From: Jaapia argillacea MUCL 33604
Taxonomy: Eukaryota; Basidiomycota; Agaricomycetes; Jaapiales; Jaapiaceae
Reading direction: 5' to 3'
DNA: 64,000 nt
Assembly (NCBI GenBank): GCA_000697665.1
Contig: KL197714.1
Coordinates: 342,209-406,208 of the forward strand
In this document: piece by piece, positions 1 through 64,000 of the stretch
How the letters are laid out: every line of letters starts with the position of its first letter
Numbering within the stretch: position 1 is the first letter of the stretch
Notes under the pieces: model-generated
The model's input: only the letters and a program-made list of their open reading frames with translations
The model's database searches: none
What the model was told of the DNA's origin: nothing
Position numbers and translations under genes: made by a program

Positions 1-75
1 GTTTCTCTCCCAAAACAGAAATTAACCGCCCTCTCTTAGGGAGCACAGCTGAGCTGACTAACGCTTAGCTAAAAA

Positions 76-91
76 TCACGTGTGCACGTGA
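76..91. promoter_or_regulatory. twin CACGTG E-box near-palindrome
   Basis: Two CACGTG hexamers (77-82 and 85-90) lie 2 bp apart. The 16-bp block is a near-perfect palindrome, broken only in the central dinucleotide. CACGTG is the general bHLH binding core. No gene start is visible close by, so the role is unknown and chance is possible. Confidence 0.3.
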
Positions 92-160
92 CATCCTTCC
101 CTTCATATATTAGGATAAGTCTGTCACCGTATCTCTCACCATCTAAAGGCGAGAAAGGAT

Positions 161-1700
161 CTATGATATATATCCCTCAAAATCGCATCCCCAACCAGAA
201 AAGTCACTCGAGGCACTCACCACAACATCACACCCACCCTTTTCAGGTGTATCACCACTGCGCCATCTCTTCCTCACCTCACCCCCGCGTCGTTCGACGC
301 GACACACTCCGCCATCGGCTTTACATCGTTCACAGGACTCCGACTCCGATTCCGCGTAGGTGCATTTCATCTGGGGGGAGGGGGATCGTCAGGTCAGGGG
401 GGGAGGAAGGGAAGAGGCTCGAGTGGTGAGTACGGTACCTTCATCTTTTTGCAAAGTGTACACGGACGTGTAACAATTTGGGATGCCTATAATCATTCAA
501 CGTTGGGGGTTGAAGAGGGATGTAGGAAAGTGAACAAGGAACTTGCATCGGGAGATTGAGCTCGAACTTTCTTAGGTCAGCCTCTGCGGCGTTGTTCGAT
601 TATACATACCTTCCCGCGTCTTTCGCATTGTTGACAAGTGGGGTCTCCATCTTGTTGGTTGTTTTGGACGGGGTAGACGCATTTCATCTGGTGATAGGGG
701 GAGGAGGGAAGATGAGAATCAAGGAGGATCGGAAGGGAGGGTTGAGACCTTTAGTTTTTTACAGGGTGTACACGCTCCTTGTCTTAATCAACGGTCAGGT
801 GGGAAGAGATCGAGAGGAGAGTTCGGACGAACGATGGGATTGGAGGTGCCTCGTCATCTGTGGATAGAATGGGTGCTTCTTGCATCGGCGCTAGGTCACC
901 AGTGGGAGGATGTTGGGGGACGTAAGGAACGATGGTCATGATGATGTTGGACATTGGAATCGGTGTGCTGCGATTAGTGGGGATCAAGGTCAAGGCTAGA
1001 ATCGATGATGTGGTTTGGTAGTTACTTAAGGCGGGGATGGGCGTCAAAGTTGCCGTGCCCTCGTGTGTCGGAACTCAGATATATCCGTGGGTTCTAGCTT
1101 CTTGAGTTCTCCAGCATCAACACATCTTTTGCCAAAAAAGGTACTCCATAAAGTTGGAGAATGGGACATATGATGGATCAACACAGCCAAGTTTATAGCC
1201 AACGAACCCTAGATCCCTAGAACTGTAAAGATGGCTCACGGTCCCTACATCTTGGAGAACCTCCAAGATTTATCCTTGAATTGGTTGCGGGGTAAGTTTA
1301 AAAGGTCTTCGATGTGCAAGTAGTGAATGAGAGCAAACATACCTCCAGGAGGAGTTCTCCGATGGTACGCAACTTTGGCTCGCCGGGGTTTTTGAATTGT
1401 TTGGTGACGGAGCATTCGTGACTACCCTTGAGGGTGCATTCTTTACAGGGGTCGGTTGGGTGTGGGTACTCGCATTTGACCTGCATATATCGTCGATGTG
1501 AGGACGGTGTGATGAGCGCTAGAACGAGGGGAGTAAGTACCTTGAATCTCGTGCAACGTTGACACGCGCTACGATTGACAATCAGATGGGGATCGGTTGG
1601 GAGGGAGTAGAGTGGGGAACGGTATTTACAATCTACAACACCGGTAGTTCCAATCCTCTTGCTCCGATGGTGAAAGTGAGTTGAATCGGCAAGAAGGCTT
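161..1700 (-). pseudogene. relic gene with three Zn2Cys6-like modules (copy A)
   Basis: Three cysteine modules follow one another on the minus strand. Each is split by an intron just after the first CxxC-x4-K stretch. Module 1 has SACQRCTRFK (exon ending at 1541) then VKC...PCKECTLKGSHEC (exon 1480-1343). Module 2 has ACTPCKKLK (ending 749) then MKCVYP...CQQCERRGKVC (from 687). Module 3 has PCTLCKKMK (ending 439) then MKCTY...CERCKADGGVC (from 370). This CxxC-x6-C...CxxC...C spacing is that of fungal Zn(2)-C6 DNA-binding domains, which normally occur once, near the N-terminus. An in-frame TGA at 579-577 stands where copy B has CGA (Arg), so this copy looks inactivated unless module 3 is a separate gene. 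The 5' limit is uncertain. Confidence 0.5.
541..1490. repeat. duplicated segment, partner of 11459-12396
   Basis: This stretch aligns nearly end to end with 11459-12396 in the same orientation, with scattered substitutions and small indels. It covers modules 1 and 2 of the zinc-module gene and the exons between. The partner ends abruptly at about 12396, next to the HIS5 promoter. Confidence 0.75.
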
Positions 1701-2183
1701 GTGAGTGAGAGTGGAAGACATCGTTCGATCGAGTGGTTGATTGTGTGATATAAGTGATATTTGAGGCTCCGGGGGGCCTCAGGAGAGTTGAGCTTGCCTG
1801 GTCGGGTAGGGCGCCTACATACACCCACCGTTCAAGGAGAGTTCAACATCAGCAACCCTCTATGTTCCAAGCGATGCCTTGTGACACAGGAGAGGCGACA
1901 CTGTTACTTCGCAGTTTGTATCTGAAATGGTTCCAAAGAAATGATCGCATGTTCGAGAGGAGAGGGTCCATTCCACGGTTCCACCAGCGAGGAGGAGAAC
2001 GACTCAGAGTTTGATTACATAACGTTGACTTGTGGTAAAGGACTCAAGGCTGTTTGACAGACGTGTGTCGCCACCTTCGACGTATCAGAAAGCGATCCTG
2101 GAAGAACCATTCTCGGATAGAATTCCAAGTTGAGGCCACCCCGGCGGTAGGACAGCGTATCAGGAAGAAATACGGGATGGCGG

Positions 2184-2224
2184 CATCAGGAAAATGTGAA
2201 AACTATACACAAACCCTGCTAAAA
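2184..2224 (+). repeat. left terminal inverted repeat of P1
   Basis: It begins CATCAG and contains the ATAC..AACCCTGCTA stretch that recurs, reverse-complemented, at 8512-8551. The match is imperfect, but the terminal hexamer and the inner block are shared. Confidence 0.55.
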
Positions 2225-2406
2225 TCAGAGTTCTTCATAGGCCTAAATTTATGGCCCTTTCTCAATAGCTTTGATAGACTGACATAGGCTCAATAGGCCT
2301 TCTTGTGGGAGCTATAAGGCATGTTATAAAAGAGAGGTCCATTTTATAAAACTACAGAAACTACCCTACTACACTGGCCATATACAAAGGGTTAAAATTC
2401 AAACAA

Positions 2407-5400
2407 TCAAATAATCATCTGAGAGCACTGGAGAAGGAAGAATGTGAACAGATCAAGCCATACATTCAAGTAAAATCCAGGGGCATCATCAAGAATGGTG
2501 TCTGAATGCCATGTTTTGTTCACCAAGGTACCAAATTTTGGAAGAAGGTGGCAGCTACGTATAATTTGACTGAGTGAGACCACCTCAATGTTCTGCCTGT
2601 GATTCTGAGTCGACCTTGAAACTGAATACATCCCAAGGACTGGATGAAAGGATTGGAAAGGCGTGAACCACTCAATATATGCAAGATACTGAGGATGGTC
2701 AGCTATGGAAAGCTGGTGTGGGAGTGCAAAGATAACTTTCACTTGTGCAACACGGAGACCTTTGAGAAAATAAGCACTATTTTGACAGTAGTAAAATGGA
2801 ATAGAGATTATCATACCTTGAAGTGGAGACAATTCATTGTGCTGATCCTTGGTCAGAACTAAGGCAGTATCAAAATGTGCAGGAGCCTTTTTTCAATCTG
2901 TATGCTCTGAGGTTGCTGGGGTTGCACGGATTCAATCATGTTGTCTTTCTCCATGGAGGATAGGAATGTGAGGCAGTTGGATCCAGACTTGATCATAAAT
3001 ATCAAACCGATCAACATCTGATGGAAGAATAACTGGACCAGTCAATGATGAAGGTTGAGAGTCAAGCAGATAGTTGGTGAGTGCTGGTAAAAATTGATCT
3101 GCACCATAGTCATTGATAATCTTCTCCATGTGTGTGTTTGGATGAGATGGGCACTTTGCAAGAGAAAGTGTCCGCCTTTTGAGCCAGGTACTTGTTGAAT
3201 GCTCCTCATCTATCACTTCTTGATCATCTTCTGAATCATCATCTCTGACCCTATTATCCACTCTAGACTTTTTTTTAACTTCTCGGGTAACTTTTGCCCA
3301 TTGAAGAAAGGCTGAGAAATAATTGACACTTTCTTGTCTTTGAAGCCATCTTGTCATTTGTACAACATACTGTCGTTTATTAGATGCTCGATATGCTTCT
3401 TTGGCGAAGTCAATGTGTAGTCGCTCTGGAAGCTCAGTATTGTATCCATCTGCAGATCCTCGTGATTTGATTGCATCAATGTAATGCTGCATTGCATGAA
3501 GCTTTGGAAAATTAAAATGCTGACGAATTCCCAATTTAATAAAGATGTCCTTATGTGTGTGAAATTCTTGCAGTGCCGAATCCAGAGCTGCAAGGCTGTC
3601 GGATGTATGGGTTTCAAAAGATGCAAAGTAAATAAAGTCAAGAATAGCTTTTGCAGTCTTAACAACTGCCTCTTGAGCTCCACTACCAAGAACACCCATG
3701 AAAACTTTCTCCATCTCTTTAAATTCAGACCCTGTCCATTGTGAAACAGAAGAGATTCCATGGTCAAAATTACGAAGTCCTGGAAAACTAGTCATACGAC
3801 GAAAGCGCTCATCAATCTCTTCACTTCCAACAACAGCCATACACCATTTGACCAAATGATCCTTAAACATCCCCTTATGAAGTTGATGAAGCAAGTCAGG
3901 AGTAAGGCAGGTAAAAATATCACTATGTGGAAGGTCTACCCAAAATGGTTTTCCAACAGCACGAAGACCTTGCTTTTTGAATTCTGGGACTCGACGCCCT
4001 GTAGCCTTGTGCTCAAGAATCTTGGCAGTCACAGTACAATCACGGTAAGCTAGATCATCTCGAAGCTCTCCACAGTGGTTTGGATCCTCCTTACACTGTG
4101 GACACCAGTTTTCATGGCAGCAGGCAATCAAACATCGTTCAGGATGGTCGGCAATATAGGCTGCAAGAATGGGAAACACTCTTCATACCCAACCATCAGC
4201 ACACACCATCTCTACACCACTTTGCCCAGCCTCAATCAGAGGTTGAAGAAGGGCATGCATACAGTAGTGAAAGAGTCGATACCCAGCTACAGATCGGGCA
4301 TTTTCGGCAATACAATCCAGTTTTGCAACTGGGATGTAGCCAAGGAGAACCATAGCATGTGAGGAAATTTTACGCCGGGTGTCCTTCTCAATATTTCCAA
4401 TAGAAAGATAAACAGGCCAAGCAGACTTATCACCCTTGAACATGGTAAGTTTTGTCTTATCTGAGGCAAGAATGACTGGTGCAACAGTGGCCCCAGAAGG
4501 TAGGATATCCTACAAGATGTATCAGGAATGGAATAAGCCAATGTTACAACAAAAACACCCCAAACTTGCCTGAATTTTCCACCACCAGTCCCCTGTCCAC
4601 ATCTCATCAAATATTCTCACCTTTCCCTCCTGGTCACGGTAAGCTAACTCAGGCATGTAGGAAAGATGATCACGGAACATCGGATTTCCGATGAGCTCAC
4701 GAACACATTCTACAGGATCACGTCTCCACAGTTCAAGCTCTTCAACCATGAGTTCATCATTATCATCAAGTTGATCCCCTGCAACCGACACTACCTGATG
4801 TATCCATGGAGTTGGTTGGGTGGGAATTGCATCTATCTTCTGGAGAAATGAATTGACATTCTTGTATGATGGCTGAGCCTGTTCCGATATCTAGATTCAA
4901 TGAGATACAGTCATTGGGAAGTAGATCAAACAAGCAACCTACAATTGGAAGCTTCAAAAACTTATCAGTCTGAACCTGACCAACAGTCTTGATAAGAAAC
5001 TGAGCTAACTCCCACTCGTCCTCATCCTCAAACTCGCCCCACGGTCCAACACCACTATCCTGCTGCTCCCTCGCAACCCTCTCAAATCCCGTCATTTCCT
5101 CACGAATTGTCACACCTGCAGGCTTTGGAAAGGGAATTGTATACCGAATTCCATAAGGATTATCTCCTTCATCCTCTGCATCCTCCATGTATGCCTTATG
5201 TGGGTGACGAGGCTGAACTGGTGGAGCAGGGGTTGGGTGCAGAGATGGGGGTGTCGGGGGGTGGGGGTCATCTAGGAGGGGTTCAACAGCAGCAGGGGAT
5301 GGAGGCCTTGAAGAACTATCATCCTCCGAATCTGTATCAATCAAGTCAGCAAGATCAATGGTGCTGTACATCCTCATCTTTGAAACCCATTTCTCGTGGC

Positions 5401-5479
5401 AGTCCTTCTTTCTCCTAATGTGCCGAGAGAGACCAGCTTTCGTGCGAATGAGATCCCCACAAAAGCAGCAGCTAGGCAT
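2407..5479 (-). pseudogene. Plavaka-like transposase of P1, with in-frame stops
   Basis: The chosen start gives a C2H2-like finger at residues 3-25 (CCFC...RHIRRKKDC), then an acidic and proline-rich linker. The conserved core follows: an '[11 protein letters not shown]' block (about 4420), CADGWV (4190), RVFPILAAYIADHPERC (4180), the cysteine-rich WCPQC (4100), LTPDLLHQLHKGMFKDHL (3880), ERLHIDFAKEAYR (3420), and RVAQVKVIFALP near the C-terminus. These are features of Plavaka transposases (CMC superfamily) found in basidiomycetes, which catalyse cut-and-paste transposition. Introns lie near 4935-4880 and 4570-4510. In-frame TGAs occur at 4185-4183, 2934-2932 and 2895-2893. The first sits where relatives, as I recall them, have Arg-Arg. 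The gene is probably inactive unless those codons are spliced out or read through. Confidence 0.75.
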
Positions 5480-5875
5480 GATGATGGTGGCAGACAAAGG
5501 TGAATTCCAGTTTGTTGCACTGCAGAGACGTGGATTGTCGTTGAGCACGATAGCGTCGGTTCGTGGAATCAAGGTTAGAGATCAGGTCCACGGTCCACAG
5601 GATCAAAGCATCTGGCGAATTCCTTGTGGCCAGTCATTGCCTGCTGACAGGTTGCTCGTGATTGCCACGACCGACCTTTCCACCTGCGCAGTTCATTATG
5701 ATTCTGGAATCGTCGAGGGCAGACACTGGCCTAGTACACGTGAGGGTTTTTTTCCAAAACATGTCCTGGATCAGATATTTATCAAGTACCTCGACACATT
5801 CTAGTCCTGGAGACGACTTTCAAGATCCGTCCATCAACTGTGCATATAAACAGGCATTCAGACGGATTCCACCCC
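5480..5875. promoter_or_regulatory. divergent promoter region inside P1
   Basis: This non-coding stretch of about 400 bp lies between the transposase and DUF6532 start codons. It must carry both promoters if both genes are transcribed. The equivalent region in P2 (46046-46215) is about 170 bp. I see no shared motif. Confidence 0.45.
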
Positions 5876-8264
5876 ATGCCACAAGCTAAACATCCCAATC
5901 CACCCAATCCTACCCTCGCATCTGAAAGATCCCCTCGCGCTCGTCGTCAAACTGCGAAGCTTGCCCAAGCAGGTCAGTCTCCTTCCGTTTTCCCACATCT
6001 TTAACTTATCCTTCGTGTTGTTCTTAGTGACAGACAAGTATGCGAAGGAACAAGCAACCAAGAACCGGGCGAAGACTGCATCGCTGAGGGCTCGGCAAGC
6101 CAAAGAGGAGGCTGCGGGGTTTGACAACATCTCAGACTCGCTTTGTAAGTGTGTTTGATTCTACACTGTTCTCAACTCATACCCCTCTTAGCACCAGAGT
6201 CAGAGGACGAGGAGCCCCTTGCGAAGGAAACCCAAATGGTACGTTGTTACTATTGTCTCTCCTCTACCCTTCAACTGACTGCCATATTGAAGTTCTCGAT
6301 TCAGACAGTATCCCCAAACCCTGTGCGACCGCGCCTAGTCCATCGCGTCGAACGTCATCCTGGAGTCGAGAACATCCCTCCTGTATCAACTGTTGGTGTC
6401 CTCGTACGTATCTCTACTTCTCACCCTCGCGTCACACCCACATCAACTTGAACACCAGCCAGATGTCTCGAATACGGCCCACAAGCTCGTCCGCCGTGTC
6501 GGTCATATTCCTCAACCACTGCCTGTTACTCTAGTGCCTCACAACGTGAACAACAATACATCTCAGCACCTTAGTCATACTGAAGAAGTCTCCCGCAATA
6601 CTGGTTTCTGTGACTCGCAGGACTAGTAAGTCTGTCCTCTTGAGTTCTTTTCTGAGCAATACTGATTGTATAATCTTTACTGTTGAGCAGCGATGATGAC
6701 GACGAGGGCACAACGGTACCAGCACATCACTCACACCATCATCGGCAGGAGCTGCCGCCTTCATCCCCACCACCTCCATCCCCACAATGTTCCTCCGTAC
6801 CGCCGCCTCGTGAGTGGACGGGAGCACAGATGCAGTAAGGAACCATGATACTTTATTTGCATCATGTTGCTGATTTTGTAACTGTTGCAGTCATGGCAAC
6901 GAGATTGGAGAGCCACTCCCGACCACCCATCACTCCCACCACAATCGACAACACCATCCACACCACCCATCTTCACCCTCTACACCTCTTCGACACTCTC
7001 GCCCGCGTTCCTCAGGACCATCGTCATCCCGCATTGTCAAGCGACGGAAGGTCGATGCCGGTGGCACCTGCAACCGCGTTCGAATGCACGACTACGAGCG
7101 CCTTGTACAGGCTGTTCTCAAGATTGCCACAAGCATCTATCGGTGTTGTGTATGCACCGAGAACCCATATCCCAACGACAAGGAGCAATTGCAGTGGGCT
7201 GGTGAGGCATGGGCAAGAGCATGTCAAGATAAGGGTATTGACATCGAGATGGACGAGGAGCATTCGAAACTGGTTTGTCTTCCTTGTTGACAATTGACTT
7301 CATTCACTGACTCCTTCCATTGCAGATCACAGCTCGAGCCTCACAGGTTCGTGGTGAACTCAAGACGGCAGCTCGGCTGCTTGTCGAATCTCACTACGGG
7401 CTGAGTGCGGGCCCACAGAAGGCGACCATCAACTGCAACCGGCGTCTCGTTAACGACCTCAAGAAAGGTCTTGCGTATGCGTTTGAGGTAAGACCTCCCA
7501 AATATCCGCACCCGGCTTTACTGACATCGGAGTCCCTCTCAAGGACCCATTCGCACGTTCTGGAATGTATGAACATCCAATTATTCAACAACTCATCAAT
7601 ACCATGTGGTTTCGTGATCCCCACGACGAAGGTATTGTGTATAAACGGTACTTCAAATGACGTATCCCCCTCGTTACCATCGCTCTTATCCTCACCGCCG
7701 TACGTCATTCAACTCCAATCTACACGACTAAATCTAATGTATGATAGGTTGAGTGTGCCCTCGATGAGTGGGGAAGTGGCTCGCACGTTGTCGTGCCATT
7801 CTCCAAGAGGGCATACTGTGAGAAGTACCAGGAAATTATTGACGCAATCGAAGACTTCGAACACAAGACCCATCAATTCAATATCATGCCACGGATATGT
7901 AAGAACCTCATCATCAATGCTTGGTACAAGGTTTTCTCGTCCCTTAGTTGTTCGATACTGACCCCTTTGCTTTGACAGCGCAAATGCAAGCGCCCCGCAA
8001 GACAAGACAGCTGCATCACTACCAGACGACTCCGACATTGCACGAGCCATCCAACGGTGGCGTGACCCTCGCGGATTCGGTGACGTTGATGATATGAGAG
8101 AAGACGGTAATCACGACATCTATGATGACAACAATCAGACCTCGCCCATGGCTCGCATCGAGGCTGAACATGAAGATATTGATATGGGGGAGGAGGGTGG
8201 CCATGAAGATGGTGCAGTTATGGCCACACATCCAGCCGCCACTGTTATGGATGATGATGACTGA
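5876..8264 (+). CDS. DUF6532 protein, putative accessory gene of P1
   Basis: The ATG at 5876 opens a multi-exon gene (exon 1 5876-5972, exon 2 6028-6144, then further exons). The N-terminal half is basic, proline- and histidine-rich and probably disordered. The C-terminal half, from about 7080, reads YERLVQAVLKIATSIYR, then PYPNDKEQLQWA, ITARASQVRGELKTAARLLV, DPFARSGMYEHPIIQQLI, and VECALDEWGSGSHVVVPFS. This pattern fits the DUF6532 domain of basidiomycete proteins, whose function is unknown to me. An acidic tail follows (ending 8262-8264). One in-frame TGA (7658-7660) lies between YFK and RIPLVTIALILTA, with the frame preserved on both sides. It may be a CGA decayed to TGA. The position inside the transposon ends, head to head with the transposase, suggests an element-borne function. 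Confidence 0.65.
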
Positions 8265-8511
8265 TCTTGTGAGTCCGTGTACCTGCCGTGTATGAATGCC
8301 TGGTATCGGTATGGCTTCCAGCGCTATCATCCTTCGGACTGGTGTGTACGATGCTTGTACCTCGCTGTTTTGTGTATGAGTACTCGTACGACTGTCTGTA
8401 CCATCATTTGTAACTTATTTGTATTTAAGTACAAAATCTTCAATGAGTGATTGATTGTCTTGTTCTCCTCTCGCTCGAGTGATCCTTGGGTGATGTTTGA
8501 CCAAAGCCATC

Positions 8512-8551
8512 CCTGCTAGGGTTAGTATTTCTTTGGTACTATCAGCTGATG
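8512..8551 (-). repeat. right terminal inverted repeat of P1
   Basis: Read on the minus strand it starts CATCAG and goes on to the AATACTAACCCTAGCA stretch matching the left end at 2184-2224. Confidence 0.55.
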
Positions 8552-9187
8552 TTGCTACGATAGCCAGATAGCTCGCGACTCTAGGGGCGTATGCTGGCCT
8601 TTGCTGGGCTACGGACCTATTTTACTACAATACTACAATTCCTCTGGGAGTATATACTTCCTATGTCATGCTATCAACCTACGGTACCCCGGAACTAGGG
8701 ATCTATGATACACCACATCAAGGCAGCTTCAACTATCCAAACCCACAAAGGAGGGGTTTGCCACTGGCTCTATTGTCCCTCTCCACCCCCTATTGTTCTC
8801 GGTACCCATCCCCCATTTTCCAGATGGGTGTCCACGGCGCAAATGCTTTGGGAGGAAGGATATCATCAGCCTTGACATCTCCAAGGCGATAGAAACGGGG
8901 CTTTTCGATACACCGACTCCAAGAATTCAATCCAGTTGATTGGAGAGGCATGAAGGTCATGGTTGATATTCAAACTCTGCTCCCTGCATCCACTCCTTGA
9001 TATTCAGTGCCAGTGCACTCTGTTTCGCATTTCACGCGTCCACTGTATCATTCTGACGAGTATGAGCCTCCTCTTAATCTTTACTATCGGCGTACAGAGG
9101 GAGTAAGACCATATCTGCCCAAATTACTCAACGATTCGTCCAATCCGAAGGATATGTTGACATGTTTCTTTGCGCCAACCTCTTACA
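8552..9187. other. gene-poor spacer
   Basis: There are only short unsupported open frames and no recognisable domain, RNA gene or strong repeat. It may be decayed sequence between P1 and the inverted-repeat structure that follows. Confidence 0.5.
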
Positions 9188-9508
9188 GCCGTTTGCAGAA
9201 CTCAAGGCGCGGCGCGGAAATTCCAAATTTCGCTGGAATTTTGTCATTATCTTACGCAGCCTGTATCTCACTCAACACATACACTGCGCTTCTGAAAATA
9301 TGACCATTCGAATGGCGTTGTGAACATGGAGGGCATCGTCGCTTTCAAATGTGAAAACACACGCTTTTTCGGGTTGCCAGAAATCCGACCCCTCCACCAG
9401 CAAACAGAGAATCTCTTGACCGCACCTCAACGCAGCAGTCTCAAATTAGATAGCGAGAACGGCCTGGTCAATCCGCAGGGCCTCATAATTTTTTTGTGTT
9501 CGAAGGTG
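9188..9508 (+). repeat. left arm of large inverted repeat
   Basis: This arm matches 9853-10103 in inverted orientation, from GCCGTTTGCAG to the run of T near 9490. It carries about 70 extra bases (about 9287-9358) missing from the other arm. Together the arms could form a long hairpin with a loop of about 345 nt. Confidence 0.75.
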
Positions 9509-9639
9509 GATTCTTTGTTGTTGACATCTATCGTACTTCCGGAAAGTGTTGCCTGTGCTCTTCTATCAACCACGTCATCATTTTCAACGCATCTGTAGTC
9601 TACAAAATACCTCATAGAAGGAACCCCGCTCCCCACCCG

Positions 9640-9850
9640 ACAAGCTTATCATTGTGATCTCAAGGGACAGCTCATTCACCAGGTGTACCCTCTCGGGATG
9701 TCTAGCACACAGGCAGCCATATCACTTGGCATACCTGTCCGACTTGCCCAGTGTGTCTTGAAGATGTGGAGGGAAATTGGGGAGGTATGTAAGGCCAGGA
9801 TCCGAGTGGGGCAGGCACCCTTGATGGCCCCTGATACTGTCCGAGTATGT
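9640..9850 (+). pseudogene. helix-turn-helix transposase-like fragment
   Basis: The frame reads QLIHQVYPLGMSSTQAAISL, GIPVRLAQCVLKMWREIG, then CKARIRVGQ. This has the look of the N-terminal homeodomain-like helix-turn-helix of Tc1/mariner-type or related fungal transposases (..M....IA..L.....V..VL..W...G). No catalytic region follows in frame. It sits in the loop of the inverted repeat 9188-10103. Nothing else about it is recognisable, so family assignment is tentative. Confidence 0.35.
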
Positions 9851-9852
9851 GC

Positions 9853-10103
9853 TCAACCTTTGAATTCAAAAAAATAATGAGGCCCTGCGGATTGACCAGG
9901 CCATTCTCGTTAACTAATTTTCAGACCGCTGTGTTGAGTTGTGGTCAAGATATTCTCTGTTTGCTGGTGGAGGGGTTGGATTTCTGACAACCCGAAAAAG
10001 CGTGTTTTTTATGTGTTGAGTGAGATACAGGCTGCGTAAGATATCGACAAAATTCCAGCGAAATTTGGAATTTCCGCGCTGCGCCTTGAGTTCTGCAAAC
10101 GGC
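9853..10103 (-). repeat. right arm of large inverted repeat
   Basis: Reverse complement of 9188-9508 apart from about 70 bp and scattered changes. A short open frame on the minus strand (10162-9914) spans it but has no recognisable domain. Confidence 0.75.
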
Positions 10104-10440
10104 TCTTCGACTGGCGCATTTTTCCTGCTACAACTCATCCGATGGTCTTTTCGATCTACCATGATGCAATAGATCCATCCAATCGCTCGTCATCGATTCA
10201 ATTTCATCTCGGACCTTAGACAATAGATGCGTTACCAGTAAATGATCAACTTGGATCCTCCACCACATCAAGATGAAAACCGAGGACTATCACAATGGTC
10301 AAGACAAGTTCTCCTTCCCAATTTCGGTGTCAGCATCACTTTTCTCCAGCACCCGAGGGTTTTGTCTCGTCCTCACGCACTCAGCGGCTTTTTACTGACC
10401 GGCAGATTGGCATCTCCTGCACGGACCTGTGTGGTTTAGG

Positions 10441-10710
10441 GACACACTTGACCTGCATGACGGGAACGAACGACGAAAAGGGGGATCAGTATGTTTTCAG
10501 GAGGCAGCGATGTGAGATGATTGGAGAGACTACCTTGAGCCTCTTACAACGATTGCATGCCCCTGGGTTTGTAGAAGATACTCATCATCAGTTGGATGCT
10601 GACCCCTCGAGGAGCAATCGAAGGGACACCCACCGTCGCCGCTTCAGATCCTGACTCACCCACCTTCATGCGAGCTGTCACCCGAACTCGAATCACCCTC
10701 CTCGAGGAGT
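10441..10710. repeat. module repeat, partner of 11153-11460
   Basis: Intron, CKxLK exon and following serine-rich region align with 11153-11460. Module 4 therefore arose by tandem duplication of module 3 (or the reverse). Confidence 0.65.
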
Positions 10711-11228
10711 GGGTTACATATACTCGAAGGCATAGTCAAATGAGCCGAGGTTGAACACGGTGAGGTGAGGTGATTTGAAGGAGATTTCTGACACAAACAG
10801 CTGTCGATTCTCTGAAATATTGCGGCAGAAATGCATACTCCTGGCGGCTATGCTCAGGACTAGCCAGTGATGTGAAATCTCAGTGCTCGTCACGAAGTTC
10901 ATCGAGGGATGAGTGGGAAGATAAAACTTGCAAAGACCCGTGAGACTCCCTTCCCTCTGCTCCTTAGTTTTCCTCATCGCATCAACTCCCGCCCAGTCAA
11001 GATAACATATCAAAATTTTCACAACTGCGACTCGAGCCACATTCTAATCCCCAACCTCAGTATTGGCATGACGTCAACGCCTCCTCCGTCCCTGAATCAC
11101 GCATCCATGTTGATATGCTTCACATCTTGTGCACGGGCCGGTAGGATTTGGGAACACACATCGGATCTGCATGATGGGAATGAACGACGCAAAGGGGAGT
11201 CAGTACGTCTTGCATTTTAGTAGAACTT

Positions 11229-11246
11229 GGGGGGGGGGGGGGGGGG
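11229..11246. repeat. 18-base poly-G tract
   Basis: An uninterrupted run of 18 G on the plus strand. On the coding (minus) strand it is a poly-C tract inside the intron of zinc module 3. It is slippage-prone, so its exact length may be a sequencing artefact. Confidence 0.8.
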
Positions 11247-12577
11247 CAGCGACGTGAGATGATTGGAGAGAGTACCTTGAGCTTCTTGCAATGAATACAT
11301 GCTCCTGGGCTGTAGAACACATTCATGATTAGGCGGATACCTGCCCTCGAAAATCAACCAAAGGGAAACGCACAGTCGCGGCCTCGCAGCCTGACTTTGC
11401 ACAGGTTGTTGCGGGTTGTCATCCGAACTGGAATTACTCTCCTCCGGGACTCGGTCACTTGCGTCGGGAGGTTGAGCTCGGACTTTCTGAGGTCGGCCTC
11501 TGCGTGGTTCGACTATACATACCTTCCCAGTTCTTTCGCATCGTTGACAAGTGGGGTCTCCATCTTGTCGGTCGTTTTGGACGGGGTAAACACATCTCAT
11601 CTGGGGATGGGGGAGAAGGGGAGATGAGAATCAAGGAGGATGGGAAGTTAGGAGGGGTTTTGGACTTTTAGTTTTTTACAGTATGTACACGCTCCCCGCC
11701 TGGATTAATGGTCAGGTGAGAAGAGATCGAAAGGAGAGTTCGGACGAACGATGGGATTGGAGGTGCCTCGTCATCTGTGGATAGAATGGGCGCTTCTTGC
11801 ATCGGCGGTAGGTCACCAGTTGGAGGAGGTTGGGGGACGTAAGGAACGACGGTCAAAATGTCGGACATTGGCGTCAGTGTGCCGCGATTAGAGGGGGTGA
11901 AGGTCAAGGGTAGAATCGATGATGTGGTTTGGTAGTTGAGGTGGGGATGGGCGTGAAAGTTGCTGTGCCCTCGTGTGTCGGAACTTGGATATATCCGTGG
12001 GTTCTAGCTTCTTGAGTTGCTCCAGCGTCAACACAGCTTTTGCTAGATAAGGTATTCTATAAGGTTGGAGAAAGGGAACATGTGATGGGACAACACAGCC
12101 AAGGCTATAAACCAACGAACCCTGGCTTCCCAGAACTGCAAAGGTTGCGGCCTCGAGGTTCCTACGTCTTGGAGACTCTCAAAGACTTATCCTTGAATTC
12201 GTGGTGGGGTGAGTTTAAAAGCTCTTCTGCTTACAAGCCGTGAAGGGGAGCAGACATACCTCCGATAGCAATGATCTGAATCGAATGGTACGTCGTTTCT
12301 CCCCGCCGGTGGTTTTGAATTGCTTGGTGACGGAGCATTGGTGACTATCCTTGATGGGGCATTCTTTATCGGGGTCTGTAGGGTGTAGGTACTCGGTGGA
12401 TGAATCGATGATGGATAGGGTGAGGAGAGTAGTGGTGCACCGTGTGGGTGGAGGAAAGTTCCCACGGATAATTTTGATCTTATCTTATCTCGTTCATCTT
12501 CGAGTCAACGAACAGTGACTCCCATCTGCGTTCTTAACCCTCCTCCTCTCAACCCCAACCCCAACCTACCCCACGCA

Positions 12578-15264
12578 ATGTCGACCCCCTCACCGCTCCC
12601 CACATCCCTTCCCTCCAGCCTTCCCAAACCAAAGACACCTCACCCACCGCACTTCAGCCTGACCTCCGTCATCCGCCTCAACATCCTCGCTCTCCATCCA
12701 TACCGCTGTGCCCGCGATGACTACTCCGAGGGCATCCTCCTCGATGCAAACGAGAACGCTTTAGGCCACTCTATCGTCCTCCCTCCCACTCCCGCTCCCA
12801 ACGGTCACGCCATTAACGGCCACGAAGACCTGCCAGAAGAATTGAAACCGACACTAGACCTTGACCTCCACCGATACCCATCTCCTTCCCACCCCTCACT
12901 CAAATCATCCATCGCGAAACTTAGAGGGTTGCCCAATGAAGATTGGGTCTTTCTGGGTGTGGGAAGTGATGAGATTATTGATTTGTTGATTAGGATTTGT
13001 GTCAAACCTGGTAGTGGTCAGTCGTTCACCTTCATTTGATTCATTGCCATGCGAGGTCTTCTTCACTTGTTTGCGGTGCTTTTATCGGTCCTCCTGGCTA
13101 TGCCCTCTACTGTCTTGTTATAACCCCTCATCCCGATCTTCATGGGACTAACATCCTCCATAGACGAGTCCATCCTAATAACACCTCCCACCTACGGGAT
13201 GTACGCAGTCTGCGCAGCCGTAAACGACGTCCGCGTAGACAAAGTCAACCTCGAACTCTCCGGAACCAAGGGCGAAGGCGGTGAACAAGGAAGGTTCAGT
13301 ATCCGCGTAGCAGACGTGTGTTCATCCCTCATTCATTTTGCCCTTTCCTCCCTGATTCGACCCCGTGAACCAGGTCAAGAAACAAATAACACCGTCAACA
13401 AAACTAATCTTCCTAACCTCCCCGGGAAACCCAACAGGAACTCTCCTCTCCCTCTCCTCAATTCGTTCCATACTCGATTACCAAGAATTTAAAGGCATCG
13501 TCGTAGTCGATGAAGCTTACGTTGATTTTGCTAGCGAGGGGTGAGTGTGTTTCGTTTTTTCGTTTCGTGTGGAAGTTTTGCTTGTCGGGTTTTATTATTG
13601 GTCTCTTTTTGTCTCGTGGAGCGTCCCGTTTGGATTTGCTTCTCGATTACTTTCCCTTTGATTGTGGCGGGTACACTATATGCGCATTGCATATACCCGT
13701 CCTCCTCGGGAAGGTCCTGGACAACAGGAGACCCGGTGTCTCTCGTCGCTTCATTTCGAATGGCTCGAACTGTGTAGGCTTTGCTTTTTGACGCATATAC
13801 TCTACCTTTTGACGCATATACCCTACTTTCGAAACATATGCTCCCATTTTTCGAGACATATACTCGACTTTTCGAAGCATATGCTCTACTTTTCCACCCA
13901 TATCCTCCTCCTTTCGACGCATACACTCGTCATTCCACACATCTCCTCACCCTTCGACTTCTGCGATAGTCGCGTTACTTTCGCTCAAGGCGGAGCTGCC
14001 ATGATCGTGATGGGGTACTATATGCGCGTCGCATATACCCCTTCCCGATGGGAAGGTCCCGGACAACAGGGGGCCCAGTATCTCTCGTCACTTTCTTTCG
14101 AACGGCTTGGACTATTTCGAGACGTATAGGCTTTGCTTTTTGACGCATATAATCTGCATTTCGATGCATATACTCCACTTTCCGACGCATATAACCTGCT
14201 TTTCGGAGCAGATGCCCCCTTTTGAAACATATACTCCTCTTTTCGAAGCATATACTCCTCCTTTCGGCGCATATACTCTGCTATTCTGCGCATACACTCA
14301 CCCTCGCACCATCCCCTCCATCCCCTCACCTTCTCTCCCCACCCTCACCTTATCCTCAAACTCCTCCTCTCAACACTCACTAACGTCCTCAAATCTCATC
14401 TAGATCAAGCGCAGTATCCCTAGTCGAAGAATACGAAAATATCATCGTTATGCAAACCCTAAGTAAGAGTTTCGGTTTGGCTGCTATTCGGTACGTCGTT
14501 CGCTTGTGAACGGGGGTGTTGGCTCATTGGCTTCGTTTCTTGTTTTCGTTCGGTTTCCGATCTACATCTCCATCTCCGCACTCGTCTCCCTTCACACCCA
14601 TCTCCATCTGCTTTCAAATATCCGGTTCCACCGCTAACCCCCATCCCATCCCGCAATACAGCCTAGGAGTAGCCCTCTCCCAACCCCCCCTCCTCCAAAT
14701 CCTCTCAAACACAAAAGCTCCGTATAATATCTCATCGCCTACCGCTTACCTAGCGGAATTGGCGTTGAAGGAGGAGAGTTTGGAGGGTATGAAAGTCAAG
14801 GTGGGCTTTCTTTTCCTGCTTTTTTCGTTGGGAGTTGCGACGGGAGATGAGTCTCGTTGGACGTTTCTACTCCGAGTCGTTCCATCCATTTCGCCCCTCA
14901 CTAACAAAACCGCCAGGTCAACCAACTAAAAGCAAGCCGCACCAACCTCATCCACCAACTCTCCTCTCCCAAATTCAAAGCTCTAGGCGTAGGCTCCGTG
15001 ATAGGCGGCAATGACGCGAACTTTGTCCTCATGCCCATCCTCCAAAATCCCTCTTCCTTACCCTCTTCCCCCACCCCCGTCCTCACACCAGACAACACCC
15101 GAGCCCTAAAAGTTTATAAATCTCTAGCGGAAGAGAACGGTGTGGTCGTGAGGTTTAGAGGGGGTGAGAAGGGGTGTGAGGGGTGTTTGAGGGTTAGTGT
15201 TGGGAGTGAGAAGGAGATTGAGGTGTTTTTGGGGAGGTTGGAGGGGGTTTTGGGGAGGGTGTGA
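12578..15264 (+). CDS. HIS5: histidinol-phosphate aminotransferase
   Basis: This PLP enzyme of histidine biosynthesis transaminates imidazole-acetol phosphate with glutamate in the cytosol. Exons read as 12578-13010, 13164-13315, 13374-13540, 14404-14490, 14662-14800 and 14917-15264, giving 441 residues. Visible hallmarks are LDANENALG near the N-terminus, YPSPSHPSLK, GVGSDEIIDLL, PPTYGMYAV, the SPGNPTG turn (usually PNNPTG), VVVDEAYVDFA, the PLP-lysine motif TLSKSFGLAAIR, and the C-terminal substrate-arginine region VVVRFRGGEKG. Length and motif order fit a full enzyme. A family-typical N-terminus begins shortly after the ATG at 12578. Intron 3 is abnormally long (863 bp) and filled with repeats. 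The 3' end is partly duplicated downstream. Confidence 0.93.
13541..14403 (+). repeat. repeat array inside HIS5 intron 3
   Basis: The 863-bp intron holds a unit of about 280-300 bp present twice (about 13668-13945 and 14010-14305). Each unit begins with a hairpin (GGGTA..TATATGC / GCATATACCC). It then carries a tandem series of about 19-20 bp repeats of the type TTTTCGAAGCATATACTC. Both splice signals are intact (GTGAGT at 13541, TAG at 14401-14403). The other HIS5 introns are 58-171 bp. Confidence 0.85.
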
Positions 15265-15429
15265 TGGGGTTGAGGGGGGTTGAGGGATGTGGGTGGGTTG
15301 GGAGGGGTGGTGGTAAATGAAAAGAAGGGATCTGATCTAGACAGTGGTGCGGAAGAATGAGAAGAATATTTATTGATCGAGTAGAGTCCGTTCGTATGAA
15401 GTAGAAATGATATGGCTATCAAGGCCGTC

Positions 15430-15605
15430 GCGAGCCACGCCAGTGCGCTGGTCTGTCACGGCTAAGAAGCTCATAGGCGTCAGAATTTCGTTCGCACTAT
15501 GGGCATCAACCAGCGGTCGCCGCGCAGTTTCGCGAGCTAGTGATGTCAACATCCACACTCCAACGAACCAGGATATTGTTTCCCTTTTGCCGCTTCAACA
15601 AAAGG
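15430..15605 (-). pseudogene. 3'-end fragment of the two-unit gene
   Basis: The minus strand reads SLARETARRPLVDAHSA. This matches the C-terminal SLQLAKLRPLVDAHHAKG of the gene ending at 16157. It is a leftover of the tandem duplication and has no promoter or 5' part. Confidence 0.6.
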
Positions 15606-15611
15606 GATCTA

Positions 15612-15978
15612 GGAAGCAACGACGCGAACTACATCCTAGTTTCCATCCTCCAAACCCCTCTTCACCCACCTTAACCGACATCCTCCTGTTGTTTCGAACG
15701 ACGATTACAGTTTTGGACATAGGCAGATATGTGGCCCGCATGTACTATCCTCGGACATACGGCTCGGCCACAACGGATAATAAAATAATTTACTAACACA
15801 AACCGACATCCTCCGTCCAGATAACACACGAGCCCTGGAATTCGATAAATTTCTAGTGGAAGAGAATGGTGTGGTGTTTGAGGGTTGGTGTTGGGAGTTG
15901 GGGGGTGGGCGGGAGGAGGAGGGGGGGGGATTGAGGTGTTTTGTGGGGAGGTCGGAGGGGTTTTTGGCGAGGGTGTGA
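15612..15978 (+). pseudogene. decayed copy of HIS5 last exon
   Basis: This aligns with 15008-15264 (NDANFVLMPILQNPS..., DNTRALKVYKSLAEENGVV, terminal VLGRV-stop) but is frame-broken. It is interrupted by a 114-bp insertion (15687-15800) flanked by a perfect 14-bp direct repeat, AACCGACATCCTCC (15673-15686 and 15801-15814). Confidence 0.75.
15687..15800. mobile_element. 114-bp insertion with 14-bp target duplication
   Basis: The 14-bp perfect direct repeats on both sides mark a real insertion. The length and duplication size fit a short non-LTR retroposed (SINE-like) piece. The 3' end is AT-rich (ATAATAAAATAATTTAC). No clear Pol III box is present, so the source is unknown. Confidence 0.5.
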
Positions 15979-16156
15979 GAGGTGGGGATTGGGGGGATGT
16001 GGATGGTGGGTCGAGAGAGGAATGATGACGAACGAAAAGGATCGGATTAGATCTAGACCATAGTGCGGAAGAATGAGAAGAACATCTATTAATTGACTAG
16101 AGTCCGTTCGTACGAAGTAGAAATGATATGAATATCAAGGCCGTCAACGAACACGC

Positions 16157-18354
16157 TCATCCTTTTGCGTGGTGTGCGTCAACCAGCGGTCGCAGTTTCG
16201 CGAGCTGCAGGGAATTGGTGACATCAACATCTACGCTCCAAGGAACTAATTTTTTGGTCCCCTTTTGCCGCTTCAACAAAAGGGATCCTTCCTTCGGCGG
16301 AGACACATAGCCATCATATCCTGGAACGACTGGAGTGGGACCGTCAATAATCTTCGTAATTCGCAGGACCAGTGTTCTGCCATTCGTATGACTGTGTTCA
16401 GGTAACGATGAGATCTCAAATTGAGCGAATCCGTTTCCTAATAATCTTTGACGTGCGGTTATAAATGTCAAGAAGAGAGTTTTATGCACCTGTATAAACT
16501 TTCATTGGCCTTCGGTCTTTTCTACTCCTCACATCCCACCACACACCAAAAAGCAAAAGTTGTTGGAACATCCCATCAGGCACCATAATCCGAATGCACA
16601 AATCTGGGGAAAATTTAATCGGGAATTCTTGATATAGTGAATGGAGCACGATTTCGGATGGAGCGAATTGTGGGAGTACACGATGATGATGGGTGGTAAG
16701 GAAGTCGGAGAAGACATCGGAGGAGACGAAACCGTCTTTGATAAGTAGATCTTTGAAGAGGGTGTAACTTCTATGAGCGGCGATGGTGGCGATGTACATA
16801 TGCCATGGGACCCCGTTCGAGAAACACAAGTCGCGACCAACAGTAAAACCGGATGGGTCATCGCTGTCTGTTATGCGGAACTTGATGGTGGACAGTAACT
16901 GTGGAGCGAGTTCGTCGTGGTCGTAATAGAAAAAACCCTGAAGGTTCGAGGGAAATCCTTGATCGATTTCGGATTTGTGCCCAGAGCCCAACATCCTTAT
17001 CTGAGAGATGATAAATTTCCCTGTGGACCTGCCAGGACTCCTGACAGGCACTCTATAAGTCGATGGAATGCGGATGAAATCAGATGATGTCAATTTTTTG
17101 GGATCGAGGGTTTGTGGGAGCCAGCGAAGCGGGGATTGGCGAGATATCTTTGGGGTTTTTTCTTCTTTCATTTCGGTCCGGAGTGAAGCTCTCTTTGGGG
17201 AAGCATCTTCCATTGGCTTTGACGCTGTGCTCCGCGGACGGGGTGGTCCTTTTACCAGGTACGTGTCTACCAACGGCCCCAAATGAGCAGGGGACGGAGG
17301 GGGGGCGATGCCAAGATCGACACTCAGTGGTACGTGATCCTCCACTCGTTCCGACACTGCGTTCTGTGGATGGGGTAGTCCTTTTATCAGGTACGCGTCC
17401 ACCAAAGGCACCAGACGAGCATGGGACGAAACACGCGTGATGTCAAGCTTCATGCTCCATGGCCCCAGCTGACCGTTACTTTTTCGCCTGAGCACAAGGG
17501 ATCCCTCTTGGGGCGTTGGTGTATATCCATCATATCCATCAACAGCGGGAATGGGCCCTTCTAGGATCTTAACAATCCGCATCACGACCGTCCTGGGGCG
17601 ATTCTTGTGTTGCGGCAACGTCGAGAGTTCAAACCGAGCAAATCCCTTCCCTAAGTGAGTCGTCAGTTGTACGAAGGGAAACTAAAGAGGGCTCGCCTAC
17701 CGAGATATGAATGAGATTGCATGTGTGGCCTCGGATCCGAGAAAATATTGTTGACCTGCAGTGGATCGATAACCCCATCTGGTGTCATCAAAGGAATGAC
17801 TAAATGGGGAAGGAACTCGACTGGAAATTCTTGGTACAATGAATGAAGTGCAACCCCTTGTTGACGGAACCTCGTGCGTGGAGCGTCAGGGCTAGCGGAG
17901 AGCAAATCAGGGGGGACGAGGCTGTCTTTCAAGAGTAGACTTTTGTACACTGCATAACCTGGATGAAGGGCGAGAGCGGCGAGATAAATGTGCCAGGGGA
18001 CTTGGTTCGAGTAGCGTAGGTCACGACCAGCAGAGAAACTGGCCGGATCTTTGCTTTCCGTTAGGCGGAACCTGATGCTAGAAAGTAGCTTCGGAGCATC
18101 TGGATCATGATAAAAGTAGAAGAACCCCCGTGTATTCGGCGGGAACGGCTGGCAACGAGAGCGCATTCCCATTCGAAAGAAAAGGACAGGGGACTGGGAA
18201 GCTTTACCATCTGGTAAGACGGGTCCCTTCACAGAAAAATTTTTGCGCGAGGAAATGTCGACAAAATCAGCTGGAGTGAGCTTGTTGGGATCGAGGGTTC
18301 TGAGTTTGAAGCAGAACGGAGAAGATGTAGACTTCCGGTTTAAACCATCTTGAA
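16157..18354 (-). CDS. unrecognised protein of two tandem homologous units
   Basis: Introns at 17651-17700 and 16438-16489 join three exons into one frame. Unit A contains LDPNKLTPADFVDI, GFFYFYHDPDAPKLLSSIRF, SFSAGRDLRYSNQVPWHIYL, LHSLYQEFPVEF, GKGFARFELSTLP and VPAVDGYDGYTPTPQEGSL. Unit B repeats the same order (LDPKKLTSSDFIRI, GFFYYDHDELAPQLLSTIKF, TVGRDLCFSNGVPWHMYI, GNGFAQFEISSLP, GYDGYVSPPKEGSLLL). An intron sits at the same place in both units. No stop separates them, so an ancestral tandem pair appears fused into one gene. I know no named domain for it. The true start is uncertain: an in-frame stop lies just upstream of 18354. An alternative ATG near 18470 would give a hydrophobic, signal-like peptide in another frame. 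Confidence 0.6.
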
Positions 18355-18725
18355 TGGAAGGTAAGGTGCTCTTAGGACGTCGTCAGTAAGACCAAGTGGA
18401 TGAAGGCCGGCAACGAACATAAGCTCCAAGGTGCCCAATGTCGAAAGCAGAGCGACCAGAGCTCGTGATGGCATTTGACAGGCGGCTGAAAAGGGTAGTT
18501 CTGTTCGAGAAGGCTGCGAATCGTGACAGGTACATCAGCTAGTACACAAGGTAACGCCAGTGATGTGTTGACGCATCCAACTGTCAGTTTATCCAGAGTG
18601 CAGCAGGAGTGGGCCTTCGGTACTAAAGTCACGTTCTGACTCGTGACGCGTGACGTTTCGCGAAATGTACTAGTAGGACACGCCCTCATCACGACGCTCA
18701 AGTACTCAATAGTCCTCAAGCCACC

Positions 18726-19870
18726 ATGGGTGATGCCGCCTCCGCCAGTGCTCCCACAACTCCCAAGCATTCCTTCCCCTACTTCGAAGATGGGAATATT
18801 GTAATATCAGCCAGCACATCGAAAAGACGTTGCAAAGTATTTCGCGTCCACAAATCGGTCCTCGCCTTCCATTCGCACGTCTTTGCGGACATGTTCACCC
18901 TCCCAACGCTTCCTGATAACACGACGATGGAGATGTATGATGGCGTTCCTCTCGTTCATCTCCCGGATCCTGCAGAAGAAGTAGCTGAGCTGTTCACGCT
19001 TCTCTACAAACCCTCGTGAGTTCCTTCATCAATCAAGGGGTGACCGCTCCTCGACGTTAACTGGAACTCAATATCAGGGCTTTACGGTATGACCGACGCG
19101 ACCCTTGCTTGCCTTTGGACCTCGAGCCCCTTCTTACCCTCTGCAGGAAGTACGGCCTTGACGACCTCCTCGCCCGCCTTCTCCATGAGTTCGAGTCTGC
19201 CTGGCCCCAGACCCTCACTCAATGGGACGCACTGGAGGCCGAGATTGCCTTGGAGGTAGAAGCCTACAAGGAGGGGCGCGACGATTCACAGGTTTATGTT
19301 GATCGACGATACCCCGAACCCATTGCCGCTATCCAGCTCGCTAGGGAGTTCGAAATCGACACCATTCCACCCGTCGCGTTTTACCATCTGTCGAGGTTGG
19401 AAATCGATCTGGACTACGACGTTATTCATGGTTATGACGACACAACCAGCCAGCGGCAGTGGGACAAACTATTCATGGGCCTCCGTTCTGCCCGATGGGG
19501 TGCGTTGAGCGCAGCCGACTTCCGGCTCGTCTTGCGTGGACGGGAGCGTTTATCCCGCCTGCATCAGAACCTGATACACGAGTTCTTCAGGAAATCCAAC
19601 TTTTCTTCCTGCCCTGGAGAAAATTGCTGTGTATCCACCTCGATCGAATTCATGGCCATCGCTGAGCGCCTATCGGCAGAGAAATGTAATGACCTTCTTC
19701 AGTTCATGAAGGTATCATTCATGGCTCCCGAGATGGAGAAGCGGGGATTTTGTCATAACTGCGCCTTGAAGGCTCAAAACATCATTGGTTGGTGGAGAGA
19801 GACGCTGTGGGATAACCTGGGCAAGGTGTTCATAGAGGAGCAAATCGATGAGTATGGTTTCTGGTCTTGA
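18726..19870 (+). CDS. BTB/POZ domain protein
   Basis: Two exons (18726-19015 and 19078-19870) encode 360 residues. The N-terminal 120 residues have the BTB pattern: FEDGNIVISA, KVFRVHKSVLAFHSHVFADMF, then VHLPDPAEEVAELFTLLYKP. BTB domains mediate dimerisation and often link substrates to Cullin-3 ligases. In Agaricomycetes such proteins form large families of unknown target. The C-terminal 240 residues contain YPEPIAAIQLAREFEIDTIPP and a cysteine pair region (CPGENCC, CHNC), seen in many fungal BTB paralogs. The start ATG has a good context (CCACCATGG). It is divergent from the two-unit gene. Confidence 0.85.
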
Positions 19871-19974
19871 TTCAATTAGCCCGTGAAACAGTATACGTGA
19901 TACATTGTGATACCACAACAAACAACATAGGATAGACGAGATCGACAACTGGGAAGGGGAGGGATGAGCGGTGT

Positions 19975-22900
19975 TCAATCATCATTACAAGCCTTTTTCA
20001 ATAAATCTTGCCAATCCATCGCAAGTTTTGTGAGAGTCTTGCTTCGTGCTAGTGAAGAAATGAGCAATCGTGGTGGAGTTCTGATGGTGAGGCTAACCGA
20101 ATATGGTAAGAACGTCTTTCAAGAGATCTCGTTTAGAGAATCCCATGACGGAAGGCGTCCACTGATCATCTCGTCCTGGCCGCCTAAGGGGGGACGTGAG
20201 CAATCGACCACGTTGTCCAGATATAGGAAGCGTACCAATAAAGTGGCCCAAAGAATTCCTTGATCAATTCCTCCGCCTTGGCTCTAAAGCCTTCGTCCGC
20301 AATCTTCTTGGCATACACAAGCAGGGTCTGCTTGAATTCCTGCGGACTGTCAAGTACCTTGGCTGCGTGCAGCCTAGTCTCGAGGTGTCCTAAGGTCATC
20401 GCTGTACTCCACCAGGTGGGTTTCGAGGTATCATCCGGCGGAAGATAAGATCGCTCATCGGGGTGGACAGGTGTTCGGAGATCACCCTCCATAGATGCAA
20501 CGATGCCACGAGAATTGACCTGAGTGTTAACACGTTGACGGCCCTGCCAAGCATCCGAACCCTCCGACCACCATCGATCCCCGACCTTGACCCAGGAGAA
20601 AAAGTTGGAGTCGTACGAGAAGGCGATACCGCTAGAACACTGGATGATTGGCGACCCGTTGGGCCGTATCGAAGTTGAAACAATCTGGGACTGGCTTGCT
20701 GATTGCAGTACCGGCAGCACAGATGTCGGGGGGAAAGCAGCCTTCTGAGATTTGATATCCCTACAGATTATTGGTCAAAGCTAGAGAAAGAGGGAAGGTA
20801 AGCTCAACTTACCACACGTGTAGTTGGCCGGAGGTGGTGACGACCATCAAGGAATTCTTGCTACTTTCCATAAATGCGCAAGGCGACCCGAGGGCCAGTG
20901 TGGGCATTAATCTATCGAACGTTCATATCAACTTCAAGACGGATACACACATACACTCACCTTCTGCCGGTGGGAGAATACACGTTAACGGATCCATCCT
21001 GCAACGCCGCCGCGCAGAAAGCGCTCGTTGCTGTCACCAGTACGACAGGGCAGGGAAGATAGTCAAGCCATTGAGTCTTGTTCCCACTGACATAGATGGC
21101 TTCGTATGGGCCGCCATCGGCAGGTGCATTCTTCGCCTCGAACAGATCTTCACCCCCCTCTACCTTGGTACTCAGGAAAGTCAGAGTAGAGGGCGCAGGA
21201 AGCAGGTCAACGTTCCTCAAAATCCCCCATCCATCGCCCTCCGATGGACGGGGAGCGCGAGAACCACCCGGAATCGGCTTGACTTCCACGGCCTCTCGAG
21301 GTCGATCTCCGCCCAAGGTCCTGGATTTGGAGGGTTTGCTTGAGCCTTCTTCCCAAGAGTCGGCTTTCCGTTTACCCTTGACGTTAGATCCCAGTGATTC
21401 GATGGGTACTTCCATATTCGAGTCGATATCCATAAAGTCGTCATTGAAGGGAAAGGCTGATTGGAAGGTGCTGGATACGGGAGATGCAGCATGCGAGGAT
21501 TGCTTGCTCTTTGCGACTGCTGTCAAGGGCGGAGGTTGCAATAAGATTGGAGTTGACGATGTCGAAGCCGTGGTGGAAAGTCCGTCACCGAAGGAATGTG
21601 ATGATGTCCCGTTTGGTTTCGACGAGGAGGATGAAGAGGCGGCCGGAGGCTTCGAGGTCGAAGGCCCTGATCCACTTCCATTGACGAGGGTAGGTTGGAT
21701 TCGCTTCTTGTCCTTCCGTTTCGCCACAAGCTTATTGACACGCTCGCCAGTGCTAGTTCCGTTCACTGCCTGTTCGAAACCAGTGTGAACTTGTGAACTC
21801 TGGTTCTGGCACTGAGCTTGTGGCGTCACGGGAACGTCGTGCGAGTAGCCTTCCGGAATGGGAGGTGGGACAAAGTCAAACTTATGCAGGTATTGCTTTT
21901 GCGCTGAGAAGGGAGCAATGCCTTCAAGTTCTTCAGCTTCAAAATCGAGCACCCCCAATGTACCATCGGAGGAAACAGCATAAAGGGTACGTCCGCTCCA
22001 CGACCTAAACGCGAGTCAGCTCAGATTCATATTGGCTGAATAGGGAACAGACCAGCTCAAATCAAGGATGGGTCGTTCAAAGACTTCCTTTGCAACGATC
22101 AAAGGACGCGCAGACTTAGTCTGCCAGACTGATACTGATCTATCGTCCGAGCCCAGAGCGACGACTGAACAAATATTCGATGTTTGAACTGGTCCGGTCG
22201 GATTTCGCAGGAATATATGGGGGTTATAACACTAGAGCAGTCGAGAGACATAAATTCCGGAATCGTTGAAGAACTTGTAGACATAACTCACGGCAACTTC
22301 GACAGTATTTTCGTGACCGACAAGACTGATCTCAGAGGTCCAAGTCGCCCGTGTGATGACCGCAGCAATAAAGACGTAACCCTTGTTGTTGGTGGCGTTG
22401 GAGGCAGTTATATGCGCGCCGTCTGGAGACCAACTATTACAAGTGTCGATCAATAATGCCTCAGCCCAGCGTCAGATAGAAAGTTACCTTAGCCGCCTGA
22501 AGAAAGTACTCCCAGGAGAATCTTCAAATGGTTTTCGCACTTCAGCCTCCTGCTCCCAGTCTTTTGTCCGCCAAATTTTCACTGAACGGTCATCAGACTG
22601 GGTTGCTAGAAATTCGCCGACAGGATCCCAACAAACACCCTTTACGAAACCTTGGTGTTGATTGATGACGCGGAGCCGATCTGAATTTGCATACTAAGGA
22701 GGTCAAGAAGATTCCAATGATTTGTCGTGGTGGTGATTTCGAGTCTGACTTACCGAGAGTGAAACCGCACCATACAAAGATTTGAGAGTCTAGTCCGACC
22801 GAAGCCAAGTAGCGATCACCGGGCGACCATGCCAGGTCGGTCACGTCTTCGCAGGTACAGTTTAGCAAACCCAGGGTACTCGGAGAAATAAAGAGAGCTC

Positions 22901-23412
22901 ACCACTCTCGTGTCCCACAAGTCTCTTCAGAAACTTCCAACCTTCGACATTTACTTCGTCTGAACCCCAGACACGACCCTTAGCATTCCTGGAAGGCGTG
23001 TCAACGAGGAGAAACCTGAAAGATCATAAAAACGCACGGGTCGTGGTCCCAGACCATTATAACCTGGTCGTCGCTGCCGCTGGCTAACCACTTCCCAGAA
23101 TGAGCCCACCTGACACACAGAACCGGACCCGAGTGCATCGTCAGGGAACACAGCAGTTTTGGAGGTTTGTTCGATATCTCTGCAGCCTCGTTGAGGATAG
23201 GTTTGGTACTCCATATCCGCACCCTGGCGTCAAGGCCTCCTGTTGCGATACGAGAGTCATCGGGATGGACGTGGACGGAAAAGATAGATAAGCGTTTGGC
23301 TTCTTCGGCTTTGACGGTATTGTCTACATGGTGTCAAATGAGGGGATCAAAAAGATTCTGTCTTGAGGAACTAACCATGGTGCATAACCCATGCTGGCTT
23401 CGTAAACTTCAT
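19975..23412 (-). CDS. HIR1: HIR1/HIRA histone chaperone subunit
   Basis: HIRA proteins are the WD40 scaffold of the HIR complex. It deposits H3-H4 independently of replication and represses histone genes in the nucleus. The start (23412) gives MKFTKPAWVMHH, then, after an intron, SVHVHPDDSRIATGGLDARVRIWS. About seven WD repeats follow (HSGPVLCVRWAHSGKWLASGS, DVTDLAWSPGDRYLASVGLD, GFVKGVCWDPVGEFLATQSDD, RLSWSPDGAHITASNA, ILDLSWSWSGRTLYAVSSDG). A basic patch KKRIQPTLV resembles the ASF1-binding B domain. Then come a Ser-rich linker and the conserved Hira domain (GSPCAFMESSKNSLMVVTTS, GPLYW, RPGRDDQWTPSVMGFSKRDL). Two small 3' exons end in KTLTKLAMDWQDLLKKA, the family's usual terminus. The gene has many introns and appears intact. 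Confidence 0.93.
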
Positions 23413-24877
23413 GCCCAGTATAGTTCTCGGCACCGAAGCTACCCAATCGACGGTTGTTCGGTAATCCTGCTGGGCAGGACAGCTTTTTCCTCGATGAAAA
23501 GGAGGGATTCGTCTTTAGCTGCGCGAGAACGTGAACGTCCTCAATGTAAGTAGAACGTAGTTCCGAGCAAGCAGCGACGAGCCGCCACCAGAATCCGCGA
23601 TGGGCGTGGCAAAGGAGGTCGTCCAGAAAAGGCAACTGCCGACGGTTGAAAAATCGAAAATTCTCGCCAAATGTTCCTTACTCTCTGCCAGCTCTTACCA
23701 CCCTTTTCAGAAACAACCATTTCGAACGGGGATATGTGCAAGGCAAAGATGGATAAGTATCAGGCTTCGCTTTCGCTAGCAGCTCCATGCCGTTGTCTTT
23801 TCATCGGCGATGATAGTTTTCTAGATAGTGGTGTAAGCTACATCCAACGCCTCTGTTGTTCCCTCCAGGTCGTGCTCTTTACTTGCTCTGTCTCAATCCT
23901 TTAACAAATATGATTGTGTTTCATTGCATAACCCCGCGAAAGATCGAGAGTTGAATATTTGAATGTTGAATGTTGAATGATTCTGACGACTGGGATCAAA
24001 CGCCAGTTCTGGCAGTCTTGTCAACGAGCGCTTGAGCTCCGGGTCTTCTCAACTATCATTCCAAAATTTATCGTCCATGGGACATCAATATGCAGACAGC
24101 AGAACATACCACTGTCTCGTGAGCCGTAACATCGCCCCCTGCCTAACCGTGGTCATCATCGTTTATCGCCTTCGCCGCTTTGCACCCGAATCGGATGGCG
24201 CAATATCCAGGACTTTTTGCAGCCTGGCGGCTGCCTATTGTCCATCGCTCATCGTCGGGCCGTGTAGCCTCTGGATAAACTGTCATCTGAGGCCCCTGGC
24301 TAGGTGCTCTGACCTGTATGCTCACTTGATGGTCTTTGCCGTTGGAGCGGCAGAAATAGTACGGCACTCAACTGACGTTAGTCTTGGACATCAAGATATT
24401 CTGGGAAACGATGTATCATCTATCCGTAGCGATACCGAACCGCATGGACGTCGCGGAGCGTTACTTGGCTGACATCCTTCATGAATCGGCGACACCTATT
24501 GGTAAAAGACTAGTTTTGTGGAGGCAGGTAGCGCATGGTCCTCTGTCGCCATTCTCCTATGAGTCCTCTTCATCCGCGATAATATCCATTGCAGCTTATC
24601 TTTTTAAGTCCCCAATCACCATCTTGCGCCATCGTATGCTTCCCAAGCGTCATCGTGATTCTGCTCCTTCCCTCTCCATTTGCTTATCTTCCCCTAGATT
24701 TTCTTAGATCCAACGAACAGCGCAAGGCTGTAGAAGGATGGTGTGCTCGACGCTTTGGATCGTGGTACCTGATTTTACCCCTTCAAAAGCGCCGAAAGGA
24801 AGCAAGAGACGACCCACACTCGTCCTTAAGTTTCGAAACTTACTGTCGAGCTTGAGCTTGTTACGGCCTAGTGAACC
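23413..24877. other. intergenic region between HIR1 and the MFS gene
   Basis: This is a 1.46-kb stretch between two divergent genes. Open frames here (for example 24032-24472) show no domain or splice support. It is expected to hold both promoters and 5' UTRs. Confidence 0.5.
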
Positions 24878-27538
24878 ATGGCAGAAACGCTTCCCACTCT
24901 CCCAGCTACGTCAGACGGCGCCTCGACGAAAGCCTCGTCTTTGGCCTCCGACGAGAAGATCCCTGTCGATAACCTGGTCGAAGCTGGCGAGGAGAAGCAG
25001 TTCCTCTGGACGGATTGGTTCTTGCGCCGCAATCGTCCCCAAGAGGATCTCGACGCTATCGCCACCAGACGCTCTGTCTTTGACGACCCTCACCTTAGCC
25101 CTCACTACTGGCCGAAGCTGAACTACGAGAACCTTCATAGGTTCAATCCGAAGGCTCGATGGACGTACAGGGAAGAACAGGTACGTTGTCATGATATGAT
25201 GTCCACTTTTCGTACTTACACTACCTCTTTCCAGGCTTTGATTCGGAAGATCGACTGGAGGGTCATGCTCTGGGCTGCGATCAGCTTCTCCGCGTTGAAC
25301 TTGGATAGGAACAACCTGAGTCAAGCCAACACCGACAACATTTTGGGTGATCTCCACTTGACCACCAATGGTCGGTCTTCGAGCTCATCGTTCCGACTGT
25401 TGCCTTTCTTAACTGCCTCACCCATTTCCAGACTTTAATTGGGGTAACTCGGTCTTCCGCTTGGCCTTCCTCTGCGCGGAATTGCCGTCGCAGCTCATTT
25501 CCAAGAGGGTGAGTGTGAACCATCTCATTCACTTCTACTCAGGCTCATTTTGTTCAGTTGGGACCGGATCGTTGGATTCCCATTCAAATGTGCCTTTGGA
25601 GTGAGTGCCTCTTTCAGAACTCTTCGTAGCAAAAGCCTCAATCTGGTATCTAAGGCGTCGTTTCCTGCTCCCAATTTTGGTTAAAGGGACGCACTACGTT
25701 CCTCCTCACTCGTGCTCTACTTGGGTATGTCCACCGATTCTTTGCTCCATCTGGAATTCGAGTCTCATCGCCGTAATCTCAGTTTGCTTCAGGGAGGGTA
25801 AGAAAATATATCCGGATTGAACTCCAGTTTCTGAATCGCTTCACCAACAGCTTCATTCCCGACCTTATCTTATATCTTTCATGTACGCTACCACCCACAA
25901 CTTCTTCTGTGTTAAGTTCTGACGACCGTTCTCAGATTTCTACACGAAGACTGAGCTGCCCATTCGGCTGGCCCTGTTCTGGATGTCCATGAATTTCTGT
26001 ACCATTCTAGCTTCTTTCCTGGCATTTGGCGTTCTCCATATGCGCGGAGTCCTTGGTCTCGGCGGATGGAGGTACTACCATTCCCGTTTTTCACAGCGAA
26101 ACTATAATGCTAACTTGCTGATAGATGGCTATTCCTAATTGAGCAAGTTTTATTCGCCCTTGAACTCTGACGTATCCTGATATGAGATCGCAGAGGTTTG
26201 ATTACTCTGGTCGTCGGGATTATAACGTTCTTCATGATGCCACCGTCGCCGACTCAAACGAAGTCGTGGTTCCGGCCCAATGGATGGTTCACAGAGCGAG
26301 AAGAGACAATCTGCGTCTCCCGTATCCTCCGTGACGACCCGACCAAGGCAAGTTTCCTACTTGGTGCTGCCTGATCAACCGCTCACCTTCCACTTTTTCC
26401 ATTAGGGCGATATGCACAATCGTGAGGGCCTAACACTTAAGCGCCTCTGGACTGCTGTATGCGATTACGACTTGTGGCCCCTCTACATTTTGTTCGTTCA
26501 TCATCTCGTATGAGTTTGCACGATCAGTCGCTGACGTCTCTCAAGGGGTTTAATGTTCGGTATCCCTGTTGGTCCTCCGGCCACATATCTCACTTTATCT
26601 CTGCGCAACATCGGGTATGTTTCTCTTCTTCCGTTCAGTTGAATCATCGTCTCACCTCTCATCAGATTTAACACATTCCAAACTAATCTTCTCGTCATCC
26701 CGTCGACAGTCTTGGGCATAATCACCATGTTCTTCATCACATTTGCCTCCGAGATTTTCAATGACCGGGCTATTGTTGCGATGGCAGAGGATGTCTGGGC
26801 CTTGCCTCTGTTGATTGCACTTTATTGTCTCCCTGCCAAGCCCAATCAATGGGTGTACTATGTAAGTGGCTACTTCCCACCTCCTCACAACCATATCTGA
26901 CATCTCTGCGACCATACAGGGCCTGGCGAGTGCCCTCGTTTCCTACCCGTACGCACCCGCCAAGTCACCCCTAATCACTTCACTGACTCACTTTCCAGGT
27001 ATACTCATGCCATCCAAGTTGGATGGTGCTCTCGTAATTCTGGAGCGGTTGCCAGTCGGACGGTGAACGCGTCGCTGTATAACATGTACGTTTTCTTTCA
27101 TACATTCTCTGCCTCGAAAACTAACTGTCGCTTGTGAAGGTTCGTACAAGCCAGTGCAATCATCTACTCGCAGATCTATCAGAAGGACGATGCTCCACGA
27201 TGTCAGCCCTTTTCGTTAATATCTCGATATCGTTCTCATGGCTGATGCTATGTGACCCACCACAGATCGTAGGGGCAATAAAATCCTCATCATCATCTGT
27301 TGCATCAACTTGTTCATCTTGTACCCTGGAACAAAGGCCTACTACGTTTGGCGTAATAAGCAGAGGGAGAAGATTTGGTCTAAGCTGACTGCCGAGGTTC
27401 GTTCCACGACCTCTTCCTACGATGACGTTCTCTGAGTTATCTCGCTGACATACCTTCGACTCATAGGAGAAGTCAAACTACTTGGCCACTACAAAGGACG
27501 TCGGGAACCGACGCCTTGACTTCCGTTTTGCACACTAG
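24878..27538 (+). CDS. MFS transporter, allantoate permease-like (ACS family)
   Basis: This integral plasma-membrane transporter has about 12 membrane segments spread over a dozen exons. A hydrophilic N-terminus of about 110 residues precedes KIDWRVMLWAAISFSALNLDRNNLSQANTD, the TM1 signature of the anion:cation symporter family (Dal5/Tna1/Vht1-like). Later blocks are NSVFRLAFLCAELPSQLISKR, ALFWMSMNFCTILASFLAFG, GGWRWLFLIEG, FRPNGWFTEREE, FGIPVGPPATYLTLSLRNIG, QTNLLVIPSTVLGIITM, and AVASRTVNASLYNMFVQAS. A charged C-terminal tail ends at the TAG at 27536. Substrate cannot be set from sequence. Relatives carry allantoate, nicotinate, pantothenate or other organic anions. The start is the first ATG before the conserved region. 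Confidence 0.88.
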
Positions 27539-27740
27539 GGCTTGAAGGAGATGAACTTACTCATCGCCCAACGAGAATTTAACCCTTTGGCGCTATGGCT
27601 AGTAGACACGAATGATCGTACTTATGTTCCTTCTCATCTTGTATCAATTTCTTCAAATTTGGGTTGCAGTGACCGTATTAAAGGCTGGAAATGTCGACCA
27701 GCAACACATGACGTAAAAAATGAGAAACCACGAGCATCTA

Positions 27741-28822
27741 CTACGAAGGTGACAGATAAATCTTTCTCAACTCTCTCGGATTCGCTGGCTTTCGGCAAAT
27801 CGGACAATGACGCTTCTCCACCAATGCTAGCATGATGCAGCTACAAGGAAATAACCATAAGCCACATCAAAATGAAAGGAGACGTTGCGACTCACCTGGT
27901 GCAGAAGACGTGTCCACACTTTGTTGACCGGCTGTTCTTCGCATCGTCCAGACACAGCGGACATGTATACGTGAATGACTTATTACCATCGTCTTTCTGC
28001 TGCTCTTCCTTGCCTTCGCCACCTCCATTCCCCTCACCATCGGCGTCAGCGCGCTTCTTCCTCTCCGTGCCTTTCCCTTTTCCGGCGTGTGTGTCGGCAA
28101 GGACCCACTGTCTGAACAACTCCTCTTCTTCCTCCACATCCCACTCTTCGTCTTCTTGCCACCATTCTCCCTCTCCCTCTTGTTCCCATTCGAACACAAA
28201 TTCATCCTCACTGGAATCACGCTCTATGTCTCCCTCCCCGAGTCCATCACCGCCGTTGGTAATTTCGCGTTGACTTTCCCTTCTTTCAACATCCCTCCTC
28301 CAACCTACGACTGCCTCCCTCAGCCTTTCATTCTCCACCTGGACTCTCCAGGCTTCGTTCTCTTCCGGAAACGATTGAGCTCCTACTGCGTCTTCCCATC
28401 CTTCGGAAGCTGAGTCTGAGGATGTGTCGGAGTCGGAATCAGAATCGGAGTCATCGCGATGAACAGCCGCGTATTCCATATGCTGTGACACGGGTAGTCG
28501 TTGGTGAGTAGCCCAGAACTGAAATGGGTGAAAGTACTGACAGCTCTCAAACCGGCAGGTGTCTTGAACTCTCGTTCGCAGACGACGCAGTAGTGATGTC
28601 TGGCGGAGTAGACACGGTGCTATAGGTCGTATGGAAACAAGTTATCAGTGACGTTCTCAACATGAATTGACGGCAAAGAACGCCTACGTTTCTAAGCGAA
28701 TTCATATTGGCAAACCGCCTATTACATGGTTCGCACTTGGGGTGATTCCTAGATAGTTGGACGTGCTGTACGCGGGCTTCGTCTGAAGGGAAGTACCGGT
28801 CGCACAGTGCGCAATAAGACAT
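27741..28822 (-). CDS. C2H2 zinc-finger / RING-finger protein
   Basis: The chosen start gives MSYCALCDRYFPSDEARVQH, a C2H2 finger, followed by a second (CEPCNRRFANMNSLRNH) and a third (YCVVCEREFKTPAGLRAH) across two introns. A long acidic Asp/Glu/Ser-rich middle follows. The C-terminal RING finger is CPLC...TKCGHVFC-TSC-IMLALVEKRHCPIC, split by an intron of about 54 bp. RING domains recruit E2 enzymes, so this is likely a ubiquitin ligase or SUMO-targeted factor in the nucleus. That is inference. The stop is at 27743-27741. An in-frame ATG 27 bp further upstream (28849) is an alternative start. Confidence 0.82.
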
Positions 28823-30214
28823 GTCGAGGTAGTGTATAGCCGTTGCCATCCTGACGTCGGAAGGCCGGTTGAGGTTGATCTCGGATTGTCGGGATTGGTG
28901 GAGTTGATGAAAAGCGTAAACGGCTGTAAATCCAATTAGGCAGAGAAGTGATCTTGCGAGGCATCTTAAGCTGGGACAGCGAGCCTATATACCAAGCAGT
29001 GGGGCAGACTCTCCACTCCCCTCACACCTCCGAGATGAGGGTGAGGATGGAAATATTCTAGTGACGCTGAATCCGAGACAAAACCTCGCTAAGGTCTGTG
29101 GGAGGGGAGCTAAGGTCATCTTGGCAACTAAATATGACCCTTATTTTGTAGGGGAAAGCTGGAGTGACGCGTGATCCGAGACAAAATTTTGCTCGAGGCT
29201 GGGGCCGAGGGTGAGGGACAAAGGATAGTACCTCGGGCAAATGAGACTTGGAGCCTCTTGACGCGGTGAGGGCATGGTGTGACGAGGTTCCGAGACAGAT
29301 GCGAACCGGGTAGATAGACGAGGCGGGCATCTCAGCCAAGTAAAACCCAAGCGGTCCGGATTGGAATTGGTGGTCTTCAGCTGCTGCTGACTTGGCGATA
29401 GCCTTGGTAATTTCTGGGCAGTCCGGTGGATCAAACTGCGTGAGGCAGCCCAAGAGTACCCATGACCGTTTGCATAGATCACAGAGATAAGACGAGACAA
29501 AGCTGAAGGGCAACCGGGTTTTCGGCATCGAATATCAAAGAGGTGACAGAAACCGTCTCAGATGCTCCCTGATGGACTGAGAAGGAGACCCTGGCTCCAG
29601 GAACAAATGGTAAGGGGACGGGGGGATTCAGAGACGACATGGGTGGCTTCCTGGTCCCACAACCTTGTCAAGAGAACCAGCTTAGTTCAGCTTTGGAGCT
29701 GGCGAAGAGTCAGCCACCGTTGAGAGTGGTGGCATCGACGGAGAAAAAAGTGCTATTTCTCCCTGAAAAAAATAATGAGAGCAAACATGTCTTCCGACTC
29801 TCTCAACTCAACTCCTTTCCTGGTTTATTGGCATCGTTAGAAGTGGGATATTCTCTCGACAAAAAAACATAGACAAACCTTAACCCTAGGGTCGTGGGGA
29901 GTTCGAGTCCGACGCAAGACAAACACAAATTCCCCGATTGATTTTCCTTACCCCCACAAACGCAATGAATAAAATGATGGAAAGGCTGTTCAGAATGGCC
30001 CAGACAGCGCAGCGAGGGTCTGTGCGTAAGAGTACGAGCAAAGAAACTCAAGCGTCAAAGCGGACTTTGGAAATTCCAGTTGGCGACTTTGGCGCGTCGT
30101 CTGATCAACCAAAAGCCAAAGTTCAACCAACACGCGTCGATTATCAACCCAACACCCCGCTTGCTCCTTCCTCTCATCTCCCTTTGCTAATTCCTGAATT
30201 TACATTCTCAAGAC
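28823..30214. other. intergenic region with three GTGACG...TCCGAGACA copies
   Basis: There is no credible gene. A short motif of the form GTGACG-N2-5-TCCGAGACA occurs three times (29061-29080, 29164-29182, 29277-29297). The rest looks like promoter and UTR sequence for the divergent RING and PARP-finger genes. Confidence 0.45.
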
Positions 30215-31715
30215 ATGTCTGACGGTGAAGGTGGCAAGAAATCTGGTTATCGTTTGGAATATGCGACTTCTGCACGCGCTAAATGCAAGGGTTGGTGTTT
30301 TTTCACTGTGTTTCAGGTTTAGCTCATCGTTTTCTGACTTTTTTGTGTCTTTTCATTTGGGTATTCAGGTCCGAAACCATGCGCTGGTATGTACAATTAC
30401 CGTTACACTACTTTTGCGTATCCCTGACTGACCGTTTGCATTCATTTCAGGCACAACAATCACCAAAGGCGAACTTCGCTTTGGCAGCCTTGTCGATTTC
30501 AGAGGACACACCAACTTGTGCGTTTTCTCTCTCAGTCACCCCAAATTACATACTTATCCACCTTCTACGACAGCGCCTGGCGTCATTGGGGCTGCGTAAC
30601 CGCAAAAATTCTCAGTAACGCCAAGGCCAACTTCTCCGAAGCCTCTGAACTCGACGGCTACGAAGAACTCAAACCAGAAGACCAAGCCAAGATAGATAAG
30701 GCTTGGGAGGATGGTAAAGTCGCTGATGAGGACATTCCTGAGAGCGCTCGAAAGCCAGAAGGCGAGGCTGGTGGGGACGATGACGAGGGGAAGCCCAAGA
30801 AGAAGAGGGCACCTGCTAAACCCAGGGGCAAAAAGAAGGCTGACGACGAGGACGGGGATGAGGAAGAGGTGAAGGAGAAACCGAAGAGGACCAGGAAAGC
30901 TCCTGCTAAAGTACGTTTCTTCTTTTGGCGGGTTTGGCGAATTTGGGACTGATAGAGTTGTGTTTCTCGTTGCTGGTGTAGAAGCAGGACGAGGATGAAG
31001 AAATGGACGACATTGAGGAAGAGGAGAAGCCTAAGCGCAAACGCGCTGCCACCACCAAGAAGGCTGAAGGCGCTGCTGCCCCCAAGAAACGCGCTCCTAA
31101 GAAAAAGAAGGTTTGTTTTCCTGATACATGGCGGACACTCATTCTCAACTTGATGACTTCGTTACGCAGGAAGAAACTGATGAAGAAGCCGAAGATTTCA
31201 CTGCAGCCATGGACGCAGTTGCCGTAGGTGACGACGATGACCACGAAGCAGAGGAGGAGCAACCAAAGAAGAAACGTGCTCCTCCTAAGAAGAGGGAGAC
31301 AGCTCCCGCTGCTGAGCCCAAGAAGCGTGCTCCAAGGAAGAAGAAGGTGAGATATCATTCTCTAGTTTTTAAGTTTAGCGTGAGAACGCGCTGAAAGTAG
31401 TGGTAGAGGCTAATCGAATTGGTCCTTCTCCTTGTAGGCTGATGAGGAAGACCATGAAGAAGTTGCTGCTAATGGTACTGCTGATGAAGAAGAGGCGGAT
31501 GATAGCGCTGGGAAGAAACGCAAGGTTCGTCTCCCATTCTGTTACCCTTCAGCAGCTCATCTTTCGCACCCTATTGGTCTTGATTACAGCGCGCGCCTAC
31601 GTCCAAGGCGGGCTCCTCATCTAAGCCCAGCTCCTCGAAGAAAGCTAAGCCTGCTTCGAGCCGAGCGAAGAAGAGCAAGGAGATCGTCGAGGAGGACGAT
31701 GAGGATGAGGAGTAG
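30215..31715 (+). CDS. PARP-type zinc-finger DNA-nick-binding protein
   Basis: The first 60 codons, over four exons, give YRLEYATSARAKCKGPKPCAGT, TITKGELRFGSLVDFRGHTN, and FAWRHWGCVTAKIL. This is the PARP-type finger (C-x2-C...H-x2-C), the module of PARP1 and DNA ligase III that binds DNA breaks. The rest of the protein is a low-complexity tail alternating acidic clusters with lysine/proline/alanine runs such as KKKRAPAK, KPKRTRKAPAK and PKKRAPKKKK, like a linker histone or HMG tail. It has several exons and ends at the TAG at 31713. No ADP-ribosyl transferase domain is present. It is probably a nuclear chromatin or repair factor, and partners are not inferable. Confidence 0.88.
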
Positions 31716-32354
31716 ACTGTTACAACTCAAGTTGGGTTCGTGGACCATGGAATGATTGTATCGCTGCCAGAATCTTCAGCTTTACGTCGCCTTCGCCCTG
31801 GTTCACTTAACACTTCACACTCCGTATGTCCGAATAATGAATGTCCTCTCTCTTTTCCATATGGGTCTGTTTATGCACATCGTTGCTTCTTTCCTTACCC
31901 TCCTTTCCTCTTCCCCCCTTTACTTGTCTGGTCGCTCTATTCCTCACACTTCTCGGATCGTCCTATCCCCGTCTTCTGTTCTTGCGTGGTTTTACTGTAG
32001 TTACTATATGAAACCTAAGTCAGTCAGAGTTGCCCAATGGTACAATATCTGTGTAGTACAAGATCCGTTTGTTGAGGCTGTTGGTTCAAGTAGTATATGC
32101 TATCCAAGTTTTGTCGTGGCCTTGGTAAAATATAGTTTTGGCATGAGATCAGGCCTCTTGGTGCTTCCGTTCGAAGTCGAATAGCGCATGGAGAAGGCGA
32201 GCGGCAAGCTATCGATACATTATCCCAGATATTAAGTACATAGACGATTACAACGCAAGACCCTGCATCCCAAAGTAACGAGAAACGCCCGCGAGAACAT
32301 CGACTACACAACCTGGTAGTCGGCAAAGAAACCCTGCGATTCCCACACGCCTCC
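31716..32354. other. 3'-flanking spacer between convergent genes
   Basis: Pyrimidine-rich 3' UTR-like sequence with no supported gene. The open frames here lack domains or introns of the local type. Confidence 0.5.
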
Positions 32355-33284
32355 TCAATAACCAGTAGCGGGAGTAGCAGTGGGAGCAGCCTGACTCGTC
32401 AACGTGATCACCGGTATTCCAACAACGGCAGCGATCCCAGTTTGCACGGCGCTTGCACTGGAACTGTCAGCTGGAATGGTACTGGAGGTTGAACCTGTAG
32501 AGGTTACAGTGCTTGTGACACTTGCGTCTGTGGCAGTGCTGACGATGCTGGCTGAACCACCAGCATTGATGACGCTCGAGATGAAGCTGGCAGCTGCGGA
32601 GGGAGGGATGGTAAAGGTTTCGGTTGGAACTGTAACGGTTCCAGTGGGGTTGATCGTGATCGTGAGTGTGACGGCGTTAGAGTCCGCCGGCGAGGTGGCT
32701 GATGTGGAAGCGGAGGTGGAGGTGGAGCTAGAGTTCGAAGTGCTGGTAGAGGTAGCGTTGATGGAAGGGAAAGGGACCTCAGTAGAATTGGAGATTTGGG
32801 TGGAGTTCGCGAAGATGCCGCCTTGGACACCTGTTGCGGAGATGATGGATTCGGCGTTGACTTCACTCGTGCAAGCAAGGAACTGTTGGTCATCGTGTCA
32901 GTTTTGATCGAGGACTGGAGACTTGGGAAACTAGACATACAGTTCCGTTCTCACGGACAGAGGGAAGGGCGAAACATTGGTGGCCCAAGGAGCAACGGGC
33001 TGTTTCCCATGTCCCATTAGTTGTGCAAAGAGCTCGGCGACCAGATATGCAAGCGAGTTGGCCAGCTAGATGGATATAGGTAAGAGAAAAGTAATAGGTT
33101 AAAGAATTCGGTGTGACATACCATCACAAGCGTCAGTGATCGTAAGGTTCTGAAATTCTGCGTTCAAAATTTGGGCGGCTTGGCCGTTTTGGAGCAGAGT
33201 GTTTGCGTCGAGAGGAGTAGGCACCGCTCGGGCGACATGCACAACGGATGCGGCGAGAAAGAAGAGGATCTTGGAGGCAATCAT
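32355..33284 (-). CDS. secreted CBM19-like protein with Ser/Thr-rich tail
   Basis: Exon 1 encodes a signal peptide (MIASKILFFLAASVVHVARA) and then PTPLDANTLLQNGQAAQILNAEF, a common start of agaricomycete secreted proteins with a family-19 carbohydrate-binding module. Two further exons give DACDAGQLACISGRRALC, WETARCSLGHQCFALP and FLACTSEVNAESIISATG, with the six-cysteine spacing of CBM19 (chitin-binding). About 150 residues of Ser/Thr/Ala-rich sequence follow, likely O-glycosylated, with a hydrophobic stretch near the end that could be a GPI signal. It is probably a cell-wall or secreted chitin-binding protein. It is divergent from RPS26, with about 400 bp of shared promoter space. Confidence 0.78.
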
Positions 33285-33687
33285 ATCGAATAAAGAAGAG
33301 TTGAGTGAGAGAGCGGCGATATATTAGGGCGTAAGTTAGTCGTGAATCTGAGGAGCACCAGGCTCGAAGAAAATCGAATCGAAGGCGAAGGGTGAGGACG
33401 GAGGGCAGTCGTCTGGTACATTCTGTGGCCCATTGCACGTCCTTTTTGTAGCCCTGATGTTTGGTACATGAACAATACACGATTTGTCGGAGGGCCCCAT
33501 TGTCTTTAGCGACGGTTAGGCGAACAAAGGAAAGACGGAACAAAGGGGCGGGAGAGATAGAAGCAGCGTGGCTGTGAGGCCATGTGGCGCTCGCGTGGCA
33601 AACATTCACTCTCCGACTGCAGTTCCTCTGGATACTGGCCATCGAAGACAACATCCTCAACATCAAGACCCGTCGACACATTTCACC

Positions 33688-34328
33688 ATGGTGAGTTTCT
33701 CCAACAGTATCTAGGACACCCCGTCGTCCATTTCTTTCACTCTGGCCATTGGATTGTATGGTGGAACGAGATGGATTGTCCAAATGCGCACGCGATGACC
33801 AGATACTGATCACCCTGCCGTCTGTGTAGACCAAGAAAAGAAGAAATAATGGCCGCAACAAGAAGGGCCGTGGCCATGTCGGTTTCGTTCGCTGCTCCAA
33901 CTGCTCTCGTTGCGTAGCCAAGGACAAGGCTATCAAGCGATTCACTGTCAGGAACATGGTTGAGAGTGCCGCTGTTCGAGATATCAGCGATGCCAGCTTC
34001 TACCCTGGTGCGATACCACCTCTTGACTCGGGTTCAACCCTTGTGACGTACTGAAATTTGCGAATGGCTTGCAGAGTACGTCGTCCCCAAACTCTATCTC
34101 AAAATCGCGTACTGTGTGTCATGCGCAATCCACTCTCATGGTGCGTTTCATTCCCTGTTTCGTCTTTCAATCACAATAAATCAGTTTCATATCTCAGTCG
34201 TCCGCGTCCGTTCTACCGAGGGCCGTCGTAACCGTGCACCCCCTCCTCGCGTGCGATGGAAGGATGGCAAAAAGGTCAACCCTGCTGTCACGGCTGCCGA
34301 GGATGCGAAGGCCGCTGCTAGGACATGA
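33688..34328 (+). CDS. RPS26: 40S ribosomal protein S26 (eS26)
   Basis: Four exons (33688-33690, the start codon alone; 33830-34007; 34075-34140; 34198-34328) encode 125 residues. The protein reads [79 protein letters not shown] and [16 protein letters not shown]. The four cysteines (CxxC and CVSC) form the zinc site of eS26, which sits at the mRNA exit channel of the small subunit. Isolation of the ATG on its own exon is typical of ribosomal-protein genes. Length is normal. Confidence 0.96.
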
Positions 34329-34459
34329 GCACCATGCCGACGGAGAGAAGAGGGTTGTCTATATGATTGTTTTCACCACGAGCAAGGCAAATACGACATG
34401 CTTCGCTATGTACTGCTTGAATCTCTCCATGCTTTCCACCTCTCGTCTTCTCGACCTTG

Positions 34460-36125
34460 TCAACCGTCAACCGCCTCTAAGTTGCGCAAGCGGACGTTTC
34501 CGACTACTCCTTTGAGGTCATTCATGGGGATGAGACTGGGTTCTGGCCAGTCCACAAACTCCAGGGTGGTTAAATGAAGCCCGACCACTTGTCGCATTCC
34601 GAGCGCTTTCGCTAGAAGCTTCAGGGGTGTACGACGACTCGTGCCAGCGGGCGAGATGTTTCCCGCGACTCCCAACAGCGTCAATGCTTCCAAACGAGGG
34701 AGAATGATGTGAGTATCTTCCAACAGCGCCAGAACTAGCTCATCCATGAACTTCGCACACAACTCGATGGAGGTCACCTCAAGTAACCGCGTCTTCATAG
34801 ATAACCAGTCTTCGCTTCGAAGTTCCAAATCTGCTGTACAGTCGCATCGATAAGTGTACCTGTGACTCAGGTCAATCTCTTTCACGGAACACATTGGTAA
34901 GGCATTGATGCAGAGCGGGAGGAGACGAGGGAAGATATCATCCCGATCGTGGCTGCCCAAACACAGGGAAAAATAGGGAGGATCCTCCTGAGATCTCCCC
35001 AGCTGGGACGAGGTAAAACCACGGATGGTGATGAATCCCTCGGACCATGATTCTCTAGGATGCAGTCGCTCTGGCACGATACTGTAACGTTCAATTGACT
35101 TCGACATTTGTGGCCGATGGTGATTTTTGGCAATCGCGGCGAAGAGGACAGTGAGAGATGCCAGGGAGATGGCTTCCGGCGAGACGAAGCACACTTCTAC
35201 GGCCACAGAATCAGAATATGCGAGGTGATCCAACAGATGGGCACAGGAAAGACAGCTCGATTCCAGGGACAACACACGTAGGTGAGGGAGGAGAACATGA
35301 GGTTCCAGGTTTGTGTTTTCATCTCGGCCATGTGGTAAGGGAACTTTGAGCTTGAGTGTCTGCAACTTATTGCAAACCCCCAAGATATTGAGCAGTTGAC
35401 CCATAGTTGGTGGAAGGCCTCTTTCGCAGTCAAGTTCCAAGCTAACCAGCACTGGTGCTCGGAGGATCTGGGAATCCCAACAAAGAGGAAATCCTCGAAC
35501 GACAAGGGTACGCAAACTAGGGGCTTCGACGTTGAACTTCGCACTCTCGTATTCCCCCCAGCCAGAGACTATCAATTCGAGTGTCTGGAGTTGGGGAGCC
35601 ACGGTGCCTTGAAGACGTGGAACGATGTCATACTGGCCGGCCCTGATGGATATGGCAGCTATGCGCTGGATATTCTGGGTTATCAGATCGAGGGTTCGCC
35701 ACTTTTGAATCCGGTCCTTGAACTCAATGATGAGGGGTTGATCGCCCGATCTGCGGGCCATCTCAAAAGCCCACTTCTCCGAAAACATGGGGGGGCATAT
35801 CCAAAGCCGTGGATCCGAAAGAGCAATGGCTCGCCAATGTTGACAAACGTAGGTGATGTCTATCCACCATGAACAGGGAGATTGCTTCCGGAGGGGCAGG
35901 GGCTGAGTCACAGCATAGAGTCTGAATATCGCCAACAGAATTTCTGGAGGTAATCGAGAAATCGGTGCGAGTGAATTTCGGCGACCTGCCAGGACCCGCA
36001 TTTTTTCTTTTATTTTCTCCTGAGTCTCGATGCATCTGGTGAAGGCAGCGCCGGCAACGCTCGTGGTTGAGGGCCTTGTCAAGCGATAAACGATCAGATT
36101 GTACTTACTTGATTCTGTCTAGCAT
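34460..36125 (-). CDS. F-box protein 1
   Basis: A 17-nt first exon (36125-36109) and one long exon (36035-34460) give 530 residues: MLDRI-KCIETQEKIKEKM..., then the F-box core APISRLPPEILLAIFRLY at about residues 30-50, and YVCQHWRAIALSDPRLW. The remainder is leucine-rich with irregular repeat-like blocks (LRTLVVRGFPL, LLNILGVCNKLQTLKLKVPL). F-box proteins bind Skp1 and present substrates to SCF ubiquitin ligases. This type is hugely expanded in Agaricomycetes, with unknown substrates. The same 17-nt exon/intron plan is shared by F-box 2 and 3 in this window. It looks intact and is convergent with RPS26. Confidence 0.9.
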
Positions 36126-36544
36126 CGTGCGGATCGATTATTGAGGATTCCGGAAATCGAAGATGAATGTTGAGCTAGATTCCGGGGGGTACGAAGGGGA
36201 GGTGCAGAATCGGGGTGGTTTTTTTGTCTTTTAAAGGAGACCGTGGAAGTAAAGCAGCGCTGGAAGCGGAGAACTGCAACTCACGCCACTCGACTTTTTC
36301 AGGAACAACGACAAGAATGCACGACAACAACAGATGTGTATGCTCGCCATGCCTACGGTGGCGCGTAAGTAAAAAGACAAGCCGTTTTTCGATAAGAAAG
36401 GATTTCCATCCGACTGGTATCCAGGCTCATCGTGAATGTTGAAAGCTACCTGCTAGAAGACCAATATAAGAGCCCTCGATGCACAGATTAACTAGTGGTA
36501 GTCCACCGACTCCGAGGTGGCCCCCGACCTACTCAGGGGGCTTG

Positions 36545-36750
36545 CATCAGGAATTGTGGAAATCCCCTGAGAGCTCCTGAAAAGCCCTGAGAAATGGTTT
36601 TCAGGACCCATCAGGGCCTGTCAGAGCTCTCAGGACTCCAGCTCTCAGGCAGTCTATTTTTTGTTCTGAATGAGCCTCAGGGCTTTGGCAAGAAACCTCT
36701 CAGGACTTCTCAGGATCTCAGGACATTCAGGACTTAGGTGCCTCAGTAAT
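36545..36750 (+). repeat. left end of P3: terminal repeat and CCTGAG array
   Basis: CATCAG terminus followed by many CCTGAG/CTCAGG hexamers in both orientations. It mirrors the right end at 39165-39271. Confidence 0.7.
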
Positions 36751-36780
36751 ATGAGTGGGAAGAGTGGGTTTTTGCAAAAG

Positions 36781-36850
36781 TTCACAGAGGGAATTGAACC
36801 CACAACATGATACATACAATTACCACTTTAACCACTACACCACACCAAGC
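36781..36850 (-). ncRNA. tRNA-like sequence near left end of P3
   Basis: On the minus strand it has an A-box-like TGGTGTAGTGGTTAAAGTGG and a B-box-like GTGGGTTCAATTCC at tRNA spacing. The acceptor stem does not pair, so it is not a working tRNA gene. It could be a tRNA-derived remnant or a TFIIIC-binding site. Confidence 0.45.
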
Positions 36851-39039
36851 TATATTTTTCAGAGGAAATGGTGGGTTCATATTGGTTGTACAATGTACTG
36901 GAGTTGTTTAATTCTAGCTGCTTTGGCAATATTAGAACACTTAGAGAAACTCTGGTCATAGAACGGAGTAAACTTCTCTTCAGAAATGTTCTCATTGGGA
37001 TTCCTGAAACAACACAGGTCACACATGCAATGGAGATCTGCACAGAGAAGCCAAAATAGGAACTTCAGAGATGGATCGCTGTCCCAGGGAAATACATCAT
37101 GAACACAGCCTCCAGGAACGAACTAACAACATGCCATACACAAAACAGACTATTTTAGTGGAGCACACATCAGATCTGGAGATCTTGTGATGCCGAGGAC
37201 ACTTGGATGTCTTAGATCCTGGATTTGAAGCTTCTTCAACAATACATCGTGGCTATCTCTATGTCAAAGCTCCTCGAGTGCTTCAGATTCTTGTGATCCA
37301 TATCACACCATTGTGCCCTCAAGACCCGGAAGAGCACTTCAGCACTGTACTAAGGTTTCTCAGTCATCCTATTTGCTGGGACATTCCAGGATTTCTACAT
37401 CTTCACATACAAGACACTATCCTCCATGCCCTTGATTACATACATACTGCTACAACAAAACTCTTGTGCATGCCCACTCTCTCTGTCATCACAGAACCAC
37501 CTAAGGGTCCCCAATTGAAGTAGGCCCACAGTAGCTGCCTTCAACCACATAGGTACCTTCTCTTCCTCATGCTCTTCCTGCTTGTTGGCTCAACTCTGTC
37601 TATTTGCATCCATTTTCCCCCCTCTCATAACAGCTTCACTCTCGCACTCGACGATTCCCAACCATGGGGACCATTCATGAATCACAAATCTTATGTGGAG
37701 CCATTCATGTTCATTCTCCTTGATTCCATTTCAATCTGAAGTGCCTCTACCATTTCACATGAACTTGTTGGCAATCAGATAGCTAGGTGTAGCAGGAGGG
37801 CTGAGGGACTTGGTTGGATTTCAGTTTGATACACTACCTAGTATATATACCTGTACTATTCATTTTGGAATACAAGTTCTTTCTGCCACTTTCATCCTCT
37901 TGAGTGATAGTTCAGGCTTTTGGACAATGTTCACAACCTTCCGATGTTCTCAACTTTGCATTCTTGATGACGTTAGTGACTCTTGGGATTCCTGAATCAC
38001 TCCCTACAATGTTTCACGTGCTTTTTCAGCTTACAATTAGTGATTTTCTTTGTCTCTCAATTCTCTCAAGTGCTTGTTCTTAGTTCACTTTGTATCCCAT
38101 GCTTTCTTAGTGTTTCAGACGATGTGCTTCTAGTTTTCGATTATGATTTCTTTCACTTTTCAGTTTAGAGCACTGATCGTGTAGTAGATTAGATCTCGAA
38201 TCTGAATACTGACTATCTCTGAACTTGCAGAACCTTCCCACTCTGTGATCTTGCATTGAGTGGTTATCTTGTCTCAGGACTATCTGAACCCCACAATCTC
38301 TCCTCTTTTGGGTCTGTTTCCTTTCTCAAGGCTATTTAAAGAACTGAACTCCTGTTCTTTGATTTTTATCAAGGATGAACCACCTATTTTCTCTCAGACC
38401 TTACACACCCCAAGTACTGTACATTTTCAACCAACCCAGTGGGTCACAGGTCACAGGAACTTCATCCTTGCCATTTTGTGGCTTTGGTCACAAGTCACCA
38501 GGATCTCTGCTGGGTGTGATGGACCTTCTCACAAGCCAGTTCTTAGTTTCTTTCAGTCCTATGGGGCCCAATTGCATTTATTCGAGCTCTAGTAATATTG
38601 TAAAGCCATCTAACCGACTTGGTATGGAATAATGCACCATTGGGACCACGCCCACCACTGCTACCACCACAAGATTGACCATTGGTCACACATCCCAAGC
38701 CTCTCCACCGCCCCGCTGCTTTGTGTCCACATGGTCACAGGTCACATCCCCCACCGGGTTGGTCAAAAATGTACAGTACCCCACAATGACACCCTTAACA
38801 ACAACTGGCAGCAATTCTACAACATTGTTATACAAGTTGAGAAGGCCATTAATTGCAAGGATGAGAGAGAGGTCACAGCAAAGATATGAGAAGGAGTATG
38901 AACTTGCCCTGGAGGTGAAGAAGGCAACCTCAAGCAACTAGACAACTAGGCTTCTCTATATCATGCAGTGGACTTGAGATAATTGTGTCAATGCCCATTG
39001 TAGACCAAATATAGTTGATATACTTGTGTGAGAGTTATG

Positions 39040-39112
39040 TTGTTTGGTAGCTGAGTGGTTAATGAGTTGAGAGTGTATGGCATGATGTGGGTTCAATTCC
39101 CCATCTCAACAT
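39040..39112 (+). ncRNA. tRNA-like sequence near right end of P3
   Basis: It has an A-box-like TAGCTGAGTGGTTAATG and a B-box-like GTGGGTTCAATTCCC, with a partial acceptor stem (5 of 7 pairs). It is oriented opposite to the copy at 36781-36850 and at a similar distance from the element end. Confidence 0.45.
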
Positions 39113-39164
39113 TTTGGAAAAATAGAAAACAATTGCATACACTTGGATACTGTCTCTGTTTCAA

Positions 39165-39271
39165 CAACTCCTGAGCCCTGAAAAGCCCTGAGGCTCCTGA
39201 AGGTCCTGACAACTTTCTGTCAGGGCCCTCAGGCTCCCTCAGGGTCTCAGGAATGTCCTAATTTGCTGATG
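39165..39271 (-). repeat. right end of P3: terminal repeat and CCTGAG array
   Basis: Inverted counterpart of 36545-36750, ending CTGATG. Confidence 0.7.
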
Positions 39272-39700
39272 TGGGTTAAGGTCGATCGGATGTCGGGCCA
39301 CCGTCGTCCACAACTTGAAGGACACCACAGGCCGACTCAATTATTTCTCTTGACGAAGGGCTATGAACAGGTTCAGCAATAAATGTAAACTCCAGACTAA
39401 TGACCTGTTCATTATGGTAACTCACGAACATTCAAACTCCCACCCAGGTGTCAAGTTGCAATTGGGGCGAAGAAAATTAGCGGCACGACTCGCTGGCACG
39501 CCACTTCCCTGTGGTGATGCATGCGGTCTGCAATTTGCCCCATGCTTCTCATCGAACGCTGCAAGGATCGAGATCTTCGAGGGTGGTGGTCAGAGTGGTC
39601 AGGTATAGGCACTACACTGAGATCGCCGAACTTGATATCTTGAGTCGCGTCACGTAAGTTCGGAAATCACACATGTGGCATGGGGGCACTTGTCATTTCA
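39272..39700. other. spacer between P3 and F-box 2
   Basis: No supported gene. The open frame 39363-39608 has no domain or splice support. Confidence 0.45.
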
Positions 39701-41634
39701 CTAAATATCATCCAACCCATCGAAATCACTCCCTTCACCCAAATCGTCGAAACCAATCAATCCCTCCGATCCCGTGTCAGATACAATCCGAGTCAACACA
39801 TCGAATCTTGCGTCAGATTCGGCTTCTTCATAAAAATCGAACGCCCGGGCCCGAACCCCACTAGTAAGGGACTCCTCAGTCCGCGTAGGTCTGATATAGT
39901 TGACCAATCCCACCACCTCTTCAAGATCTTTCATAGCAGCCGGGCCGAGATCGTTACTGTCCACGGAAAACTCGAGGAGAGCCAACGGATACCTGATCTC
40001 GTGTCTTGTCCTAAGGGCATGGACTAGAAGCTCGAACAGCAACCCACTATCCATTCTCCACATGCCTGCATATCCTACTACGGCTCTCCCCAACTTGAGT
40101 GCCTCCAAGCGAGGAAGGAATGTCTTGGGATCTTTTAGAAGTGCCGTAACAAAGCCGAAGACTTGCTCCTCGCGCAAGGTCACGGATTTTACCTGGGTCA
40201 ATTGATCCTTCATACTTAACCAGTCTTCACCTCGGAGTTCAAGGGCCATAGAAGGTGGGTCTCCATATCGTCGCGATGGCGGTTCCATAATGATCTCTTC
40301 GAGGGAAGAGATGGGCAGGATGTTAAGATAGAGAAGGAGGAAGCGAATGACGGCCTTGCTGCCCCATCGACTCCCGAAACACAGTGAAAGATAGGGCTTG
40401 TCCATTTGACTCGACTGTTGGGGGGTGAAACCCTGGAATGTGAGATATCCAGCCATTTCTGCCCCATTTGGACTTTCGTTGTCATTGTTGAGTCGCTCTT
40501 CCACAATCCTGCAACGCTGGATTGACTCCGCCTGTGGCCCGCAACGATATTTCGAGGCAATGACAGAGAAGAACCAATCCAGAGCTTCTTGGGGGGGATC
40601 TCTGTCGGTAAAGTACACTTGTGTGGAGACGGAGGCAGGATAGGCCAATAGGTCCAACAAATCGGCACAAGAGGAACAATTAGATCTCAAAGATATGCAC
40701 TGTAGTTGATGTAGGGGAATTGGGGCATGAGTCTCTGATGGAGGTTCTACACCGTGTGTGATACGTGGGATTGGCCATTTGAGAGTGAGAGTCTGCAAGC
40801 TGCTACAAGTCCGCAACACATCGAGTAATTGAGGCGTGTGTGGCGGTGTGCATTCACGGCATATGAGGACCAGGCGAACCAGCATTGGAGCTCGGAGGAT
40901 GTGCGAATCCCAATGGATATCGATGTCTTCAATGCGAAGGTAACGCAAAGTAGGGGCGTCGATATTAAGAACCGCCGACTTCAGGGGGGAAACAATACCA
41001 TCTCTGTACGGTTCAGAACAGTCATGTGCCGTCCAGGTGAAGCTCTCGAGTTGAGGTGCTGAGAGGCCCCGAAGTGATTCGGAGATGGACACTGCCTGAT
41101 TGTGGTATGAATTGAAGGACATATCCTTGATTCTCGTAATTTCCGGGATGATCATGTCCAGGGCTGCAGAAAGTTGGGTGGGTTCCAGCTTCCGCCAATG
41201 AATGACAAGCGGGAGGGAGGCCGACCGGCGAATCATCTCGCAGCCCCAGACTGATGAAAAAAGGGGTGGGCAGGTCCATAGGGACGGGCACGCAAGGGTA
41301 ATGGTTCGCCAGTAGTAACATACATGGGTGATGCCGGTCCACCATGGGTCAGGCCTAACGAAGTAGCCAAGAGAGGCGTAATGGATAGATGGTTTGGGAG
41401 GTTGTTTGGGAGGCTGATCCGCAACACATAGTGCAAATATTTTCAACAACAGATCTTTGGGGAGTGTGGATATTGGTGCGAGTTCATTATACCGACGTGC
41501 CAGGGCAAGTCTCCGGCTGTCTATTTCCTCCAAAGAGCTGATACATCTGGGGGAAGGGGCAACGAGGCTGCCAGGTGAGGGTTATGTGCGACATGGTGAT
41601 GAATAGGCTGCACTTACTCAGTTTCGTCGAGCAT
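39701..41634 (-). CDS. F-box protein 2
   Basis: Exon 1 is 41634-41618 (MLDETE) and exon 2 is 41546-39701, giving 620 residues. After CISSLEEIDSRRLALARRYN comes the F-box APISTLPKDLLLKIFALCV, then VCYYWRTITLACPSLWTCPP. The remainder is leucine-rich (LRYLRIEDIDIHWDSHILRA, LLDVLRTCSSLQTLTLKWPI, LELRGEDWLSMKDQLTQVKS). It is clearly paralogous to F-box 1 and closest to F-box 3. Role: likely substrate receptor of an SCF ubiquitin ligase, target unknown. Its upstream region (about 41960-42300) is repeated at 49640-49950 and in part near 53720-53830. It looks intact. Confidence 0.9.
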
Positions 41635-42586
41635 GGTGCAGATCGAGGATTGAAGATGAGAGAGATTAGATTGAGGGTTGAATTTCTGAGTGTATGAAGC
41701 TGGGGTGAAGAGGAACGATGTAAATTTCTCGTGCTTATAAAGGAGAAAGGCTATGAGAATGGGGAGGTAAAAGCTGCACAAGAAGCGGGGGGGGGGTCGT
41801 CGTGCCACCTGGCGACCGTTCGAGAACAATGACAAGAAGGGTCTGCGAAGTATAATGCATCCATGTACTCACAATGACTACGCTTTGAAAAGGAAGAATA
41901 AAGTCATTTCTTTATTTTCCCAAGAACAGGGCACTGTACATCAGCCCGGTACCCAGGTTCATCGTGGAGACTCGAAAAATCATGACGGAGGCTAAGCTAG
42001 AAGAAGGATGGACATGGTGTGGCGAAACAGTGAGAAATCTCGACACATAAATACGGACAGAAAACAAGGAGCAAGTACCTCCACAGGGTTCGGCTGAGAA
42101 GCGGTAGCAACTGGAAGGAATGCAAGCCCAGCCGCCAAAGCGCACCTCGGACGTCGGGTGCCGACAGTGGCGCCTACGCTGGAACTAGTGTCGAAGAACC
42201 GATGCAACTCGGCGGTGGTACCTCATCGTGTCGCAGTCATCGCTGTGAGCCTCCTGTAACAACGAATGTTGATTATATGCGCGGCGTGGACAGACTGGAC
42301 AGACAAGCTGACAGTAGAAAAAGCTCGCAGGCCCTCGTCACAGCGATCAAATGAGTTTGCACTCACCGACGGCGTGAATCAGAGATTGGACAAGCACCGT
42401 GCGGGCTTGCCAGTGCGTCGGACAACAAGTCCCTGCCCTCTGGGCACTCCCGAACACAGCCACCATAACTCAGGCACGCTCCAAGGCCCAATCTCCAGTG
42501 ACTAGTGACTTTGCACCTCGGCGGCCATCTGTAGAAGTATATAATCGACCTTAAAGTATTGCGAGCTGTACGAAGACGGCTCTGTC

Positions 42587-42619
42587 AGAGGCTCACGCAA
42601 TACAACGAAGAAAAGGTGA
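42587..42619 (+). repeat. 33-bp direct repeat, left of P2
   Basis: AGAGGCTCACGCAATACAAC and the next 13 bp recur exactly at 49166-49198 on the other side of P2, in the same orientation. The intervening flank sequences (about 47 and 40 bp to the element ends) are unrelated, so it is not a simple target duplication. Confidence 0.85.
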
Positions 42620-42666
42620 ATTTGTGTACCTGTACGAAGATGGCTCTGTCTACAGGTACATGAGTT

Positions 42667-42691
42667 CATCAGCATTCCCACAAACCTCTGG
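42667..42691 (+). repeat. left terminal inverted repeat of P2
   Basis: Begins CATCAG and contains TTCCCACAAA and CTCTGG. It pairs with 49101-49125 with about three mismatches in 25 bp. Confidence 0.75.
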
Positions 42692-42834
42692 GGCCCTGGC
42701 GACTCTGCTGGACTGGTGCTCCAGACTGCCAGAACCTTCCAGAGTTCCCAGAACATCAGCCCTCCAGTAGTCTTTGACACAGAGTTTAGGTATCGATTCG
42801 CTCCATCAACAATCACGAACCACTAGTAGTAGAA

Positions 42835-45800
42835 TTAGAATACAAACTGGTGTAAATGATGATCACCATACTTGTTTACATAGAACGAGCGAAATGCATC
42901 TAACGTAAACGAGAAATGAAAATCCTCTGGAAGAAATCCTGACCCATAAACCCCAATCAGATGAGCACTGCAAGCGATACAGTCGAGGTGGATAACAGCC
43001 ATGCTGCGGCGCCCGTTACCCAGATACTCAGGCTTCACGACCCACATACCTGTGACCTCATCAGGCTCATCTCCAACCACTTCCAGCCACTCCACGAGAG
43101 CACACGGATACCGAGTTCCCTCGTACGAGAACGCAAAGAAGAGCTTCACCCGACCCATGACCATTCCTCTCATCCCCGCCACACCAGCCACAGTCTCGAC
43201 AAAAACTGTGTCGTATTGAGCATACTCTCCCTGCCAATTTGGGTTACAGCGGATACGCTCACGATACATACCCCCTGCTCCACAGATGTCGCTGGGGGCA
43301 TAGAAGCGAGCGACTGCAGAGTGATAGACGGATATCCGCCCATGGAACTTGGGACATTCCTCCAGGGGGACGAGGTATGCAGGGATGGCAGCATTGGGGT
43401 GTATTTGTTCATAGAGGAACCGTCGAACAAGTGGAATAAGTGTTGGCTGTTTGATATGAGTCGCGAGATCAGGGAGCCGTTTTGGGTAGTCACGTTCTGT
43501 AGAAACTTGTCAGTTTAGTACATATGGCCAACGAAGACAAGACATACCTGCGGTTCGTGCCAACTCAACAAAGCTCATTACTTTTGGCCCATCAACTGGT
43601 CCGTTATCTTCATCCTCGTCCTCGCTATCCTCGCTATCGAGAGGCACCGGTTCATATCCCTCAAGGAGAGCCTCCGTGAACCACAAGGTGGAGCCCACCA
43701 TCAAGCCCTTCCTCGTGAGGACCTGACGAAGAGCTGCCATTTTGTCCATCCGCTCATTTGTACGGAGCATCTGTCGAAGTGCTTTGTATCGGCTTGATCG
43801 TCGCCACGGCTCCTTGACAGCTTTGATATGTTTCGACTCCGTTATCGATGAACACAGACCATTTGGAGAGCCGAACAGACGAATTCCACGAATATAATGC
43901 TTGAGAGAATGTTGGCGAGGGAGGGAGATATCATCTTCTCGGACACCAGTCTCGATGAAGATCTGTCGGTGGAGGTGAAAGCGAGAGAGGGTGTGGTCGA
44001 GCTCCTCGAGGGCAGTGCTGTCGAGCGAGTTTCGTCGGGCAATATAGCAGAAGTCCAAGAATGCGGCAAGGCACTTGACCATGCTGTCAGGGACATGGCC
44101 AGTTATCGCCGGAAGATACACCTGGGGAATTGTTAGTCTTCACCATGGTTGAGCTGACAGGGGTGTCAATAGAGTGCGCACCTTCATCAACGCCTTGGAA
44201 TCATCGCCGGTCCATTGAGTGAAGTCTCGACCATCTGGAAACCGGCGCAGCCCTGGGAAGGCAGGAACAGCAGCAATTCTATATTGCAGAGAATGGATGT
44301 CAATACTTGTCAATTGGTATTGAAGTGAGACACTTACCGTCGGTCAATATCTTCGATAATCTGGAAGGCACGGGCCTCCCCATGCTTGAGCACGAGATAT
44401 TCATTGACCCATGTTACGATGTGATCTTTGAATGTACCCTTGATGACCTGGTGGAGGAGATCGGGGGAAATGAGCTGGTGGATGTCAGCACGGGGGAATC
44501 CATGCATAAATGGCTACAAGCAAATAAAGTTCAGGGGAAATCTGAAACGCATGATGACAGAAACTCACGACTACATCCGCCCGAATGCCGAAATCGTCCC
44601 AAAGAACACCGCGGTCAAACACGCTAATGTAGAACTCCGTCTTCGTGGTGGTTCTTCGCCGAGCATCGTTATTGTCCAAATCTTCAGGGCACGCATTACA
44701 CCTTTGTGCGAGCAATGAGCAGACACAACGTTGAAAGGGGAAATGAGAACTTACTTCAGGCACCAGCCCTGAACAATACCACAGAGCCAGACCTGCTCTG
44801 GGTAATCAGCAATATATGGACCTAACCCATATATCGCGCATTGAAAATGACCATCCGCACACCATACAACTTCGGGGGTGGTCATCCCATTCTTCAGAGG
44901 GTTGAAGACACGTGCGAGGCATCCATGGTACATCTGGCGGCAGAATTTTTGATATGCTGGTTTGCGACGGTGTTTCTTGGATGCTATGAGTGCGAGACAT
45001 TAGTTATCTCAAGGCTCGACACCAAGATGAAATTTTTCCTGGCGAATGGACTTAGGACTTACTCTTTGGTATAGGGAGAAAGGCAACGGGAAGAACACTG
45101 TTGCTGTGGCCCTGACGAGCTGTGTTCGTCAAGATACCAGGGGACATGTAAACGGGGTGATATTCTTGATGCTCCGTTGCTACCGAGCAGGTTGTTTTAT
45201 CGCTACCAGCCACGATCGGGACATACATTGCCCCATGAGTACGAGGATCATTCGCAATGATATCCTGCAGAAAACCATTGAGATAAATAATAATGTCGAG
45301 TTGAGGAGTTCACTCACCGACTGTGCCCACGCAAAGTCACCAGACATCAGGTTTGAGTAGACCCGATTACCCGCCTTGTTGAACTGCCAATATGCAACTT
45401 TATTTTGATCCTTCCTGAAAGTGGAGTTCATAAGCTGGTTCTGGAGGACCAGACGAGAATCATGGGTACACAATTCATAGGTTTGAGTCATCCACTTTGG
45501 AGGTGTTCCGGCAGGTAAGGGGCCTTGATACCGCACCGTGTAGACCTTCCAAGGTGCACTCCCCTGCTGGATCTCGTCAATAACGGCATAGAGCTCTGCG
45601 GAGTTCTTCCAGGGAGATGTGTGGCCAAATTGATGGAGACTCGCCGCCCAGAATCCCAGTGACTTGTTGGTGATACCAGCGGAGGTTTGCGCTTCAACAA
45701 AATGCAGGTCAGCGAAGTCAAACTCAGTCCGATCCTGAAAGGGGTGGAAGGGACTTCCGCCGTTGACATTCATGTCTTCGGGTGGTGGGGGAGGTGGGGT

Positions 45801-46045
45801 ATTCGGTGGGAGGAAGACTCCATGTTCGTTACATGGTCGCGCTACCAGGGAATTTAGTAGAGATCCATGTTGGAAGGAGAGAACTTACCTGTTAGCTTTG
45901 AATGATACTGGAAGGTAAACAAATCTTCTGGCTCCCTTTCATCGCTGCTGTTGGAAGGAGTTTCAGGATGGGCCGAGTTAACATGTTGGGTCCGTCCACC
46001 AGGGGTTTTCAATATGCGATCGCAGCGTGGACAGGGGTAAGACAT
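42835..46045 (-). CDS. Plavaka-like transposase of P2
   Basis: The start gives MSYPCPRCDRILKTPGGRTQH, a C2H2 finger at residues 1-25. About eight exons then give FHPFQDRTEFDFADLHF, FGHTSPWKNSAELYAVIDEI, the block YHPVYMSPGILTNTARQGHS with VLPVAFLPIPK, PEVVWCADGHFQCAIYGLGP, YIADYPEQVWLCGIVQGWCL, DDFGIRADVV, HQLISPDLLHQVIKGTFKDH, PRQHSLKHYIRGIRLFGSPN, ITESKHIKAVKEPWRRSSRY, and a C-terminal exon ending FYVNKYGDHHLHQFVF. Order and motifs are those of Plavaka transposases. The frame is open across every exon I could join. It should catalyse excision and insertion of CATCAG-ended DNA. It has no close nucleotide match to the P1 enzyme. Confidence 0.82.
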
Positions 46046-46215
46046 GGATAATGATCCGAAAAAGTGTAGTTAAAATAAAATCTATTGAAGAGTGTGGGTA
46101 GAGAGAAACAAGTGTTGATGTTGCGAGGAGTTGGGATTGTGACGAGTCCAAACAAAACCATACATGGACTTGGGAGATTTTTTGCAGGTTGGCACCCAGC
46201 AAACCTGTGTCCCCT

Positions 46216-48601
46216 ATGTCACAGGCCACCCGTCGCACAACTCGCTCCCAGAAAAATCCCTCAGCCGAGTCTCTTGCTGGAGAATCCACCCCACCTCTCG
46301 GACCTGTAGAACCTCCATCAGCTACGAAGCCAGGGTCACGGAAAGTAAATTTAAGACTCACCATTCCCCCCCAGCAGTCAGGTGATGTAAACAGTGTTGG
46401 TGGTGACGACACAGTCACCGAGCCCCCTGCCGCTACTGGTCAGCTTCAGAAAACCACAAAAAAACGCGGGAGAGCCCCAAGCATACCAGCTCAGGCTTCA
46501 CCCAGTAACACAGCAGCGAAACCACCACCAGCGAAGAAATTGAAAGGGAGCCGCTCGAAGAAAAAGGCTCAGGTGGACCAGGACCTCGAAACAGTGGAGA
46601 TACAGGACTTACCCACCAATTTGGAGCCTTCGAACAACCCAGTCCAACCACCCTCGAAACCAAAGGTCCCGAAAGCGCCAATTCCTCCTCATTCACCGGT
46701 TCCACCTCGTGATGCACACCCAGCAGCACCGGGAGCTCCTGATATGCCACGACTCCGACGAACTTCAGAGGAGGTCCAGAAACAGGTGCTTGCCAAGGCC
46801 GAGGTAGACGCGAAGATTGAACTACTCCTGAAGCAACGGATTCGCATTGTTGCGAAGATGGAGATGGCAGATGGTGAGGCAGAGGATGCAGAGGATTTGG
46901 GGGCCATTCGAAATCTTGCTGACATCGAGGAGGAGGAGGAGGACACACAGGAGGCTATGGGCGGCGATGGTCTTGATGTTGATGTTCGAATGGAGAGAGA
47001 GTCGGGGGAAGAAGGGAACGGCAAGGAAAGCCAGAAGAAAGTACCAGCGGTGGTGAGTGAACTTGCCAATTATCGTTCCCAGCCACTGAGAAGGTTTTAT
47101 GATAGAAGAGAAAAAAGAAAGCAGCAAAGGGGGAGACTCATGCTGCGATCGACGTGGTGAAAGCAAAGATATCTGAGTCTAAAGCTGCTGGGAAGAAACC
47201 GATGTGAGTTCCCGAGCCATCACTTCTTTACCTCACGACTTAAGGTTATGACGAACCTCGATAAACGTGGCTGTCTGCTTCCTTTCATGCAATAGATCTA
47301 CCAAGATTGCGACTGGTTAGCTCCTAACTGGAAAGCCAAAGCAGCTCTCGATGATGGCTCGAATAATGCTGGAAACAGCGAGGCTCTGGGTGGTTTGGAT
47401 GATGACGACTTGGCCCAGGATAAGCCAATATTTGGGAAGAAGACTACCCAGGCTCGAGAGAACGATGTACGTTGATGTTCGTCTGATACACTCTACCACC
47501 GCTGACCCTCCCCTTAGTTTGTCTATATTGGGGGTACAGACTCCGATGACGAATTAGACGTGTCCACACCGACCCCAAAGCAGAAGCCTCAAAAATTTGG
47601 CGAGAAATCCACGACCACCAAATCCACGATGGCCATCAAGCCCACACCTCATCAGCCCAAGCCAGTGAAGAAGGCACCTGTTCCAACGACATCCTGCATC
47701 AAGGTGGAATCTATCTCCTCCCTCTTCGCCCCAGGAGGTGACAGATCCGCTGAATATGCCGCTCTCCCTCCCTTCGCAAAATTGGGGTGGCATGTGTTCC
47801 TAGCTACGCTCTACACCAAGTTTGGGAGCTCAATTATCCCTTGGAAAGTCTTATCTCCTGACGATAAGCACGCTGCCGAAATATTCGTTCAAGATGTTGT
47901 CAACTTGGTCTGGCCTAACTCTGGTTATCCTGTAAAGTGGGGCGGACCCATTCTCAGTGCAGTAAGTTTTTCAATTAGTTCATCTCCCCCTCCACGTGAA
48001 GTTGACAACGACTTTGGTCAGGCTAAGGATCGCATCTATGATCGCCGCTCTCAAATCGGGAAAACGGCAATTACATTGGTCCACGAGTGCTTCAAAGACG
48101 AGGAGTTTTGAGGCAAACCACCCACAGTGGTTGCTGCCTATGCGAAGTATGCAGTGATTGGCGGCCCGGCATTGTGGGGATCTCCCGCTCCACAAGGGAA
48201 GAAAAAGGGTGATGCTGGATATGTGGTGAGTAACACCCTTTCCCCTGTCGCTCATCTGCTGACTCAAATGCTTTGTCCTTAGGCCCCTGCAGATTTATAT
48301 TATTCATCGTTCGTAATTGGAACTCTCGCTCCATTCTTAAAGGTGACCTACGGCGCTCTTGGCGAGGATCTCAATCCAATCGGAGCCCTGGCTCTGGTTG
48401 CAGTCGCCGTAAGTTCCCGATTTGACTAATGTCTAACTCAAAACTAATACTTCTGTTCAGGTCGAGCGAGCCTTTACAACGTATTACACTGGAACATATG
48501 TTGCACCGAAGAAGTTTGCGAAGGAGTGGACGCTAAGCATGGTTAACGACCAGCTTGTCAATGTGCGAGCCCTTTCCCCTCGGCGATGGAAGGAGATTTG
48601 A
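46216..48601 (+). CDS. DUF6532-like protein, putative accessory gene of P2
   Basis: The ATG at 46216 (MSQATRRTTRSQK) opens a long disordered, Pro/Lys/Ala-rich region with a basic patch (AKKLKGSRSKKK) and an acidic coiled-coil-like stretch (KAEVDAKIELLLKQRIRIV...). The C-terminal part, from 47560 on, gives FAKLGWHVFLATLYTKFGSS, AKDRIYDRRSQIGKTAITLV, VAAYAKYAVIGGPALWGSP, APADLYYSSFVIGTLAPFLK, PIGALALVAVAVERAFTTYY and TGTYVAPKKFAKEW. These align in order with the DUF6532 region of the P1 gene (R..Q..KTA..LV; I.AL.L.AVE.A....TG..V...F.). One in-frame TGA (48109-48111) splits DEEF from GKPPTVVAAYAKY. The frame across the junction near 47200-47295 could not be resolved. It may be a decayed copy, or depend on splicing I missed. 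Confidence 0.55.
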
Positions 48602-49100
48602 GACCACTGTGGAAAGGCGAATGGTTTTCAGGGGCATGTGTCTTCGGCTCCCAATCCTGACATTATTTTGCACTCGGATGAGCATCACACACTTTACATT
48701 CCCAGTAGTCCCATCCCCCCTTCCGGAAGTGACTCAGAGGTTGAGTGAGCATGTCGCATAAAGGTTTGTTCTCGCCCTACTCCGATTGCGTTGACTAACC
48801 GTTGCTTTATCCTAGCATTGTCCAAATGGTCAATCCATCCAATTCAACTCGGACTACAAAATGGGTGCTCTAGTTTCTCGTCTTTCATGATAATGCTGTA
48901 GGATTAGTATGCTACAGTTGTTGACTCAATAAATCAGTGTTGTTTTGTCACTTCTGGATTCTGGCACTCTGGTGGACTCTGGTTGAACTGGCACCGTATT
49001 TCATGATCTCAAAAAATGTGCTCTGGCGAGGATTTGAACCTGACTTGTCGGCTGGGGCCTGGCTCTCTGGAAACATCTGGAAATCTCTGTGCCAGAACCG

Positions 49101-49125
49101 CCAGAGATTTGTGGGAAACCTGATG
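49101..49125 (-). repeat. right terminal inverted repeat of P2
   Basis: The reverse complement reads CATCAGGTTTCCCACAAATC and then TCTGG, matching 42667-42691. Confidence 0.75.
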
Positions 49126-49165
49126 CTTATGATAGGAATAATAAGCTTTAACGGAAATACTCACC

Positions 49166-49198
49166 AGAGGCTCACGCAATACAACGAAGAAAAGGTGA
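49166..49198 (+). repeat. 33-bp direct repeat, right of P2
   Basis: Identical to 42587-42619. Confidence 0.85.
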
Positions 49199-49419
49199 GC
49201 CTCCGAAATGCGAAGGGGGAAGTCTATATATGAATGCGCGGTAACGAACGTTGATCAAACCAAGTAACGAACATGGGATAAAGGAAATGAAATATCGGGA
49301 ACATAACCGCAAAAGGACTCGAAACATAAGAAACGGAAGGCGTACTTCAGCCACGTTTGCTATTCCAACACCATCAACCATCTGTCTTGTCTCAATACCC
49401 TCCAAGTTGGGTACCAGAT

Positions 49420-49950
49420 GTGCATAGTGGCACTCAAGATCGGTATGTAATACGCCAATCTGATTTGCTTCAGTGAACATTTTGCGTGCCAGTGCACACC
49501 TGTCAGGTTTGCACGGTTGTATTGACACCTCTGGTTGTAACCAGGCTCACCCAAGCCATTTGTGATTACAGGACATCAGTATCTACACTGTCATGAAATA
49601 CACTTCAAAGTCCTCACATCCCATCCCAACTCGAACCATGAAGCTACAGGAAGGGATGGTCATGATGTGGCAAAACAGAAAAAGGCTCGACGAATAGATA
49701 CGGACAGACTATAAGGATGCAAATACCTCCATAGGGTTCGGCGGAGAAGTACAGGTAGTACTGGAAGAAATGTAAGGAGTAACCAAAGCGCACCAACGCC
49801 AGGGACACCACGAGTGGCGCCTGCGTTGGAATAGGTTCCGGAAGCACGACACAATTCAGCAGTGGTATGTGAGAACTACCCTCGTCGCTTAGTTGTCACA
49901 GCTATTGCTGCCAACTGGTGTAACAATGAACCTTGAGGATATGCACGGGG
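49420..49950 (-). pseudogene. scar of a deleted F-box gene (flanks only)
   Basis: 49420-49628 matches the 3' flank of F-box 3 (50260-50428, sharing ACCAGGCTCACCCAAGCCA and ACTTCAAAGTCCTCACATCC). Immediately after, 49632-49950 matches the 5' flank of F-box 2 (about 41990-42290) and in part that of F-box 3. The whole coding region expected between them is absent. It is best read as a third paralog whose gene body was deleted. Confidence 0.65.
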
Positions 49951-50937
49951 TGTGACGGTGGATTGGTCGGTCACTTCAGTTGATGGCAGACAAGGCTTGA
50001 AGCTTGAAGCTTGAAGGCCAATCTCTGGTCTCTTTCGCGGCTGGCGGCCATCATATATCTATCTCATCTGTCTCGTCTCGAGATCCTTCAAGCTGGAAGT
50101 TCTTCACGAGCTCAAGTTCCCTGTCTCTCCTGTGTGCAAAAGTACTCAATAACCAAATAAGTATGCACTAAATTGGCATAGATTCCTGTCAGGGTAATCT
50201 ACACCTCTATTCGCTGCAGATTTCGCTCAAGAACTGCAGCAAGAACGATGGGGTGAAGATTTGATAGGGCACTCAACATTGGTAGGTACTACGCTACACG
50301 GGCCCTCCTGTGGTTGCATCGACACCTCTGCTCGTAACCAGGCTCACCCAAGCCACTACTATTTGCAGAACACCAGTATCTACTACCGTTACGAAATGCA
50401 CTTCAAAGTCCTCACATCCCATCCCAATTCCTCCGGTCAGTCGAACATCATGTCCCATGCGATTTCTCCTTCAGAATCGAACTCCTCGGTCAATGTGGGT
50501 TCCACATAGCGGACAGCATCCACCACCTCTTCAAGATCTTTCTCCTGAGAAAGGTCAAGAATGCGCCTGTCAGTCAAGACTAGGACAGCTAACGGAAGCC
50601 CAACTTCCCGTCTCGTCCTAAGGATATGGACGAGAAGATCAAACAGTGACCGCTGTTCCCACATTCGCAAATGTTCAGCCCCTATATTTCCTTCCAACTT
50701 GAGTGATTCCAAGCCAGGAAGAAATATCGGATCTTTCAAAAGCGCCATCAGGAAGCCAAAGACTTGCTCCCTGCACAGTGCCATGAATTTTACCAGGGCC
50801 ATTTGTCCCTTCATATTCAACCAGTCGTCACCTTTGAGTTCAAAGATCCGAGAACACGAGAATTGTCGTGAGGGTGGGAGCATGACGCTAATCTCTTCGA
50901 GGGAAAGCATCGGTAAAGTGTTGATGCAGAGAGGGAC

Positions 50938-52082
50938 TCAGCAAAAGTTGGGGTAGTCTTATGAGGGATTATGGCAAATTTTGTCATGTAACCAATTGTG
51001 GCACCCGAGCCTCCAGTGGTAATCATCGTATAACACCCCTGCAAGCGGCGATAACTCCACTCCAAGTTGTGGCAACCGGGCCCCAAGACACCACAACTTC
51101 TCAGAAGAGTATTACAACAGTTTTTGGAATTTTAGAGCTCCATGCTCCAGAGCAATAATATCTCATATCAGTCATAAGTCTCAGACTGGGGATGCCTATA
51201 CCTATCCTCCAGCCATGAGTTAGACCGCCTGAAGATCTCATACGAGGAGAAAACATGTACATAACACCTCTTTATCTATGCTTACTGGTCAAGCTACGGA
51301 AAGTACACACGGACGATCCACAACCTATCCGATACTCGCAGCTCCTCTCCGAGCAAGCTATACACTAGAAAGGGACAAAACCTTGAAATTAACAGAAATT
51401 GAGAATGAACCCGATTGAACCGAGCGCGAAGGGGCGGAGTGTCTGCCAGATAGAACTACAAGTAGTACGGAATCGATATATTGATACCTCGCAGGCGAGA
51501 GGCGGGAGGCGGTGGCCAAGTTTGGGTTGTTCCTGTGTCGGGTGGTGTTGGTCAAGAGCAGCGGTGGAAGGGCCGACGAGCATCAGTATATATGGTTGCG
51601 CGTGCCTTTGCATTTTAGGCCAGCTTGGTCGAGTTGGATGGNGTCGTGTCGGAAATGTAAGCCACGAGGCTCCGAGTTCGAATCCCGTAGATAAAATAGC
51701 CATTTCTCTAGAAATAGAAATTCCATAAATAGACCGAGGCGCGTAGGACCCCATAAGGGACTGAAACCCCTCGGGAGGCAGACGAGACGGATGGCGGGTG
51801 GGGGGCTCCATAGAAGAGTGACGGCTTCAGAGGGGAGCGGCGATAACTTTTGGCCCTTGTGTTTTGACCATCTCATAGGATGTGGGGCTGGGACTCGCAA
51901 GTGTTCATAAGTACCGCCACTGGGCGTTATAGTATATTATAGGTTAAAGCGGAGTAGTTATCGCAAGTTATCACAAGATAGAGCTGTTGTCCCTACCTGA
52001 TAACATGGCCAGGTGATTTTCTCAGATTATGATGATTATAAGTGCTTATGCGCGCCCATATACCAACCCCACTTTTTTCTGA
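50938..52082. mobile_element. 1.15-kb TIR element inside F-box 3
   Basis: The ends are imperfect inverted repeats of about 30 bp (TCAGCAAAAGTTGGGGTAGT / TCAGAAAAAAGTGGGGTTGG). A second inverted match lies further in (GCGATAACTCCAC near 51050, and its partner near 51965). It has no transposase and no long supported frame, so it is non-autonomous. The flanking 8-mers AGAGGGAC and AGGAGGAG agree at only 5 of 8 positions, so the superfamily (hAT would give 8 bp) is not proven. One ambiguous base (n) lies at 51641. Confidence 0.65.
51612..51695 (+). ncRNA. tRNA-like fragment inside the TIR element
   Basis: It has an A-box-like TGGTCGAGTTGG and a B-box-like GAGTTCGAATCCC at tRNA-like spacing, resembling a type-II (Ser/Leu-like) tRNA. 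The acceptor and T stems do not pair properly, and one base is ambiguous. It is most likely a SINE-type tRNA-derived head, nested in the TIR element. Confidence 0.4.
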
Positions 52083-53401
52083 AGGAGGAGGTGTGTGGAG
52101 GCACCGTGGAGCGCTCGGGTCCCGGCTCCGAGACACAGTGAAAAACAGGGCTGTTCCTCTTGACCCAATTGTAGCGAGGTGAAGCCCTGAACTGTTATAT
52201 ATGTTACTGTATCGCGCTGTTGCATCCTTCGCCGTGTTACAACTTTGTCTTCAGTGAGTTGCCGGTTCACAACCCTGCATCGCCGGATGGACTCCGCTTG
52301 TGACCCAGAACGATATTTTGAGGCAATTGCATCAAAGAAAGAAGCGAGAGATGTTTGCGACATTATGTTGTCGGTACAGTGCACCTGGGTGGAGACGGAG
52401 GCAGGGTAGGCCAGTAGGTTCAACAAATCGGTACAAGAGCGGCAATCCCATTGCAACGATATGCACTGTAGTTGAGGTAAGGGGATTGGAGTATCTGTGT
52501 CCAAAGGAAGTTCTACGCCATGTGCGATACGTGGGATCGGCACTTTGAGAGTGAGAGTCTGCAATTTATTGCAAGACCGCAAAACATCAAGCAATTGGCG
52601 CGTGGATGGCGCACGTGGGCTGCATTCAAGACCACATATGAGGACCAGGCTAACTAGCATTGGGGCTCGGAGGATTTGTGAGTTCCAGTGGATGGCGATG
52701 TCTCGAACAAAAAGGCGACGCAAGTTAGGGCAATCGATATCGAGAACTACTGGCTGCGGGGAACGACGAGCATTCTCGTGTGCTTTCCAGCTAAGGGACT
52801 CGAGTTGAGTTGCTGAGAGGCCCCGAAGTGGTTTGGAGATAATCTCTGTCCCATGAGGAAATGAACAGAAGGAGAGCTCCTTCACTCTTGTGATTTCCGC
52901 GGTGATCATATCTGGGACTGAAGAATGTTGCCAGGTGAATTGAGGGTGCCAGGTAGGATCCGAAACACTCCATTGAATGACAAGTGGGAGAGAGTCCGAC
53001 CGGCGAATCATTTCGGGACCCCAAACTGGTGAAAACATCGGTGGGTGTGTCCATAGAGATCGAGACGCAATTGCAAGGGTACGCCAATGGTGACAAACAT
53101 AGGTAATGTTAATCCACCAATCCGGCAACGTAATGCATTCAGAGTAACGGGTCGACGGGCTATTCAGCTGACAGAGAGGCTGATCTGCAACACAGGTTGC
53201 GAATATTTTCAATAATAACTCATCAGGGAGAGTGGAGATAGGTGCAAGTTTGTTACGGTGTCTTGCAAGGGCGACCCTCTGGCTGTCTATTTCCTTCATA
53301 ATTTCCATAAATCTAGGGAAGGGGCGTCGAGACCGCATCAGGTGAGTGTTACGTGCGACGTGACAACGAACAGGCTGCACTTACCCGGTTGTGTCGAGCA
53401 T

Positions 53402-54979
53402 GGTGCAGATCGACTATCGAAGATGAGAGTGATTAGATCGAGGGTGGATGTCTGAGGGTATGAGGCTGAGGTGCGACGAACGATGTGTTTATAGAGGAGA
53501 AAGGCTATGGAAACGTGGCAGTAAAGCTGTGCCAAAAGCGCGGGGCTGCGGCTCGCGCCACTGCATCTTTTCAAGAACAATGATCAGAACGGTCCACGAA
53601 GCACAATGGGAGCATGTGCTCACCATAGATACGCTTTGACACAATGACACAGGGGAAAAAGACATCCGCTTCGTTTTCCCAAGAACGGTTGCTGTACATC
53701 CGTCACGTATCCAGGTTCCTCGTGGAGACTTGGACCATGAACCTAGAAGAAGGGACGGTCATTATGTGGCGAAACAATGAGAAAACAGGACACATGCAGA
53801 CAGACAGTGGATAAGGGGTGCAAACATCTCCCTAGCAGGGATCCACTGGGGTGTAAGAACTGCTCGAATGAGCCCGAAGCGGTTTAGCCCCACGAACAAA
53901 CACGTGTATGACTGGGTGAAAGTACCGACACTTTCCAAGGTGAAGCTAGTAGCAGCCACACGAGTTTCTGGAAGCCGAGTGGATAAGGCAGTGGAGGCAA
54001 GAATAAATAATTCCGATGTGGCGAAACTGATGGTGCTTGATGCATACATGCAGCCAAAGAGGTGCATTATTAAAAACGCGCGGTCCTTGAAGAAAGCGAG
54101 CGTTCACTCGTCGACGGGAGATACGCACATTGTCTTTGCAGAAGGTTAAAACACCGAAATGATCACCAAGTCCCTCCGGGCCCACGGCAATATGGTGTCG
54201 TGTCAATCGAGTTGACCAGCTGAAAACGCGAGTATAACACAAATGGAATAAGACCCGGGATTTAACGATTCGAAACTCGGTGGTTGGCAGCGACCGAAGC
54301 GCACACTGGTTGTGCTAGAACTACAGGCTCATGGGCCACGGGCACTACAGGAGGTGTGATGCATGTCGACGAGGTAAGAATAATCCTATTCTCCGAGTCA
54401 TCGAAGCTATCCCTGTATATGTGAGACCGGGGTCGCGGTGGACGTCGATCCGTCGGCGCTGGGGCGAGTTCGACTTGACGGTGGCGCTAGGCAAGTCTTC
54501 GAGCTGATAAAATCGGATAGCACACACAGACAATGCGAAGAGTTAATGGCGAGCATCAGAAATTGGATAATTACTCGGCCTTGGGTCGGGTAAGCAAGTC
54601 TGTGCGTCGTGGGCATTGTGGCGTCGAACACAGCCACTATATCTCAGGCACGCCCCGAGGCCGAAGCGAATCAACCAATCATCAGCTGCCCAGCTCTGGT
54701 GGCCAGACGCCATGGACTCATTGCTCTCGAAGCTTACCATCCAACGGAATTATGTTCGCCTCGAGGCTTACAAGGCCTATGAATCAAGCGAATCAAGCTT
54801 ACCTTTCCTCACAATGACCGAGCCGACCGTCTCTTTCGCTTTGCCACCGCAGTTGGTGGGTTAAAAGGATTCGAGTTTGGTGAGTATCATCCATCATTCT
54901 ACACATTCTGGGTTCCTCACTTCTACTTTCTTACCCACTCATATAGGACCCATTTCTCCCAATTCCTCTCCATTCCAAC
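53402..54979. other. upstream flank of F-box 3 and spacer
   Basis: 53720-53830 is a partial copy of the F-box 2 upstream region. The open frame 53868-54149 has no domain, and 54200-54900 has no supported gene. It should contain the promoter of the DUF4336 gene at its right end. Confidence 0.45.
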
Positions 54980-56328
54980 ATGTCTGATATTGTGATTCGT
55001 CAAGTGAGTTTCATGTGGATCCTGTCGATGAGCGTAATGTTGACATCAAGCTATCTTCGAACCATGTAGTTGACTCCCGATATTTCGATCTTCTCTCGGT
55101 AAGTGTGTTGAAACTCCACGTTCCTTTTGATATTGTATTCTTATCGTCCGTACCGCAGTCCCTTCGCTCGTTTTGGTTTTTTGCCATGGGGTGGTCGATC
55201 AACCGCCATCAAGTTATCCAACGGACATGTTTGGGTTCTCGCCTCGACACCTCTTTCAGAAGAGACCAAGTCAACCATTGACGCGATGGGTGAAGTGAAG
55301 TTAGTCCCACTGTCTTTCACTTTCCTTGTCAGAATTCTGACTTGGTATTTTCATGATAGATACATTGTTTCTCCCGATTCTCTTCATCACCTCTTCTTGG
55401 GTGAGGTCAACCGTAACTGGTATCCCTCGAGAGATTATTGATTGACCTGCCACATCAGCCGAATTCAAGAAAGCTTATCCAGAAGCGAAGTTGATTGGCG
55501 TCGCACCACTTGTTGAGAGGAAGAAGGCTGAGGGTTTGACTCTTGATGGAGGTGAGTACTCACATCACCACCACCATCTTCTGAGATTAGCACTAACACC
55601 GCGGCGTCCAGCTTACGGCGCAGATCCTGCTGATACGAAATATGGGTTCGAAGACGATGTAAGTTCACCGCCCTCCATCCCTGTCATTAACCAACCTAAA
55701 TATCTCGCAATGCGACGTAGATCTCAGCTTGGTGAGAACCCATCCCAGCCTTCTTTCGAAAAGAGGACGAAACACATTCTGAGATTTACCCTCCAGTCAT
55801 TTCCCGGGACACGCAAATAGCGACGTGGCCTTCCTTCACAAACCTTCTAAAACCCTCATCGAAGCAGACCTTCTCTTCAACCTTCCTGCAACGGAACAGG
55901 TGCGCCCTCCAATTCCCTTTCATAGAGCAATCAGCTAAGGTTTTGCCGGCTCTCGCTAGTACTCGAAATCCAAGAGCTCCGCGAGCAACTTCATCGCCAA
56001 TCGCCTCAATCCCTTCAGCGGCCTTCACAAGACCCTGATTGGCGGTGTCATCAAGGATAAAGTGTGCGTATGTCCGCCGCATCTAAATGATGTAGTCCGT
56101 TGAGGAAACTGGTTTATAGAACGATGACGCGAGACGCGAAGACTGTCGAAAGCTGGGACTTTGATCGAATCATCCCTTGTCATGGAGTGAGTCGCGCGTC
56201 CGCTCTCGTATTCTTGTAGTGGGTCGGAATGAATGGCTGACAGTTGACTGGCGTTGGTTTTACAGGATGTGATTGAGACAGGAGGGAAGAAAGCGTGGCA
56301 GTCTGCTTACAGTAAACTCCTTGTCTGA
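54980..56328 (+). CDS. DUF4336 (metallo-hydrolase-like) protein
   Basis: Eleven small exons (54980-55003, 55070-55098, 55159-55299, 55360-55400, 55459-55550, 55612-55658, 55721-55731, 55797-55899, 55960-56061, 56120-56186, 56266-56328) join in frame to 239 residues. The protein reads MSDIVIRQLTPDISIFSRPF, PWGGRSTAIKLSNGHVWVLA, STPLSEETKSTIDAMGEVKY, SPDSLHHLFLAEFKKAYPEA, DLLFNLPATEQYSKSKSSAS, ESWDFDRIIPCHGDVIETGG and KKAWQSAYSKLLV. This order fits fungal DUF4336 proteins, which have a metallo-beta-lactamase-like fold. HHLFL and IIPCHGD may mark the metal-site region. The enzymatic substrate is unknown. It appears intact. Confidence 0.87.
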
Positions 56329-58582
56329 TTTCGGCTTGTTTGTCCCTCTGTCTTCGTCTCGGACGGCGTATGTTACCAGGTATGTCGTTTTTCAGTGAGA
56401 TAGGACGCGACTTAATGATCCTTACAGATAGTCATTTAGCGTACTTGCCACTTGTGTAATTCTAACCCTTACCATTTCATTACTCCCCTTGCGATCTGCC
56501 GAGGATTGAGGCAAGAAGGAAGCGATCCAAATGAGGCAACTGGAGGCCAGGAGCGTCTCGTTCAGTGTGTTCAGCGTCGTTTCATCTTGTGTGCGCATCC
56601 AGTGAAGTGTCATTCCGGGCGGATCTCCTTCCCGAGAGCACATCTTTGTTATCTGATAACACCTCGTGAGTCTATTTTGTTTCCGTTTCCTTCTACAGGA
56701 TTGACGACGCTGACCAGTAACTCGTGAACCTCGCTTAGAAGCGATCGAACTCAGCACTTTCGGGCATTCGGGCTTTGGAATCTTGTGGGGCTTTTTCCCG
56801 CCTCCCGCGAAGCGACAGGAGTCGATCAAGCAGAGCCAAGTGGTTCCTTGGACCTGTATGTACGAGCCATGCATGTCCATCTAAGTTAACCAATTCTCCT
56901 ACTCAGGCACCCAAGCGGGTGCACAAACGCTTCTCTGAGTTTATCTGCCGGCGGCTCCAGTCTGCATGACGTCGAACTCGCCTCAACCTCGCGATCTGAT
57001 ATATGTTCTATGTATGGTGAGTGCACTTTCAACCCCATGTTTCTCGGCTTAAACCATTCATACTCAGTGCTTTCCGGGATTCGGGTTCGCATTAGTTCTA
57101 CGCACCAACTTTCGTTTATCCGAACCTGCCAGCTGGCGCCTTCCTGCAATCACTCTACACTCCGGTGATCAGGAACCTACCCGAAATAAAACAAGCATGA
57201 TCCGCACCCTTGATCCAGACTCCCTGAGCCAGAAATAGGACTGCTGGATACGCTATGGTTTGAGTTACTCAGAGTTGCTGGGTCCCTTGTCGGGTCTGGC
57301 GGTGACCGACTATATGGCGGCTCATCTCCATTCCGCTCGTTGCTTTCATGTTAAACCTCACTCTGTCACTCTTACCCCGCGTGCACGCTTGTCGGTGAGT
57401 CGCATCCTATTCCGCGGAGCTTCTCTGACCTGGCGAATACCTCTCGTTTCGATCGTAGATGAAGAGGCGATGTGGCATGCGGACCCGCTCAGAGCTTTCG
57501 CCTAAGCCCAATCGCGACTTTGGGTATGATAACCATCGTCCCATTCGCCATAAACCGGATCCTCTCATTTCCGAATCAACCTCGTTGCATGCATTTACCA
57601 TTGCTGTGGTTTCGTCGTCTGTGTAAGGTGTTCCCTAACACCTGGCGATCCTACTCTGAGTATCCCCCTTCACCCTGGCACGTCCAGACCGGCCTCCGGG
57701 AGCCGTATGCCTCTACTCCGAATGGGTTTGCAAGGTTAACGACACCAAATTCGTATTGGTTACTCAGTAATCTGAGTGACGAGAGTACGTATGGCTACTG
57801 GCTGGTGACCGTTCTCCGGTCCTGATGATGGGGTGCATGGAGACAACGCAGAGCCTCAGGATATGCCGAACATGGGGTGTTTCTCGCTTGCATTCGACTT
57901 TGACTTGACATGGGTCGTCCGCACTGCCAAAACATGGGAGTTCATTTTCTGTCCACCACCTTGGTGAAATTGGATGATCGTGGAATATCCGATGCAGTTC
58001 GACAAGTAGTTGTCCTATTGTCAGCTTGGGAACGTCTCCCTGCAATGACAGGGGAAGTCACCTAGTGGTGAACTGGCGTGGTCTAACTTGCCCTGCAAAC
58101 CCACTCCCTCACCTTCTCGTCTTTTCTCGAAAGTAACTCTCCCCACTAGAAGTCGTAACCACAATACACGAATTTATATTCGTGGCAAGTCGAGCTTTGC
58201 AAGATGGCGAATACACTGAAGAAATATACGTGCTCGTCGTCAGCTTCACGTCACGACTTATTTTTATCCACACTCTAAAGACGAACTCATCGATCATGAA
58301 CGGAGACGAAGTTTTCCAATTTGTTTGGATTTCATCTAGTACAAAGCAAAGGACGCGGAACACAGAAATGACGGAACAAGATCTAAACGAACTCTGATAG
58401 CGTGTACTAGGATAAGGGATCTCAATGCAAAAGGTGATACAAATGATAGGGTATGACATTCTTTATAAGTCCGAACTCGCCAGCATGCTTCCACTTTAGG
58501 CGCCCCCCACGTCCGGAATATGTTCGAGCCCCACTAGTCGACTCTGAGTTTTCGCGGGCTGTAGTACAACAATGATCGATCA
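56329..58582. other. 2.2-kb region without a recognised gene
   Basis: Several short open frames exist on both strands (for example 57260-57505 plus and 58045-57764 minus). I see no domain, consistent splice chain or repeat. It could hold a poorly conserved gene or decayed sequence. Confidence 0.45.
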
Positions 58583-60160
58583 TTATTGAGGCAAGGTTTC
58601 CTTCTGTTCTCGTAAATGTCGTCTTTCGATCGCGAGTTTAGACTCGTGGCCAAGGATTTTTGTGCGGCCCTGCCAACAAAAGTCGATCACGATCAGAACC
58701 CATATCGCCGTATACCCCGAAATTCACGAAGAGGTATGGAATGATGGTACTCACCTCCTTGTACTTCATATGAACGAGTGTCGCGACAACTGCTATCCAA
58801 TAGAAGACGTATGACAACACCGAGCCCACTGACAGCCAACATCAAGTTAGCAGAGAAGGAGGGGAGAGGGGAGGAGAGCGGCTCACGTGTAGCACTATTA
58901 GTCCAACCAAAAATAGCACCGAATATTAACCACCCTTGTCCGTCAAAGTTGTTATCAGGGTTACAACAATCCAAATGCCAGACGTTCCCCCGAACGTTGA
59001 AAGATCCCGGTCCGTCGCCTGATACATCATCTACATCGGCTCCGAGCCTTGATCGAGAAGAAGCAAGTGCTTGTTAGATGGGGATTGGAAGTGGGGGGAG
59101 GGTGACGTACAAAGTGTTGAATGCATGTTCTTGGAATGCCCAGATGGCTTTTGAGAATAGACCAGCGCCGATGAGGAGGATGAAGTTGGTCATGACCACC
59201 AAGAATACTCTCAACGCTAAGGTTACCCCAATACCCCATCAGTTTCATGCCGAGACCGCAACGAGGAAAGAAGATACTCACTCGTCCGACTAGCAAAAGC
59301 ATAAATCAAGAATCCACAGCCGACCCCACAAACCAACCCTGCAATAGCAGCGATGGGGATGGAAGTGGCCGGTTGGCCGAGTGAGACACCGCCTACGAAG
59401 ATGACTGCTTCCATTCCTTCGCGGAGGACGGTGATCATTGGAAGGATGAGAAGGATCCATTTGCCTGTTCGGGTTCGAGAGTCTACCTCTGGGTGAAAGG
59501 TATGATGTGTCAATAGGGAAAGGGCAGGAGGGGCGAAGGGAAGGCAGACAGACTTTTGCCTTCGAATGCTCGTTGGAGTTTGACGCGCCATTTAGCCTTG
59601 GCGCGATCGAGTTTGAGCATTGTGATTCCCATTACGAAGATCATAAAGGATGCGATTAATTCGAAGATTCCTAGAGAGGTTGTGTTGGAATATGTGGAGA
59701 AAAGAGAGGGGGAGGGCGTTACCTTCCCATAGCTCCTCGGATTTCGCCCACAAATTTGATGCTTGAGTAAACCAGACAGCGATGAAAGCTGCGCCGATGG
59801 CGAGGGCAATCCCAAGGCCGATACCAGCTCCCAGGAAGATCTTGTGAGGAAAGTTAGGTCATGAGGAAGGTGGATTGTGCGAGGCCAACCCACTTGTATG
59901 CGTAGCTTCCGCTCCAGCCTCTGAGAAGTGAGGGTCGGACTTGCACTGTCCTCGCTCTCACCATCCCCCTTCTCAGCAGTGGCCCCCGTGGGCTCTTCGG
60001 ACGTGACGATGGTGGCCACCCCATCTTGGCTCAATTTCGCAGGATCAGTCCCGACGATCTGCTTGACGAGACCGAGTAGAACAGAAACGATGATAGCAGC
60101 CTCGAGAGTCTCACGAAAGACGATGAAGAAGATGGGGACTGAGAAGAGCTCCTTGATCAT
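58583..60160 (-). CDS. FTR1: high-affinity iron permease
   Basis: The start (60160) gives MIKELFSVPIFFIVF-RETLE-AAIIVSVLLG, the first of the two Arg-Glu-x-x-Glu iron-transport motifs. The second is VL-REGME-AVIFVGGVSLG. Seven membrane segments are expected: visible ones include GIGLGIALAIGAAFIAVWFT, GIFELIASFMIFVMGITML, LILPMITVL, IAGLVCGVGCGFLIYAFASR, FLVVMTNFILLIGAGLFSKA and SYVFYWIAVVATLVHMKYKE. The loop WHLDCCNPDNN...GWLIFGAIFGWTNSAT is family-typical. The cytoplasmic tail ends ...EQKETLPQ. FTR1 sits in the plasma membrane in complex with the FET3 ferroxidase and takes up Fe(III) as it is made. The gene is divergent from FET3 and intact. Confidence 0.93.
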
Positions 60161-61202
60161 CTTTGCTGAAGACTGGGGGGGAAGCTGGTGGGGAAATCCT
60201 GTCATGACGGGTCTGGATGCTTGGTTTTTATTTGACAGCAGATGGGTATTCGAGGAGCCGGAATGGAACGACCAAATGTCCTGGAGATGATGTCGGAGGG
60301 CGAGGTGGTGATCGAGTTTCCCGACTCGAGATTTTCCATTTTTTTGAAATGTGTAATCTGATAATTCGAGAACTCAGAGATCGGTGGCCGCGCTATTTTT
60401 GGGTTGACAACGTTATGCATCTAATCAGATATGGGTTTTGATTGTGATAAGATGCCCGTGCTGATGCCCCTTCCTGATCCGACCTGCAAGTCGAGACCAA
60501 CGGGAAGCACCAAGTTTCGACATCAGCCCACGGCGATCGAGCAACGTGAAAAAGCAGAGGTACTTTGGCCAGGGCTTGGAAATGCAGACGAAACTCAATG
60601 AATTGGTGTGTTGGAAGGAATTTACAGCATTATTCAACGGCCCTTGTAACGGGCACGTAAAGTCAACGAAAGAGCCTGGTTGACAGACGACGGGGAGAAG
60701 ACGACGGACCGGATAGACTCGCGTGGCGTTGTCCAGGGGTCCAGAGAGACCGGATGGCATAGCCCGAACAACCTTATTGAACGTTACTGAGTATCAGATA
60801 AAGCCGAATCCCTCCGTTGCAAGTTAATTGGTCCACTGTTCGTCTCCGTGTAAGAATGCTTGAGCGCTTCGTATCCGATTAAAATTGCATGCGCGACTGC
60901 AGCTGATCGTCTAGCCTGCTCGTCTCTGCCTCTCGTCGTCCGACGCAAGCCTGTTCCAGCTCCACGTTTTCTCTCTTTCTTACTCGTGGTTTTTTTGCGC
61001 CCGACAACGCATCAGATTTTGCGCCCACTCTGGTCCGACTGAGACGCTCTCCAGTTTCGTCCATCTTATCTCAGTCCTGCCATAATCTAATCAGATTTCT
61101 CCCCCCGTCCCTCCCGCTTTTTTCTTCCCCTAATAAACCCCTCCACGCTGGCATTCCGACCCCTTGCACACCTCCTGCCCTAAAGCTCGTTGACTGGGAA
61201 GG
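60161..61202. promoter_or_regulatory. shared FTR1-FET3 promoter region
   Basis: A 1.04-kb bidirectional region. Besides the perfect ATCAGATAA at 60793-60801 it holds near-matches: ATCAGATAT (about 60424), TGATAAG (about 60445), AGATAAG on the minus strand (about 61066) and ATCAGATTT (about 61091). Pyrimidine-rich tracts precede the FET3 start. Co-regulation by iron is the expected state for this pair. Confidence 0.65.
60793..60801 (+). promoter_or_regulatory. GATA-type iron-regulator site ATCAGATAA
   Basis: The 9-mer matches the (A/T)TC(A/T)GATAA consensus reported for fungal iron-responsive GATA repressors (Urbs1, Fep1, SREA family). It lies between the divergent iron-uptake genes, about 630 bp from the FTR1 start and 400 bp from the FET3 start. 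Binding is inferred. Confidence 0.55.
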
Positions 61203-63851
61203 ATGTTCACGGCTACCTCCTTAATCCCTGTGTTGTTGGCATCTGTCGCTGGTGTTCGTGCTGGCGTACAGGAACTATGGTGGGACATCACCTACGTCAA
61301 CAACGCCAACCCGGACGGTCTCTTTGAGAGGCGAGTCATCGGTGTGAATGGCACTTGGCCGTGAGTACATCTCCCTGGTCCGGCCTTGTTCGTTCCCCGT
61401 CAGACTGACCCTCGTACTCCAGCCCCCCACCGATCGACGTGCAAGAGACGGATTCACTCATTATTCACGCCAAAAATTTGCTCGACACGCCAACGAGTCT
61501 CCATCACCACGGCATGTTCTTCAACTCTACCAGTTGGATGGACGGTGCCGTAGGCGTAGCCCAGTGGTAAGTACCTCCGCGAGATCGAGAAGCCCTCGTC
61601 AATCAACCTTTTCCTGACCAAAATAACCCACACACATCCAATCTATTTTCGTGCTTTCTTTCCCTTCTCTCCATCCTGCGTTATGCTTCCCGCACTGGCT
61701 TTTTTCTCACTCTCTGTCCGATCGTATTCGGTGACTAATTGAGTATCCACGCAATTAGCGGCATCCCACCTGGAGACACCTTCGACTATGTCGTTCCCAT
61801 CAATTCTTCTGGACAGACAGGAACGTACTGGGTTCATGCCCATTCTTCGGTACGTACCTCCCGACCTATCACCCCACCCCACCAGCGTGCATTTTATTAC
61901 ATAAGCGTTCCTGACTGATTGAGTGCGTCTTGTAACTCAGGGTCAGTATGTTGACGGTCTCCGAGCACCTGTGGTCATCCACCCAACGAACGAGACTTAT
62001 AAGTTTGACGACGAGTATACCGTCGTCCTCGGCGACTGGTATCACCAACAACATGATACCCTTATGCAGGAATTCGTCAGCATCGCCAACCCTGGAGGTG
62101 CTGAACCCATTCCTAGTAAGCCTCCGTATTCATTCCTTAGCAAGACGCAAGGATTGATTTGTTCTGCTTGGATGATTTTTAGACGCTCCTTTGATGTACT
62201 TTGCCCACGGTTCTAGTTATCTCCCCCCGATCTCTGGAAAATCTCCCTCTCCCGTCACCGCCGCGACAGGATTCAACGAAAATGCCACCATCCCATTCCA
62301 ACCCGGAAAGACATACAAAATCCGTGTCGTCAACACCGGAGCTTTCGCCATGTTTTACTTTTGGATTGACGGACACGATATGAGCATAGTTGAAGTGGAT
62401 GGGGTGCGTAACACCTCTCCTTCCGGTTTTGTTTGTTTGCGAGATATTGGCGACTGATTTTTGTGTTTGTGTTGGTAGACCGACGTCCAGGCGCAGCCGG
62501 TTGATATGTTGAGTCTTGCCGTCGCTCAACGATACTCTGTTTTGGTTACGGCTCGCAACGACACCTCGGCCAATTGGGCTATTCATGCCAATATGGACAC
62601 CATTATGTTCGACAAAGTTCCTGCAGGATTGAACCCTAGTACGTCTCCTCCCGTCTCCTTCGTCCTGGCATTGACGATTACTACCCCCTCCGTAGATGCC
62701 ACATCTATCATCACCTATTCCCCCTCCGTCTCCACCACCAACCTCGGTCCCATAACCACCTATACCGATATCAAGGACACCACTCTTATCCCATACCAAA
62801 TCGTCCCTCAACTCCCTCCTTCCACCAAAACTATCGAACTCGAAGTCGTTTTTGATACCATGGCCGATGGTACCAACCGTGCCATGTTTAACATGCAAAC
62901 GTACAACTCTCCTTTAGTCCCTGCTGTCTTTTCGGCGTTGAGTATGGGCGAGAACGCTACTGTTGCGGGGGCGTATGGACCTTTGAGTTTCGTGGTTGAC
63001 CATTTGGATGTGGTGGATATCGTGTTGAAGAATTCGGATGCTGGGAAACATCCTTTGTGAGTACTCACGTTATATGCGTCGCGCCATCGAAGAAACTGAT
63101 TTGTTGGGTGGGGCTTTTTGTAGCCATCTTCATGGACATAAGATGCAGATCATACATCGAGCTGAAGATTACACTTCGAGTAATACGAGTCTTAACCCTC
63201 CGCTTTCTGAGGGACAAGTCAATCCTCTTCGTCGGGACACGGTGCAAGTTGGTTCTATGGGATCTGTGACCATGCGAATTGTAGCTGACAACCCAGGCGT
63301 ATGGTTCTTCCATTGTACGTACCCTTTTTTCTCTCTCTCCCATTTGTTTGTCATGCTGATATATGCGATGTATGCGGCTAGGTCACATTGAATGGCATTT
63401 GGAAGTCGGTCTCGCCATCCAGCTCGTCGAAGCACCCTTGGAAGTACAAGCTCGAGTTGCTTCGGGTTCTGTCACACCTCCTCAATTCATGTATGACCAA
63501 TGCAAAGCTCTCGGAAAACCTACGAGTGGTAACGCTGCTGGACACAACTCCACTACGGATTTGAGCGGGTTGACAGAAGGACCTTTCCCACAAAATAATG
63601 GGTGGCATGCTAAAGGGATCGGTGCCATGTTCGGGTAAGCTTGCCCTCGCAGTTCTTTTACCCCCAATATGCGCGAAGATGTTAATTGTGTTTATAGGTG
63701 TGTGTTGACGGCGGTGATTGGAATGGTTACCGTTACTTGGTATTCTTTCGGTGGAGATTTGACTGAGGAGGAGATGGAGAGGGAAGCTCTTACGAAGCAG
63801 GAAGCTAAAGAGAGGAAGGGGAGGTTCTTTGGTTTGGTCAAGGCTTCGTGA
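61203..63851 (+). CDS. FET3: multicopper ferroxidase
   Basis: The N-terminal signal peptide (MFTATSLIPVLLASVAGVRA) is followed by three cupredoxin domains over about ten exons. Copper ligands are visible in order: LHHHGMF, YWVHAHSS, HPFHLHGHKMQ (with the HP split by an intron) and FFHCHIEWHLE. Near the C-terminus a hydrophobic segment (GIGAMFGCVLTAVIGMVTVT) anchors the protein in the plasma membrane. A short charged tail follows (EREALTKQEAKERKGRFF). The enzyme oxidises Fe(II) to Fe(III) with O2 and hands it to the FTR1 permease. The C-terminal anchor and the pairing with FTR1 separate it from laccases. The start is the first ATG, 6 bp after a pyrimidine/purine boundary, and the frame is intact. 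Confidence 0.94.
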
Positions 63852-64000
63852 GAGTAGTTTGGTCGTTTGTTTTGTATCGCCTTTTGTCAATGTAATTAAT
63901 CGCTTGCATGTTGAGTCGCACCTCGCAAAGAGGGCTGGCTGGTGGTACAACACCGGGCCCTCAAGACTGCTTACTTCCGTACGAAGTTTCAGGGAAGAAG

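What the first reader, a model, noticed from the sequence alone, without database searches (positions are those of the whole stretch)
42667..49125. Plavaka transposase and a DUF6532-like gene form a two-gene divergent module inside one transposon
P2 has matched CATCAG termini that enclose both an open Plavaka-type transposase (minus) and a divergent gene ending in a DUF6532-like domain (plus). P1 at 2184-8551 repeats the plan with diverged proteins, near-equal length and its own CATCAG ends. Two independent copies with the same layout argue that the second gene belongs to the element. DUF6532 is very abundant in basidiomycetes and I know of no stated function. An accessory role (targeting, DNA binding or anti-silencing) in Plavaka elements would explain the expansion.
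Basis: partly seen in the sequence, partly recalled or inferred. Interest (0 to 1): 0.78.

Follow-up and report, generated by a model that had tools for sequence, protein, structure and literature searches.

The report
Fungal jumping gene with partner gene
Mobile DNA elements in this fungus carry two genes back to back, the cutting enzyme and a partner protein of unknown function that travels inside the element, which gives a nameless protein family a biological setting that can be tested.

Summary
The main claim holds. P2 (42667-49125) is a Plavaka (PlavakaB-type) transposon with matching ends, a minus-strand transposase and a divergent second gene. Its joined flanks align to uninterrupted copies elsewhere in the genome, so both genes entered as one segment. 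P1's second gene is true DUF6532 (PF20149); its right end is 8826, not 8551. P2's second gene matches no Pfam model but is a remote DUF6532 relative by profile comparison. In this genome 23 of 29 second-gene loci (23 of 31 with two fragments) lie within 10 kb of a Plavaka gene, 21 divergently; KDZ control 1 of 41. In 11 of 11 elements with readable ends, inverted repeats enclose both genes; 10 of 11 have exact 2-bp target duplications. The partner is under purifying selection (dN/dS 0.05-0.30) and broadly co-diverges with the transposase. In 6 of 11 elements a short motif is significantly repeated at the ends. Best mechanism, inferred: a TnpA-like partner that binds end repeats; anti-silencing is the main rival. 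The library searched held no statement of this link. Limits: one genome, no binding or mobility data, no structure.

The parts
42667..49125 (.). P2 Plavaka element, 6459 bp, both genes enclosed
   Evidence: End repeats 21 of 24; empty-site alignment
42667..42692 (+). P2 left terminal inverted repeat
   Evidence: same terminus type in C16 and C60
49100..49125 (-). P2 right terminal inverted repeat
42664..42666 (.). Left target-site copy GTT (right copy reads CTT at 49126-49128; the empty site in C33 reads GAGTTATG)
   Evidence: a 3-bp duplication with one changed base is inferred
42835..46045 (-). P2 Plavaka transposase gene, 9 exons in a naive model, N-terminal C2H2-like finger (read from the sequence), open
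   Evidence: PF18759; exon chain
46046..46215 (.). 170-bp shared intergenic (divergent promoter) region of P2
   Evidence: promoter role inferred
46216..48747 (+). P2 second gene, 7 exons in my model, basic N-terminal part, C-terminal remote-DUF6532 domain (about 47518-48602); in-frame stops in the domain
42693..42966 (.). P2 left subterminal region rich in CCAGA/TCTGG
48826..49099 (.). P2 right subterminal region rich in CCAGA/TCTGG
2184..8826 (.). P1 Plavaka element, 6643 bp, corrected right end, GG target duplication
2932..5479 (-). P1 Plavaka transposase gene (in-frame stop present)
   Evidence: PF18759 412.8 bits
5876..8264 (+). P1 second gene; PF20149 DUF6532 domain at about 7126-7858 (in-frame stop present); gene limits read from the sequence
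8801..8826 (-). P1 right terminal inverted repeat CATCTGGAAAATG

Best explanation
P1 and P2 are decayed copies of two distantly related PlavakaB-type (CACTA-like) transposons that carry two head-to-head genes: a Plavaka transposase and a DUF6532-type partner. Shown: both genes lie between the ends, P2's whole segment is absent from homologous empty sites, the pairing recurs across this genome, and the partner has been kept under purifying selection. Inferred: the partner is a nuclear DNA-binding protein that works like TnpA of En/Spm. It would bind a short motif repeated near both ends of its own family, bring the ends together or load the transposase, and so make transposition family-specific. 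Its faster evolution would follow from protein and end repeats changing together.
For: Association 23 of 29 loci within 10 kb, 21 divergent; ends enclose both genes in 11 of 11 readable elements, exact 2-bp duplication in 10 of 11; for C16 and C60 only 800-bp stretches placed by P2's geometry were fetched, and they contained both ends; empty sites; dN/dS of the partner 0.054 (C20-C6b; transposase 0.059), 0.137 (P1-C33), 0.296 (C49-C35); identity matrices of 12 loci correlate, r 0.80, none of 20000 permutations as high; 8 representatives r 0.44, p 0.033; partner identity is below transposase identity in 57 of 66 pairs; motif counts per 300 bp, C8 CCATAG 7 and 3 in the end bins against 1 in the rest, P2 CCAGA 6 and 7 in the end bins against 20 spread over the 20 inner bins; TnpA precedent, including divergence of binder and repeats (PMC2613891, passages).
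Against: No binding, expression or mobility data and no structure. Only 6 of 11 elements show significant end repeats one by one (P2, C16, C20, C6b, C85, C8, some of them related to each other); P1, C33, C63, C24 and C60 do not. The transposase's own N-terminal finger could be the binder. 31 of 54 Plavaka loci show no partner, through decay, fast divergence, masked sequence or true absence. C10 has a tandem layout. The deep accessory tree disagrees with the transposase tree. The shuffles keep dinucleotides only.
Confidence: 0.55

Rival explanations
1. The partner is a sequence-specific anti-silencing factor, like VANC of Arabidopsis VANDAL elements: it binds repeats in its own family and removes or blocks repressive marks, so the transposase gene stays on.
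For: VANC proteins bind short motifs that vary between related elements and co-evolve with them (PMC5735166, abstract and passages), a pattern like the one here. P1 and P2 are CpG-poor, observed/expected 0.63 and 0.73 against 0.84, which fits methylation. In C34 a weak Tet_JBP match lies between transposase and partner (E 0.015; C22 is a related copy), and TET-bearing PlavakaB elements are published (PMC12730594).
Against: In C8, C20 and C6b the repeats sit at both ends and hardly inside, as for a protein of the transposition complex; in P2 the inner counts are not negligible. Some elements may already have a separate TET-like gene beside the partner.
Confidence: 0.25
2. The second gene is a captured passenger of no use to the element that merely hitch-hikes between the ends.
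For: 31 of 54 Plavaka loci show no partner, and P2's own partner is broken while its transposase reads open.
Against: Purifying selection on the partner, as strong as on the transposase in C20-C6b; pairing kept across families whose transposases share only about 25% identity, with phase-0 introns in corresponding places (read).
Confidence: 0.1
3. P1-type DUF6532 and the P2-type gene are unrelated proteins recruited twice into the same position.
For: No Pfam match for P2 at E 10; no significant match with the first local profile; a first profile comparison with fewer DUF6532 sequences was weak (score 26.0, P 0.0078); deep trees disagree.
Against: With 9 DUF6532 sequences the profile-profile score is 43.1, E 1.3e-5, probability 80%; a rerun gave 41.9 against at most 25.1 in 300 column shuffles and 13.9 reversed; an intron of the same phase at the A|V-E of the conserved block (read).
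Confidence: 0.12

Closest known systems
PlavakaB transposons (CMCT clade; Kojima 2025, PMC12730594)
   Same: Plavaka transposase, CATCA..TGATG ends, 2-3 bp target duplications
   Different: The outline, passages and section 3.2 that I read do not mention a DUF6532-type second gene; P1's right end and both ends of C8 and C33 are CATCTG
CACTA (En/Spm, Tam1, Tgmt*) two-function elements TnpD/TnpA (PMC2613891, passages)
   Same: Transposase plus a fast-evolving second protein; short family-specific repeats near the ends; small target duplication
   Different: Separate divergent genes instead of alternative transcripts; no sequence relation of the partner to TnpA was shown; binding untested
VANDAL/VANC anti-silencing elements (PMC5735166, passages)
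   Same: Element-encoded accessory protein that evolves with repeated target motifs
   Different: Different transposase class (recalled); repeats here concentrate at the two ends; no demethylation data
Nuwa/Harbinger elements with a Myb/SANT partner (PMC12730594 passage)
   Same: DNA transposon with transposase plus an element-encoded DNA-binding partner
   Different: Pfam scans of the second-gene exons showed no Myb/SANT domain; unrelated transposase

Membership tests
PlavakaB transposon | PF18759 transposase | tested here: met
   P1 412.8 bits, P2 143.1 bits for the best exon match, cut-off 26.3
PlavakaB transposon | CATCA..TGATG ends | tested here: met
   Both ends in 8 of 11 elements (P2, C16, C60, C20, C63, C85, C24, C6b); P1 left only; C8 and C33 have CATCT at both ends
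PlavakaB transposon | 2-3 bp target duplication | tested here: met
   Exact 2 bp in 10 of 11 elements; P2 GTT/CTT with empty-site support
DUF6532 (PF20149), P1 gene | Pfam model over cut-off | tested here: met
   Exon pieces 34.7, 47.5 and 41 bits against 24
DUF6532 (PF20149), P2 gene | Pfam model over cut-off | tested here: not met
   No family at E 10; only remote homology
TnpA-like partner of CACTA elements | Repeated motif near both ends | tested here: inconclusive
   Significant alone in 6 of 11 elements, strongest in C8, C20, C6b
TnpA-like partner of CACTA elements | Protein binds those repeats and is needed for transposition | not testable with these tools
   Needs binding and mobility assays
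VANC-like anti-silencing factor | Causes loss of silencing marks on its own family | not testable with these tools
   No methylation or expression data

The most novel reading that the evidence does not exclude
DUF6532 and its unnamed P2-type relatives are one fast-evolving DNA-binding family: the second subunit of a bipartite Plavaka transposase, each family having its own protein-repeat code at the ends, joined in some elements by a TET/JBP gene to form a three-gene unit that also opens its own chromatin.
Probability: 0.35. Interest if true: 0.8.

Novelty: new variant of a known kind. Interest (0 to 1): 0.62.

Why it matters
It gives a protein family with no stated function that I could find a setting and a direct test: DUF6532 counts in mushroom genomes would then largely track transposon load, not host biology. 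It adds a basidiomycete two-gene system to compare with En/Spm, where one protein cuts and another reads the ends. Gene catalogues that treat DUF6532 expansions as lifestyle genes may need correcting; PMC8955403 lists it beside Plavaka without linking them (passage).

Tried and rejected
Bare CATCAG as evidence: rejected, at chance level. P1 right end at 8551: rejected in favour of 8826. C3 as a true pair: doubtful; its transposase groups with P2 (47%) but its DUF6532 does not (24%), and the layout is convergent. KDZ or Transposase_21 as the partner's real home: rejected, 1 of 41 and 0 of 13 loci have a second-gene locus within 10 kb. Solved relatives: profile A2 gave only Cyanovirin-N chains (two tandem dimers E 0.00048 and 0.0021, single domains E 0.26 or worse), judged chance; A1 gave none. 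PF20515 found nothing in this genome or in the 14 controls. A viral-contig scan with A2 was not possible. Species-wide counts were not possible, since no relatives of this genome are held.

In the end-motif scan C34, C22, C10 and C3 had little flank, and C82 and C1:393k had no detected partner and much masked sequence; none of these six showed a matched pair, and they are left out of the 11. In 6 of the 8 PF20149 elements the scan gave one candidate on each side; C8 had two further right-hand hits (at or just after the transposase domain) and C24 a second left-hand hit further out, and there the target duplication supports the pair chosen. The motif was drawn from six loci whose ranking had included the duplication; C20, C6b, C16 and C60 are outside that choice (4 of 4 with duplication, though the ranking also used it). 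The subterminal test by groups pools related copies and uses Markov sampling; the per-element test is the one relied on. dS is near saturation in several pairs and saturated for P1-C20.

Second-gene tally: 16 PF20149 loci and 13 P2-type loci, 11 (down to E 0.03) plus C24:95723 and C1:3362070 (E 5e-5 and 7e-4). C35 lies at a contig end and cannot be judged, yet is counted as unpaired. Two further matches, C23:575808 (E 1.6e-7) and C3:513830 (E 0.004), neither within 10 kb of a Plavaka match, were left out of the 29; with them it is 23 of 31. The 54 Plavaka, 41 KDZ and 16 DUF6532 loci were merged by hand from 133, 71 and 26 exon matches, fragments included; the tool calls such counts lower bounds.

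Full report
What is there. The window is C6:342209-406208 of a 43.7-Mb genome in 95 contigs. P2 at 42667-49125 has terminal inverted repeats agreeing at 21 of 24 positions, a Plavaka transposase on the minus strand (PF18759) that reads open through a GT-AG exon chain (naive model), and a plus-strand gene whose start codon lies 170 bp from the transposase start. P1 has the same plan. Its left end at 2184 is right, but its partner end is CATCTGGAAAATG at 8826 with GG on both sides, not 8551. The hexamer alone is at chance level.

The second gene. In P1 it is PF20149 DUF6532 in three separate exon pieces. In P2 no Pfam model matches at E 10, nor did the first local DUF6532 profile. Its own relatives were found in the genome. 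A first profile comparison with 6 DUF6532 sequences was weak (score 26.0, P 0.0078, probability 5%). With 9 DUF6532 and 6 P2-type sequences the score is 43.1, E 1.3e-5, probability 80%. A rerun gave 41.9, against at most 25.1 in 300 column shuffles and 13.9 for the reversed profile. The aligned block (ALILTA|VECALDEWGSG with ALVAVA|VERAFTTYYTG) carries a phase-0 intron at the same column in both, and two further introns are phase 0 at similar places (read). So P2's gene is a remote member of the same kind, not a Pfam member.

Genome-wide pairing. PF20149 gives 16 loci: 12 lie within 10 kb of a Plavaka match, 10 of these divergent, one tandem (C10), one convergent (C3, doubtful). P2-type searches give 13 loci: 11 within 10 kb, all divergent at 2.0-2.8 kb; C35 is cut by a contig end and C1:3362070 is a weak orphan. 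In all, 23 of 29 are paired, or 23 of 31 with two further DUF6532 fragments, while at most 2.6% of the genome lies within 10 kb of a Plavaka gene (its binomial figure of 9e-31 was for 22 of 27 and assumes independent loci). KDZ transposases, an equally expanded class, have a second-gene locus within 10 kb in 1 of 41 cases, and Transposase_21 matches in 0 of 13. The reverse is weaker: 23 of 54 Plavaka loci, fragments included, show a partner.

The partner is inside the mobile segment. A terminus-motif scan that did not use the target duplication found bounding motifs on both sides in 8 of 8 divergent PF20149 elements with readable flanks; 6 of the 8 had a single candidate on each side, C8 and C24 had more than one. 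The 8 show these 2-bp duplications: P1 GG, C8 AT, C20 TA, C63 CA, C33 TA, C24 AG, C85 CC, C6b TA. For two P2-type elements I fetched only 800-bp stretches placed by P2's geometry; they contained both ends of C16 and C60 (matches 22 and 20 of 26, duplications CA and AA, lengths 6406 and 6431 bp). P2 itself lacks an exact duplication (GTT/CTT). Its joined flanks, however, match uninterrupted sequence at C54 (77% over 13-276 of 286), C33 (78% over 13-228) and C68 (70% over 14-228). The C33 copy reads CATGAGTTATGATA where P2 reads CATGAGTT[element]CTTATGATA, which fits a 3-bp GTT duplication with one later change.

Selection and co-divergence. dN/dS of the partner is 0.137 (P1-C33; transposase 0.072), 0.054 (C20-C6b; transposase 0.059), 0.138 and 0.182 (C24 against C20 and C6b), 0.168 and 0.192 (P2 against C16 and C60) and 0.296 (C49-C35); dS is near saturation in several pairs and saturated for P1-C20. 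Partner identity is below transposase identity in 57 of 66 locus pairs; the 9 exceptions are C20-C6b and pairs with C3 or C10. Identity matrices correlate over 12 loci (r 0.80, none of 20000 permutations as high; Spearman 0.57) but only modestly over 8 representatives (r 0.44, p 0.033). The trees agree on P1 with C33 and on C20, C6b, C24, and disagree at deep nodes.

How it may work. Ends carry short repeated motifs that differ between families: CCAGA/TCTGG in P2 and C16, GCTACA in C20 and C6b, CCATAG in C8, ATTTTC in C85. In C8 the counts per 300 bp are 7 in the first bin, 3 in the last and 1 elsewhere; in P2 they are 6 and 7 in the end bins and 20 over the 20 inner bins, so concentrated, not confined. 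One by one, 6 of 11 elements are significant (at most 3 of 300 shuffles reach the value) and 5 are not: C60 24, P1 23, C24 22, C63 145 and C33 186 of 300. In CACTA elements TnpA binds such subterminal repeats, is required with TnpD for transposition, and binder and repeats diverge together (PMC2613891, passages). The P2 partner has a basic N-terminal part (net +11 over 160 residues) and then an acidic stretch (-12 over the next 140, part of it with doubtful splicing). I therefore favour a TnpA-like end-binding partner. VANC-like anti-silencing (PMC5735166, passages) predicts much the same sequence pattern and stays the main rival.

State of the copies. P2's partner has two in-frame stops in its domain and P1 has a stop in each gene, so neither is a working two-gene copy as it stands. 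Relatives whose fetched second-gene exons have no stops exist.

Known or new. Kojima 2025 defines PlavakaB by CATCA..TGATG ends and 2-3 bp duplications and reports TET-bearing members (PMC12730594; outline, passages and section 3.2 read); in what I read there is no DUF6532. Marasmius oreades papers describe Plavaka and say that its TIR motif was characterised in a supplement (PMC8290104, PMC9674265, passages); PMC11075540 mentions Plavaka in Rhizophagus (passages). Searches for DUF6532 and PF20149 each found one paper, which lists it beside Plavaka among additional domains (PMC8955403, passage). The Plavaka search held 11 papers, 10 listed; I looked into 5 of these by passages and saw the other 5 only as listings. 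A search for a second ORF in basidiomycete CACTA elements gave 20 papers, of which I saw 10 listings. Supplements, Repbase and the Iyer et al. paper (looked up by a recalled PubMed id, not held) were not seen, so an unnamed second ORF may already be recorded there. The TnpA/TnpD analogy makes this a new variant of a known kind.

Noticed in passing
L037 (C34:253500-263400) and L038 (C22:393500-403300): Two related copies (84-92% DNA identity in the aligned pieces). In C34, between Plavaka (minus) and DUF6532 (plus), an open plus-strand piece has a weak Tet_JBP match (PF12851, E 0.015, below cut-off): a possible three-gene TET-bearing Plavaka.
   Followed up: partly
C36:314898-317026 of the own genome: DUF6532 exons lie 1.5-1.8 kb from a Tet_JBP match (below cut-off) on the same strand, with no Plavaka match on that contig; same order as in C34.
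   Followed up: no
L039 (C10:40900-48200): Plavaka and DUF6532 genes on the same strand, one after the other, not divergent; no matched ends in the fetched stretch.
   Followed up: partly
own genome, e.g. C3:1595135-1598086, C78:66088-69012, C80:37492-40333: 18 of 25 Tet_JBP matches lie within 2.5 kb of a KDZ transposase match, as expected for TET-bearing KDZ elements.
   Followed up: partly
42517-42666 and 49126-49260: The P2 insertion site is itself part of a dispersed repeat with relatives at C54, C33 and C68; a 34-bp stretch occurs on both sides of P2 and is also present twice in those uninterrupted copies.
   Followed up: yes
13784-13929 and 14134-14294: Two nearby arrays of a related 21-bp unit (TTTCGACGCATATACTC...).
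   Followed up: no
2184-8826 and 42667-49125: Both elements are CpG-poorer (0.63, 0.73) than 9000-42000 of the window (0.84); the TA/AT index is not raised (0.60, 0.58 against 0.63), so this is not classic RIP.
   Followed up: no
34460-36118, 52046-53380, 59510-60373 (minus): F-box-like matches (both below cut-off) in two ORFs and an FTR1 iron permease match in a third.
   Followed up: no
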